A stretch of 64,000 nucleotides of DNA from the NCBI GenBank assembly GCA_023105745.1, contig JALGQZ010000008.1:25495866-25559865 (forward strand), in the 5' to 3' direction. Both the position numbers and the translations under genes were made by a program. Positions 1 to 64,000 of this stretch are shown here, piece after piece (the stretch's first letter is position 1; the number at the start of each line of letters is the position of its first letter). The stretch is from Austropuccinia psidii (lineage: Eukaryota; Basidiomycota; Pucciniomycetes; Pucciniales; Sphaerophragmiaceae). A model generated the notes under the pieces. The model was given only the letters and a program-made list of their open reading frames with translations. It was not told the origin of the DNA and did not search any database.

Positions 1-294
1 ATCACCAAACCTTAACGTATTGATCATTTCTAGTAGAAAGCATCAGTACGCGTCTACTAGAAGCATTTTGGACTCTGGGAGGGGGGTATTTACTATAAAT
101 AGAGCTCTTTTTACTCTGTTTTCCCCTCAGATGCTTACAAATATTGAATCATTAGATAAAAAGGTAATTTCTTTATTCTTGATATAAAACTCTTATATTA
201 TTAAAGACCAAAGATAATGTTATAATAATCTTCATCTCTGACGTGATTATTTCAATTATTTGATTGTTTTGTTTGAATTTCTCTTAAAAACCCA
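1..294 (+). repeat. 3' part of an LTR (family F1), left copy, cut by window edge
   Basis: Bases 1-294 match 1690-1986 with few differences, including a TATA box, a pyrimidine-rich stretch ending in CAG and the end near ttctcttaaaaacc. Similarity stops after that point in both copies, so this is read as the end of an LTR. The 5' part lies outside the window. Orientation is taken from the TATA box and is not proven. Confidence 0.6.
94..103 (+). promoter_or_regulatory. TATA box in F1 left LTR
   Basis: TATAAATAGA, followed by agctcttttt and a pyrimidine tract. The same box recurs in the right copy at 1784-1793 and, in a different context, in the LTRs of element A. A core promoter role is inferred from sequence alone. 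Confidence 0.55.
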
Positions 295-516
295 TATCTT
301 GTCCCATTTTATCATGTTTAATTGTCTCCCTTTCTTGAAAAGCTTGAATATTTTGAGGAGAGGAGGGAGGGGTTTCATCATGGATTGTTTCATTGAGTAT
401 GGGGGCCTTTCAGTATGCAGAGTTTCATTATCAATATAGTCCACTTCAACATTGATCCTGGGGATCTTTTGCGGCTTCAAAGGTACGGCGTTTTTTGTTG
501 GTATTTTTGGTGGCAT
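256..516 (-). pseudogene. Degenerate gag-like reading frame inside the short F1 internal region
   Basis: An 86-codon minus-strand frame fills most of the 267 bp between the two LTR copies and runs into the left LTR at its C-terminal end. A second overlapping minus frame (upstream peptide GVPGKELGKRPNIN) is also open, so a frameshift is possible. The peptide is basic and proline-rich. I do not recognise a domain. It may be a leftover of a gag gene read on the minus strand, possibly the same gene as 2608-2961. Confidence 0.25.
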
Positions 517-561
517 TTATATTGGGTCTTTTCCCTAATTCTTTTCCTGGAACTCCAATTA

Positions 562-1986
562 TGTGAACCTTTGAGATATGACCACATACCCAAAAAGCTC
601 ACAAGAAATATTTAAAATAATTATTTACTAAAAATAATTACCTTAAAACTACAAAAATGCCACAAATAGGCATAAAACTTGGTTTAACTTAGAAACAAAT
701 GAATAAACGTGTGAAATAAATTATACCATTGGATTCCCCATGGTGAAATACACATATACTATTTTTATGGCATATCTGTAAAGTCAATATTTAATGAGTT
801 ACAAGTAATAAAACCTTATAGAAAACATAAACACTTATGATTTAAAATACCAATTAAACAACATGTTAAATAAATGGTATCATTGAATTCTCCATAAATA
901 TCCACACATAAAACAATCAAGAAGCTAAGCTCCAAAGTTAATACTTAAGGAGTTAAGCTGAATATATCCACTTTTTTGGTCAGCGCATATATTCAAGGAT
1001 TTTAGCCAATATCTTTTGAAATATACATGATAGAGTGATGAACCAAAAAAAAGTCACCACGTAATTAGTGTAAAAATACAGAAATGAACTTTATTTTACA
1101 AGTTATAAGCAAGGTTAAAACCTGTAATGGATTATTGATTAAAATCAATAGAGCTGTTGACCACTTTGTTGTGAAAGTGGTCCAAACTTAAGTAGACAGT
1201 TGGATTCTACTAGCTCATTTGTGAAGAATGATGTATTTTGTATTATAATATTCAAGGTATAACCCCTTGAAATCATAGCTTGAAGTTTAAAATATTAAAT
1301 TTGGACAGAAAAGATGAGTTACAAGAAAAATGATCCAAGATAGAGTTTTGATGATGTAATGGAATTCTCTTGGAAATTTAATGAGGACAAGTCAAGCTAT
1401 CAGAATCCACTCTCAGAATAGCTTTAGCGTGTATAACTTGAACATTCTTAATGATCAAAGTTTAAGCTTAAATTTGATCATTTAAGATCACTCACTGTAA
1501 TCTTATTTTAAGTTTAACAGTCATATAAGTGATATAACTGGTGAATACTATTAGAATATGATTAAAACTAATAAAATCCACGAATTTCAGGCTTCTGCAA
1601 AGTCTATGACATCATCAAACTTAGAGTTATAGTGATAACTCTAAATAATGGCGTAATTATGAGGTAAGATGCTTTGATCATGATGTAATCATCACCAAAC
1701 CTTAAATTATTGATCATTTCTAGTAGAAAGCATCAGTACACGTCTACTAGAAGCATTTTGGACTCTGGGAGGGAGGTATTTACTATAAATAGAGCTCTTT
1801 TTACTCTGTTTTCCCCTCAGATGCTTACAAATATTAAATCATTAAATAAAAAGGTAATATCTTTATTCTTTATATATAGAACTTTTATATTATTAAAGAC
1901 CAAAGATAATATTATAATAATCTTCATCTCTGACGTGATTATTGCAATTATTTAATTGTTTTGTTTGAATTTCTCTTAAAAACCTA
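562..1986 (+). repeat. LTR (family F1), right copy
   Basis: The start is placed at TGTGAACC (562). This start and the segment near 725 resemble the beginning of the solo LTR at 35244 (TGTGAAAC, and a shared 'ccattggattcc'). The end is placed where the match to the left copy stops, near 1986. The interior is AT-rich and without coding capacity; the 81-codon frame at 1710-1955 overlaps the TATA region and is not considered real. Boundaries are approximate. Confidence 0.5.
1784..1793 (+). promoter_or_regulatory. TATA box in F1 right LTR
   Basis: TATAAATAGA in the same context as 94-103, about 200 bp before the presumed LTR end. Confidence 0.5.
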
Positions 1987-2607
1987 TATTCCACATAAAA
2001 CCAAGAAAAATTGTAATTTCTCTTAAATTTTATTATAACTACAATTTAAATGAGTTGTATTTACATTTTAGGCCTACAATTATTTGAAATTATTATATTC
2101 GGCATTCAAAGTAGTTTATTTCCCTTATTATAATAATTTCTCTCTATGATTACTTTCATAATTCTATAATTAATATAAATAGTATTTATACTAATTTATA
2201 ACTTTAATATTAGTAATATTTTTGTTATTAATTGTTTTTAACTAATAAAAAACAATTTTTTACGCCTTTATTATTTGTTGGTAACAATAATACAGTGCTT
2301 TCAAATATATCAATTATCTCATATTAATATATTTATTGTATTATATTATTTTTTCATAATATAAATAATATTATGATATTTATTTAATAATATAGTTATT
2401 TTATGCCATAATTATAATAATTCTTTATCATTATAATTACTTTTATCTTATTTATTTCATTTATAAGGAAATTCATACTACAATAATTAAAATATTAGTA
2501 ATTTTTACTTATTGTTTCATAGTTAAAGCTTACAAATTACCACTTGAGATCCTTTAGGTAGAGATTCTCCCACCTCCACACCTTCCCATATATTGTAAGC
2601 AGCCATT
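1987..2607. other. Very AT-rich spacer, no gene seen
   Basis: Mostly A and T with many ataat/ttatt runs. No open frame, recognisable repeat end or RNA gene was seen. Confidence 0.6.
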
Positions 2608-2961
2608 TTAACGTTTTTGTATTGAATTAGTAATGCACTTACGGTTCAAATCCATTTTGGGGAGGCTCATTGCTTCAGCAACCTTTTGATGCACATAATC
2701 AGGAATTTTACTATCATTTTGAAATTTTCCAAGCCTTGGGATTGTCTGAGAAATGTTTGAGACAAATGGTTGCTTGGATATAATTTCAACCTCCCCGCTG
2801 GAAATTATGTCATCTTGCCCAGCATTGTCTATTGGTGCACAAGGTTCAATGGTCTTTTCCTTCTCATAGCTTTTAAAATTGGGTTTCTTGGAGCTTGGAG
2901 GCTGAGCTGAAAGAAAGGCTATAACAAAAGTATCAGGTTTGGAGAGACTACAAATATTCAA
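2608..2961 (-). pseudogene. Gag-like remnant, minus strand
   Basis: A 117-codon frame with an ATG start. It is acidic and serine/proline-rich in its first half and more ordered towards the end (...SNISQTIPRLGKFQ..., ...KVAEAMSLPKMDLN...). From memory it resembles a family of rust retroelement proteins upstream of gag cores, but I could not check this. No zinc knuckle or protease motif is present. The neighbours are AT-rich spacer and no matching pol is nearby, so it is treated as a fragment. Confidence 0.35.
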
Positions 2962-3835
2962 GATAAATATATGCTCACATTATGGAAGAACTGGTGGATC
3001 TGGATTACTTTCATGTGCCAGGCTCTACTTCAATGCCCAATTCATGACTACTGACCATATCAGAGATTTCACTTCCACTCTCTGGGGATGAAGTTTGTAG
3101 TTCATTGAATTCAGTTGAATTTCCCGGGGTTTGGTGCAGTTGTTGGGGCATAGCAGAGGTACTTTATTGAGTAAAGAGATGGTGACAAGTTGATGGATAA
3201 CTTGATTGAAATTCTTTGATTAAAAAGATCAAAATTGACGAAAAAAGGTGGGATTTCTGAAAGTTGTTAAGCTATGATAAGCTTAAGATATTAATTATTG
3301 ATTCCTTTTTAGGTAATATCAATATTGGAGAATTTTGGAAAGTTTGAAAAAGCTTAAATATCAATTTAAATCTTGGTGAATCTTCTAGAAAAAGGAGATT
3401 TTAGAACCACAAGCTGACCAAAATAAACCTGCCCATCCATGGCCTTTGCAACCTTCCATCAATATCTATTGAGCTTTTTGTAATGCATTTGCAAAATATT
3501 ATTTGTCAGGAAATTCAAGGAGGTGATGTGTTGCAAATTATTTCATATCATTCCAATGAAATAACTTCCCTGTGAGAAATTGAATAAAGTTGACTAGTGA
3601 GAAACCTACTAAAGTCAACTTTTGAACTATTCAACACTCATGAGGTAAGGACTAAGCAAAGTGTTGCATTTGAATGATATGAAATAAAATGGTTTTGTTG
3701 GGGAAACAGAAGATACAATTTTGGTATTAAATAGTCCACTTATTAGGGTTAAATTTGTGAGCCCCATGATTTAAACCCTAACCACAACATTGTGAATATA
3801 CCTACCATCTTCCCCCTAGAACCTGTTGGCAGAGA
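2962..3835. other. Unassigned spacer
   Basis: AT-rich sequence with scattered short minus-strand open stretches near 3000-3180 that may continue the decayed gene at 2608-2961. Nothing else is recognisable. Confidence 0.45.
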
Positions 3836-3949
3836 TGGCCACTCAGCATATCTCCCTGATTGCGCTCGTCATGTACACCAACAAGCCACTGTACCCTATG
3901 GATATAGTACCTGAGCGTAAGGATGGTAAGTGGCGGAGACAGGATTAGG
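3836..3949 (+). CDS. Short ORF, possible first exon of a host gene
   Basis: ATG at 3836 opens 37 codons (MATQHISLIALVMYTNKPLY...) ending at TAG 3947-3949. The hydrophobic start followed by NKPLY has the look of a longin/sedlin-type beta strand and turn, which is weak evidence. Near its end it contains AAGGATGGTAAGTGG, where GTAAGT would make a good splice donor, so the peptide after the glycine codon may be intronic. The same AAGGATGGTAAG word is the core of the adjoining minisatellite. It could equally be chance or a gene fragment; no further exon was found. Confidence 0.3.
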
Positions 3950-4960
3950 AATAGAGGGGGTTGGGGGTGGTGTCAGAGGCATATCTTAAGGGCGCGGCGG
4001 GAGAGTAAGAATTGGAAGCAGCGGAGAAGAAAAGGCGGGGGTGGTGAGGGCAGAGATGGGGGGCGGCATTGTAGTCTCATCTTGAGGGGGCTGCAGGAGC
4101 TTAAGCATCATAAGTGGCCTTGAGGATTGGGCCAGTGTGAGGCGGGTGTTGGAGGAATTTCGGGAGGGAACTGCAAGCATAAGGATGGTAAGCAGCATCG
4201 CAGGCATGTTGGGAGGGCACTGCGAGCATAAGGATGGTAAGCAGTGTCAGAGTTATGTCGGGCGGGCACTATACGAGCATAAGGATGGTAAGTGGCATTG
4301 GAGGCATGTCAGGAAGGCACTCCACAAGCATAAGGATGGTAAGCGGTGGATAGCATTACGCGGGTGCAAGGAGGTGTAAGGGGGGTTGAGGGTGGCGGGG
4401 TGGTGAGGGCGGAGATGGGGGGAGGCATTGTAGTGTCATCTTGAGGGGGCTGCAGGAGCGTAAGGATCACAAGCCGCCTTGCGGATTGGGCCAGTGTGAG
4501 GGGGGCATTGGAGGCATGTCGGGAGGGCACTGCGAGCATAAGGATGGTAAGCAGCATCGGAGGCATGTCGGGAGGGCACTGCGAGCATAAGGATGGTAAG
4601 CAGTGTGAGAGGCATGTTGGGAGGGCACTATACAAGCTTAAGGATGGTAAGCGGCATTGGAGCCACGTCAGTAAGGCACTCCACAAGCATAAGGATGGTA
4701 AGCGGTGTCGGAGGCATGTTGAGAAGGCACTCCATGAGCATAAGGATGGTAAGCGGCGGATAGGATTAGGCAGGTGCAAGGAGGCATAAGGGGGGGTGAG
4801 GGTGGTGGCGGAGGCATGACTTGAGGGCCCCGAAGGAGAATAAGGATTGTAAGCAGAGGAGTAGATGAGGCAGGGGTGCACAAGCATAAGGAGTGGTGAG
4901 GGAAGAGATGGGGGGCAGTGTCAGGGTCTCATCTGGAGGGGGGTGCAGGCGCGTAAGCAT
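3907..4960. repeat. GC-rich minisatellite, 49-51-bp unit with higher-order structure
   Basis: Units carry the core GCATAAGGATGGTAAG followed by (c/t)gg...GAGGCATGTCGGGAGGGCACT. Clear copies start near 4175, 4225, 4275, 4325, then 4540, 4590, 4640, 4690 and 4740. A larger block repeats too: the ~360-bp segment starting near 4030 (ggtggtgagggcagagatgg) recurs near 4400 and, decayed, near 4890. The long open frames across it on both strands are consequences of periodicity and not separate genes. It is far more GC-rich than its surroundings. Confidence 0.85.
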
Positions 4961-5338
4961 GCTAAGCTTCGGAGAGGATTAGGTCGGGATGTGGGAGCCA
5001 ATTCAAGCATCAGAGTAGGCATTGTAAAGGGGTGAGATGACCAGGCAGTGGTGCAGAAGTCTTCTGATGCACAAATATGAGCATGCCAAACTGCTTGGTA
5101 GCACCATGAGGTGTAATTACCCAAACATTGCAAATAGTGTTAAAATGGGTTTGGGCTTTGAGTGAAATTCTCATGTGACACACGTGACAATTGACGTTGT
5201 CTTGATGCAGACATGACGTAACCCACTAAATCCAGTGACTATAAAGTGACACTAACACAACTGAAGGAAGATTTTATACTGACGGCGGTGCAACATGAAG
5301 TCAATCACCAATGATTGAAGTGACATTTGCCCTGGTGT
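4961..5338. other. Left flank of element A
   Basis: No gene seen. A short tgacacacgtgaca stretch near 5175 recalls the minisatellite at 35.1-37.2 kb. The last bases before the LTR are GTGT (5335-5338), matching GTGT right after the 3' LTR (24758-24761). Unlike the right flank, this side shows no reverse transcriptase sequence. Confidence 0.45.
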
Positions 5339-7308
5339 TGTGGTATTCCATACCATTTTTTTTCACCAGGCTCAAGCTCATAATACCCCAAAACAGCAGT
5401 AAATCCAGCCTACAGGTAGACTTACACTCAAATCTTACACCAAAAGGTCAATTTTACAGCAAGAAGCTGGAATTAACTCATAAAACCATTGCACAGGCAC
5501 CAAAGGGCAGTGTATGTGTTTAAATAAATTATTCAATTTCATTATGCATATGTAAAAATCAAGTTACATATAGTAAACTAGTTACAACAAACAAGGCACC
5601 ACCCTTTAAATTACACCCCCTTACAGCCACAGGACACATGCAGCAAGAAAATTACACATGCATTAGCTACACAGCCAACTTGCATTCAAAATCACATGAT
5701 GCAAAGCTCAACTCCATGGAATTCCTGCAAGTCATTTATAACACAGCCACAGGAGTACCTTATCTTATATCCTCAGTAACCCCACTTAAAACCTTAAAAC
5801 AGAATCATAATTATTTACACCACTCATCACCTCATGCAAACCAAAGCTAGTTACAACAGGCTGCATGCAGTACACAATTCTAATTAAATCTCAACCATAT
5901 GACTATGCACAGCATGTGTCAAACTCAACAATCACATCATCTCATACATCACAGTAAATTCACCAGTACAAGAAATTATCACCTGACTTCATTTTAAAGT
6001 TCAAAAAGAAGAAAAACAACCATGACACCTGCATAAACTACACAGCCACTTCTACCAAACCTAAAATAGGACATATGCAAAGGAATTACAAGGTCATCAT
6101 GTGATACTGCATCCACCAACAGAATATCATGTGACAAGAAAGAGGCTGTGCACAACAAAAATACCCAGCCAAAATTGAATCACCTCATGTATGCAAGGAA
6201 AATTCAAGAATATCACATCATAATCAGTTCACCAAAAGACAATCATGTGATAAATGGAGGCTGTGCAGAAAGAAAATTATCACCAAACCTTAAATCCCCT
6301 GACCCATGCAATAAAGGTCCTCACCAAAAATGGAGTCACATGATGAAATCAAAAGGAATTAAAGTGGAAAACGACAGCTCCCATGGAGGGCCCTCTGGGC
6401 TCCCAAAAGGTATAAATAGAGGGGCTCTCTCCCCCAGATTTCAAAATCCCCCCCCATGAAAATTATATCCCATGCACAATATATCCTCTGCACATTACAA
6501 GCACAGGAATAAGTCATCCCTCACCTGGGAGGTAGTCCAGTATATTATAGTAAATTTACTTGCCCAGTAGCTAAGCTCAGTGGAAGTATAGTGTTGAAGA
6601 TTACCCAGTAGCTAAGCTCAGTGGAATCTTATTATTATTAAAATAAAAATAAAAATTACCCAGTACCCAATATTAGGGTTACTACTCTATTAAAATATTT
6701 TAACTAGTAAAATTAACTTCATTTAACAAGATTTAAAACTAACTTACCCATTTAAAATCAAATATCAAAGAATCTTACCTGTTAAACTTAAAAAATACTA
6801 TTTTATCTCATTATTAACACTCTTAAAAAGAAATAACAAACCTTAAAAATTATTTTACTCTATTATAACTATACCTTAACAAAATTACCTTTATCAACAC
6901 CAATCAAATTTTCCAGAAAACCTTAAATAACCCATCCTACCAAGGAATTATAACCAAGAAGAAACAACTCACCTCAATTTCACCAAAAACTATTAAAATT
7001 AAAACAGACAAGTATTTCATTAAATCTAAAAATTCACCAAATTACTGACATTATTTTTCACATTATTTATTGAATAGGTCTGATCTGAGACTGCTGAATT
7101 TTGTCTTCTGCAGTTGTAAAGGCACTTACTAATTTTATTTTGGTTTGTGAGCTCCAAGGAAGATTTTGTTCAGTATTTTAGGAGGGGCAGGCAATACAAC
7201 CTTGCCACCCTTGGTTACAGGAGTTATTAGCAATTCAAAACTAGTTACCTGTGATTTCCCCCTCCAGGTACTGCCTTATTTTAATCCCACACAAGAGGAG
7301 TTCCCACA
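5339..7308 (+). repeat. Element A 5' LTR
   Basis: Begins with TGTGGTATTCCATACCA and ends with GAGTTCCCACA, giving imperfect terminal inverted repeats. It is matched base for base by 22788-24757 apart from about ten substitutions and no length change. It contains a TATA box at 6411 and a doubled word (cccagtagctaagctcagtgg) near 6562 and 6604. The 70- and 103-codon frames inside it recur in the other LTR only because the DNA does. Confidence 0.95.
6411..6420 (+). promoter_or_regulatory. TATA box of element A 5' LTR
   Basis: TATAAATAGA preceded by ctcccaaaagg and a catggagg word. The diverged LTR G2 keeps the same arrangement (catggaggcccaaaagg then TATAAATATA at 34302), so the promoter core is conserved across the LTR superfamily. 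Confidence 0.75.
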
Positions 7309-7328
7309 TCTGGTGTCCCAACAGTGGC
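7309..7328 (+). other. Probable primer binding site of element A
   Basis: Two bases after the LTR end comes TGGTGTCCCAACAGTGGC, starting with TGG as expected for pairing with a tRNA CCA end. I could not name the tRNA. Confidence 0.65.
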
Positions 7329-7415
7329 TAGATAACCTCAACTTCAATAAAGAATTAAATTAAAATCAATAAATTATAAAATTCTTAACTACTCCAAGAA
7401 TACTATTTTTTATAA

Positions 7416-10400
7416 CAAAAACTGGATTCAAATAATCAAAATCAGCGAAAAACATCATCTCAGGATTCTGAATCAACAACTCACTCTGATCATTACTATT
7501 ATCCACCAAAGCAAGAAACAAAATTAGGAGAGGAATCAGAAAAATATTATAATTTTCCTATTGCAACACCAAGAACCAATAAAAGGGACTTGAAGGTTGT
7601 GGAGAAATTCTTCCTTGATCTCCTTGAAAGAAATAAAATCAATAACTCAATACCAGAATCAAAGGAAGAAATAAATAAATCAAAAATGGATAAACCTTCA
7701 TCATCAAAATTACCTGGTAGTATGGAAGAAATTCAGGAAGAAAATCTTAATGAAGAAACTGTGGAAGGACAGGAAGAAATGTCTTCAACAGAGAGACTTC
7801 AGCAGAAGATGCTAGAAATGCAAGCAGAATTACTAGCACTAATCAAAAAGGAAGGCAAAAATAAATCATCAAGTTATACTCCACAAAATAGTCCACTTGA
7901 AGAACAAACCACCCTTCCAAGATCATTCAGGCAACATGGATCACCTTCACCTTATCCTAGACCCATGGCCACATCAACACCTTATACAGAACAAAGACAA
8001 AGTACTTTACCAAGAAGAGTAAACATTTCTGCTCAAATCCCAACTCCATTACATCAAGAAATTCCAAGAAACACTACTCCAATAGTGAAAATCAGAGCCA
8101 AGGATTATAATCTGTGGTTTGATGGAAAGGATGTTGAAAGATTCATCAAGAAAGTTGAAAATATTGCAGAAATTGAAGGAGCAAGTGGAAGAGACATTGC
8201 AAGACAAATAGCATTTTGGACAAAAGATGAAGAAATCAGTTATCATATTGAAGGAATGCCAGGATATGAAACAGCTGATTGGGATCAATTAAAAGTGGAT
8301 ATGAAAAGAAGATGGGGAACAGTCTCACCTGAAAGAAGATACAGATTATCCTCAATCACTGAATTATTCACAAAAACTCAACAAGAAGGTGGAATAAGGA
8401 ACATGACACAATACAGAAAATTCATTGGGGAATATGAAGCAATCATCACTTACCTCAAAAGATACCAATATATCCAAGGTGATATCAATAATAACCAGGA
8501 AATATTGGCCAGCCTTTCCACTGGTGTTCAAGAATCAATTTACAAAGAAATGATCAAAGACAGAGCTATGGTTCAAGCCTTGGATGGAGGTTACATCATT
8601 CCAAGATTGGATATTTTGAAATTATACATTGAACAAGACTTGGAGGCTAAGGTACTTATTCAACAAAAAGAATTTTCTAAACCAAAACCTCCAGAAAAGA
8701 AAACAAGATTTGAGGATGAAAGCTGGGATGAAGTTTTAAAACAAGTAAAAGAACTCACCCAAAAGATCAAAAATCCTCCACAACCAGAACCTCAGCCAAG
8801 AAATGAGGGAAAAGAATCAGTTAAAGAAGTTTTAAATCAACTCAAAACCCTTTCAGAAGCAGTTAATCCACCAAGAAGGAATTGGAACAATAATCAAGAG
8901 CAAAGATTCCCTCAAAATAACCAGCCATACAGGCCAAGGAATCCTTTACCACCATTTTCATCCAGTTACCAACCATACATACCAGCCCAAATGGCTCCAA
9001 GACCACCATTGAAGTGTGCTTACTGCAAGGAAGAAGGTCATACAGCAACTAGATGCACTCACCTTGCTGAAGATCTGGACAGAAGAATTGTCAGAACCCA
9101 AGGAGCATCTTACCTCTTCCCCAACTATCAGAGAGTACCTATGGAAGGGAATGAAAGTGCCAAAAACATAGTCAGGGCCTTTGCAAAAGAACAAGCAGAA
9201 CTCAACAAGAAATTCATGGAAAAACCTACAGTAAAACCAAAACCAGAAGAAGAGATTAAGCCCACTGAAAATAAATCAGATGATAAAACAACCTCAATTG
9301 CTCATGTTGAAGATTGGTCAAATTGGAAACCACCTACCATTTCCTCAGCCAATGACCCTTTTGAATCACACATTGGATTAAGACAGACAAAACAAAGAAT
9401 GGAAAGACAAGCCCAAAATCAAGAGCCAAAGAAGAAAGCAGAAATTCCAGGAACTTACATTGAAGAAGAAAAGGAAGAAGAAAGAGTAATAATTCCCACC
9501 AAATTCCAAAATTCAAATATTCCAAAACCAGACCAACCTGAGGAGGAAATTGAAAACATTGCCAATAAAAATGAAGATGAAGAAATTCCAAAACAAGAAA
9601 ATAAAGTCAGCAAGCCTCAAAAGAAACAAGTTGAAACTAAATTGGAAATTGACAAAATTATCAAGAAAATTATGCAACAAAAGATCAACCTCACCATTGA
9701 AGAAATTTTGAGGATGTCACCAAATTTTGTCCATAAATTACAGGAATTATCAGAAAAAGACAAGGAAAAGATTAAATCACTCAACTCAATGGATCTTCAA
9801 GAAAGACTATTAACCTTTGGATTCAAAGAAATACCAAAACCCAAGATTCATTATGCTTGTCCTTTGGGATTTATGGAAATCTTCATTGGAAAGGAGGAAT
9901 ATCCTATCAGAGCATTAGTGGACACTGGGGCAGAACTCAACATCATACCAGAAAAAATAGCAATCAAAGCTTCACTCACAACAAGAAATCTTAACATGAA
10001 CCTTAGGGGAATTGGAGGCCATACTACTTCATTGGTTGCACTATCAGAATTTACTCCAATCATTTTGGCTTCAGGTGAAGAAACTCTAATTCATTTCTTC
10101 ATTGCAAAAGGATCTGTCCATACAGTACTTGGAAGACCTTTCTTGGCAGACAACAATATCAGGCTGGAATTTTCTCATAAACAAGGTGAAATACTAAGCT
10201 ATCAAGAACCTGATGGAAGAAGATTATGCATGCCAATATGCAAACCTCAAGCACTTGGATGGCAAACTGGTCCACCTAGAGGAATGGATTTATGCAATAT
10301 GGCAACATTGGTCAGAAATAACCCAGGAAGGAAGGATCAAAATGCAAAAAGAGACAATACCATAATCAATTTGACCCAGAAGACCCAACATTTATCCATA

Positions 10401-10475
10401 TCTCCAAAAAGGGATAAATTTGGCCAAAAATTCAAAAACACAAAAAAAGGCAAACAGCTTCAAAAGACAATTTGA
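7416..10475 (+). CDS. gag-pro: Gag-protease polyprotein of element A
   Basis: The frame is open from 7416 (after TAA 7413-7415) to TGA 10473-10475. The first in-frame ATG is only at 7686, yet the upstream codons look coding (..NNQNQRKTSSQDSESTTHSDHYYYPP..), so a non-AUG start or splicing is possible. In order: a low-complexity acidic N-terminus, a capsid-like helical region (about 8100-8680, W.GKDVERF, ARQIAFW, WDQLKVDMKRRWG), a CCHC zinc knuckle near 9015-9054 (CAYCKEEGHTATRC), a charged linker, and an aspartic protease with DTGA near 9920 and LGRPFL near 10129. The product should form the particle and process the polyproteins. The length is normal for a fused gag-protease. No disabling change is visible. 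Confidence 0.9.
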   Translation, partial: QKLDSNNQNQRKTSSQDSESTTHSDHYYYPPKQETKLGEESEKYYNFPIATPRTNKRDLKVVEKFFLDLLERNKINNSIPESKEEINKSKMDKPSSSKLPGSMEEIQEENLNEETVEGQEEMSSTERLQQKMLEMQAELLALIKKEGKNKSSSYTPQNSPLEEQTTLPRSFRQHGSPSPYPRPMATSTPYTEQRQSTLPRRVNISAQIPTPLHQEIPRNTTPIVKIRAKDYNLWFDGKDVERFIKKVENIAEIEGASGRDIARQIAFWTKDEEISYHIEGMPGYETADWDQLKVDMKRRWGTVSPERRYRLSSITELFTKTQQEGGIRNMTQYRKFIGEYEAIITYLKRYQYIQGDINNNQEILASLSTGVQESIYKEMIKDRAMVQALDGGYIIPRLDILKLYIEQDLEAKVLIQQKEFSKPKPPEKKTRFEDESWDEVLKQVKELTQKIKNPPQPEPQPRNEGKESVKEVLNQLKTLSEAVNPPRRNWNNNQEQRFPQNNQPYRPRNPLPPFSSSYQPYIPAQMAPRPPLKCAYCKEEGHTATRCTHLAEDLDRRIVRTQGASYLFPNYQRVPMEGNESAKNIVRAFAKEQAELNKKFMEKPTVKPKPEEEIKPTENKSDDKTTSIAHVEDWSNWKPPTISSANDPFESHIGLRQTKQRMERQAQNQEPKKKAEIPGTYIEEEKEEERVIIPTKFQNSNIPKPDQPEEEIENIANKNEDEEIPKQENKVSKPQKKQVETKLEIDKIIKKIMQQKINLTIEEILRMSPNFVHKLQELSEKDKEKIKSLNSMDLQERLLTFGFKEIPKPKIHYACPLGFMEIFIGKEEYPIRALVDTGAELNIIPEKIAIKASLTTRNLNMNLRGIGGHTTSLVALSEFTPIILASGEETLIHFFIAKGSVHTVLGRPFLADNNIRLEFSHKQGEILSYQEPDGRRLCMPICKPQALGWQTGPPRGMDLCNMATLVRNNPGRKDQNAKRDNTIINLTQKTQHLSISPKRDKFGQKFKNTKKGKQLQKTI

Positions 10476-11316
10476 AGACTCAACCTTTGAAGATGAATTA
10501 CCCAACATAGTTTACAAGCCAATTAACAACAATGAAGAAACCTTCCAGATTTTAGTAGATGGAAATAAAAAAATAAATGGAAATCCTTTCAAACCTAAAC
10601 CCAAAAAGAAGAAAGTCAGACTTAGTGAACATCATGAGCTCTCAGATGAAGAAATTATAAATGAAATTGAAGAAGACCTCAAAATTATGGAAGAAAGAGA
10701 CAAAAATTTAAAAGAGACATACCATATCAACTTCTTGGACAGACCATTGAACAACCAAGAAGAACCTTATGAATGGAAACTGGAAAACCCTGAATTCATC
10801 CAACAACCTCCCAATGAAGATGATGAAACAGAATCCATCCTAGAAAATGAATACAACTACCTTTATCTGCTATATATTACCTTTGAAGACCTTTATGGGG
10901 ATGAAGCTCAAGAAATTTTATTTGAAGATAAATATTTATGTCAACTTCCAGGAGCAAACTTGAACAAAATCCAATTCTTAGAGATATTAACTGAAGAAGG
11001 AATTAAAGGAAACCTCTCAAATCAATTCTGGGATAAAGAATTTTCAATGGGAACTTTACCAAGAAGAGGTCTCTACTTCAATCAAATTTGGGCCCAGTGG
11101 TACCTTGGATTAAATGGATCAACATATCAAACTGGAAGAATAAAATGGATTGGAGATGGATATATATTCATTGATGAAGACTTATGGTGGTCAGAATTTC
11201 CATCAGAACCAGAGATTGAGGAAAGAAATAACTTTGTGGAAGCCCTCAAAGACCTTATTTTGGCCAGATTGCTCAACAGACACTCACCTTTCCCACTTGG
11301 GGGAGCTCAACTTTGA
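10375..11316 (+). CDS. Accessory ORF2 of element A, +1 frame after protease
   Basis: The frame is open from 10375 and overlaps the end of gag-protease by about 100 nt in the +1 frame. No AUG occurs in its first ~90 codons, so the simplest reading is a +1 frameshift extension of gag-protease within the A-rich overlap. The N-terminal third is charged (KPKPKKKK, acidic EEIINEIEEDL). The C-terminal half holds a tryptophan-rich domain: LPGANLNKIQFLEILTEEG, GNLSNQFWDKEF, GRIKWIGDGYIFIDEDLWW. This domain is shared with ORF4, so the two are paralogues. No membrane segment, zinc motif or known enzyme motif is seen, and I do not recognise the family. Confidence 0.7.
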   Translation, partial: PRRPNIYPYLQKGINLAKNSKTQKKANSFKRQFEDSTFEDELPNIVYKPINNNEETFQILVDGNKKINGNPFKPKPKKKKVRLSEHHELSDEEIINEIEEDLKIMEERDKNLKETYHINFLDRPLNNQEEPYEWKLENPEFIQQPPNEDDETESILENEYNYLYLLYITFEDLYGDEAQEILFEDKYLCQLPGANLNKIQFLEILTEEGIKGNLSNQFWDKEFSMGTLPRRGLYFNQIWAQWYLGLNGSTYQTGRIKWIGDGYIFIDEDLWWSEFPSEPEIEERNNFVEALKDLILARLLNRHSPFPLGGAQL

Positions 11317-11414
11317 GTAAAACCAACAAAATCAAGATTTTTTCTCTAAAATGTATCAGTATCACTCATAAAATGTATCATTAGTTTCTTTTTTTTATTT
11401 TATTTTTTCTCTCA

Positions 11415-12022
11415 AAGGGCAGTGACTTCCTGCCTTAACAAAGAAGAAATTCATCAACAAATTATTCCTTAAAAATTAACAAAACAAAAAAAAATAAAAA
11501 TAAAAATAAAAAAAAACTTACAAAAATATATCAATCACCTCCACCATGGCCAGTTCACCAACTTTTGGATCCTATGGGGAAGAATTAATCAAAGAGGACC
11601 CAATTATCAATGAAGAACTTCATTGGTCACCAGAAGATGAAGATTTCAATAAAGAGAACCTTTGGCACTTTAAGAATACTTCATCAATATCAAGAAACCA
11701 AGAAATTGAAGAAATCCAGGAATTGCTGAAAGTTTTGGAGGTTTCTGACAAAACCAATAATCAAATTACTCAAACATTGATGGACCAGTTAAATTTCAAA
11801 CCATCAAGGCCCATCTTGAAGACACATAACAGCTCTAAAAATCAAAAAAACAAACAAAATAGTCAGATTTAAACTCAATCATCACTAGGCAGTGACCTCC
11901 TGCCTTATCAAAGAGGAATATCAACTCTCATCAACTAAAATCCATAATTTCACTCACCAATAATAATAATAAAAAAAAGAAAAAGAATAGCCATAAGATC
12001 ACTAGGCAGTGACTTCCTGCCT
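11415..12022 (+). promoter_or_regulatory. Three copies of a GGCAG/CTGCC hairpin upstream of accessory AUGs
   Basis: Copies at 11415-11436, 11887-11905 and 12004-12022 read (A)GGCAGTGAC(t/c)TCCTGCCTTA, with stem AGGCAG/CTGCCT, each followed by (a)tcaaagaggaat or a near match. The first lies between ORF2 and ORF3; the other two lie between ORF3 and ORF4. The placement suggests a signal for splicing, internal initiation or shorter transcripts. Confidence 0.6.
11546..11872 (+). CDS. Accessory ORF3 of element A
   Basis: 108 codons. The start ATG sits in a near-ideal context (CCACCATGG), which supports real translation. The protein is small, acidic at its N-terminus (EELIKEDPIINEELHWSPEDED) and basic at its end (SSKNQKNKQN), with a leucine-rich helical centre. 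No domain was recognised. It lies between the two paralogous ORFs 2 and 4 and is preceded by the first GGCAG hairpin. It could correspond to the missing N-terminal part of an ORF2/ORF4-type protein. Confidence 0.6.
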   Translation: MASSPTFGSYGEELIKEDPIINEELHWSPEDEDFNKENLWHFKNTSSISRNQEIEEIQELLKVLEVSDKTNNQITQTLMDQLNFKPSRPILKTHNSSKNQKNKQNSQI

Positions 12023-12172
12023 TATCAAAGAGGAATACCCAAGTTCTTACCCAAAAATTACCATCCAAAAACCCATTAAACTTACCCTCAAGCTAATTTT
12101 GATAAATAAATCTGATAAAATTTTCAAATATTATTACCTTTTGATACTTTCAAACCCACACAACCCTACAAA

Positions 12173-12859
12173 ATGGAGTCATGGCCATTACCTGAAGAAA
12201 ATACCTGGTCAATGGACACAGATGTCAGCTGGCTAGAAGAAAAAGAATTTTGGGCCAATTACATTAATCAACAAGAGATTGATGAAAATCCTGACTGGTT
12301 CTTTCAAATAAAACCAGAACCCTGTCCTGATATTTCCACCATAACACTTCCATATATTGAGTTTGAGGACATCTTTGAACAAGAAAAATCACTATCAGAA
12401 ACTGTCATTTGTCATCCATGGAAAGAATTACCTGGATTCAACCTCACAAAGTATGAATTCTTGGATTTACTGACCTGGGATGGAGTTGAAGGCAACCTTG
12501 GAAACAATTACTGGAATGAATCATTTTACATGGATGAAAACCTCAGGAAATCATTATTTTGGAGGACCTGGGAATGCCAGGACTGGTTTAACCTCCAGGA
12601 TTTTCAAATTAAAAGTGGAACAATAAGCAAGATCTCAACAGGGTATATTATTAATAATTCCAAATGGGATTACCACTGGGAAGAAACACTTATACCAGCA
12701 ATCTTCAGCATTAGAGATGGTGCAATTAAATGGAATACAGAATACTTCAACTCTTTCTGTAAAGAATATTTGTTTAAAAGTCTAAAAAGGGAGAAATGTA
12801 GGGGAGGAAATTTCATCAAGAATGAATTAGTAAATAAAATACTTGGTAAAAGGAGCTAA
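12173..12859 (+). CDS. Accessory ORF4 of element A, paralogue of ORF2
   Basis: 228 codons from ATG 12173 (context acaaaATGG). It is tryptophan-rich and acidic at the start (WSMDTDVSWLEEKEFW). Its central domain aligns with the ORF2 C-terminal half: LPGFNLTKYEFLDLLTWDG against LPGANLNKIQFLEILTEEG, GNLGNNYWNESF against GNLSNQFWDKEF, and SGTISKISTGYII against TGRIKWIGDGYIF. A basic tail follows (SLKREKCRGG). It is the last sense ORF before pol, 6.7 kb away. The function is unknown; no membrane segment or signal peptide was seen, which argues against an envelope. Confidence 0.7.
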   Translation: MESWPLPEENTWSMDTDVSWLEEKEFWANYINQQEIDENPDWFFQIKPEPCPDISTITLPYIEFEDIFEQEKSLSETVICHPWKELPGFNLTKYEFLDLLTWDGVEGNLGNNYWNESFYMDENLRKSLFWRTWECQDWFNLQDFQIKSGTISKISTGYIINNSKWDYHWEETLIPAIFSIRDGAIKWNTEYFNSFCKEYLFKSLKREKCRGGNFIKNELVNKILGKRS

Positions 12860-13020
12860 TCAAAAGAACTCTCAACTGCTAAGTCCCTATTTCTTTGTTT
12901 TTTCTTAATCCATCTTCATTCCATTAATATCATTATTATTTATTTCTTCTATTTATTTTATTTTATTCTTATTTCATTTCATTTCTTATTATTTAATTTT
13001 GTTTTAAGAATCAACCAGAT

Positions 13021-13054
<34 letters not shown>

Positions 13055-14029
13055 ATAAATAAATATATCAAAAAAAAAAAAAAAAGAGAGAAAACATCAG
13101 TCTACACTCAAATCATACTCATCAAATTACAATGATACAAAAGAACTTAAATTAACTTAAAATAGTTAATTTTTCTAAAAAATATTAATTTAACTTCCTC
13201 CACAAATAAAAAATAAAATAATTTATAAATATGTAAAAGCCTTCAAAATAGTACTACAACTTTCTAAAAAATCAGATTTGATCTCATTTACTGTGGTTTT
13301 ACTTATTTATCAAAATTTCACTTGATTTAAATTTGGAACTTATTTATTTTATATCCAAGTTATCTTCCAATATAACTCAATCTATTTCTAATCCAGACTT
13401 AGTCCTTAACTTTTATTTATTTATTTATTTATTTATTTATTTTTTTTCTTTTTTTCTTTTCTTTTATTTTATTAAAAAAAAAAAAAAAAAAAAGAGAGAG
13501 GAGTTCTTTTTGATGAGCTAAAAAGCTTCCCAGAAGAACTCAATTAAATTTCCAGATCCAAACGGACAAGCAGGATTCACCAAAGAAGTTAATTATATCG
13601 TTTGAGAGTAATAATCAAGGTGATATTACTTTACGGAACAAGACAGAACAACTTAATTACAAATTTAAATAACAAAATACAAAGCGCTCTGACCGAATTG
13701 GATCAGTAATTTATCAAAAAATCAGGGAGCCCTCTAATTAGGCATAAGTAGCTTTACTTAGCCTGATTACTGGAAGAGGAGGATATAGCTTCAAAAAGGA
13801 ACTCAACATGCACAACAAGAAGATCCAGAAGCAACAACATCAAGAAAACTAAACTACAAATCCTTGACTTTTGGTTACAGATCTCAAGGCAATCGAAATA
13901 TATTTTAATAAAAGAAATTGGCCGAAGGACAAGAAAGAAAACTTCTGATATCGAACCAGTTTCTAGTAGAGACTCGGCTTAGTCACTATTAAACAACAAT
14001 GTAGAGCAGAGGAAATGTGGACTTACTTA
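12860..14029. other. Non-coding stretch with long A and T tracts
   Basis: A runs at 13022-13051, around 13071-13085 and at 13474-13493, and a (TTTA)n stretch near 13413-13441. From about 13530 the composition becomes more balanced. No sense ORF of interest was found. Confidence 0.6.
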
Positions 14030-14440
14030 TCACTTGAAACGTGAAGTTATTGCACGACCGTCCTGACCACGAGGTCGGAATTCATAAGTATGGGCAGCTG
14101 GATTCTTAGGACCTTGATGGTTGGAAGCCGGCCCACTTGAAAAGAAAACCTCGGGATCGTCGACGAAAAGTTTGGGGAGGTAATCGCCGTTTATGAAGGT
14201 ATAAAAAGCTAACGCCCCAGACGGAGGCTCCTCCTCAGGTGATGGGGATCGGGTAGAGCTGAAGGAGGAATTAGCGAGAGCGGGTGTCGAAGGGGGAGTC
14301 ATTGAGGTGACCCACTCCCACATGGATTGTTTGATGGGCATCGCTGGGGTACCGAAAACCAGTTCCTCGAACTCTTCAATTGTAAAGGGCTCAATTGCCT
14401 TTAAGAAGGTGGAAGAGTATACCGGCTTATCGTGGCTCAT
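14030..14440 (-). CDS. Antisense ORF, likely terminal exon of a captured or antisense gene
   Basis: 136 codons, opposite to all element A genes, from ATG 14438-14440 to a stop at 14030-14032. Composition and codon use are more GC-rich than in the sense ORFs. The peptide has an ordered start (SSTFLKAIEPFTIEEFEELVFG), a serine/proline linker, and GALAFYTFINGDYLPKLFVDDPEVFF. No family was recognised. Upstream on the same strand are splice-like signals (next entry), so this may be one exon of a multi-exon gene. Confidence 0.5.
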   Translation of the reverse strand: MSHDKPVYSSTFLKAIEPFTIEEFEELVFGTPAMPIKQSMWEWVTSMTPPSTPALANSSFSSTRSPSPEEEPPSGALAFYTFINGDYLPKLFVDDPEVFFSSGPASNHQGPKNPAAHTYEFRPRGQDGRAITSRFK

Positions 14441-15540
14441 TGTTTGCAGGTTATAAAAAAAAACGAGATACTAAAGAAAGGGAGAGAGAATTTAAATAGT
14501 TTCCATAAGAGCAACATAATAAATTCAAGTACTTTAAGCTAGAAGTAAAAAAAAAAAAAAAAAAAAACTTACCGCAAGTTCGAGTCAACACAACGGTTCA
14601 ATAATGCTCAATGGAAGGAAATTGGAACGGGGAAATAGTCAATTTGGAGCCCTATTTATACCATTTCGGAAAGGATCTTCATCAGTATGGTATGGGAAGA
14701 ACCTTAAGGAAAGTAGCAATACAAACAACCACTTTACCTCTTCCACCGTACCCCAATAATACTGGGGTTCACTTCGTCAAAAGCCCTCAAAAGCCCCACA
14801 TCAGCTGATACCGGCACAAATGTGTCTTGACCTCGCCAAATCAATAACGGTACCGGTTAAGTAAAGCACAGATCCGACGGCCGAGCTACGCCAAGAATCC
14901 AAATTGTTACCTGCAACTCATCTAGAATAATACCAGTAAGCGGGAATAGAACAAATAGCCAAAACGGTAGTTGACCAATAGCAAATGCAATTTCGGGTCC
15001 GAGGGAGGGTGTTAATGCACAATCCCACCTAATTCATAAAAAGAAAGAAAAAATAATAATAATAATAATATTAAATAAATAAATAAATAATATAATAATA
15101 TAAAATAATAAAAATTGCTAAAGGAATACGACGACAGCGGGTTTAAGAAGCAAACGTAGATATAGCGAGATATAGGAAGTATAAAGGAATAAGAGAAGGG
15201 TGGGTTTAGCTTGCTCGGCTCGGTATTACCTTGGAAGTACATGGCCACTGGATTTGTAAAAAAAAAAAGATTTATTAGTATCACGTCTTCATAAGTTAAA
15301 ATGGGAGCAGCCGAGCAAAGGACAGCTGTATTATCATTAAGAACAAGCCACACTCCAGGAGCGGAATTAATAAGGGAAACGACTTTACGCTGCTTGTCAC
15401 GACCTGGCCTGGCTCGTCTTCCACTTCCTGAAACCTATTGAAGGGAATACTACACCGACCAGCAGTGTTTGAGGTTCTCGCGAGGCTAGGAGACCTCTCC
15501 AGGGACCTGTTCTTGAGGGAAACGATGGTTTGAGAAGTTA
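14441..15540 (-). other. Probable upstream exons and introns of the antisense gene
   Basis: On the minus strand, 15400-15290 reads as coding (..VVSLINSAPGVWLVLNDNTAVLC.., ..APILTYED) and is followed near 15285 by a TACTAAT branch-like site, a T tract and CAG. Next come a short stretch and GTAATA. Near 14575 a GTAAGT donor is followed by a T tract and TTCTAG. A short ATGAGTTGCAG exon-like piece bounded by TAG and GTAACA lies near 14910. These are donor/acceptor patterns read by eye; exon joins are not established. Confidence 0.4.
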
Positions 15541-15933
15541 TTCGGCATTGTAAAAGCTTTGTGAGGTGGCTTCAACCACAAGGAAGTCTTTTTCAAGAAA
15601 AAAAAAATATAATATAATAAAACAAAAAAATAAAAAATAAAAAATAAATTAAAATAAAAATAAATAAATAATAAAATTTTCAAAAGATAGAGAAGTCAGA
15701 ATAAATAAATCGGGGTGCAGGAGTTGCAGCGAGGAAATAGACCTCCTGCAGCCGGTACCGGGCTGTACGACCCAATAGCTAGCTAGGACTAAACAAATGG
15801 GTCCTGGATAAAACAAAATATAATATATATATAATTAATAATAAATTAATGATGGATTAATGTATAAGTATATTGAAAATAAAAAAAGAAAAATAATAAA
15901 AATAAAAAAGTAAAAAATTAATTTAAAATATTC

Positions 15934-15964
<31 letters not shown>

Positions 15965-15990
15965 ATAATAATAAAATACAAAAAAAAAAA
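15541..15990. other. A-rich spacer before hairpin array
   Basis: Long A tracts (15934-15962, 15980-15992) and AT repeats. An inverted pair tGCAGGAG...CTCCTGCa lies near 15718-15763. No gene seen. Confidence 0.5.
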
Positions 15991-17299
15991 AAGCCCTCAG
16001 TATGGCTATAAACTGCTTGTTATTTTATTGTTATTATCACTTTATATTCTTTTTTTACATGATGCTGACATATGTTATTTTGATGTGATGCAGGGCTACA
16101 AACAATAAAATGCCCTGAGCAAGGCATTAAACTGCTCAATTTTTATTATTTATGTTTTTTTTAATTACTAATTATTTAATTCACTGAAATTTTAGTTTTT
16201 TTTTAGTTCAATGAAATGAATGAAGGAAACAAGATAAAAAAGCCCTCAGCAAGGCTTTAAACTGCTTGCTTTGATTTTCTTTTGTTTTTGATAATATTGG
16301 CTAAATTTCCTTTATTGGCCTTTAAATTACTAACAATGTTTTTTTTATTTTTTTATTTTCAGTTATTACATTAAAAAAGGAGCCCTCAGCAAGGCTTCAA
16401 ACTGCTTGTTTCTTTTTTTCATTCTAAATTTATCTTGGATATAAAATGGATCTGACACATTTAATTGTGCTACAGGTCTTCAATATACAAATGAGCCCTA
16501 AGTATGGCTATAAACTGCTGGTTTGAAGTTTTCTATCTTGCTTTTTTTTATGCTGATTTTATATTTTATATGGTATTTTCTAATTAAAACTTATAAAGGA
16601 AAAGCCCTCATCAAGGCTTCAAACTGATGGGCTTAAAAAATATATATAAAAATAAAAATAAAACAAAATAACAAAAAGCCCTAAGCAAGGCTTCAAACTG
16701 CTATTTTATCTTTTATGCTTTCTTATTTTGAATAATAACTATACTAAAATATTTTATTTGGCTTCTACAGGTATTCAACATTAATAAAATATTTCTCTTA
16801 TTTTATAGGCTTAAGTATGCTTTTAAAGTGAAAATGAGTCCTCAATAAGACTATAAACTGTTTTAACTACTTATAAAACTTGGCTTTGAAGATAAATCAC
16901 ATGCCATGAAACCCCAAAGGCAACAATAAGGTGCCTGGACACAAGATATGGTCCTTGGCAAGACCATAAACTGCCCACTCAAATTATCAACAATAATCAA
17001 AGAAAATAAAAACAAGATATGGTCCTTGGCAAGACCATAAACTGCCCCTTCAATTATCAACAATAAATCACTAAAATTATCAACAAGGACCAAAGCAAAG
17101 AAACAAATGGTCCTTGGCAAGACCATAAACTGCCCCTTCAATTATCAACAATAAATCACTAAAATTATCAACAAGGACCAAAGCAAAGAAACAAATGGTC
17201 CTTGGCAAGACCATAAACTCCATATTTAAATATTAACAAAAAAAAAGATTTAACAAGGACTTACAAAGGGGGATAAGTCCTAGGCAAGACTATAAACTA
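15991..17299 (+). repeat. Array of 13 covarying RNA hairpins with conserved AAACUGC tail
   Basis: Copies start at 15991, 16111, 16240, 16381, 16494, 16602, 16676, 16836, 16948, 17019, 17107, 17195 and 17276. Each has a 4-6-bp stem, an 8-nt loop like CUCAGCAA or CUUGGCAA, the other stem strand, then (A/U)AAACUGC. Stem pairs change together: AGCC/GGCU, UGCC/GGCA, AGUC/GACU, AUGGUC/GACCAU. Spacing is irregular (about 70-160 nt) and the sequence between copies is mostly unrelated, except for an ~88-bp tandem duplication at 17045-17220. Compensatory changes indicate selection on RNA structure. There is no coding potential. Confidence 0.85.
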
Positions 17300-18294
17300 C
17301 CTAAGGTTTCATTTCTTATTTTATTTTTTTTCTAATTTTATGTCATTAAAAACAAGAATTAGAAAGATTTACTGACTTTAACCTTTTGAACATATTCTTT
17401 TATTTCTTTTTTGAATTTATTTATTCATTTTCAATAAGAATTAGGGTCATATCCCATTCATGAGCTCAAGAATATTCTATTATACTTTTCCTACTATTAC
17501 AACAAGAGCCATTAAGTTGGCTTAATTTTTCAACTCAATAATAGCAACAATTTAAAAAAAAAAAAAACTCTACATCAATTATTATTTTTTTTAAAAATAA
17601 TCAATTTATTTGGAATATTTCTTCAGTTACAAGAAAGTGATTGGAACTTGTTTGAAAAGAAGAAGTATTTGTGCCATGCAGGCATTAATTGAACTCTGAA
17701 GGAGTTATTTATATTAAAAACTCATAAATTGATGACATAATTTGGGGAATTTACATATTAATAACACCTCAATGTGCTGTTTATTCCAAATGGAATTGAA
17801 AAAGCCCCCCAAAAGCAAACAAGAGTTTTTTAAAATTGTACAAATTTTCAATTTTACTGTTTATATTTTTTTTAAAAAACTCAAATGCATTTATGGGTAA
17901 CAGAAAATCTGAACCATAAAGGGGATGGACTTGAAATAAAGTCTGAGTCACAATGATGATTCCAAAGAGGAAGAGTTGTGGCATCATAAGGGTCATTATA
18001 TGAATAAAGGACTCAAATTATGATCATTCAACTGTGTAATATTAATCATAAATACTCTCAAGAGCACAAATTTTTACTGATTGGCACAAATTACCACCTT
18101 CAACCAAACAGTTCCATGATTTTGATTGTGATTTAGGATCATTTCTTTTGAAATTTGATTTTTACTCAGATATCTCATTTAATGGGTATTTTATACTCAC
18201 AGTAAAAGAATAAAAAATAAAAAAATAATAAAAAAATTATTGAATAATCATCAAAATAAAATTTATGTATATTTACTGTATCATTATTTATCCT

Positions 18295-18333
<39 letters not shown>

Positions 18334-18941
18334 ATAAAAAATAAGGGGTGGGTAAACTTATTTCTTACACTATCCCTTATAGTGGAAGTTTTGGGGGAAC
18401 GAGGATATATCCTCTTCAAAATTTGAAAACCAACTCAAGATTTTTAAATGGAGAGGGTGGCCCTCATCCAAACAAATATTATTAAACAATATCTATCAAT
18501 AAATTAATATTAAAATCAATTTTCAAATCACCTTATTATTACAATTTTTTATTTTTTCATTTCTTTATAACAGGTGTAATTCAGGAATACAAAAGAACAA
18601 AAGGAAATACATTATTTTTAAGAAATAGCAAGAGAATTTGGAAACAACTTATCATAGGGAAATTATTCACAATACTGAAAATGAAGAAGATTATTTATGA
18701 AGAAAAAGAGGAGTTCCTTATGGATTGACCTCTGGACAACACAAGACCTTGGACACTTCTTTGATTCTGGATTGAAACTCATTTGGAATTCAAGAATAAG
18801 TGGTCAGGATTTATGGACTGAAGGTTGACTCACTGGATTAATTATTGACTCAGGACTCACTCAACATGATGAACCAACAAGATGATGTAAACACTAAACT
18901 CAAATTGCCCTTGGGATTTTAAAGAAGCTTGAAGACTCAAG
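17300..18941. other. Non-coding interior of element A
   Basis: AT-rich, with a 34-base A run at 18298-18331. The minus frame at 17781-17996 looks like chance. No hairpin copies were found here. Confidence 0.55.
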
Positions 18942-19435
18942 AGGTCCTCAGCATGACACTAAACTGCTTCCCCTGTAGACTTGGGCAGGGAAACTTATAA
19001 AAAAAATAATAACAGCCAAGAAGCTGGAGGGGATTGTCCTGGTCAGGAGAAGTGCTGAAGGACCATCTTTGTCCTCAGCATGACAATAAACTGCTCCCTT
19101 TGTGTAACAGGAACAAGGGGTTTTACAGGTGTTTATCATTATCAAATTGGCAAAAATGAACAAAGTGAAGTCTCAAGCCATCAATGAAGACAGGAAAATT
19201 CCTTATCAAGAAATGAAACAACCAGAATAATCTTGCATCAATTGGGAATCATGAAGATTGAAGAATAAAACAAGAGTCAAGTGGAATCCAAAATCAAGCC
19301 CAAAGGAGCTCAAGAATAAAGATAAGCCCTTGGATTAGGCCAGGAGGTCCTTGCATGACTTAAACTGCAGGACTTGTATACCTAATATACAGGGGTTACA
19401 CACCTAGTTGTAGGTCCTGTATGACCTTAAACTAC
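18942..19435 (+). repeat. Second cluster of the covarying hairpin, 4 copies
   Basis: Copies at 18942, 19070, 19345 and 19411 have stems AGGUC/GAC(a)CU, UGUC/GACA, GUC/GAC and AGGUC/GACCU. Loops are CUCAGCAU, CUCAGCAU, CUUGCAU and CUGUAU, followed by (a/u)AAACUGC or AAACUAC. They sit within 650 nt upstream of the pol start, so the two clusters bracket a 1.6-kb gap. Confidence 0.8.
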
Positions 19436-19577
19436 ATTTTTTATGGAAGAAAGAAGAAAGAAGAACTGTGAAGACCTCTAGATTTACAGGACACTAGCAA
19501 ATTCTCAGAAATCATTAATAAAAATAAAAATAAAAAAAAATAAAAAATAAAAAAATAATAATAATAACTAATTGAGA

Positions 19578-22500
19578 ATGGATCACCAAATTTTAGAAGC
19601 CAAATACAAATCAGTCCTGAAGAAGGTGAGACCAGTCAATGAGCCAATGCCTCAAGACCTTAACCCACCTTTGGAAAGACCACCTTTGTCAAGAGATCCT
19701 TATGAAACACCCTTATCACCAAACCCACCTATATTTCAAGAAACCTTCAAGGTCACCCATGAAAGACTCCAAGCAGTCAATTTTGGCCCACCAGGATGGT
19801 TATCAAATGAAGAAATCAATTTACTCAAAAATGTTATTACCTTAAGGGAAAAAGCAATAGCTTTCTGTGAAGAAGAAAGAGGATTACTCAAACACTCATA
19901 TGGAAAACCTTACAAGATACCAGTAATACCTCATGAACCTTGGCAGAAGAAACCAATTCCCATTCCCAAATCAATTTTACCTCAGTTTACTGAATTAATC
20001 AGAGAAAGAATCAGGACTGGACTCTATGAACAATCCACCTCAAGCTACACAAGCCCAATCTTTTGTGTGGCCAAATCAAATGGGAAACTCAGAATTGTCC
20101 ATGACCTTCAAGAACTCAACAAAGTCACCATCAAGGATGCTGGCTTACCACCTCATATTGAAGAATTTGTAGATGCATTTGCAGGAAGAGCATGCTATGG
20201 ACTAGGAGATATCATGGGAGGATATGATGAAAGAGAATTAGATGTCACTACAAGACCTCTCACCACTTTTGAAACACCCCTTGGAAGGATGCAGCTCACA
20301 AGACTACCCCAAGGAGCCACCAACTCAGTAGCAGTATACCAAGCCCAAATGACCTGGATACTCCAAGAAGAAATACCAGAAAGTGTAGGAATTTTTATTG
20401 ATGATGGAGGAATAAAAGGACCAAGATCACTTTCTAACCAAGAAACACTACCAGAAAACCCCTCAATCAGAAGATTTATATGGGAATATGCCATAACCTT
20501 AGAAAGAATTTTATTCAGGATTGAAGAAGCAGGACTTACTATCTCAGGATCCAAGTTTGCATGCTGTGTTCCAGCTTTGGACATAGTAGGGCATGTTGTA
20601 TCATTCAAAGGAAGAACAATCTCAAAACAAAAGATTAACAAGATTCAAAATTGGCCAACACCTCTCAACAAAAAGGAAATAAGAGGATTTCTTGGACTTT
20701 GTGCCTATGTAAGGATGTTCATTGAAAACTTCTCACAAGTTGCATCACCACTCAGAAGGCTCACCAGAGAAGATGTTGACTGGGATTGGGATCAAAAATG
20801 TGAAGAAGCTTTCCATAAGCTCAGAAGAATAGTTGGAGAAGAGATAACCCTCAAGAAATTGGATTATGACAAAGGAGCAGGAAAAATTAAGCTAGCAGTA
20901 GATTCAAGTTACATTGCTGCAGGAGCAGTACTCACTCAAGAAGACAAAGAAGGAAAGGACAGACCAGTATTATATGAATCAATAACTTTTTCAAAATTGG
21001 AATCAAAATACTCACAACCCAAATTGGAACTCTGTGGAGTTGCAAGAATTCTCAAAAAGCTACAAACCATACTTTGGGGACAACATTTTGAATTACAGGT
21101 TGATGCCAAGGCTTTAATTGAAATGATCAACACCCCTTGCTTACCCAATGCCCCCATGACAAGATGGGTGGCTTTCATTCAGCTATTTTCCTTTGATTTG
21201 GTACACAAACCAGGGAAAACTTTCACTATGCCAGATGGGCTATCCAGAAGACCAAAAAACTCAGAAGAAGAAGATGAAGATGCACCAGAATTTGATGAAG
21301 AAGAAGATTGGATCAAGCCACACCCTGGATTTGGGGCTAAGAATGTAAATTCACTCCATTTTTCAGGAGTACAAGTACCAATAAAACAAGAAGGATTTTG
21401 GAAGAGAATGCAGGAATACTTAAGTACAATGAAAAAACCACAATCAAGTAAAGATGAAGAATTTAGAAGGATAAAAAGAAGGTCACCCAAATTTTTCTTG
21501 GAAGATGGCCAGCTTAAAAGAAGAAATAACCCAAACCCTCAACTGGTGATATCAAGTCAAGAAATTCAAAGCTACATTTTAAAATCACTTCATGAAGAAA
21601 TGGGCCACAGAGGGGAAAATGAAGCTTATAGAAGAATTAAAGCAAGATTTTGGTGGGAAGGAATGAAGAAATCAGTCAAGAAATGGGTTCAATCTTTCCT
21701 GGCCTGCCAAAAGAGAAGTCAAAACTTACAAAGGGAACAAGGAAGGCCTACAGCAACATCAACAATCTTTGAAAGGGTCAGTATGGATGCAGTCCATATC
21801 AAATCTGGAAGATGGAAATATATGGTTGTGGCCAGAGATGATTTTTCAGGATGGCCAGAAACAGTTGTACTAGGCAAATTAACAGCAAAAGCAGTTGCAG
21901 AATGGTTCACCTCAGAATGGATATGCATGTATGGCTCACCAAAAGAAGTAACTGTTGATGGGGGGCCAGAGTTTGGAAAAGAATTGCAAGATGCAGTAAA
22001 GAAAGCAGGATCAAGGATCAGAGTAACCACACCTTATTACCCAGAGTCTCAAGGAATGGTTGAAAGGGGCCATAAGCAACTCAAAGATGCATTAATCAAG
22101 ATTTGTGGAGAAAATGGAGGAAAATGGAAAAAATATCTACCTTTGGTTACATTGGCTGACAGAATCTCAACTAAAAGGACAACTGGTTTCTCACCATATG
22201 AACTCCAATTTGGACAACTACCAGTATTACCAATTGACATTGAAACAAAAACATTTTTAGCAGTAGAATGGCACAAAATATCCACAACTGAGGAATTACT
22301 GGAAGCCAGAGCCAAACAGTTGGAAGGAAAAGAAGATATGAGAAGAAAAGCAGCAGAAAAACTCAAAAAATCAAGGGAAGACTCAATGAAATATTGGGAT
22401 AGAAGAATGGCACACCAACTAAGATCACCACTTAAGCCAGGAGATTTGGTCCTGGTTTACAACAAAGCAATAGAAACTAATTGGGGACTACTTTTCAAAA

Positions 22501-22739
22501 ACAAATGGAATGGACCCTACAGGGTAATTAAACAAATAAACAATGGACCATATGAACTTGAGGAACTTGATGGAACAGAATTAGCAAGAAGATTTGCAGC
22601 ATCTCAAGTCAAGAGGTTCTACCCAAGAGGAAAGTTGATAAACACAAAAGAAGACACAGGAGAAGAACAAAGTGAAGAAGATGAATCAATAAATGAGGAA
22701 GAGGTATTTGAGGAAACCACAGAATCAGATGAAGAATAG
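19578..22739 (+). CDS. pol: Pol of element A: reverse transcriptase, RNase H, integrase
   Basis: ATG 19578 (gagaATGG) opens about 1,053 codons. The reverse transcriptase keeps its aspartates: LGDIMGGYD (about residue 208) and FIDD in place of YVDD (about 272), with LPQGATNS between. RNase H has AVDSS (about 441), KLELCGV (482) and QVDAKAL (508). Integrase has an N-terminal HEEMGHRG histidine pair and CQKRSQ, but the first cysteine of the usual C-x2-C is phenylalanine (SFLACQ). The core is intact: SMDAV (about 736), VDGGPEF (793) and MVERG (828). A GPY region and an acidic tail follow; there is no chromodomain. Pol has its own AUG far from gag, so expression by readthrough from gag is unlikely. 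Confidence 0.93.
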   Translation: MDHQILEAKYKSVLKKVRPVNEPMPQDLNPPLERPPLSRDPYETPLSPNPPIFQETFKVTHERLQAVNFGPPGWLSNEEINLLKNVITLREKAIAFCEEERGLLKHSYGKPYKIPVIPHEPWQKKPIPIPKSILPQFTELIRERIRTGLYEQSTSSYTSPIFCVAKSNGKLRIVHDLQELNKVTIKDAGLPPHIEEFVDAFAGRACYGLGDIMGGYDERELDVTTRPLTTFETPLGRMQLTRLPQGATNSVAVYQAQMTWILQEEIPESVGIFIDDGGIKGPRSLSNQETLPENPSIRRFIWEYAITLERILFRIEEAGLTISGSKFACCVPALDIVGHVVSFKGRTISKQKINKIQNWPTPLNKKEIRGFLGLCAYVRMFIENFSQVASPLRRLTREDVDWDWDQKCEEAFHKLRRIVGEEITLKKLDYDKGAGKIKLAVDSSYIAAGAVLTQEDKEGKDRPVLYESITFSKLESKYSQPKLELCGVARILKKLQTILWGQHFELQVDAKALIEMINTPCLPNAPMTRWVAFIQLFSFDLVHKPGKTFTMPDGLSRRPKNSEEEDEDAPEFDEEEDWIKPHPGFGAKNVNSLHFSGVQVPIKQEGFWKRMQEYLSTMKKPQSSKDEEFRRIKRRSPKFFLEDGQLKRRNNPNPQLVISSQEIQSYILKSLHEEMGHRGENEAYRRIKARFWWEGMKKSVKKWVQSFLACQKRSQNLQREQGRPTATSTIFERVSMDAVHIKSGRWKYMVVARDDFSGWPETVVLGKLTAKAVAEWFTSEWICMYGSPKEVTVDGGPEFGKELQDAVKKAGSRIRVTTPYYPESQGMVERGHKQLKDALIKICGENGGKWKKYLPLVTLADRISTKRTTGFSPYELQFGQLPVLPIDIETKTFLAVEWHKISTTEELLEARAKQLEGKEDMRRKAAEKLKKSREDSMKYWDRRMAHQLRSPLKPGDLVLVYNKAIETNWGLLFKNKWNGPYRVIKQINNGPYELEELDGTELARRFAASQVKRFYPRGKLINTKEDTGEEQSEEDESINEEEVFEETTESDEE

Positions 22740-22776
22740 AGAGCTCTCACCTGGAATGCTGAGGACAGCATTAAAT

Positions 22777-22787
22777 GGAGAGGGGGA
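22777..22787 (+). other. Polypurine tract of element A
   Basis: ggagaggggga directly abuts the TGTGG start of the 3' LTR, as expected for the plus-strand primer. Confidence 0.8.
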
Positions 22788-24757
22788 TGTGGTATTCCAT
22801 ACCATTTTTTTTCACCAGGCTCAAGCTCATAATACCCCAAAACAGCAGTAAATCCAGCCTACAGGTAGACTTACACTCAAATCTTACACCAAAAGGTCAA
22901 TTTTACAGCAAGAAGCTGGAATTAACTCATAAAACCATTGCACAGGCACCAAAGGGCAGTGTATGTGTTTAAATAAAGTATTCAATTTCATTATGCATAT
23001 GTAAAAATCAAGTTACATATAGTAAACTAGTTACAACAAACAAGGCACCACCCTTTAAATTACACCCCCTTACAGCCACAGGACACATGCAGCAAGAAAA
23101 TTACACATGCATTAGCTACACAGCCAACTTGCATTCAAAATCACATGATGCAAAGCTCAACTCCATGGAATTCCTGCAAGTCATTTATAACACAGCCACA
23201 GGAGTACCTTATCTTATATCCTCAGTAACCCCACTTAAAACCTTAAAACAGAATCATAATTATTTACACCACTCATCACCTCATGCAAACCAAAGCTAGT
23301 TACAACAGGCTGCATGCAGTACACAATTCTAATTAAATCTCAACCATATGACTATGCACAGCATGTGTCAAACTCAACAATCACATCATCTCATACATCA
23401 CAGTAAATTCACCAGTACAAGAAATTATCACCTGACTTCATTTTAAAGTTCAAAAAGAAGAAAAACAACCATGACACCTGCATAAACTACACAGCCACTT
23501 CTACCAAACCTAAAATAGGACATATGCAAAGGAATTACAAGGTCATCATGTGATACTGCATCCACCAACAGAATATCATGTGACAAGAAAGAGGCTGTGC
23601 ACAACAAAAATACCCAGCCAAAATTGAATCACCTCATGTATGCAAGGAAAATTCAAGAATATCACATCATAATTAGTTCACCAAAAGACAATCATGTAAT
23701 AAATGGAGGCTGTGCAGAAAGAAAATTATCACCAAACCTTAAATCCCCTGACCCATGCAATAAAGGTCCTCACCAAAAATGGAGTCACATGATGAAATCA
23801 AAAGGAATTAAAGTGGAAAACGACAGCTCCCATGGAGGGCCCTCTGGGCTCCCAAAAGGTATAAATAGAGGGGCTCTCTCCCCCAGATTTCAAAATCCCC
23901 CCCCATGCAAATTATATCCCATGCACAATATATCCTCTGCACATTACAAGCACAGGAATAAGTCATCCCTCACCTGGGAGGTAGTCCAGTATATTATAGT
24001 AAATTTACTTGCCCAGTAGCTAAGCTCAGTGGAAGTATAGTGTTGAAGATTACCCAGTAGCTAAGCTCAGTGGAATCTTATTATTATTAAAATAAAAATA
24101 AAAATTACCCAGTACCCAAGATTAGGGTTACTACTCTATTAAAATATTTTAACTAGTAAAATTAACTTCATTTAACAAGATTTAAAACTAACTTACCCAT
24201 TTAAAATCAAATATCAAAGAATCTTACCTGTTAAACTTAAAAAATACTATTTTATCTCATTATTAACACTCTTAAAAAGAAATAACAAACCTTAAAAATT
24301 ATTTTACTCTATTATAACTATACCTCAACAAAATTACCTTTATCAACACCAATCAAATTTTCCAGAAAACCTTAAATAACCCATCCTACCAAGGAATTAT
24401 AACCAAGAAGAAACAACTCACCTCAATTTCACCAAAAACTATTAAAATTAAAACAGACAAGTATTTCATTAAATCTAAAAATTAACCAAATTACTGACAT
24501 TATTTTTCATATTATTTATTGAATAGGTCTGATCTGAGACTGCTGAATTTTGTCTTCTGCAGTTGTAAAGCCACTTACTAATTTTATTTTGGTTTGTGAG
24601 CTCCAAGGAAGATTTTGTTCAGTATTTTAGGAGGGGCAGGCAATACACCCTTGCCACCCTTGGTTACAGGAGTTATTAGCAATTCAAAACTAGTTACCTG
24701 TGATTTCCCCCTCCAGGTACTGCCTTATTTTAATCCCACACAAGAGGAGTTCCCACA
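22788..24757 (+). repeat. Element A 3' LTR
   Basis: Same 1,970-bp length as the 5' LTR with about ten substitutions, for example in the aaataaattattc/aaataaagtattc, cccaatattagg/cccaagattagg and gtaaaggcac/gtaaagccac positions. No insertion or deletion was noticed. Confidence 0.95.
23860..23869 (+). promoter_or_regulatory. TATA box of element A 3' LTR
   Basis: TATAAATAGA, identical in context to 6411-6420. It could drive transcription outward into the decayed chromovirus downstream. Confidence 0.7.
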
Positions 24758-26026
24758 GTGTCAACAGGAGCACTTGTCCCTTTTGTGAAGAAAAAGGGTG
24801 GTGGCCTTTGTTCGTGTGTTGAGTACCACAATCTTGATGATTTCACTAGGAATAATAGGTATCCTGTTCCTTCAATGAACCAGCTCCTTACCTTTTCAAA
24901 CGGTTCTACTATCTTCTCTAACATAGATTTGCATGGTGCTTATAATATCTTGAGAATAAAAGAGGGGGATGAGCACTTAATTGCCTTTAGAACTGAATAT
25001 GGAAGTTATGCCATTTAGATTGGCCATCGCTCCTGCTTCATTCCAGAATCTTGTGCATGATATCTTTCCAGTTTCTTGAACATTTTTGTTGTAGTATACT
25101 TAGATGATATTATGGTCTTCTCTAGCTCTGAGGAGGAACTTGTCAATCATGTGGCCTCTGTCCTCCAAAGACTGAGGGACAATAATTTGTTATCTAAAGC
25201 CTTAAAGTGTGTATTCCATGCCTCAAGTGTGGAATACTTTGGCTATGTTGCTTCAAGTGAAGGCCTCACTATGAATTTTTACAAAGCTCAGCAAATCCTA
25301 AATTGGCCTCAGCCAAAGAACATCATGGCACTTCAATCTTTTGTTGCCTTTCCCAACTTTCATCCTTGTTTCATTATAAATTATTCCAAAAAAATCTCTT
25401 CTCTCACTTCCCTCCTTAAAAAATATTCTTCCTTCATCTTCAATGAGGAAGCTCTTAGTCAGTTTCAAATCCTCAAAGAAGCTTTCACCACTGCTCCTAT
25501 CCTATCCCATTTCAATCCTTCTCTACCAACTATTGTAGAGACTGATGCTTCTGATTATGCCTTGGGTGCTGTACTGAGTCAGGTGAATTACTCAGGAAAG
25601 CATCCTATTGCATTTGATAGTCACAAGCTCCTCCCAGCTGAGCTCAACTATGGAATTTATGACAAGGAACTCCTTGGCATATTTTGGGCTCTCAAGCACT
25701 GGAGAGCCTTTTTTCTTTCTCTTTCTGATTTCTTTGAAGTCTTTAAAGACCACTCTTCCCTTCAATATTCCATGTCTTCTAAAGTACTTACTTTTTGTCA
25801 AGGCCTTTGGGAACAGTTTATCTTTGAATTTCACTTTTCTATCACTTACTGGCCAGGAAGACTGGCCACTTTACCAGATGCCTCATCACGTTGGGACAAC
25901 ATGTACCCTGAGAGGAGGTGGACTTCATTAGCAAGAATCCTCAAAATGTTTATCAAGTTCTCAAGCAAAATTAAATTAAAGAGGAAAAACCTTTCTCAAT
26001 CAAAGTTAAAGTTTTCTCAGATTTAG
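24758..26026 (+). pseudogene. Reverse transcriptase-RNase H of element D, broken
   Basis: 24758-25018 covers the fingers and palm start (YPVPSMNQLL, NIDLHGAYN). A frame change at about 25019-25075 is followed by YLDDIMVFSS (about 25100). RNase H keeps TDASDYALGAVLSQ, YDKELLGI and KDHSSL. Compared with element E there are no long deletions here, but the frame break and the missing N-terminus make it non-functional. Confidence 0.85.
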
Positions 26027-27033
26027 TTGATCAAATTCTGAAGGCAGTATGGCAAGACAACAATTTCAAGGAAATTCTCAAGAAATTAGCAAGAGGTGAA
26101 TCAATCTCAGATTATTGTCTTGAACCTAAAGCCAAATTATTATTATTCAAAGATATAGTAGTCATCCCAAGCAATGATGAAATTCAATTGGATATCCTTC
26201 AAAAGCGTCATGACTAACCATTGGCTGGCCACCCTGGCCAGGAGAATACCCTCAAGCTCATCAAGAGGGATTTTTATTGGGTGGGAATGAATCAAATTAT
26301 CAAGGACTATGTTTCCTAATATCAGCAATGTTCAAGAAGCAAGAAAATTTACCTTAAGAAGTTTGGATTACTCAAGCCTCTTAAAATTTCATCTGGTTCT
26401 TGTAATTCATTATCAATCGGCTTTATCACTCAATTGCCTCTGTAAAACAACATTGACTCAATTCTAGTAGTTGTGGACAGATTCTCAAAAGTGGCAATTT
26501 TAATTCCAACTGATTCAACAATCACCTCTCTGGACCTAGCTCAAATCTTTATTAGTCATGTCTTTTCTAAACATGGCCTTTCAGTCAGTATTGTTTGTGA
26601 TAAAGGTTCATAATTTTGGACTCAATTGTGTCAGCAGGTCAAGATATCAAGAGATCTGTCAACGGCCTTTCACCCTGAAACAGATGGAAAGACAGAGAGG
26701 GTAAATAAGATTCTAGAACAGTATCTTCTCATGTATGTCAGCTACCATCAAGATTACTGGCACACCTGGCTCCCTCTGGCCAAATTTTCCTATAATAATG
26801 CAGAACATTCATCAAAACAACAGTCACCTTTTTTCTCCATATATGGAAGAAATCCCAGCTTTTACTCAATACAAATCTCTCAAGATACACCTGCTGGAAA
26901 GTTATCAACAAAACCGCAATCAGTACAGAAAGCTGTCAAAAAAGAATTAGAGTCAGAAATAAAGTGTTTTAGGAAGTATGCAGATAGAAATAGGGAAATT
27001 ACACCTGATTTCCAACCTGGGGAGAAAGTATAG
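26027..27033 (+). pseudogene. Integrase of element D, multiple stops
   Basis: Integrase similarity is clear (GHPGQENTLKLIKRDFYW, YQQCSRSKK, FSKVAILIPT, CDKGS, AFHPETDGKTERVNKIL) but stop codons interrupt it near 26216, 26317, 26441 and 26611. The catalytic DDE positions can still be traced. Confidence 0.8.
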
Positions 27034-27045
27034 CTAACTTCCAAG

Positions 27046-27420
27046 AACATAAAGAAAGGAAGACCCACAAAGAAGCTCTCAGAAAGATGGTTGGGACCTT
27101 TTGAGGTCCTGAAGAAGATTGGAAGACATGCATAGCACCTCAAGTTGCCTCCACAATGGAAGTCAGTTCACCCTGTCTTTCATGTGTCCTTGTTAGAACC
27201 AGTGAAGCAACCAACTATCCAAAATTGACATCAGTTGCCACTAACAACAGTCATAGTGGAAGAGCAAGAAGAATGTGAAGTGGCTCAGGTTCTGGACTCA
27301 AACCTCAAGAGAGGTAAATTATGTTACCTTGTGGAGTGGAAAGGATTCAATGAATACCCAGAAAGAACAACTTGGAAACCAGCTTCCAACATTACCACTC
27401 CCCAGATCTTTTCAACGATT
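27046..27420 (+). pseudogene. Chromodomain end of element D pol
   Basis: 27235-27420 encodes VAQVLDSNLKRGKLCYLVEWKG followed by YPERTTWKPASNI. This is a typical chromodomain with the aromatic cage residues Y, W and W. Such domains in chromoviruses direct insertion to heterochromatin. Upstream, the stop at 27032 and others separate it from integrase. Confidence 0.8.
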
Positions 27421-27476
27421 TCCACACTTTGTATCCTGACAAGCCTAGCCCAAATGCCTCAAGAGTTTGACTTCAT

Positions 27477-28120
27477 GGTGCTTGGTGGGGATTGGATTTT
27501 ATGAAAGTAAGTTCCTCTCCTGGCATGCACCTGTAAGGGGGTATTCTACCCAAATATGTTGTAAGAATAACCTTGGCCACTTTGTGAGCATTTGTCAATT
27601 TCTTTGGACAGGTTTAGAAGGCCTTGAAACATCAATACCCTTGAATTTGAACTTTTCATCAAGATATGGCCAAATTCTTTCTTTTCTTCTTTAATCCCTT
27701 TTTCTTTCATATTTTATTATTCCAAATTATGCCATTCACTATTGTTCAAGACATTCCTTAACTCAAAATCCATTTAGAGAAATGTTTTCTATTGTTCTAT
27801 GATGCTTGGTGGGGAGTGGAAGTTATGAAATTAAGTTCCATCTCCTAGTGTGCATCTCTGAGGGTTCTAATTCTTGTAAAACAGCACCTTGGCCACTCTG
27901 TGAGCATCAAATTTTTGGTTTTATCTTTTCAGGAAAATTATGGCCAAAACCAAGCAACTCAGCACAAGAAGGTCAATCCTCAGAAGCTTCTTTCTTTTCT
28001 TTTCTGTACTATTGTTTTCTCTGCATTCTTTCATTTCATTTCATTTCTTTCACTTGTATCTTTTTATTCTTATTTTTTATTTTTCTTGTTTTAAAAGCAG
28101 CAGTCACCACTCCCATATCT
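27477..28120 (+). repeat. Two diverged post-chromodomain repeats (element D)
   Basis: Copies beginning at about 27477 and 27799 share ggtgcttggtgggga, a taagttcc...ctcctgg word and ccttggccactttgtgagca. Spacing is about 320 bp. The same doubled block follows the chromodomain of element E. Confidence 0.65.
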
Positions 28121-28454
28121 TGTTTGGGGATTCAATTTATTTAATAATCAAAGAGCAAAACACTAGTCATGATAAAGACCAAATACAGATAATTCTCATC
28201 AAAATGTCTTCAAAGATCCCTCAAGTTATCAAAGAAACTGGGACCATAAAGTACAGCAGGCCGAGAATCAGAGTGATTGGAGTCACAAATGGAAGTCAGA
28301 TTTGAACTCATCTTCAAGTCAAGATTCAAAGCCAAGGCCAAGAAACTCATGGAAACTTTCAAGTCAGCAAGCAAATTATGGCAAGTTGAACTTCAAGAGC
28401 AGAGTGAAGCGCAAGAAAATAGGAGAAAAATCAAGAAAGAACTGTTTCATTGGC

Positions 28455-28940
28455 CAAATTGGCCATTTTTATGCATTTGCGGATTTTGGCGCATTTTGCG
28501 CACAATGCCATCAAATCATCTTCAAATCATGTGAAAATCTTTCAAAACCTCAAAAGCCAATGAAAATGTTCAAATTGGGGCATTTGCGCATTTCGCACAT
28601 TTCTGCCTAATTAACTTCCAAACCCTTCAGAAATTCATCAAAATATGCCATTTCAGTCATATTGGAATACTTGCGCATTTTGCACATTTCTGGATAATTC
28701 ACTTCCAAACCTTTAAAAACTTCATTTCATTCATGAATTCATCAAAATATGCCATTTCAGACATATTGGCATATTTGTGCATTTTGCGCATTTTTGCACA
28801 TTTGTGCATTGCTGGCTATTACTTCTTTGAAAACATAAGAACTGCCAATTTTGTCATTTCAATCATAAATTCATCAAAATATTAAATATCTTGCATAATT
28901 ACACATTTGCACATCTTGCTCATTTTGGCCAAATTAGCCA
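28455..28940 (+). repeat. Degenerate ~105-110-bp repeats with TTTGCGCATTTTGCGCA words
   Basis: Words like gcgcattttgcgcac and atatgccatttcagacatattgg recur near 28480, 28570, 28670 and 28780. The rest of 28120-29398 is A-rich and purine-rich without genes. Confidence 0.6.
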
Positions 28941-29398
28941 AAAAAAAACCAGAAAACAACAAAGTTGGGGGAAATTTCCAATGGATCCTGCAAAGGCCCA
29001 AAAGCAAGAAAAGGTCCAATTGGTCCCAATCTCAGGATGAAGACAATTTTATGCAATGGCAGTAGGTTCTTAGGAAATAAACCTGAAATCACCATCTATC
29101 ATGAGCCATGAGGACTCAAGACAAATTGAGTGAAGAACACTGCAATAAGAAGATAAAAAAATAGAAGGAACAGAAGAAAATGAAAGGAAATTTCAAAGAA
29201 GGGAAGAGGAATCAGAATCAAATCAAAGCAGAAGGACCTACAAGTTGTGAAGATGGAGGAGTTTATAATTATGATTAATGAGGAGAAATTATGAGGGATG
29301 AAGATTGGGTAATTGAGGGGAAGAAAGTTTCAATTGATCTCATCAAGATTCACTTACTTTTATGGTGCCAGAGCTCACCACTTTCAAGAGGGGAATAA

Positions 29399-30118
29399 TG
29401 TCACAGCCATGGAGACTGGAAGGACATTAACATGCATTACTAATTGAAGATCTTCCAACACCTAATTAGCAAGGGGGTTCATAGAAGATTCACCAAATAC
29501 AGTTTCAAATCTCAATACATCCCAATACAGGCAAGCTCAAATGCAGGATTCAAAAAATACAGGCCTGTCCTCAATACAGTTGAAAAAACCTGTACTGATT
29601 CAAATGACTGTATTGGACACACCAATACAGCTTCACATCTCAAATACAGATTCCTCCATCAGACAGTCATGGTTTCTCAACACTCAAACTCCAGGCTGGA
29701 ATTTTTTAACATATACCAGCCCCCTTTCACCCACCTGGGGGTTTTCCCCAAGTTAATTAGGATATTTGATTTATTATTAATATTATTTTATTTCTCACTC
29801 AGAAGTATTATTTCATTAACTATTAAGTTAGTCTTAGCTTTCCCTCACCCATTTCAGTAGAGTCCTGGTGGCCATATCCTTTATTAATCCTTTTCGCTTT
29901 TCTAAACAAGTTGAAACAGTGATACAGGATTATTTGTGGTTGGCTCTTTATTATTGCTTTTGTTTTCTCTCATGTCTTTTAATTCTTATTATTTTATTAC
30001 TAGGAATTTATCTCTTATATCATTACTTTTTTCCATTGAGTATTTATTCTGAGCCCTCCATAAGTAAGTCTGTTCACTGAGTGCCAGGCCCTCTTCATTT
30101 AGAAGAGCCCCTGTGACA
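29399..30118 (+). repeat. 3' LTR of element D (720 bp)
   Basis: Starts TGTCACAGCC after an aagaggggaataa purine tract and ends CCCCTGTGACA, so TGTCAC/GTGACA form the terminal inverted repeat. Its 3' half matches element E's 5' LTR (the gttgaaacagtga and gagccctccaa words). Confidence 0.8.
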
Positions 30119-30178
30119 GACAACCAATTCCTTTTATGCTTGCCAACAAGCGCACAGGAATTTTCCTTTGTTGCATGC

Positions 30179-32008
30179 TGTGGTATTCCATACCAAGTAT
30201 ACCAGCTTCAAGATTAGCAATAAAACACATAAAAAAGATTATTATACAAAACATTATGACAAGCATATTTACATATTACCAATACAGGTTTCATACAGAC
30301 ATATACAATAAACAGCCTCATGATCTTATCAAATCAGTACAAAATCACATAGTTTCTCCATAATAGGGAATCTTTATCCACAAAAGTATTTGAAAATACT
30401 AAAGAATTCAGTTTTATGCAGAATAATTTCAATTTAAACAGTATAGTATCTCAAATTTCCTCCACCTTCTTGCATCATCAATAAAAACAAGAAATTTGAA
30501 GGAGTTGAATTAAATACAGATATTTGAAGAAAGACCACGGAATTAGAGCTGTATTTTCCATTCCTTGATTCAATTGAAAGAAGAAATACCTCAGGGCTAT
30601 GCAAAAAAGTATAATATATTTTCCAGAAACAAAGGTTTTCTCAGAAATAATATCATGCATAAAATTCATGAAAATGATTCAATCTCCATATGAAATGATA
30701 CAATCCCAAAATGAAACCACCAGAAAATTCTCCTCAATAAGGAATATCAAAGTTGAGATTAGAAATCAATTTCATACAGGAAAATACAAAAGAATACTTT
30801 CCCCACCTGAAATCAAAAATTTCACCACAATGATTCTCTCAAATATTTCATATGACTAGAAGAAAGTCCAATTGTCAGGATCTGTACGTTCTTCACCTTC
30901 TTGGAAGAAATAAAGCCTTACCAGCCAAATTATCTCAATTACCTCACATTATTTTGATAATAAAAAGAACCATCAGCATAATTCTCTTGAAAAATAGGCA
31001 AAAAATTCACCTAAAAAGAAAAGATGTCACCAGCATAATTCTTTAAAATATATGATATGACTAGAAGAAAGTTCAATTTTCAGGAGTTTTTTTTTCTCCA
31101 CTTTCTTGGAAAAATAAAATATCACCACCAAAATTATCTCAATGACCTCACATGATTTTTAGAAGAAAAAGAACAGGTAGCATAATTCTTTCAGAAAACA
31201 AGTTTCTACACCAAAACTACACATCCCACAAGCTAAAACCTCTTGGCTATTATTTGTGTAAGTGCCCTGTATTGAGAAGCTTTGTGGAGGCCCAAAAGGT
31301 AAAATTATAGGTCTTCTCTCCCTCATTTTTCCTATAATCATGGAACAAGGTCCCATTATCCAGGATCACAACCATCCCTGGACTAGCAGTAGTGTTTTTG
31401 GTTGTGAAAAGCTCAGTAGCCCTGTGCAGTAGCTTAGTATTGTGGAAGAATAGTAGTATGACCATATTTAAGATCTCATCAGTATACTATTTTTCAAGAA
31501 TAGAAGTATAAATGTAGTTCAAATCTCATTAGCCTTACTCAGTAGCTTAGGATTATAGAAAAAAAATAAATAGTGATATAAACTCAGTATTAAAAAAATT
31601 ATTGAAGAGATATCAAAATAATCAAATCCAGTAGTTTTATTATAAGTGCTAATATTAAATATATCATCATAATCAACATAACACCATAAAAAAACATATA
31701 TTCTTATCAGTAATATTAAAATAACAGAAAACCTTGGTCTTTCTTTTATCAACAACTTTAGCTTTAAAGCAGAGTTTTGACTATAGTGTCATTGATAAGT
31801 CTGATTTAGAGACTAATGATAAGTCTTCTCTATCTGCTAAAGCCTCAAGTCATATCTTACTTTGTGTTTCTCTTGAGGCTGAATATTTGGTATTATTTAG
31901 AGGGGCAGTTAATACACAGTAGCACCCATGGTTATTGGAAAATTCTGAAATTCAAAACAGACTTACCAATAATTTCCCCCTCAAGGTACTAACTTATTTT
32001 ATCCCACA
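30179..32008 (+). repeat. LTR G1, diverged relative of element A LTR
   Basis: Starts with the same TGTGGTATTCCATACCA as element A and ends near atcccaca (the true end may be up to 32026). The interior contains two ~200-bp direct repeats (near 30851 and 31053) and the aggcccaaaagg promoter word near 31290 with a damaged TATA. No target duplication was found. Confidence 0.7.
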
Positions 32009-32032
32009 ACACCCCTTCCAGCCACAAGCCAA

Positions 32033-33197
32033 ATGAGCCCCTGTGCAAGAAACCCTTGTGAGGACTGCTTCATAGTCAACAATGATAAGACCATTGCCAT
32101 GTGTGAATGTAACCCAGGTGCACAAACAGGCAGACCAGAATGCTTCTGCACAATGTGCCTGGTTCCCCAAGTGTTTATTTTTCCACCCCTACTCCCAAGC
32201 CACCATTTGATGGTCACTTCACTCCTTGACCAGAGCGAAGTGATTATCTGGAAAATGAAGGATGGCAATGGAGAAAGGACATTTGAGAGTGGGCTGATTG
32301 TCACCAATGGGATTCAAAAACCAAAGTAAGTTTTATTTCTTATCCTTGACCAATTTTTCTTCAGGAAATCATACTGACCCTTCTTAATCACCCATAAAAC
32401 AAAACCCCCAAAATCATGCTCAACAAGATTCTCCCATTACCCGTATTCCTTGTGAGCAAACTCTGCAGAAACCTACTTCAGGCCCAAGTGGCACCCAATT
32501 GGTGGAGGATTCTCTCTGTGGTAAGAAGAAAGCTATTCCTTTTCAGATTTTAAATTTTGAAGTGAGTGAACTGACTTTTCCTTCTTTTGTAGAACCTTCC
32601 CAATATGATGTTCCACCCATTTTCACCCACACCACACCTATTCCAGGCCCAAGTCAAGCCCCAGATTCTCACATTCCTTCATATGAAAATGGTTTGACTC
32701 ATGAGCCTGAACCTGAGGTGGCTACAATGCAATTAACAGAGGAAAATTTTGGTAAGTACAAAAATTTCAGTTTTTTCAATTCCCAACAGTCCCTCACCTC
32801 TCCTTCCATCATCTTCAGCCTGTCCCACCACTCCCTGCTACTTCATCATCATTGACAATATGCCAGTCAGATCCCCCTCTTCCTGATTCTTCTTTGATTG
32901 AGACTCCCCCTTATTGCTTCCCCAGAGGTACCTCCTGGCATGATGCACCCCTCATTCCCACAATGATGCTCATCAAGAAGTCATTGCCTTTCAACAAACA
33001 CTGATGATTCCTCAATCAACCAAGTCTTTTTCGAGAATTGCCAATTGCTCCATGTGATTCCCTGTGTGGATGCAACTCATCAAAATGAGATGCACTGGGA
33101 ATTATGTGAGAGGCTAAACTCCCTCCTTTGTAATTCATTGGAGGCCTATTAAATGGAGGAAATAACCAGAATTTTTTTGAAGCTTCTTGAAAAATAG
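32033..33197 (+). pseudogene. Decayed cysteine-rich gag-like protein between LTRs G1 and G2
   Basis: Plus-strand pieces of what looks like one protein. 32033-32170 is a cysteine-rich start (CARNPCEDC, CEC, ECFCTMC). 32499-32760 is proline-rich (IPGPSQAPD, EPEPEVATMQ). 33033-33197 is an ordered end (QLLHVIPCVDATHQNEMHW) with one in-frame TAA and a final TAG. Frames change between the pieces. A GTAAGT at about 32326 and another near 32751 could be splice donors. From memory it resembles repeat-encoded rust proteins. It may be the single gene of a non-autonomous element. Confidence 0.5.
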
Positions 33198-33599
33198 AAA
33201 AATTTGTTATTGTGACTTCCTCACTTTTTTTCTCTTGTAATACACCCATTAAAATAAGATAGTTTTAATTCAAGAAGGATCTATCTAGTTTGTCCTACCT
33301 TCTTTGTGTCATTTCTGCATTCTTATATGATCAATGATGCAAATCACCTCTTTCTTGGGAACAACTTTTGTGAGAGCAAAACCAAATTCATGACTAAGTA
33401 TTTGTTTGTGTGAACCTCTTTTGCAGAAAATTTTCAAATAGCCATCATTAACACCTAACCCATTCTTGGCATCCATGGGCCTATATTGCTTGAGATATTG
33501 ACTTTAAAAAAGCTGGGTCTCCCTGCATGTGAGCAATCCACCTGATATGCATGATTAATTGGAAGCGCTAAGGCCACATGCAATTATTCTGACATGCAT

Positions 33600-35093
33600 T
33601 GTGGTATTCCATACCAATTATACTAGCTTCAAGCCTACCAAATATAATAAGAATAATAATAAATTTCACAATGTTTCAGGCGCAAGGAAATGAAAATGCA
33701 GAATACTTTCAGAAAATAGGAATTAGGGAATAACTCTGGAGATGAAAATAGGAATTTCTCAAGATGAAATAGGAGTGAAGTCGTGGAATTTTGGAGGAAT
33801 TATGGAATGAAACTATGGAATCTTTTGGAGAAGAAATGGGAGAAGAATTGTGCAATTTCACAGAAGAAATGGGAAATTTTGAAAATTTCAGAATAACTTG
33901 GAGGAAATCTAATGGCAGTGCACTCAATAATAAAAAACTGTTTTGTCCCCACTTTCTCCACTTTGGAGAAGAATCTCACCAGCCAAGTTATCTCAACAGC
34001 ACCACATGATGTTGATAAGAAAAGCACCACCAGAACAATTATCTCAGCAATCTTGTAACAAAGTCACCAAAAAGAAGAATGTCACCAGCTAAATTCTCTC
34101 AAAGATTTCATATGACCAGAGGAAATTTTGATTGTCAGAAGCTGTATTTCCTCCACTTTATAAGAAAAAACACCACCAGCAAAATTATCTTGGAAAACAT
34201 GTAACAGAGACACCAAAACTACACATCTCACCAGCTAAAACATCCTAAATATGATATTCCTAAGTCCCCTGTTTTTGGAAGCTACATGGAGGCCCAAAAG
34301 GTATAAATATAGGTATTATCTCCCTTATTTTACAGAACAATGGAACAAGTTCCCACTCTTGAGGATCTCAACCATCCCTGAACTAGAAGGATATCTAGAG
34401 TAATACTAGTGCTTTAGTTGACAAAAAGCTCAGTAGCCTTGCTCAGAAGCTTAGTATTAGTGAGAAATAGTAGTATAACTTTAGTGAAAATCTCAGCAGC
34501 CTTTCTCAGGAGCTTAGGTTTAATGAAGAATAGTAGTATAATCCTAGTGTAAAGCTTAGTATCCTTTCTCAGGACCTTAGTATTGGTGAAACATGGTGGT
34601 TTAACCATAGTGAAAAGCTCAGAAGCTTTGCTCAGAAGCATAGTAGTAGTGATATAAACATAGTATAAAACAATATTTATTGAAGAATCTTTATGAGTAT
34701 TTAATCCCATTGTCTTATTATTAGTATCTATCTCAAAGAAATCATCATAATAAAAAAAAATAAAAACATAAGAAATATCTTTATTAGTCTTATTAACATA
34801 AAATCAAGTAGTAGTCTCTAGTTTATTATAGTGCTACATCAGAATTTTGGCTATAAAATTATTGATAGGTCTGATTTACAGATTAGTGATAATTCTTCTA
34901 TATCTGTTAAACCCACAAATATTATTTTATTTTGTGATTCTCTGTAGGCTTACTATTCAGTATTATTTATAGGGGCATCTAATACACCTTAGCAACAATG
35001 GGTATTGGAAAATTCTGAAATTCAAGACAGACTTACCAATAGCTTCCCCATCAAGGTACTTCCTTATTTCATCCCACACCAAAATGAGTTCCA
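33600..35093 (+). repeat. LTR G2, diverged relative of element A LTR
   Basis: Starts TGTGGTATTCCATACCA. The end is near atcccaca (35078), or at gagttcca (35093) by comparison with element A. It has four diverged ~65-bp repeats (agctcagtagccttgctcagaag) at about 34430-34650. G1 and G2 align in the promoter region but differ in length, and no duplication joins them, so a common element is possible but unproven. Confidence 0.7.
34302..34311 (+). promoter_or_regulatory. TATA box of LTR G2
   Basis: TATAAATATA preceded by catggaggcccaaaagg, as in element A. Confidence 0.65.
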
Positions 35094-37200
35094 AAAGCGT
35101 AAGGATTTGTGGGTGAGGTGCCAGGATCCTGGACATGTGTAAGTATTTTTGTGTGTAGTGCTGGTATCCTCAAAATGCAGGAGGATTTGCATGTGAAACA
35201 CAGGTATAATTGACATGGGGGATTTGTCGCATGACACACATGTTGTGAAACTTAGAGATATTTTCATATACCCAAAAGACCACAAATAATATAACAAGAT
35301 ACAATTATAAATAAAATAGATTTATTTATATTATCAAAATAAAAATAAAAATATAAATATAAATTTATACACAATAAAAAATTCAATTATAACTTAAAAA
35401 TAAAAATTATATTGAAATTTAAAATTGTGAAAATATATTTTTATTTGAAAAATTAAGTAAAAATGAATTTTTAGCGAAATTACTGAAATTAAAACATTTT
35501 TGGAAAAAAGTCAAATAAAAATCATTATACATTTAAATCCAATAAGTCAACATAAGAAAATTGGTTCACCATTGGATTCCTCACAAAAAATAAGGTGGGG
35601 TTACCTCTGGGTGAGATTTCTGTAAATCAACTCTAGACAAGCTTAAATTAAGTTTTTAGTATTTTCTATATAAAATTGGAATTCCTCAAAACCTTAACTT
35701 AATTCACACCACAGGTGGTGCTGACCATCCATTTTTGTGTTAAAATTGAGGTGTGGTGTGCTGTTTAGAAGTAATGAGGAATTGAAGTATTTTCAATTCA
35801 AATGTCAAAATGTGCACATGTATTACATAAGTGAACTGTAATTTACATATGACATATAGATTATTACAGTTGTATAACTGTAAAACTTAATTTAATTTCA
35901 TGTGTAAATTACCAGTATATTACATGATGAGGAGTTAAAGAAAAAATACATTGGAAAGATTAATTTTGGAGGGGCAAAAGGAATCTTGGCTTCAAGTGAG
36001 CCAGACCCCCAAATTTCTTTCTGAAAGGCATGAGATGTCAATCCATGCAAAATTTCATCACTTTTGGCCTGGACTTGAGTGACAGGGTCTGTGACTCAAT
36101 TTATGATGAGGTTTTGATATTAAACAGGGAAATTTTAACTTTTGCCAATGGGGTAAAGCTACCCTTAAGATAAAAAACATTGTAAAAAAGTTTTTAAATG
36201 ATTTTTACGTCTCTTACACACATTATGATGTGTTTTGAAGGCTTAAAACCAGGTATTACTATAGCAATGGCTGATTTAAGGTTTCAAAATGGCTAAAACC
36301 AGCCCTTTTTTGGTCTAAACCATGGTTCAATAATGCCATAATTGGCTTTTCTTTTGTCAGATTGTTTCCCACGACTGATAAGAGTAAAGTGGACTTTTGG
36401 AGTACGAAAATTGGTGGCTATAAAAGAATGTCTTCTTTTCCCCACTTTTCTCTTCACGTTAGAATATTTTCCTCTTAAAATTAGCTTAAAGCACTGTTAA
36501 ACCAATCAATAAAAGATTCCAACAACCCTTTTCTTATCATTTCAAACCTCTTAACCACGTGAAATAATCATCACAATCATTTTTACCCTTGAACCACCCA
36601 ATAAGTGAATTAAAGCATATTTCATAACTTTTAACTTTGTCACTTTGTTTCCAAATTCACTCTGGTCACTTTTGGGCATGTTTTCTCTTTAATATTCTAT
36701 TTAAAGACTCTCTTCTTATTTTAATTTTCTGAAGTCCTTTGCTCAATTAATTCCAATTGAAATTGCTTTTGAAGAAATTTCTTTTGTAGCCTCAAATATC
36801 TCTTGTAGAGTATTTTTGGATAAATTTTTATTGTTTGTAAAAGAACAAATATTAATAATATTATTGTTTTATACTTAAAAAGTTAAAAACAATAAATTTG
36901 GCATGTTTTCTCTAAGAATCTTATTCTATACTATTTTTACTCAATTTTTACCTTATACAAATTTTGAGTACAGGAAAAGTACTTGATTTTTAATCAAAGT
37001 TTCATATCCACACCTTGCACATGTATACTTGATATGCAGGAGTTGTTGCATGTGACACACATGTATTCTGGAGATGTGGGATGATTCGCACATGACACAC
37101 AGGTATACTGGACATGCAGGATAATTTGTGTGTGAACCATAGGTTTCTTGGGCATGCATGTGAAGTGGAGGGATGCAGTACATGCATATGACCCCAAAAC
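35094..37200. repeat. 38-40-bp minisatellite split by a solo LTR
   Basis: Units of the type GCATGTGACACACATGTAT...GGACATGCAGGA... occur at 35094-35243 and 37020-37200. Joining the two sides across the LTR with one CATGT removed restores the period exactly. Confidence 0.75.
35244..37019 (+). repeat. Solo LTR (1,776 bp) with target duplication CATGT
   Basis: Begins TGTGAAACTTAGAG and ends CACCTTGCA. CATGT precedes (35239-35243) and follows (37020-37024) it. Its start resembles the F1 LTR at 562. A TATA-like ctataaaag lies near 36419. No coding sequence; the small minus frames at 36953-37294 lie in the minisatellite. Confidence 0.75.
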
Positions 37201-38757
37201 CCTGTGGGACTTCTATTCCCTTTTGTGTGACAATGAAGCATACAAAAATAATGCGAGGTAATTGCCCTTTCTCAGGATAGCCAGCTGGTCCCATTATTCA
37301 AAACAATTGATAATTTTTTATAACCTCTGTATAAGACCATGTATGGTGGTATGCCAATTACCCTCTAATTCCAATATTAATCAAAATCCCTTCATTCTAC
37401 TAATTGTCATGAGATCATATTGCCATCCCTGATCTGATGGCTGTCTCCCTTGGCTTTTCCACCACATGGTTTTTTCCAGCTTCCTTGAGCATTGATTGGA
37501 CATCCCCATTGGGGTTGTGCTTTTGTTGTGGTGTTCTGGATCAGTATAATGAAATAATGTACTAATTACCCCCACTACCTGAATGAGCCCATGAAATTTC
37601 AATAGATCAATCCAAAAATTCTTATTTGGTAAAATCAATTTTCGCCCAGTAGGACACATTTATTCATGCATTTGCATTTGGCTGGTCCACTTATCAGCTT
37701 GAAACCACCATCCAGAAGCATGAAATGATGCATCCTTATCAACATGAGGTGAATTTTTGAATCCATTCATGGTGAAAGTGGCAGCAGAAGCAAACTTGAA
37801 CTCCCCTTCTTTGAAGAAATATTGGATTAAAAGTTAATTTGATTGAAGGAGGGGACCCCTAATTACTTTTAGTACGTTTGAATCTTTCAAAATAATCTAT
37901 CCCCAATTTATCCTAAGTATTGACCTAGAATGAAACTCACCAACCTCAAATTTTCACCTTGTTTTGGCCATTCTTCCTTTTTGTCTTCAATTTTCCCAGG
38001 ACTTCCATAAATACCAAATTTTTCTTCTTTGTTCTGCATTTGTGCAACCCATTATCAAACATAACTCCATTGAGTAAGGCCCCATTTATTGATATTGGGT
38101 CTGTGAAATTCCTTTTGTGAAATGCAAATTGTGATAATTCATCTCATTAATTGACCTCAACCTCAATATTTGTTGCAAATGGTCTTAATTAAATAAGGGC
38201 AATTACTAATCCAGTCAAAGAGAAGATAGCCATGTGGCCAAAGTGAATGTGTTTGATTTGAGTGAAATCCTCAATCATCTGGAATTCACTGTCATTGATA
38301 GTTTTCCTTTTGGTAGAATTGAGGAAAATAACTTATTCCTTTGGGTGTTTTTGGTCTCATTTATATTTTGGGATGTGCCAATATTCACAAGTGGTTGAGG
38401 GATCACTTGGTGTCAAAGCAGACAACATATCAGATACTTCTGACTACCATTTGAAGCAAGCCCTTTTGGATCCTGAATGGAACCAAGTCATGAACAGTTT
38501 GCCATTCCCAATGGGCTTCATTCAGCACACATCCATGACTTCCCTGTTGGAGTACACATGGAATTTGCTTGATCTAAACCAATAAAGCCAATGTTCCTCC
38601 ATGGGGCCCAATGAGGGTGCCACATGAATTCCAGCCCATGGATATATATATATATATATACCTTGAAAAGAACTGAGAAACTCACACTTTACTTCATCCC
38701 CAAATCTTTTCTTAAAGTTACCTCTTACACTCCTTTCCTTTTTTTTGAATGACATGC
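37201..38757. other. Unassigned spacer
   Basis: Moderately AT-rich. Minus frame 37381-37659 (92 codons) and plus frame 38262-38585 (107 codons) have no domain I recognise and may be gene scraps or chance. A (TA)n microsatellite lies at about 38642-38660. Confidence 0.4.
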
Positions 38758-40075
38758 TGTCACAACCATGTGTAATGACCCCAATGGGTGTTTGCCGCAA
38801 ATCAAGCCTGAACCCCATTTATGGCCAAATGGGCTCTGTGGATTTCTAATGGCCTTTGGGCCATATCCATTCTGGCTGGCCTCAGGCCATATCCTTCTCT
38901 CATTGGCCTCCTTGACCAATAATCTACCTCACCAACCCCCAGGACAGTACCCCTTGTTTTAGGCCTGGGGGTCCTGTCAGCCTTCCAGGGGCCTCTGGCC
39001 CCTCTAACCACCACCAGGGCCCTGGGCCCTACCCCTTTTATTATGGGATCAAGAATTTAAATGGCCTTTTTGGGCCATTTAAGCCCCCTAAAGTGTCTAC
39101 AGCCCATGGGCCATAATCCATGATTTGTGGTCCGCGGTCCGTATGGACCATGGGACCATTTAGGCCCCTTTTGGCCTAAGTCCAATGAGACCAAAAGGTG
39201 CCAAGGGGGCTTATCAGTGGCCCTCAAGGCCAGGTGGGCCCACCTGAGCCCATTTTTGGCCTGATCCCCTGAAGTCCCCAGAAAACAATGTCTTGGCCTC
39301 AAATCCCATGGGACCCAAAATGAGCATAGGGGACTTTTCCCCTCAAGACTTCAATAATGGCCTCTGGCAGTCACCAGAGGCCCCCAGTCAGCTTCATGAA
39401 AGGGGTCCCACTAAAGACCAGCCAACCCCCCAACTTCAACTCAATTGGACTCATTATGCGGGAACCATGGATGGTACATATATGGTATCATATACCATTA
39501 TGTACCATTTTCCTCAGCAATCCAATGGTGATGTTTTCAAGACCAAAAAACGTCATTCCAACTCCAGTCCTCAAATCCATCATCCATTTCAAAGAAAGAC
39601 TTCTCAGCCATGAAGTCTTGCAATCCATGGCAGCTATCAGCAGATCATTCAAGGACTCCCACCTCCTGGCTCTGCAGGAGGTGGGTTGTTATTTGAATTG
39701 CAGGATTAGTCAAGGGGTAGTTCTTAGAGGTTAAAAATTATTCAATGAGTTTTCAAGGCATCAAGTACATCAGTATTTCCTTGGACAACTCAATTGGGTC
39801 ATACAGGTGGTATTCAAGCAAGCTGTATGGCCTTGGCCCTTTTGGGAAAGTTCATATTTCACTATGGGAATTCCATCACACAGCTCAATTATCAAGATGG
39901 CCAGATCTGTATTGACCCAAAACAGTAAATACAGCCGGGGATCAACACTCCAGGATCTGTTTTCAAAGTTTCACATATACTGGCCACCTTTTCTTCCCTG
40001 GGTACCTTTTCCCCAGTTAATTAATATATTGTATTGATTTTTATCCTTATTTTCTTTTCATTTATTAAAGGAAAT
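38758..40075 (+). repeat. 5' LTR of element E, first part (split by element B)
   Basis: Starts TGTCACAACCATGTG, matching the 3' LTR start at 59324. About 38810-39310 is rich in GGCC words (more than twenty by eye). The LTR is interrupted at 40075 by element B and resumes at 50914, with GAAAT duplicated. Confidence 0.85.
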
Positions 40076-41513
40076 TGTCAGGCTGAGTCTATGTTGAAGA
40101 GGTAATAAGGCTATTTACAACTAAACCTATGACTGTGACATGGTAAAAAATAGTTTTTTAAAGATAAAAGGTTGATAAAAGATGATTGAATTGAGATTTT
40201 AAGGGCTTTACTATGGAAATATAGTGGTGGTGAGCGCTGCTGAAAGCCCTGGGTGCAGTTTTATCTGTTGGGTTACAATAATAAAGACTACAATAATTAA
40301 GTTTATAATTATAACTGATTATTAACCAAGAGTAAAACTGTTTTTGACAGTTTACTACGTAGGTTATTCAAGAGCAGGATGAGGAAAGGTTTTTGGCTGT
40401 GAAAAGCCCTCCTTTTATCCTGAAATTGAGGTGGAAAGGCTGCTAGACCTTTCCACGTATAGGAAGTGAAGATTTTTCACTCTCTATGACAGGCTTGTGG
40501 TTTGCAAACAGCCTGTATACTCTGTATTGGGCTCAGATGTGGTTTTGAAACCACATCTGGGCGGATTTCACCAATACAGGGTGAAAACTTTCATCTGGGG
40601 ACCTCACAGCCTGATTCTGACGTGTGTGACGCGTAGAATGCTGTACAGAAACTGTATGGGACCCCAGTATTGACTGACATATGAGGTATTGAAGTAAAAA
40701 CATGCTTCTTCGTCTATTTGACACCTCATATTCATGGTTATGGGATATTATCCCATGGTAAGGCTGTATCTGACAGCAGGTGGGATTTTGACCTTAAAAT
40801 GGTCATAACTCTGTCGGTTTTTGAGATATCAAGCTCAGATTTGGTTCATTGAATAGCTCTGTATGAGCTCTACAAAATCCTCCCCAACTTGACATGGCTA
40901 TCATTAAATATGACAAAGTTATCCCATGTAACAGTATTTTTGTACATTGGCGTGGTCTGGGCAAAAGCTGTATTAAGCTCGTTTGGCCAATACCTTCTGT
41001 TGTAGCTGAGCTATGAGGAAATGGATGGCAACATCAGATAGCCCTGATTGTGCTCTTTCCAAAAAGAACCCACTTTAGGTATCTCACACTAAAACTGTAA
41101 AAGTTAGATGAGAGGTGAATGTTTTGTTCACCCTTATTTGGTCTGAATTTGACCATAACTCAAGTAATACTGGTGCTAGCTCAGTTAGTCTAGCACCATT
41201 AGATAGTCCTGGCTTAGAGCTTCATTTTGAATACCCATTTGATGGGGTTAAACCTCTCCTTCTAGATTTTAGATGAGAGGTGAAAATTAAGGTTTATACT
41301 CAGCAATAACTTTGAGCAGGAATAACTTTGTTATTTCTTTTCCTATGGTGATTGAACTTATATTTTAAGAAAGAGGTGAGTTTCCTCTTTCCTTTGATAC
41401 CTTTTGAGCTAATTTGGCTCAGGTCCATGTTTTGGTGGTATTTTGGCTATACCATTGGTTTATGGTATTTTAGCTGTCATGCTTGTGCTCTGGTTTTGAG
41501 TCACAGGCTGACA
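40076..41513 (-). repeat. Element B 3' LTR
   Basis: On the minus strand it starts TGTCAGCCTGTGACTC and ends CTCAGCCTGACA, with terminal inverted repeats. It carries perfect inverted repeats at 40431-40456, 40489-40516, 40534-40559, 40741-40755 and 41449-41468. Length equals the 5' LTR; a few percent of bases differ by eye. Confidence 0.92.
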
Positions 41514-41530
41514 TACACTCCCTCTAAAAA
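41514..41530 (-). other. Polypurine tract of element B
   Basis: Minus strand TTTAGAGGGAGTGTA directly before TGTCAG of the 3' LTR. Element C has the equivalent GAGGGAGGGTA at 61853-61868. Confidence 0.65.
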
Positions 41531-41538
41531 AAGGCTCA

Positions 41539-42845
41539 TCATTGATGAGACTGTTCAGTCCTCCTAGAGGCTCTGAATCTCCTTAAATGAAGGTCCCCAT
41601 CTGGTATGGCATCCTCTGCCAACCATTTGTCTTTGTCAGCTGTCTGGTTCTTGAATCTAACTAGATATTGTCTCTGATCCTTCCCATTAAGTCTGATTTT
41701 TCTGGCCCTGATGATTTTACTCACAGGTCCAGGAGAGTCTTCTACTTCCACTATTTCTGGTGGAGTGATGTTTTTCTTCCTGGAGGGGAATTTATCCTCC
41801 TCTGTTTGGAAGTATGGTTTGACCAGGCTTACTGGAAAGACTGGGTGTTTCCTAGAAAACTCCTCAGTGAGCTTGACCTCTACTGCATTCTTCCCTATCA
41901 ACGTAATGATAGTGAAGGGCCCTACAAATGAGTCTCTCATCTTCTTGGGTCCTTTGAGATTGTTAAAGTTCAGTGTAGACACTAACACCTGGTCCCCTTC
42001 CTTGAAGTCAGGTTCCATATGTGATTTGTCCCACCTCTGCTTGTTATACTCTTTGGCCTCAGCTATGCATTTAGCAGCAGTATCACAGGCTTTCTTCCAC
42101 ATATCATGGAAGTCTTTGGCTGTGGGGTGGATGGTCAGAAGTTTTTCTTCAAGTGATCCACAGGTAACAGGGGATTCCACCCTTTCTCTACCAGTGCAGG
42201 TGTTTTTCCTGTGGTAGAGTGCTGGCTTGTATTATAAGCCAGTTGGACTGCTGGTAAGAGGGTGACCCAATCATGGGTGTATCCCTCATGGTCCTTGTAT
42301 TCCATGCCATAGGCAAAGAACCTCCTGAGGATGTCCTCCATTGTTTGGATCATCCTCTCAGCTAGGCCATCTGTTTGTGGATGGTAAGCTGTGGAAAAAG
42401 CAAGCTTGGTGCCAAGCATGTCATATAAACCACAGGTGGATATGATGTTATTCCAAAATAACAGAGCAGTGTCCATGGCTGTGTCCTCTTTATGGCATGG
42501 TAGACATCTCATGCTCTTGCTGAACCTATCAACTATTATTAAGCAGGCATTGTAGTTTTCTTTGCCTCCTGGGACAAGTCCTGTGACCCAGTCCATGCTG
42601 ATGGTTTCCCATGGGTGTTTGGGTTCTTCTATGTGTTGAAGCAACCCATATTTCTTCCCATGATTTCTATTTGCCTTTTGGCATCTTTCACAAGTGTTGA
42701 TGTATTCACTCAACTCTTGCTCCCACTTGGGCCACCAAGCTGTGCTTGCTACCCTCTCTTTAGTCCTGTCCTCACTCATGTGTCCCATGTAGGGGCAGTC
42801 ATGGCATTCCTGCAGGATTAAAGAGATGTGGGCTGTGTCTATCAC
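41539..42845 (-). pseudogene. Integrase of element B with catalytic deletion
   Basis: 42845-42135 and 42180-41539 are overlapping frames. The zinc finger is intact ([16 protein letters not shown]). The first aspartate is present (SMDWVTG). Where element C has 20 residues containing the second catalytic aspartate (SDRDPKF), B jumps from STCG to LYDML: an in-frame loss of about 60 bp. The glutamate is present (GLAERM). The C-terminus has GPF (FVGPFTI) and a diverged chromodomain-like end ([16 protein letters not shown]). Confidence 0.85.
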
Positions 42846-43742
42846 TGTGAGTGCACTGGTGTGCTTTTCTCTGTGATAAATTAGGCCATCTATAAGGAAG
42901 AATTTATTGTCCTTATAGGCCCTCTACCAGGGTTCCTCCAGCTGGGTTTCCAGTTCTGGGCTCCTGTATTTTTGTCGAAGGAGTTGGAGTAGTATGCTAC
43001 ACTGTTTGTGTTTAGCATATGATTTCAGTACTGCATTGAAAAATTCATTGTGCAGTTCTGAGGAACTTATTCCCAGTATGGGGGTTTCTGTCCCTTCTGA
43101 ATCAGTGTTTCCACTGTCAAGGGTACCACTCCCTGGTGCCCATTCAGAGAATCTGAAATTCTTCTTCCTATTTATTTCCATAAAATGGATAGGAATTTTT
43201 TCAGAAACTTCAGGGTCATAAGCTGGATTGCTTTTGACATTGTCCAGTGGCCATCTGCTAAGGCCATCTGCATTGGTATGGCTTTTACCTTCTTTGTATA
43301 TGATGGTCATGTTCCCTCTATACTCCTGGATGGCTATTTGCCATCTCAGCATGTGGCTATTAGTAGTCTTCATGTTTAGTAAAGACTACAAGGCTGTGCA
43401 GTCTGTGTAGACTTCAAAGACTGCACCCTCCAAATAATAATGGAGTTTTTCTAGAGCCCAGACTAGACATAGACATTCTGTCTGGGTGGCCCCATACCTG
43501 GCTTCTGAATCTTTCAGCTGCCTGGAGATGTAACATATTAAACCTTCTCTTGGTTCACCATCCACAATTTGTCTTTGGTGAAGGGCTGCTCCCAAGCCTT
43601 GGCTGCATGCTGCATCTATATATAACTTGAATGGTATTTCAAAGTCAGGCAAGATGAGCACAGGTGCATTTGTGAGTTCATATTTGATCCTCTCATATGC
43701 ATCCCTCCTTTCCTTGGTTATTTCAAAAACTACATCCTTTGA
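42846..43742 (-). pseudogene. RNase H region of element B
   Basis: 43661-43386 holds [28 protein letters not shown] and YTDCTAL. 43373-42924 continues in another frame ([27 protein letters not shown]). A stop replaces a sense codon just after EEPW near 42926. Confidence 0.8.
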
Positions 43743-43754
43743 GCATAACTTGTA

Positions 43755-44708
43755 TCAACTACTAGTTATGTGGGCAAAGTTTTTGATGTGGTTTGTATAG
43801 TAGCTAGCAAATCCAAGGAAAGATTGCATCTCTTTGATGTTCTTTGGTACTGGTTTTTGCAGTACTGCTGCTACTTTTTTCTGGTCAATTGCCAGACTAA
43901 GGCCTGAGACTTTGTGTCCTAGAGCTAGTAGCTCTTGTTGGCCAAAGTTACACTTTCTAAGTGAAATTTTCAGATTGATTGGTGTACATTTACTTAGAAC
44001 TCTGTCTATGTATTGTACATGGTCTTCCCATGTCTCTGAGTATATAATGATATCATCAATATATACTACCATCCAGCCTTCCATTATTTCTTCTTGAAAT
44101 ATGGTGTCCATCATCCTTTGGAAGTGGACTGGTGCATTCTTGATGCCAAATGGCATCCTGGTGTACTCATATATGCCCATATGGCATATTATTCTGAGCA
44201 ACTTCATGGAGTTTGGTTTAACTCAATTTTGGTGGAAGCCTTTCATACAATCCATCTTGGTTATGTATTTGGCTTTGGCCAGTTTATCCAAGGCATGAGG
44301 TATCCTTTGTATAGGGTACCTGTCTGCTTTTGTGTAGTTATTCAGGGCTCTGAAGTCGCCACACAATCTAGACTTGCCATCATGCCAGGTGATCAGGACA
44401 GGAGTGGTGATTTTCACTATTTCAGTATGTCCAATCTTCCTGATGACATCCATGTCCAGGAGTTCATTGATGTGTTTTTCAATTTCTTTCCTGGTTTCCA
44501 GACTTGCTGGATAAGGAGGTCTCCTCAGCATGGGTGGATAAGGTCTTTCAACATCCAGATATAGTTCTATATCATGGCCTTTAATCTTGCCTAGTGGTTC
44601 TTCACCAATGGCAAATGCTGGTCTGTTTTTCCTCAGCATATTCAGTAAACTTAGTTTTTGTTTACTGGTGAGGGTAGTGCTAAACTGTCCCTCCTTGAAT
44701 TCCTTCAA
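43755..44708 (-). pseudogene. Reverse transcriptase of element B, frameshifted
   Basis: 44708-44223 has the fingers (LCGDFRALNNYTKADRYPI, KMDCMKGFHQN). 44207-43755 has RMPFGIKNAP and YIDDIIIYSE. The frame breaks between them at about 44208-44222. The catalytic aspartates are all present. Confidence 0.85.
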
Positions 44709-44759
44709 GAATTCTTCTAGTGGATCCTGTGAAGATATGTGGTATATATCAAGTGAAAA

Positions 44760-45414
44760 TTACTTTTCCTTGTTGGTACCAATGGTAATGTGCCTGTTTT
44801 TACTGTTATAAATATCTATGCCATACATCCTCTGGTAATCTGTTCCCAGTAAAAACCTTTGGATGTTGGCATTTTCAAGCACTACAAACTCTGGGTTGAG
44901 TCTGATATTACCCTTCCTGTGGGGTATAATTATCTCTTTGATAATTGTCCCAATGGCAGTCATCTTCCCTGATGCACTTTTGAAGTTTTTTGCCTTAATG
45001 GGCAAGAGCTGTTTTTCCCAGTTAGGGAAATGGTTATCCAGATAATCTCTGGCCACTATGGAGCAATGTGCTCCACTGTCAATGATCAGTGGGTGCTGAT
45101 CATTGTCAATACATACAGTCATTTTTGTGGCTGTTCCATGTATATATGCCATTCCTTTGGTTGGTGTAACCAGGAATGTTTGTGCATCTTGTGTGTGTTT
45201 GCACAAGTTCTTGTTGGCAGTGTCCTGTGGCATGCCTGCTTCCAGCTGTATATCCTGGATTTCCAGTGGGGTTTCCTCTTGGTATTCCACTAGAAATTCC
45301 TCTCTTAGGTCTTGATCATCATCAGATGGTTCTCTGATGGCATCTCCCATAGAGTCTGATTCAGAATCCTCTGTTGGAGGTTCTTCTTCAGGGACTTTTT
45401 CTATAGCATAGACC
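44760..45414 (-). pseudogene. Protease region of element B
   Basis: An acidic linker (VPEEEPPTEDSESDSMG) leads to an aspartic protease with LIIDSGAHCSIVARDYL and FLLGTDYQRMYGIDI. The apparent N-terminus MSYEEM is translated from the inverted LTR segment, so the ATG is not the native start. Confidence 0.8.
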
Positions 45415-46639
45415 ATTTCCTCATAGCTCAACTACAACAGAAGTTATTGGCCAAACAAGCTTAATACAGCTTTTGCCCAGACCACGCCAATGTACAAAAA
45501 TACTTGTACATGGGATAACTTTGTCATATTTAATGATAACCATGTCAAGTTGGGTACCATTGTGTAGAGCTCATAAAGAGCTATTCAATGAACCAACTCC
45601 AAGCTTGATATCTCAAAAACTGACAGAGTTATGACCATTTTAAGGTCAAAATCCCACCTGCTGTCAGATACAGCCTTACCATGGGATAATATCCCATAAC
45701 CATGAATATGAGGTGCCAAATAGACGAAGAAGCATGTTTTTACTTCAATACCTCATATGTCAGTCAATACTGGGGTCCCATACAGTTTCTGTACAGCATT
45801 CTACGCGTCACACACGTCAGAATCAGGCTGTGAGGTCCCCAGATGAAAATTTTCACCCTGTATTGGTGAAATCCGCCCAGATGTGGTTTTAAAACCACAT
45901 CTGAGCCCAATACAGAGTATACAGGCTGTTTGCAAACCACAAGCCTGTCATAGAGAGTGAAAAATCTTCACTTCCTATACGTGGAAAGGTCTAGCAGCCT
46001 TTCCACCTCAATTTCAGGATAAAAGGAGGGCTTTTCACAGCCAAAAACCTTTCCTCATCCTGCTCTTGAACAACCTACGTACTCAAATGTCAAAACCAGT
46101 TTTACTCTTGGTTAATAATCAGGTATAATTATAAACTTAATTATTGTAGTCTTTATTATTGTAACCCAACAGATAAAACTGCACCCAGGGCTTTCAGCAG
46201 CGCTCACCACCACTATATTTCCATAGTAAAGCCCTTAAAATCTCAATTCAATCATCTTTTATCAACCTTTTATCTTTAAAAATCTATTTTTTACCGTGTC
46301 ACAGTCATAGTTTTAGTTGTAAATAGCCTTATTACCTCTTCAACATAGACTCAGCCTGACATTTTGGGGGCCTGGCCGTGTTTTAAATATTTTTTTGGAC
46401 CTTATAAGTAAGTCTTTTCTCTCTTTATGACTTATTGACCAGTGTTTTATCTTTTTTCAGGCGTAATTCCTCTATTCAAAAATATATTTTATATATATTT
46501 ATCTTTCTTTAAATATATACTCATATTATAAGAGTATTTTTCACGTGGCTAATACCCACTGAATATAACTATTTTTGGTGTGTTTTGTATATAAAAACAC
46601 ATAAGCCATCAATAAGTCCTGTATTCTTGACTGAATAAG
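45415..46639 (+). repeat. Inverted copy of B's LTR 3' part, primer site and leader
   Basis: Reading plus, 45415-46361 is the last ~947 bp of the LTR (ending CTCAGCCTGACA). Then comes the primer site TTTTGGGGGCCTGGCCG, and leader up to about 46639. It is the reverse complement of about 49190-50420. The gag side breaks inside the zinc-knuckle codons (HNCGSTG); the pol side breaks at gaggaaatgg just before VYAIEKVPEE. The copy is closer to the 5' LTR than to the 3' LTR (for example gacacggtaa rather than gacatggtaa). Confidence 0.9.
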
Positions 46640-48526
46640 GACACCTGTTGAACCACAATTGTGACGAGAATTCTTCTTCTTTGCCACTTCTGCCACTCTT
46701 TCTCTGGGTTTGTCTTTAAACTCCACCCTGAAAGGTTGTTTCTCTTTGAAACTACTGCTTCTATATGGGGTGAATTTCCCTATATTAGTCCTTTTCCTTA
46801 TGTCTTGTGAGGTATTGGCTATGTCATCTATAGTGCAATTTTGGTTGCATCTGCATTTCACTGCATGCTCTGATTCTCCTGGCAGTTGTGTCAGAGGTTT
46901 GTGATTCCTCATCTGGATGTTCATCTGAGGATCAATGGCTTTAAGTCTTTTAGACTGTCTGAGACACCACTCATATGGATCTTTGTCCACAGAGTATTTG
47001 TAATTTTCAAATGACATGGATTTTTGCCATATCCAAGTTCCATTACTGTACTTTTGGATTATTTGACTCTTCCACCATGGCCAGTTTCTTCTGCCATGGA
47101 TTTCTTTCATTTCTGTGTACCATATACGTGCATGACCTTTAAATGCAGTATTCAGTCTAGCAGTAATCCAGTAGTCTGGTATTCTGGGTACATCAATGAA
47201 GAGTCAATCAATATAATCTATGAGCTCCATATGATCATATTCTCCTGATCCAGAGAATTTGGGCCAGTTTGAGGCTTCAGGAAGCTGTTTCAAGGCTTCC
47301 TTCTCTGAATAAAACATGCCATCTCCATCCTGGTATGGTGATGGAGATCTTGCCTTATTCAACAACATGGCATCTGGTTTGATGTCATCTGGTTGATATG
47401 GATTCTCCATAGCTTGGCCTTGTGGTTGGGGCTTCAAGCTATGATAGGCATTAAACAATATGTTAATGTCTTGATCCAGACACTCCCTGTCCCTTGTGCT
47501 GTGGTGTTGTTCTTCAAAGACTTGGTTCAGTCTTTTGTTGGATTCTTCAGAGGCTTTGCTCAGTTGAGCATATCCTTCTTGAAGATTCTTAACTATTTGT
47601 TCCAAGGAGGCTTGAGTTTGTCTCATCCTCTCTTGGCTAGCTTTAATTTCTGCAAATTGCTTTGCAGATTGTTCAGCATCTTGGGACACTTGTAACCACA
47701 GTGTATCACTGTTGATGTTACTCTCAGATGTGACAATGTTATTTTCAGTCTGAGTGGGGGTAATGTTTCTATTACTAGGACTACTGATTCTAGAGTGGTT
47801 TACAACTACTTCTGGTTCTTGTGTACTTCCTTTACCAAATCCAACAGCTTCTGGATCATGGGGTCTGACTCTTTCCTCCTCTGGTTGAAGGAGGTTTTGT
47901 TCTTTCCCTTGTTTCCTTGTCTTCTCCTGGAAACTTCCTCGAATTGTGAAGAATGGTGACTCTTGGCCACTGATCTGCTGGTTTCTGAATGGTGTGAATC
48001 CACTGGAGAGTTGATTTGGCCTGCTCCTTGTGAACCTGAAGGAATCTGAGTAGGCCCTGTCTGGGACAACTGTTCTTCTATAGCTAGTATAGTGGCTTGA
48101 TTCTCCCTTATCCTCTGTGCCCTTGCCTCCAGGAGTCTGTGCTGCCTGGTAGGATTCCAACCCTTGGTGATTACCATAAGGTCTTTGAAGTCTATCTCTT
48201 TGAGACAGATCTTCTGGCAACTTGATCCCAGTTCTGCCCAGCGAGTTGCTAAGTTGAACCTCTTGTTGTCCATGCTCCATTGAAATAAATCTTTGAGGAG
48301 TTGGTGGATCTGAAGAACTTGATCTATATCCTTCCAGTCCTCTTGTTTGAGGTTTCTGTTGAATTGGAGTGTGAATGGCAAGGTTGATATTATCTCCCTC
48401 ATTGTTTTGCCATCCACCACTGTGTCCAGGGTGTCCTCTTTCAGGTCTTCTGGTTCTGGACAATCCTCCTCTATCCTCTGGCTGGTTCCTTTGGAAGCCA
48501 AGGTCTCTGAGGTATAAAGGGGACAT
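46640..48526 (-). pseudogene. Gag of element B
   Basis: ATG 48526-48524 opens 440 codons to an in-frame TGA at 47204-47206. The same frame then continues through KEIHGRRNWPWWKS, the capsid C-terminal part and HNCGSTG. The first 240 codons are glutamine/arginine/serine-rich. A coiled-coil-like stretch (QDAEQSAKQFAEIKASQERM...) follows at about 47700-47560, then WPKFSGSGEYDHMELIDYID, which has the look of a capsid start. The zinc knuckle is cut by the inverted segment. Confidence 0.8.
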
Positions 48527-48558
48527 ATCAGTGTTTGCAAGCAGTCAAAAACTTTATG
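47806..48558 (-). CDS. Long alternate-frame ORF overprinting the gag 5' half
   Basis: Open for about 250 codons in a different frame from gag across 47806-48526. The peptide looks folded: LQFNRNLKQEDWKDIDQVLQ, LKDLFQWSMDNKRFNLATRW and FKDLMVITKGWNPTRQ, then a basic tail. No ATG precedes MREIIS near 48409, so it may be reached by frameshift from the upstream ORF (48528-48884), whose frame overlaps at aaagtttttg. Its gag-frame partner is low complexity, so this frame may be the original one. Confidence 0.5.
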   Translation of the reverse strand, partial: HKVFDCLQTLICPLYTSETLASKGTSQRIEEDCPEPEDLKEDTLDTVVDGKTMREIISTLPFTLQFNRNLKQEDWKDIDQVLQIHQLLKDLFQWSMDNKRFNLATRWAELGSSCQKICLKEIDFKDLMVITKGWNPTRQHRLLEARAQRIRENQATILAIEEQLSQTGPTQIPSGSQGAGQINSPVDSHHSETSRSVAKSHHSSQFEEVSRRRQGNKGKNKTSFNQRRKESDPMIQKLLDLVKEVHKNQK

Positions 48559-48884
48559 TTCCTAGGGTATTTACCTTTGACTGTGCCTTGTACAAATTTA
48601 CTGTCTGCTGACTTGGGAAGTTTGCCTTTGGAAGTTACAACTGGGTTAATAATTGTAATCTTTCCTGTACAAGTGGTTAAGGTTGGTTTACCTTGTATGG
48701 ATGCAGAGTTTCGTGTTTTTCTGCTTCTCTGAGTGGCTATTGGTGTCCACTTCTTGGCTGTGATGAGACCTTCACTGTGCCTCTTTTCTTTTCCCTTGCT
48801 GCCCTCTGGCTCTGAGGGTGCCACTGGTGTGTTGGCCTGTGACTGGGTCTCAAGTGGGATGTCATTTTCTTCCACTGAAATCAA
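48528..48884 (-). CDS. Upstream ORF of element B
   Basis: 118 codons from an ATG at 48884, ending TGA at 48528-48530, two bases before the gag ATG at 48526. It is serine/lysine-rich (SEPEGSKGKEKRHSEG, GKLPKSADSKFVQG) with no recognised domain. The tight stop-start arrangement suggests reinitiation or frameshifting into the two downstream frames. Confidence 0.4.
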   Translation of the reverse strand: MISVEENDIPLETQSQANTPVAPSEPEGSKGKEKRHSEGLITAKKWTPIATQRSRKTRNSASIQGKPTLTTCTGKITIINPVVTSKGKLPKSADSKFVQGTVKGKYPRNIKFLTACKH

Positions 48885-49189
48885 GGCAGAAAAGGGAGGA
48901 CTTATGTCAGTTAAGACTTCTTAAAAATGCTGGTTTTGCACGTCTAAGATTGGCCTCTGGGCTTGTATGTTACTACAATGTGCCCTGTATAATGACAGTG
49001 TAATTGAATCAACAATTCCACGTCAGAATTACAGCTTTTGGTACCCTGTCACACTGTTTGTGTGCCAGTATCCCAGAGATACACTTGTGGTTTTCAAGTG
49101 TATTCTGTACAAGTGGTTTTTGTATAAGTGTTATTGAGTTAACAATACACTTAATCCACGCCTCAACTGATGGTTTTTCAGTCAGAGGT

Positions 49190-49470
49190 GTCCTTATTCA
49201 GTCAAGAATACAGGACTTATTGATGGCTTATTTGTTTTTATATACAAAACACACCAAAAATAGTTATATTCAGTGGGTATTAGCCACGTGAAAAATACTC
49301 TTATAATATGAGTATATATATAAAGAAAGATAAATATATATAAAATATATTTTTAAATAGAGAAATTAGGCCTAAAAAAAGATAAAACACTGGTTAATAA
49401 GTCATAAAGAGAGAAAAGACTTACTTATAAGGTCCAAAAAAAGAGTTAAAACACGGCCAGGCCCCCAAAA
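49190..49470 (-). other. Leader and primer binding site of element B
   Basis: On the minus strand the LTR end is followed by TTT and TGGGGGCCTGGCCGTG (49467 downwards), the presumed primer site, then an AT-rich leader. The inverted partner lies at 46362-46639. Confidence 0.75.
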
Positions 49471-50908
49471 TGTCAGGCTGAGTCTATGTTGAAGAGGTAA
49501 TAAGGGTATTTACAACTAAAACTATGACTGTGACACGGTAAAAAATAGATTTTTAAAGATAAAAGGTTGATAAAAGATGATTGAATTGAGATTTTAAGGG
49601 CTTTACTATGGAAATATAGTGGTGGTGAGCGCTGCTGAAAGCCCTGGGTACAGTTTTATCTGTTGGGTTACAATAATAAAGACTACAATAATTAAGTTTA
49701 TAATTATACCTGATTATTAACCAAGAGTTAAACTGGTTTTGACATTTTACTACGTAGGTTGTTCAAGAGCAGGATGAGGAAAGGTTTTTGGCTGTGAAAA
49801 GCCCTCCTTTTATCCTGAAATTGAGGTGGAAAGGCTGCTAGACCTTTCCACGTATAGGAAGTGAAGATTTTTCACTCTCTATGACAGGCTTGTGGTTTGC
49901 AAACAGCCTGTATACTCTTTATTGGGCTCAGATGTGGTTTTGAAACCACATCTGGGCGGATTTCACCAATACAGGGTGAAAATTTTCATCTGGGGACCTC
50001 ACAGGCTGATTCTGACGTGTATGACGCATAGAATGCTGTACAGAAACTGTATGGGACCCCAGTATTGACTGACATATGAGGTATTGAAGTAAAAACATGC
50101 TTCTTCGTCTATTTGACACCTCATATTCATGGTTATTGGATATTATCCCATGGTAAGGCTGTATCTGACAGCAGGTGGGATTTTGACCTTAAAATGGTCA
50201 TAACTCTGTCCGTTTTTGAGATATCAAGCTCAGAGTTGGTTCATTGAATAGATCTTTATGAGCTCTACACAATGGTACCCAACTTGACATGGCTATCATT
50301 AAATATGACAAAGTTATCCCATGTACAAGTATTTTTGTACATTGGCGTGGTCTGGGCAAAAGCTGTATTAAGCTTGTTTGGCCAATAACTTCTGTTGTAG
50401 TTAAGCTATGAGGGAATGGATGGCACCATCAGATAGCCCTGATTGTGCTCTTTCCAAAAAGACCCCACTTTAGGTATCTCACACTAAAACTGTAAAAGTT
50501 AGATGAGAGGTGAATGTTTTGTTCACCCTTATTTGGTCTGAATTTGACCATAACTCAAGTAATACTGATGCTAGCTCAGTTTGTCTAGCACCATTAGATA
50601 TCCCTGGCTTAGAGCTTCATTTTGAAAACCCATTTGATGGGGTTCAGCCTCTCCTTCTAGATTTTAGATGAGAGGTGAAAATTAAGGTTTATGCTCAGCA
50701 ATAACTTTGAGCAGGAATAACTTTTTTATTTCTTGTCCTATGGTGATGGGACTTATATTTTCAGAAAGAGGTAAGTTTCCTCTTTCATTTGATACCTTTT
50801 GAGCTAATTTGGCTCAGCTCCATGTTTTGGTGGTATTTTGGGTATACCATTGGTTTATGGTATTTTAGCTGTCATGCTTGTGCTCTGGTTTTGAGTCACA
50901 GGCTGACA
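49471..50908 (-). repeat. Element B 5' LTR
   Basis: 1,438 bp, same ends and hairpins as the 3' LTR. GAAAT follows at 50909. Confidence 0.92.
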
Positions 50909-50913
50909 GAAAT

Positions 50914-51245
50914 ACTGATAATTTTGTGTCAGTGATTTGCACCTTTTCTTTTTTGCCTGTCAGCAGATATTGGTGGTCATTTCCTTTACTAATTCCATTG
51001 TTCTTTCTGACAGGTTGAAACAGTGAATTGAAGATTCATCTGGTTGGCTCTTTGGCCTTTGGATTTTTTATTATCTTGGCCATTGGCTTCCTTTTCTTTT
51101 ATCTTTGGCACATTTGTCTTTACTCTTATTCTTCCTTAAAGAAATATATTTGTTTTTATTTTTTTACTTTTTTGGAGCCCTCCAAGTGAGCTCTTGATTC
51201 ATGAGTTCCAGGACACTCTTTCTTTCATAAGCGCCCCTGTGAAAT
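50914..51245 (+). repeat. 5' LTR of element E, second part
   Basis: Continues the LTR interrupted at 40075. It aligns with element D's LTR (gttgaaacagtga, ttggctctttg, gagccctccaa, cccctgtga). The end is near 51245 and the terminal GTGACA is damaged to gtgaaa. Confidence 0.8.
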
Positions 51246-51912
51246 TATATTAATTAACTCAAAATTTCTTTTCATTCTGTTCATTCTTCCTCTATAGTAT
51301 CATTCATTCCTTTCATCAAAATTATGACTCTTTAATTCTTATGAATATTATGATTTTTTGTCACCTTTCAGCTTTCTCTCATTCATTCTTCATTCTCGCA
51401 AATTGAAAGCTGACCCATTTTATTTCTGTTTTTTCTCTTCAAAATCTTATCTCAAATCATCAAACTTCATCTCATTATTAATTCAGGATTAATATTAAAA
51501 CTCATTTGATTTTCAAATTGCTCCTAAAATTACTCAGACACATTCTTCACATCAAGATTCTTATTTATTCAATATTCTAGAAATTTCAATTTTAAAGAAG
51601 AACCCACTTGTTTTTTTTGACATGATTGGTATTGACTTCAAGAAAGGTAATTGACCTGAAGATCTCATTTTATTTTGCTGATTCTTCACATCAAGAATTT
51701 TGAAATAATATTGATTTGCTTCAAGAAGTCATTTGATTGATTGATTTATTTTGCAAGGTTTTCATTTTGATTGATTTGAAATATTGATTTATTGACTTGA
51801 AGAATTCATTTTGACATTTGATTTATTGATTTGCCTCAAGAGTTCATTTTGATTGATTGATTTTTCTCATAGACATTGATTCTGATTTTGATCTTGACTC
51901 CAAGTTTTCCAG

Positions 51913-52278
51913 TTGATTTGCATCAAGCTTTTCATCTTCAAATTTCGATTTTTATTAATTTATTGTAATTCTTATTCCGGAATCATTCCCATTCAACATT
52001 CACCTCCTGCAAGTCAGACCAGATCTCAGGCCAGAGCTCAAGCTGTTCTTACTCCAACTCCAAGAGCTCCTCTTGATGGCACCCCAGCAATTCCTCAACT
52101 GGGGAACCATTTTGGGAGGAGCAGCACCATCCAGGAAGGAAGGAAGAGGGCCTAGAAGATCAAAACTCATTTTTGGGAGTAGTTTGCGGCTCTCCAGGAC
52201 TTTCAAGGACCACTTTCAAAGGTCCTGGTGAAGATGGTGAAGAGGAGGAGGAGAATTCTGTGGAAGGGGAAGAGTCTG
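51913..52278 (+). pseudogene. N-terminal gag of element E, before the solo LTR
   Basis: IPIQHSPPASQTRSQARAQ and TPTPRAPLDGTPAIPQLG come first, then a frame change near 52150 and a second frame with LSRTTFKGPGEDGEEEEENS. From memory this start is common in rust gag-like proteins. The reading resumes at 53722. Confidence 0.65.
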
Positions 52279-53716
52279 TGTCAGCCTGTTACTCAAAGCC
52301 AGAGCACAAGCATGACAGCCAAAATACCATAAACCAATGGTATAGCCAAGATACCACCAAAACATGGAGCTGAGCCAAATCAGCTTAAAAGGTATCAAAC
52401 AAAAGAGGAAACTCACCTCTTCCTGAAGATATAAGTCCCATCACCATAGGACAAGAAATAACAAAGTTATTCCTGCTCAAAGTTATTGCTGAGCATAAAC
52501 CTTAATTTTCACCTCTCATCTAAAATCTAGAAGGAGAGGCTTAACCCCATCAAATGGGTTTTCAAAATGAAGCTCTAAGCCAGGGCTATCCAATGGTACC
52601 AGGCAAAATGAGCTAGCACCAATATTACTGGAGTTATGGTCAATTTCAGGCCAAATAAAGGTGAACAAAACATTCACCTCTCATCTAACTTCTACAGTTT
52701 TAGTGTGGGATACCTGAAGTGGGGTCTTTTTGGAAAGAGCACAATCAGGGCTATCTGATGGTGTCATCTACTTTCCCATATCTCAAATACTGCAGAAGTT
52801 ATTGGGCACACAAGCTCAATACAGCTTTTTGCCCAAAACACGCAAATGTACAAAAATCTTGTACATGGGATAACTTTTCCATATTGAATGTAACCCATAT
52901 CAAATGAGATACCATTGTGTAGAGAACATACAGTGCTACACACTGAACCAATTTTGAGGTTGATATCTCAAGAATTGACAAAGTTATGGCTGTTTTAAGG
53001 TCAAACTCCCACCTGCTGTCATATACAGCCTTACCATGGGATAATATCCCATAATCATGAATATTAGGTGTCAAATAGACAAAGAAGCATGTTTTTACTT
53101 AAATACCTCATATTTCAGTCAATACTGGGGTCCCATAAAGCTTCTGTACAGCATTCTACGCGTCATACGCGTCAGAATCAGGCTGTGAGGTCCCCAGATG
53201 AAAATTGTCACCCTGTATTGGTGAAAACTGCCCAGATGTGGTTTCAAAACAACATCTGAGCCCAATACAGGTTATACAGGCTGTTTGAAAACCACAAGCC
53301 TGTACTAGAGAGTGAAAAAATCTTCACTTCCTCTACGTGGAAAGGTCTAGCACCCTTTCCACCCATTTTCAGGATAAAAAGGAGGCTTTTCACAGCCAGA
53401 ATTTTCTCCTCATCCTGCTCTTGAATAACCTACGTAGTAAACTGTCAAAAACAGTTTTGCTCTTGGTTAATGATCAGGTATACTCTTAAATTAAATTATT
53501 GTAGTCTTTATTATTGTAACCCAACAGGTAAAGCTGCACCCAGGGCTTTCAACAGCGCTCACCACCACTATATTCATTATAGTAAAGCCCTTTTATTTTA
53601 AATTAAATCTATCTTAAACCTTTATAAATCATTTTTAAACTATTTTCCACATGTCACAGTCATAGATTTAGTTGTAAATAGCTTTATTACCACTCCAACA
53701 TAGACTCATCCTGACA
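52279..53716 (+). repeat. Solo LTR of the B family, inserted in element E gag
   Basis: 1,438 bp, TGTCAGCCTGTTACTC...CATCCTGACA, plus orientation. GTCTG lies on both sides (52274-52278, 53717-53721), so it is an LTR left after recombination of a full element. It is more diverged than the LTRs of element B. Confidence 0.93.
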
Positions 53717-53721
53717 GTCTG

Positions 53722-54700
53722 ATGGTACTGAAGGTGCTCCTGCTCCTGTGAGGGAATCCTAAGGTATTGGAGAACCAACTCTAGCCCAGTCTTATGAGCC
53801 TGTCTCTCATCAGTCTGAACAATCCTTATTTGCCATCATACAGCAAATTACTCACAGTATTTCCAATCTTCAAGCGGCTTCATCTTCTGAATCATCAAGA
53901 CCACCAGCCTTCAAGACTCCATCTATGAAGGCACCAGAATGCTTTGATGGGACTCAGCCCTTCAAAGTTAGAACCTTTATTAAGTCTTGTCAGTTAATTT
54001 TTCATAATGATCTGGCAAGATTCTCTCAAGACAGAAAGAAGGTCCTTTATGCCACCACATTTCTCATTGGTAGGGATGCAAAATGGATTGAGCCTTATCT
54101 TTCCAATCTCATCAATCAAGATACAAATTATCTTCTCAATTCTTGGCAATTATTTGAATCCCAACTCTTCACCTTATTTGGAGACCCAAATGAATTTGGA
54201 AAAGCTGAAGCAAAGTTGGATGCCTTCAGAATGAAAGAATGTGGGAATGTATCATTATACATTTCTGAATTCAGAAGTTTGGTCTCAATAATTGGGGATT
54301 GGGGTGAAAGAGCTCTCATCCATCATTTCAGGAAGGGATTTCCATTCAGGATTTTGGATCATTTGGCCTCCCATCCTTAAAGATTTGAATCCCTTCCAGT
54401 CTTAATTTATATTACCCTGAGGCTTGATACCAGGTACCATGAGAGGCAAAAAGAGAAGAGTCATCATCAAGAGAAGAAGCCTGAATACTCCAAGTCAAAT
54501 TCTTCTCAGCCTCAAAATCCTTCAAGCTCAAGTCAAAAGAAGAGTAAAAAGAAGAAGGAGAATTTTCAGAAGAGGGACAAACCCCATTCTTGTTTATTGA
54601 ATAAAGATTTCAACTTGATGAATTCTGAAAGAGAGAGAGGAATCAAGTAGGGCTTATGTACCTATTGTGCTGGGAAGTATATTCTTGAGTCCTGTTTCAA
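53722..54700 (+). pseudogene. Gag core and zinc knuckle of element E
   Basis: 53925-54380 encodes the capsid (KAPECFDGTQPFKVRTFIKS, WIEPYLSN, FESQLFTLFGDPNEFGKAEA, GDWGERALIHHFRKGFPFRI). Stops occur at 53757 and 54378. A knuckle near 54653 reads CTYCAGKYILESC, with tyrosine where the zinc-binding histidine should be. Confidence 0.8.
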
Positions 54701-54833
54701 AAGACCACAAAACAAGCTTACCTAGCTGTCAGGCCAATTTTCCAACCAGGGAACAGCCTGAGGCAAGATCATGTTGTGTTCAATGGTCTTCACTGTTTTT
54801 CATCCAGAGCACAATCATGCATTCTGAATACTG

Positions 54834-55060
54834 GTGTCAAGAATTCTCTTAAATTCTCTTTTTTTTTCTCTTCCTGATGTTTTTTACAGTATTATCATTT
54901 ATTCTGGTGCTACCAACACATTTATTGCAAAGCAGTTTGCTCACAAGTATTCTTTGACTACTTCAGCACTCCCAGAGAAGATTCTCCTTATCCTTTTTGG
55001 ACTCCTCCGAGTCCCCTTACTTATTTTTGACTCACCATACCAAATATATGGTTGAGATTC
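54834..55060 (+). pseudogene. Protease of element E, catalytic Asp lost
   Basis: IIIYSGATNTFIAKQFAHKY has tyrosine at the position of the catalytic aspartate in D-S-G-A. The following sequence to about 55430 is frame-broken. Confidence 0.7.
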
Positions 55061-55429
55061 CTTCATTCCCAAGCTTTTAATGGGAAGTTTTAGTCATTGA
55101 TACTCCCAAGGGAGAAGACCTCACATTGGGCTTTGACTTTTTTAATCATTTTAATCCATCTATTGATTGGAGGCAAGGGCTGATCACCTTTAATGCTGAT
55201 AAGAAGGACTATTATGATCCTTCAAAATCTTTCATTAATGACTCTTCTTATGCCAAATAATATGCAGCTCTGGTTTGTGATTCTAGAACACCATCATTTC
55301 CATCTTCTGTCAATATTCTTTCCCTTAATTCCCATTGGTCATTACTATCCTCTAGAGATGAAGTCTTCAAAGAGATTCAAGATGTTGGAGAAGATAGTTC
55401 TTTATCTTCACCCCATTTCTTCTTTGGGA

Positions 55430-57176
55430 ATATGGACCTTCCTCCTTTATCTTATCATGACTCCCTGGGGGAGTTGTGGGATCAAGAGGAAGAGCCAGAA
55501 GAAATAGAAAAAGTGATGAAGGTTGTTCCTTCTGCTTATCAACAGTATTTGGATTTATTCTCCAAGGTGAAAGAATCAAAGCTTCCTCTTCACCATTCCT
55601 GTCATCATCATATTGAGCTGGAGTGGTCTCTACCTCCATTTTGAGTGATCTACTCTTTATCAGACCAAGAGTTGGATACACTCAGGGCCTACATTTCAGA
55701 GAATGTAGAGAAAGGTTTCATCCAGCCAAACTCCTCTTCAACAGGAGCACCTTTTCATCTTGTCAAAAAGAAGGATGGTTGCCTCCATTTGTGTGTTTAC
55801 TACCATAAACTAAATGCTGTTACTAGGAAGAACAAGTATCCTGTTCCTCCTATGAATCAACTTATCAATGTTTTTAATGGTTCTTCTATCTCCTCCAAGA
55901 TTGATTTTCCTGGTACATATAGCCTGCTCAGAATCAAGAGGGTGATGAACACTTGACAGCTTTTATTACTAAATATGGCAGTTATGAGTATTTGGTTATG
56001 CCATTTGGACTCACCAATGATCCTGCCTCTTTTCAAAATCTTTTCAATCATATTTTCTATGATCTTCTTGATATTTATGTTATGGTTTATTTGGATGATA
56101 TTATAGTATTTTCCAAATTTGGGGAAGAACATGTCACTTGTGTGTCCAGTGTTCCTTCCAGACTCAGAGCCAATACCCTCTTTGCTAAGGCCTCCAAGTG
56201 CCTATTTCATCTTTCTAGTGTAGAGTATTTAGGTTATATGGCTTCTTCTGAAGGCCTCAAGATGGACCAAGCAAAAGTCCACCAAATTCTCAATTCTCCA
56301 CCTCCAAGAAACCTCAAGTCTCTTCAATCATTCCTTGGCTTTGCTAATTTCTACCACTGTTTCATAAAGAATTATTCAAAAAAGATTAGTTCACTCACCA
56401 TTTTCCTCAAGAAAGATACCTGTTTTCCCCTCAATGAGGAAGTTCTTAGTCAGTTTCATCAACTCAAAGAGGCCTTCACCACAGCTCCAATCCTTTCCCA
56501 CTTCAATCCTTCTCTACCCAACATTGTGGAGATCAATGCATCCAATTATTCCTGGGGTGCTGTACTGAGCCAGGTAAGTGACCCAGGAAAGCATCCCATT
56601 TCATTTGATAGCCGCAAGCATATTCCAGCAGAGCTCCACTATGAGATTCATGGCAAGGAGCTCCTTGGAATAGTCTGGGCTCTCAGGCGCTGGAGGGCTT
56701 TTCTTCTTTCACTCTCTTCCCATTTTGAATTTCTTACTTCCTTTCAAGCCCACTGGGCTGAAGTCCTTTCTGAATTTCATTTCTCTATTACTTACCTCCC
56801 TGGCTTCCTAGCTACTCTTCCAGATGCGTTATCACATTGGGAAAACATTTATCCAGAGAGGGGGGAGGATTTCATCAGAAAGAATCCAATGAATTTTCAG
56901 CAACCCATTAAGCAAGATGAATTTCAACCCTCAAGATGTTTTGCAGTCAAGGTGGAATGTTTTTCAAACTTGATTGAATTAATTCAGAAGAACCTATGGA
57001 AAAGTTCTCAGTACAGGAGTATCCTTCAAGAATTGGGTAAAGGTGAATCTGTTCAATATTATTCTCTTGATTCCTCTTCCCAACTTCTTTTATTCAAAGA
57101 TTGGGTGGTGGCTCCAAATGACACCACAATTCAACTTGGCATTCTTCAAAAGCATCATGATTCTCCTCTAGCTTGA
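55430..57176 (+). pseudogene. Reverse transcriptase-RNase H of element E
   Basis: Pieces 55432-55644 and 55645-55956, then 55953-57176. YLDDIIVFS is intact. In RNase H the first aspartate is asparagine (INASNYSWGAVLSQ). The segment that in element D holds KDHSSL is missing (FEFLTSFQAHW), removing a third catalytic residue. Confidence 0.85.
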
Positions 57177-58016
57177 CGCCCTGTCAAAGAGAAGACTCTC
57201 AAACTTGTCAAGAGGGATTTCCACTGGTCCTGGATGACTCAATTTATGAAGGATTATTGATCATTGTATCAACAGTTCTCAAGAAACAAAAATATTGATC
57301 ACAAGAAGTTTGGCCTTCTCAAGCCACTTCCAATTCCAAATGGTCCTTGGATTTGTCTTTCAATGGATTTCATCACTCAATTGCCACTGTCCAATTCTTT
57401 TGACTCAATTTTTGTCATAGTGGACAAATTCTCAAAAATGGCAGTTTTTATTCCAACAATGTCTTCAATAACTTCATTGGATTTGGCCCAATTGTTCATC
57501 AAGAATATCTTTTCAAAGCATGGCCTGCCTTCAAGAAATGCTAGTGATAGACGTTCACTTTTTGTTTCTTCCTTTTGGTCCAATCTGTGTCATCAGCTCA
57601 AGATTTCAAGAGATCTGTCAACTTCTTACCATCCAGAAACTGATGGACAGACAGAGAGGGTAAATCAGATACTATAACAGTACCTTTGGATGTATGTCAG
57701 CTATCATCAAGATGATTGTAACACCTGGCTCCCTCTGGCTGAATCTTCGTATGATAGTTCTGATAACTCTTCAACAAAACAATCACCCTTTTTTACTGTT
57801 TATGGAAGAGATACACAATTTTACTCAGTTCACATCAGTCAAGATAATCCTTCTGGAAAGCTATCAACAAAAATCCAATCCATACAAAGATGTGTCAAGA
57901 GAGAACTTGAAGTTCCCATAAACAGGTTTAAGAGGTATGCAGATAAAAGAAGAGCAAGTCCACCTGTTTTTAATCTGGGTGACATGGTATGGCTTTCTTC
58001 CAAGAACATCAAATAA
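57177..58016 (+). pseudogene. Integrase of element E
   Basis: The zinc-finger region is broken (stop near 57258; CQQC reads YQQF). The core keeps SMDFITQLPL, SDRRSLFVSSFW and HPETDGQTERVNQIL, followed by TAA at 57675. 57690-58016 continues to GDMVWLSSKNIK and a stop. Confidence 0.82.
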
Positions 58017-58045
58017 ACGAATCCCATCAAAAAACCATCTGAAAC

Positions 58046-58321
58046 ATGGTTGGATCCTTTTCAAATCTTGAAGAAATCAAGTACTCCGGCTTACCACCTC
58101 AAGCTTCCATCCACCCAGTTTTCCACATTTCCCTCCTTGAACCAGTCAAGAAATCAACAATCCCAAATCAGCATCAAGAGGCCCCTCCTTCAATCATCAT
58201 TGAAGAAGAGGAATGGAAAGTCTCTCAAATTATGGATTCCAAGATCAAGAGAGCAAAATTATGGTACTTGGTGGAATGGAAAGGTTTACGTCAAGACCCA
58301 GAAAGATCCACTTGGGAATAA
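58046..58321 (+). pseudogene. Chromodomain end of element E pol
   Basis: HPVFHISLLEPVKK, then VSQIMDSKIKRAKLWYLVEWKG and DPERSTWE, ending at TAA 58319. A normal chromodomain core, as in element D. Confidence 0.82.
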
Positions 58322-58419
58322 ACCAAAAACCTCAATAATTTACCTGAACTTATCAAGGATTTCCCTTCTTTATATCTTGAAAAGCCAGGATCCAATTCTT
58401 CAAGTTCTTGATCATTTAT

Positions 58420-58810
58420 GGTGCTTGGTGAGGAGAGGAATTACAAAAAGTAAGTCCCACTCCTGGTATGCACCTTTAGAGGTATTCTACTCTTTTGTTG
58501 TAAGAATCACCTTGGCCACTTTGTGAGCACTCTGAGATTTTTGGACACAGATCCTTGGCCTGGCTTTCAACATCAATTCCAAGATTTATGGCCATTTTCA
58601 CTTGGCCAAATGGACCATTCTTTTTCTCAATTTCCTTCCAAGTCTTTCCAATTCACATTCATTCCTTGAGCAATTTCCTTTATTTTTCATGGCACTGGCG
58701 GGAGTGGTAAATACCAAAAGTAAGTTTCTCTTCTGGTGTGCACTTCCCTGAGGGGCTACAATCTTTCAAAATATCACCTTGGCCATTCTGTGAGCACCTG
58801 GCATCAAATC
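58420..58810 (+). repeat. Two diverged post-chromodomain repeats (element E)
   Basis: Copies from about 58420 and 58691 share ggtgcttggtgagga or a variant, taagt, and ccttggccactttgtgagcac. Spacing is about 270 bp. They are homologous to 27477-28120. Confidence 0.65.
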
Positions 58811-59065
58811 TTGAATTCCAGGTCCTTGGCCAATTCATATCAGCTGTCCACTTCTGTGATCAAGATTGGAATCCCCCTCAAGTTTTCATTTCTCTTCATT
58901 TCTTTTCTTATTTTCTTTTATGTTTCTTTATTTTCCTCTCTGTATATACTTTCAAAACATTTCTTTCAAAATTCTTGATGCCAAATCTTTCATTCCAACT
59001 CAATTCTCCAAGCTCCAAATACAACTGTCAAAGGGAGACCAAATCATCCTCAAGTCAGATTCCAA

Positions 59066-59311
59066 CCCCTTATCAATGTATACAATTCTTTTCAAGATTT
59101 GATACTTCAGGATTTTCTATGTTGAATCCTCTTCAACAGCCTCAATAAGCTGCTACCTTGATTTGGTGCTCAGGAGCTCTTCATTCAACCCCTTATCAAT
59201 GTATACAGTTCTTTTCAAGATTTGATACTTCAGGATTTTCTATGTTCAATCCTCTTCAACAGCCTCAACAAGCTGCTACCCTGATTTGGTGCTCAGGAGC
59301 TCGTCATTCAA
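59066..59311 (+). repeat. 123-bp tandem duplication just before the 3' LTR
   Basis: ccccttatcaatgtatac starts at 59066 and again at 59189. The two units differ at a handful of bases. A purine tract (aaggtgagggg) and the LTR follow. Confidence 0.85.
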
Positions 59312-59323
59312 GGTGAGGGGTAC

Positions 59324-60180
59324 TGTCACAACCACATATTACTGACCCCAATAAGTGTTTGTGGCAAATCAAGCCTGAACCACGTTTATGGCCAAATGGG
59401 ATCTGTGGATGTCTAATGACTTTTGGGGAATATCCATTTTCACTGGCCTCCCATGGCCCCAAACCGCACACACGGCCTCAGGCCATATCCTGCTCTCATT
59501 GGCCTCCTTGGCCAACAATCCACCTCACCAAGAGCCAGGCCAGTACCCCTTGTTTTGGGCCTGGGGGCTCCTGTCAGAATTCCGGGGGCCTCAGGGCCCT
59601 GGGCCCTACCCCTTTTATTATTTAGTCAAGGGCCTAAATGGCCTTTTTGCGCCATTTAGGCCCCCTACAGTGTCTACGGCCCATGTGCTGTAATCCACAG
59701 TCTGTGGACTGCAGCCTGCAGTGAGTACGGACCATGGGACCCTTTAGGCCCCTTTTGACCTAAGTCCAATGAGGCCAAAAGGGGCCAAGGGAGCCTATCA
59801 GTGGACCCACCTGAGCCCTTTTTTTCCTGATCTGCTGAAGACCCCAGAAAACCATGTGTTGACCTCAAATCCCAGGGGACGTTTCCCCTAAAGACTTCAA
59901 TCATGGCCTCTGAAAGTCACCAAAGGGCCCCAGTCATCTTCATAAAAGGGGTTCCCCTCAAGACCAGGGAAAACGCCAACTTCAACTACATTGGACTCAT
60001 TGTGGGAGAACCACAGATGGTACATATATGGTATTATGTACCATTATGTACCATTTTTCCTCAGTACTCCAATGGTAAGGTTTTCAGGACCAAATTATGT
60101 CATTTGAACTCCACTCCTCAAATCCATCACCCATTTCAAAGGAAGACTTCTCAGCCATGCAGTCTTGCAATCCATGGCAG
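59324..60180 (+). repeat. 3' LTR of element E, truncated
   Basis: Starts TGTCACAACCACATATT. It aligns with 38758-39634 and stops after caatccatggcag at 60180, where an inverted D/E-type LTR end begins. Confidence 0.82.
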
Positions 60181-60346
60181 TGTCACAGGGACTCTTCTAA
60201 GTGAAGAGGGCCTGGCACTCAGTAAACTGGGACTTACTTATGGAGGGCTCAGGATATGGTAAGAAAAGAATACACTGAGTAGTGTTAAGAGATTAATTAC
60301 TAAATAAAAGAGTATAAGAAAAGCTGCAACAAATAATAAGAGTAAG
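60181..60346 (-). repeat. 3' end of a D/E-type LTR on the minus strand
   Basis: TGTCACAGGGACTC... is the reverse complement of the LTR end at 30040-30118 (gagccctccataagta ... cccctgtgaca). It appears to be an element inserted in E's 3' LTR and in turn cut by element C. Confidence 0.7.
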
Positions 60347-61852
60347 TGTCAGGGTGAGTCTATATAGTAGCTATAAAGTGTAAATACAAGCTAGTATTAT
60401 GACTGTGACACGTCAAATAATAAATAATTTTAATTCTTCAGGTCCTACTGCTACGTGGTAACAGTGGTGATGAGTCTATTGAGGACCTGGGTTGCAATAC
60501 TCTAATATCTTTGACTGTAAAGAAGTACTACAATAATTATGTTTTAATTATATCTTTTAATAATTCTAAGGACACTACTGATGAATAACAGTTTTGTCAC
60601 GTAAGAATTTATGTAAAATAAGATAAGAATCATGGGTTTTGAAGGAAAAAACCCTTCTTTTTATATCTTTCAAGACTGTCAAGAGTTATTAACTCTTCAC
60701 AAGTCAGAGGAGTAAAAATTTTCACTCCAAAGGTCAGTCTGTGGTTCTGGATCATCAATTCTGACGTCAATAGAGGCAGAATTGTGGTTTTGGAACCACA
60801 AATGATCATTCTGGATCAATACAGGGTGAAAAAACTTTTCACCTGCCACGTCAGCACTTGGATGACGTTGTTCTGGTGTCTGTATGATCAATATTAGTCA
60901 TTCTGGGCGGGTTTAAGCTTTAAACAACCATTATTTTGAGTATCAATACAGTACTGGTTGGTACAGGTTTGATACAGGCCAGTATTGCTCAAAATACTTC
61001 CAACCAAGATATCTTAGTCAGTTTTTGAGATATCAAGAAACCAAGAGCATAGAATTGAAGGGCTTAATGAGCTCTTCAATTTGGTATGCTTCATGTTTAC
61101 CCTTCTTTAAAATATCAAAAGTTATAAGAGTTTTAAGTTTTTGGATGTAATTTTGTACATCAGTATGAGGCTTCAAAAACTTCCAAGCCAGATATCTTCT
61201 CCAATTTGGAAGATATCTGTATTCTGATGATACAGTTTTGTAGGGCTTGATTAGCTCTACAGTTTGGTATATTACACTGTACAGTTGTATGAGTGTATGC
61301 CAAAGATACAGGGGTTTGTTTACTTTCTTGTTTTCAGAATATCTGTATTTTTGGTTGTTAAACCTTTGAACCAAGATCCCTCAGTCAATTTAAGAGATAC
61401 AGAGGTCTAATGTATCTCAAATTAAAGCTCTTGTTTATATCTTTAATTTGGTTATACTTTTGTACAGTTTTGTACAAGCCCTCTTTGACTCTCAGGGGGG
61501 TCTTGGTTTTGAAATAAATGTCATATGGTATCTCCAGTTGTAGTGGTGTTACAACAACATGGATGATATCATTGTGTAGCTCTCTATGTGAGCTTTAAGA
61601 AAAATACCATTTTGGTATAGAATGGCTTAAATATGCATAAGTTAGATGAGAGGTGAAAATAAGGGTTTTGACTTGTTTATTCTCCTCTAGGTTTCCTTAT
61701 TCTGTTTGGATAAGGTTGGTGTTTAATTTAAGAGGATTGTTTTCCTCTTATTTATTACCTGTATTGACTATGTTTGTTCAATACTTGTCATACCATTATT
61801 TATGGTATGTTGGATGTCATGCTAGTGCTCTGTTTTGAGTCACAGGCTGACA
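60347..61852 (-). repeat. Element C 3' LTR
   Basis: 1,506 bp. Minus strand TGTCAGCCTGTGACTC...CACCCTGACA. It keeps the TTGTGGTT/AACCACAA hairpin near 60785 with a changed stem, and the CATACCAT/ATGGTATG palindrome at 61789-61809. Confidence 0.9.
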
Positions 61853-61876
61853 TACCCTCCCTCAAAAGAAGGCTCA

Positions 61877-63187
61877 TCATTGATGAGACTCTTCAGCCCT
61901 TCTGGAGGCTCTGAATCTTCTGAGGTGTATTTGTCCATCTGGGATCTCTTTCTCAGTTAACCATTTATCTTTATCTGCTGGTTGATTCTTAAATCTAACC
62001 AGATATAGCCTGTTGTCTTTCCCATTAATTCTTATTTTCCTGGCTTTAATGATCTTTCTCACTGGTCCAGGTGAGTCATCTTCCTCTACCAATCTTTCAT
62101 GGGTGACTGTCTTCTTTCTGTCAGGGAATTTCTCTTCATCTGTTTGATGATAAGGTTTGACCAGGCTCACAGGGAAAACTGGGTGTTTCCTAGAAAACTC
62201 TTTGGTCAGGTTGACCTCTACTGCATTCTTTCCTATTAATTTAATAATGGTGAATGGTCCTATGAATGAGTCTCTCATCTTCTTGGGTCCTCTTAGATTG
62301 TTAAAGTTAAGAGTTGAGATTAGAACTTGGTCTCCTTCTTTGAAATCAGGTTCTTGGTGACTTTTATCATATCTCTGTTTGTTATATAATTTGGCTTCAG
62401 CCACACATTGTTCTGCTTTTTCACAGGCAGTTTTCCACATTGTGTGGAAGTCTTTAGCTGTGGGGTGTACTGAGAGGAGGTTCTTCTTCAAGTAGTCTAC
62501 TGGAAGTAGTGAGTTCCATCCTTTCTCTAATGTGGCAGGGGTTTTTCCTGACACTGAGTGTATACTTGTGTTGTATGCCAATTGTACAGCTGGTAGGAGG
62601 GTTACCCAGTCATGGGTATATCCCTCATTGTCTTTATATTCCATGCCATATACACAAAACCTTCTAATGATGTCTTCTAATGTTTGGATCATTCTTTCTG
62701 CTAGACCATCTGTTTGTGGATGGTAAGCTGTGGAGAATGCTAGTTTGGTTCCCAGCATCTCATATAGATTAGTCCAAAATTCTGATGTGAATTTAGGGTC
62801 TCTGTCACTAATTATAATTCTTGGAACTCCACAGTTTGCTATCACATTGTTCCAGAACAATATGGCTGTGTCCATTGCTGTGTCCCCTTTGTGACAGGGG
62901 AGACATCTGACACTTTTGCTGTACCTGTCTACCACTACTAGGCATGCATTAAAGCTGTCTTTCCCTCCAGGGACCAGGCCTGTCACCCAATCCATGTTTA
63001 TTATTTCCCAGGGGTGTTTGGGCTCCTCTATACTCTGGAGTAATCCATATCTTTTGCCATGACCTTTGTTGGCTTTTTGGCATCTGGTACAAGTGTTGAT
63101 GTATTCACTCAAGTCTTGTTCCCACTTTGGCCACCAAGCTGTGCTAAAGACTCTTTCTTTAGTTCTTTCTTTACTCATATGTCCCAT
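61877..63187 (-). pseudogene. Integrase of element C
   Basis: 436 codons covering most of integrase. [25 protein letters not shown] and GLAERM give a complete DDE core, followed by GPF and a chromodomain-like tail ([15 protein letters not shown]). Just upstream the codon matching TGC of element B's CHDC is TGA (near 63200), so the zinc finger is separated by a stop. Confidence 0.8.
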
Positions 63188-64000
63188 ATATGGGCAGACA
63201 TGTCATTCCTGTAGTATCAGGGAAATATGTTCTCTATTTATTATTACCAGGGCACTTGTGTGTTTTTCCCTATGGTATAGTAGATCATCTATCAGAAAAA
63301 ATCTATTCTATTTGAAGTTTTTGAGCCATGGCTCTTCCAATTGGCTCTCTAGATCAGGACTCCTGTACTTTTGTTTTAATAGTTGTATCAATATACTACA
63401 CTGTTTGTGTTTATTGTATGATGATTGTACTATGCTAAAGAACTCTGTATTCATATTAGAGGAGCTGATTCCCAGTATGGGTATCTCTTTGCTCTCTCCA
63501 TAGCTCTGTGCTGGGTTTGATGGGTCATTCCCTAATGCCCAGTTTGATAGTTTGAAGTTCTTTCTCCTATCTATCTCCATGCATTGTATGGGTATTTTGG
63601 CCCCATTTTCTGGGTCATATGCTGGATTCTCTTGGTCATTCTTCAGTGGCCACCTGCTTAGACCATCTGCATTAGTATGACTTTTCCCTTCTTTATAGAT
63701 GATAGTCATATTCCCTCTGTATTCTTGTATGGCTATTTGCCACCTAAGCATGTGTCTGTTTGTTGTCTTCATGTTCAACAGTGATTTGAGGGCTGTGCAA
63801 TCAGTAAAAACTTCAAATACTGCCCCTTCTAAGTAGTAATGGAGTTTTTCTAATGCCCATACCAAGCATAGACATTCTGTCTGAGTAGCTCCATATCTTG
63901 CTTCTGAGTCTTTCAGTTGTCTTGATATATAGAAAATTACTCCTTCTTTGGGTATTCCATCCACTAGTTGCCTCTGGTGTAGTGCTGCTCCTAGTCCTTG
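63188..64000 (-). pseudogene. RNase H and linker of element C, cut by window edge
   Basis: [37 protein letters not shown] and HTNADGLSR are readable from 63964 down to a TAG at 63308-63310 after PWLKNFK. The frame is open to the window end, where reverse transcriptase should begin. Confidence 0.8.

What the first reader, a model, noticed from the sequence alone, without database searches (positions are those of the whole stretch)
15991..19435. Seventeen-copy hairpin family with compensatory stem changes inside a giant retrotransposon
Seen directly: 13 copies (15991-17299) plus 4 (18942-19435) share a short stem, an 8-nt loop near CU(C/U)(A/G)GCAA and a tail AAACUGC. Stems change on both strands at once: AGCC/GGCU, UGCC/GGCA, AGUC/GACU, GGUC/GACC, UGUC/GACA. 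Two stem positions each show different Watson-Crick pairs. No frame is open across the array. I know of no named RNA element of this type in Ty3/gypsy elements. Inference: a multi-copy RNA signal for packaging, dimerisation, or binding of the accessory proteins or Gag.
Basis: partly seen in the sequence, partly recalled or inferred. Interest (0 to 1): 0.92.

Follow-up and report, generated by a model that had tools for sequence, protein, structure and literature searches.

The report
Decay-blocking RNA knots in rust retrotransposon
A giant retrotransposon of a rust fungus carries a row of seventeen tiny RNA folds, most of them pseudoknots, that look like the plant-virus structures known to stop an RNA-degrading enzyme, and closely similar ones turn up in many viral (mostly phage) sequences.

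Summary
The 17 copies lie where stated. Fifteen form a full H-type pseudoknot, not only a hairpin: four loop bases pair with the four bases after AAAC. Both helices covary in the window copies, in 75 distinct motifs from 20 array loci of this genome, 7 of them the window's own, and in 32 phage motifs not chosen by pairing. The array lies directly upstream of pol in a 19.4-kb Ty3/gypsy element, in a 1.015-Gb rust genome (Austropuccinia psidii by its proteins) with 6,614 exact pattern matches against 0 for the reversed control.

The nearest known RNA is coremin, the Xrn1-resistant RNA of plant viruses: same closing pair, first and penultimate loop bases, near-identical spacer. Two coremin features fail: loop position 2 is U in all 17, and only 2-3 of 17 have a following hairpin. 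The same variant matches at least 120 IMG/VR stretches and canonical coremin 41; one scrambled pattern gives 0. No Rfam family was found for it.

Most likely role: serial 5'-to-3' exonuclease blocks that preserve pol-bearing RNA. The structure is shown; the function is inferred.

The parts
5339..7308 (+). 5' LTR of the host element (1970 bp, TG...CA)
   Evidence: 99.5% identical to 22788-24757, 10 mismatches; GTGT on both outer flanks
7416..10475 (+). gag-protease ORF (1019 aa stop to stop)
   Evidence: RVP protease, Pfam 1.1e-6
10375..11316 (+). accessory ORF 1 (313 aa)
   Evidence: no Pfam match; 60 listed homologues, all named Austropuccinia psidii MF-1
12119..12859 (+). accessory ORF 2 (246 aa), distant paralogue of accessory ORF 1
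   Evidence: BLASTP E 8e-16 over 106 aa
15992..16017 (+). pseudoknot copy c01
16111..16136 (+). pseudoknot copy c02
16241..16266 (+). pseudoknot copy c03
16381..16406 (+). pseudoknot copy c04
16494..16519 (+). pseudoknot copy c05
16603..16628 (+). pseudoknot copy c06 (S2 AUCA/UGAU, compensatory)
16677..16702 (+). pseudoknot copy c07
16837..16862 (+). pseudoknot copy c08 (S2 AAUA/UGUU, compensatory)
16950..16975 (+). pseudoknot copy c09 (S2 GGCA/UGCC)
17021..17046 (+). pseudoknot copy c10 (in a tandem duplication)
17109..17134 (+). pseudoknot copy c11 (in a tandem duplication)
17197..17222 (+). copy c12, S1 intact but S2 broken
   Evidence: tail AAACUCCA; not among the 15 full pseudoknots
17276..17301 (+). 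copy c13, one S2 mismatch (C/A)
   Evidence: not among the 15 full pseudoknots
18943..18968 (+). pseudoknot copy c14 (S1 outermost pair mismatched)
18971..18990 (+). hairpin directly after c14 (hp2-like)
   Evidence: -8.4 kcal/mol, 0 of 30 shuffles as good
19070..19095 (+). pseudoknot copy c15
19096..19120 (+). hairpin directly after c15 (hp2-like)
   Evidence: -9.6 kcal/mol, 3 of 30 shuffles as good
19346..19369 (+). pseudoknot copy c16, 7-nt loop (S2 UGCA/UGCA)
19413..19436 (+). pseudoknot copy c17, 6-nt loop, spacer UUAAACUAC as in coremin (S2 UGUA/UACA)
   Evidence: coremin sequence from PMC10520033
19572..22739 (+). pol ORF (RT-RNase H-integrase), first in-frame ATG 19578, 141 nt after the last pseudoknot
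   Evidence: Pfam RVT_1, RT_RNaseH, Integrase_H2C2, rve; ATG positions 19443 (another frame) and 19578
22788..24757 (+). 3' LTR

Best explanation
The array is a row of coremin-like exoribonuclease-resistant RNAs (xrRNAs) in the sense-strand RNA of a Ty3/gypsy element. Each 24-26-nt unit folds as an H-type pseudoknot: S1 (4 bp, C-G closing), loop CU(N)NGCA(A/U), and S2 pairing NGCA with UGCN after an A-rich bridge ending AAAC. As in other xrRNAs, the 3' strand would wrap the 5' end and stop a 5'-to-3' exonuclease (XRN1) at S1. Seventeen imperfect blocks in series, the last 141 nt before the pol ATG, would leave stable pol-bearing 3' RNA when the long transcript is decapped or cut. That would provide a pol RNA separate from gag, which ends 9 kb upstream. 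Shown: structure, covariation, strand, position, conservation, sequence closeness to coremin. Inferred: exonuclease resistance of this loop variant, XRN1 as the enzyme, the benefit to pol.
For: Pseudoknot covariation in three sets. Core 94.3% vs linker 86.1% identity between the window array and 19 others, higher in 19 of 19. One strand only per array, the pol strand wherever pol was found. Pol follows the array in 3 of 6 fetched array stretches (its alignment begins 137 and 138 nt after the start of the last motif in two; 158 in the window; 220 in the third, where the last motif was not found), and in 3 of 4 stretches of a diverged subfamily whose pol is 75-83% identical. Coremin sequence, loop rules and Xrn1 data: PMC10520033 (main text, parts 1-5 of 6). 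Canonical hexaloop coremin matches 41 IMG/VR stretches, so the two loop types share a niche. Phage copies sit mostly between co-directional genes. An unrelated xrRNA fold blocks bacterial RNase J1 as well as Xrn1 (PMC5760640, passages). Intergenic xrRNAs 5-20 and about 135 nt upstream of start codons are known in plant RNA viruses (PMC6299227, passages).
Against: Loop position 2 is U in 17 of 17, whereas tested coremin loops need G there (YGAD/YGNNAD). A clear hp2, required in coremin, follows only c14 and c15 (c16 weakly) of 17. No exonuclease data exist for this variant. Decay intermediates are uncapped, so translating pol from them would need cap-independent initiation; coremin also slows scanning ribosomes. 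RNase J was over the cut-off in only 28 of 48 motif-bearing bacterial genomes or MAGs, so the exonuclease link in bacteria is not strict. Three of six fetched arrays had no pol in the stretch.
Confidence: 0.6

Rival explanations
1. The pseudoknots act on ribosomes, not nucleases: they stop scanning or leaking ribosomes before pol, or (in phages) insulate or couple neighbouring cistrons.
For: Coremin and hexaloop coremin slow scanning ribosomes in vitro (PMC10520033). Phage copies start a median of 8 nt after the upstream same-strand stop codon and end a median of 37 nt before the next same-strand start.
Against: The rust array begins 3.1 kb beyond the last upstream ORF of 150 codons or more (ends 12859), where scanning ribosomes are unlikely; 17 copies seem excessive. 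A near-canonical coremin (spacer CUAA instead of CUAC) lies between two tRNA genes of cyanophage S-CRM01, where no ribosome is expected.
Confidence: 0.15
2. Packaging, dimerisation or Gag/accessory-protein binding signal.
For: Many copies per genomic RNA; located in the internal non-coding region.
Against: The same folded motif with the same unpaired bases is common in phages that have no retroviral Gag. Packaging signals of LTR elements usually lie near the 5' leader and gag (recalled, not tested).
Confidence: 0.1
3. Nuclear version: the array blocks the Rat1/XRN2 'torpedo' after premature cleavage at cryptic poly(A) sites in the A/T-rich spacer, letting Pol II run on into pol.
For: 6.7 kb without a frame of 150 codons, much of it A/T-rich, precedes pol; flaviviral xrRNA blocks nucleases of different kinds.
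Against: No transcript data; purely inferred.
Confidence: 0.06
4. Passive tandem-repeat growth without function.
For: c09-c12 lie in recent 71- or 88-bp duplications.
Against: Linkers differ while both helices are kept by paired changes; cores are more conserved than linkers in 19 of 19 arrays.
Confidence: 0.03

Closest known systems
Coremin xrRNA (xrRNA_C; BNYVV RNA3 and relatives)
   Same: Small hairpin with C-G closing pair, first loop base C, penultimate loop A, last loop base never C, inner stem GUC/GAC in 10 of 17 copies, spacer close to UUAAACUAC (c17 identical over these 9 bases). Coremin-like motifs with 5- to 8-nt loops are reported in PMC10520033; the hexaloops that fit the rule, one heptaloop and one octaloop resisted Xrn1, the pentaloops did not.
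   Different: Loop position 2 is U, not G; S2 is a continuous 4-bp helix with covariation (5 bp in most phage copies), where the coremin paper read speaks only of a proposed loop-spacer interaction; hp2 mostly absent; many copies in a retroelement integrated in DNA, and also in phage genomes.
Flavivirus and tombus/polerovirus xrRNAs
   Same: Pseudoknot-based 5'-to-3' exonuclease blocks, some in tandem or in intergenic regions (passages).
   Different: Larger folds (for example a 59-nt construct with a 9-bp pseudoknot); no sequence resemblance noted (by eye, no alignment made).
Phage motif found here
   Same: Same unpaired bases and both helices; consensus of the phage set A4 CGUCCUGAGCAUGACGUUAAACUGCU.
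   Different: Phage stretches carry one to eight copies (eight in L118), mostly in gaps between genes; the rust arrays are dense and lie before pol.

Membership tests
Coremin xrRNA | Short hp1 stem with C-G closing pair | tested here: met
   17 of 17 window copies have the closing pair; 98.3% of S1 cells paired
Coremin xrRNA | Loop YGAD or YGNNAD: first base Y, penultimate A, last not C | tested here: met
   C, A and A/U in 17 of 17; these are three of the four loop rules
Coremin xrRNA | Loop position 2 = G | tested here: not met
   U in 17 of 17
Coremin xrRNA | Spacer close to UUAAACUAC between hp1 and hp2 | tested here: met
   AAACU in 17 of 17, AAACURC in 14 of 17, full identity in c17
Coremin xrRNA | Second hairpin hp2 after the spacer | tested here: not met
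   clear after c14 and c15, weak after c16; none or weak (no better than -3.1 kcal/mol) after the other 14
Coremin xrRNA | Stalls Xrn1 at hp1 | not testable with these tools
   needs an enzyme assay
H-type pseudoknot RNA | Two interleaved helices supported by covariation | tested here: met
   97.7% of cells paired in 32 phage motifs, 92.0% in 75 rust motifs, 0 of 500 shuffles as high for percent paired and covariation score
Any Rfam 15 family | Covariance-model match over the motif | tested here: not met
   window 14500-20500 and 11 phage loci (E up to 5), 17 loci (10 bacterial, 7 phage; gathering thresholds). The only overlap is a minus-strand AgvB hit over c01 at E 4.5, 19 bits against a cut-off of 56, taken as chance
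Ty3/gypsy LTR retrotransposon (host element) | LTRs, protease, RT-RNase H-integrase order | tested here: met

The most novel reading that the evidence does not exclude
One small pseudoknot, coremin and its extended-pairing form, is a general 5'-to-3' exonuclease roadblock used by DNA phages (against RNase J-type enzymes), RNA viruses and an LTR retrotransposon. The rust element has multiplied it into arrays, thousands of copies per genome, that make or protect a separate pol RNA by controlled decay instead of frameshifting or splicing.
Probability: 0.4. Interest if true: 0.95.

Novelty: new variant of a known kind. Interest (0 to 1): 0.86.

Why it matters
If true, exonuclease-resistant RNAs, described for RNA viruses in the papers seen here, also serve a retrotransposon and DNA phages. 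PMC5760640 (passage) says that RNase J1 is an enzyme xrRNAs never naturally encounter; phage copies would be the counter-example. The covariation gives an explicit, testable pseudoknot for the coremin group, for which PMC10520033 (2023) says no structure has been solved. It also offers a route to separate pol expression in an element whose pol lies 9 kb from gag.

Tried and rejected
Rfam for the motif: nothing credible. Relatives of pol in IMG/VR: none. Single-gene riboswitch idea for phages: downstream proteins are very diverse (93 scanned, 105 PHROG families, the commonest in 10 members; 42 bacterial ones, where Rrf2 has 7), so a gene-specific sensor is unlikely as the general role. RNase J correlation: 28 of 48 motif-bearing genomes over the cut-off; both Omnitrophota tested (G001, G022) and two proteobacterial MAGs (G012, G014) have at best a weak match, and weak matches mean little because the control also rings in E. 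coli. Class samples (291, 274 and 295 genomes; only the seed genome of each was hit) were too sparse to test anything. E. coli genomes, 20,395 records: no match to a 30-nt phage consensus, which fits the RNase J idea but is weak. A general hp2 requirement: rejected for most copies. The 27 Vibrio phage records look like one clone (record lengths 72254-72258) and the match overlaps an annotated opposite-strand ORF by 10 nt in the record opened; its sequence still folds as the motif. Three named phages first read as canonical coremin from BLAST (JNU_P5, Lj928, S-CRM01) lack the last spacer C on inspection and are described as near-canonical.

Rows dropped and limits: one search counts distinct 31-mers only (157 of 165 phage hits, 160 of 298 rust hits); 116 of the 157 phage rows match the search pattern, which fixes part of both helices, so only the other 41 are a free test. 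A4 takes the 32 distinct 26-mers not matching that pattern out of 124; A5 takes a random 75 of 108 distinct rust 26-mers, 7 from the window's own array. A1 used 93 of the 105 downstream phage proteins listed and A2 42 of 57 bacterial ones (short or duplicate-looking ones left out by hand). Gene context used a crude ORF caller of at least 55 aa. RNase J was sought in the genomes of 48 of the 80 bacterial loci listed. IMG/VR contigs are taken as phage without host data. Only one scrambled pattern was run as control. No covariance model was built and R-scape was not available.
Full report
What is there. The window lies at G000:C8:25495866-25559865 of a 1.015-Gb assembly. All 60 listed homologues of an accessory protein carry the name Austropuccinia psidii MF-1, and the published A. 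psidii genome is 1.02 Gb and over 90% transposable elements, mostly Gypsy (PMC8063080, passages). The host element runs 5339-24757: two 1970-bp LTRs differ at 10 positions, with GTGT on both outer flanks. It encodes gag-protease (7416-10475), two accessory ORFs that are distant paralogues (10375-11316, 12119-12859) and, after about 6.7 kb without a stop-to-stop frame of 150 codons, pol (19572-22739). The 17 motif copies lie in that gap on the sense strand, the last ending 141 nt before the first in-frame pol ATG.

The structure. Every copy has that stem (S1; c14 lacks its outermost pair), but 15 of 17 also pair four loop bases with the four bases after AAAC (S2), giving an H-type pseudoknot; Markov simulations of the region give a mean of 0.54 such hits and at most 4 in 300. 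S2 changes on both sides: AGCA/UGCU, AUCA/UGAU, AAUA/UGUU, GGCA/UGCC, UGCA/UGCA, UGUA/UACA. On the 15 distinct window copies 96.6% of cells are paired against 85.2% in shuffles (0 of 500 as high), the covariation score is 0.412 against 0.192 (0 of 500), and sliding the partner by 1-3 columns drops pairing to 18-43%. The number of further pair types is not above shuffles (340 of 500 as high). c12 has lost S2 and c13 has one mismatch.

Other copies in the genome. An exact pattern for the motif has 6,614 matches in the genome and its reversed control 0. In the 20 array loci (the window's own included), each array has its motifs on one strand, 10-22 each. In 75 distinct motifs from these loci (7 from the window's array) 92.0% of cells pair (shuffles 81.8%, 0 of 500) and the covariation score is 0.376 against 0.176 (0 of 500); the counts of covarying pairs and pair types are not above shuffles. 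The weakest pairs are S1-3 (12 of 75 unpaired) and S2-2 (14 of 75), so decay is visible. Between the window array and 19 others the motif cores are 94.3% and the linkers 86.1% identical over BLAST-aligned parts, core above linker in 19 of 19. In 6 array stretches of 9.9 kb, pol follows on the same strand in 3: its alignment begins 137 and 138 nt after the start of the last motif in two (158 in the window) and 220 in the third, where the last motif was not found. The other 3 hold no pol. In 4 stretches around motifs of a diverged subfamily (pol 75-83% identical to the window's), pol follows in 3, with 2, 9 and 8 motifs by a looser rule. So the pairing of motif and pol predates the present copies.

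Outside the rust. A control with the same specified bases but a scrambled loop found 0. Among 157 distinct phage motifs collected on unpaired and invariant bases, S1-3 pairs in 157 (four pair types), S1-2 in 156, S2-3 in 157 (five types), S2-4 in 154 and a fifth S2 pair in 140; but 116 of them match the search pattern, which fixes part of both helices. The other 41 are a free test: 41, 40, 41, 40 and 38 of 41. For their 32 distinct 26-mers, 97.7% of cells pair against 75.8% in shuffles, the covariation score is 0.675 against 0.239 and further pair types 17 against 12.1, each 0 of 500. Of 168 phage motifs in 118 loci, 138 lie outside predicted ORFs, though random positions fall inside ORFs 86% of the time. 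For these 138 the downstream gene is on the same strand in 120, opposite in 12, none in 6; the median distance to a same-strand start is 37 nt, and to a same-strand upstream stop 8 nt. Named phages: Lactobacillus phiEF-1.1 and S. aureus phiNM4 carry the motif directly before the scaffold and major capsid genes; DW2 has it at the same place, the scaffold position being annotated there as alanyl-tRNA synthetase. Three class samples of 291, 274 and 295 genomes hit only their seed genomes, so the motif is rare in chromosomes.

The link to coremin. Coremin, GUCCGAAGACGUUAAACUAC, stalls Xrn1 in vitro, and coremin-like motifs have loops of up to 8 nt (PMC10520033, parts 1-5 of 6; BNYVV work PMC5869530, passages). 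The phage consensus differs from it mainly in the loop. I therefore searched IMG/VR for canonical hexaloop coremin (YGNNAD): 41 stretches, 39 distinct contexts, 34 outside ORFs, downstream gene same-strand in 25, opposite in 6, none in 3. In named phages a BLAST with a canonical query found 19 records; three that I opened lack the last spacer C and are near-canonical: Lactobacillus JNU_P5, L. johnsonii prophage Lj928, between two cistrons, and cyanophage S-CRM01, between two tRNA-Glu genes. Inference: in coremin the required loop G and A would pair with the C and U of CUAC; the rust and phage variant fills the position between them with a further Watson-Crick pair. This fits the published effects of changing the spacer C and U and the loop A but has not been tested, and the near-canonical phage copies without that C do not follow it.

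Mechanism. Shown by sequence: a conserved sense-strand pseudoknot. Inferred: it blocks 5'-to-3' exonucleases. The argument is resemblance to an RNA with that property, placement 5' of genes in phages, and the finding by others that a different xrRNA blocks both Xrn1 and the unrelated RNase J1 (PMC5760640, passages). In the rust element the most useful product would be a pol-bearing RNA protected at its 5' end, like the coding subgenomic RNAs discussed for intergenic xrRNAs (PMC6299227, passages). Against it: the loop-2 G and hp2 rules of coremin are not met, hp2 being clear after only c14 and c15; decay products are uncapped; and only 28 of 48 motif-bearing bacterial genomes or MAGs have RNase J over the cut-off. 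That the rust has XRN1 is assumed, not tested.

What is in print. Library searches, of open-licence papers only: coremin plus Xrn1, 3 papers, none on phages or retroelements by title and abstract start; retrotransposon plus xrRNA, 18 papers, 16 listed, none on this by the listing; exoribonuclease-resistant plus RNase J1, 5 papers; exoribonuclease-resistant RNA plus phage plus bacteria, 11 papers, 10 listed, mostly prime editing; further searches. In the loci tested no credible Rfam 15 match covers the motif. I found no report of it in retrotransposons or phages in these searches; most subscription papers and preprints were out of reach. One close paper (RNA Biol 2019, the coremin loop study) was not held.

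Noticed in passing
16800-16835: A likely decayed 18th copy (AGGC UUAAGUAU GCUU UUAAAGUG) between c07 and c08; another weak look-alike near 17505. Read by eye.
   Followed up: no
10375-11316 and 12119-12859: Two accessory proteins, 35% identical over 106 aa, no Pfam match; the 60 homologues found for the first are all named from A. psidii.
   Followed up: partly
L305, L306, L308: A diverged subfamily of the element in the same genome keeps a pol-proximal motif; by eye a hairpin CUCCCUUGU...ACAAGGGG follows it.
   Followed up: partly
L147, L179, L183, L186, L218 (Omnitrophota); L237, L262 (names not listed): Seven of 42 scanned proteins downstream of bacterial copies are Rrf2-family regulators; these loci are named by their 47-54% identity to the L147 protein. 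Perhaps a chromosomal use.
   Followed up: partly
L032, L052, L068; L317; L005, L019, L030, L035, L120: Several phage copies lie just upstream of tRNA genes: by Rfam for the first three, annotated for L317, by eye for the last five.
   Followed up: partly
40072-41520, 45413-46646, 49186-50908, 52272-53716: A 0.95-1.4-kb sequence occurs in four copies in both orientations (87-98% identical), perhaps LTRs of another element.
   Followed up: no
4038-4966: Tandem repeats with 51- and 359-bp periods just before the element.
   Followed up: no
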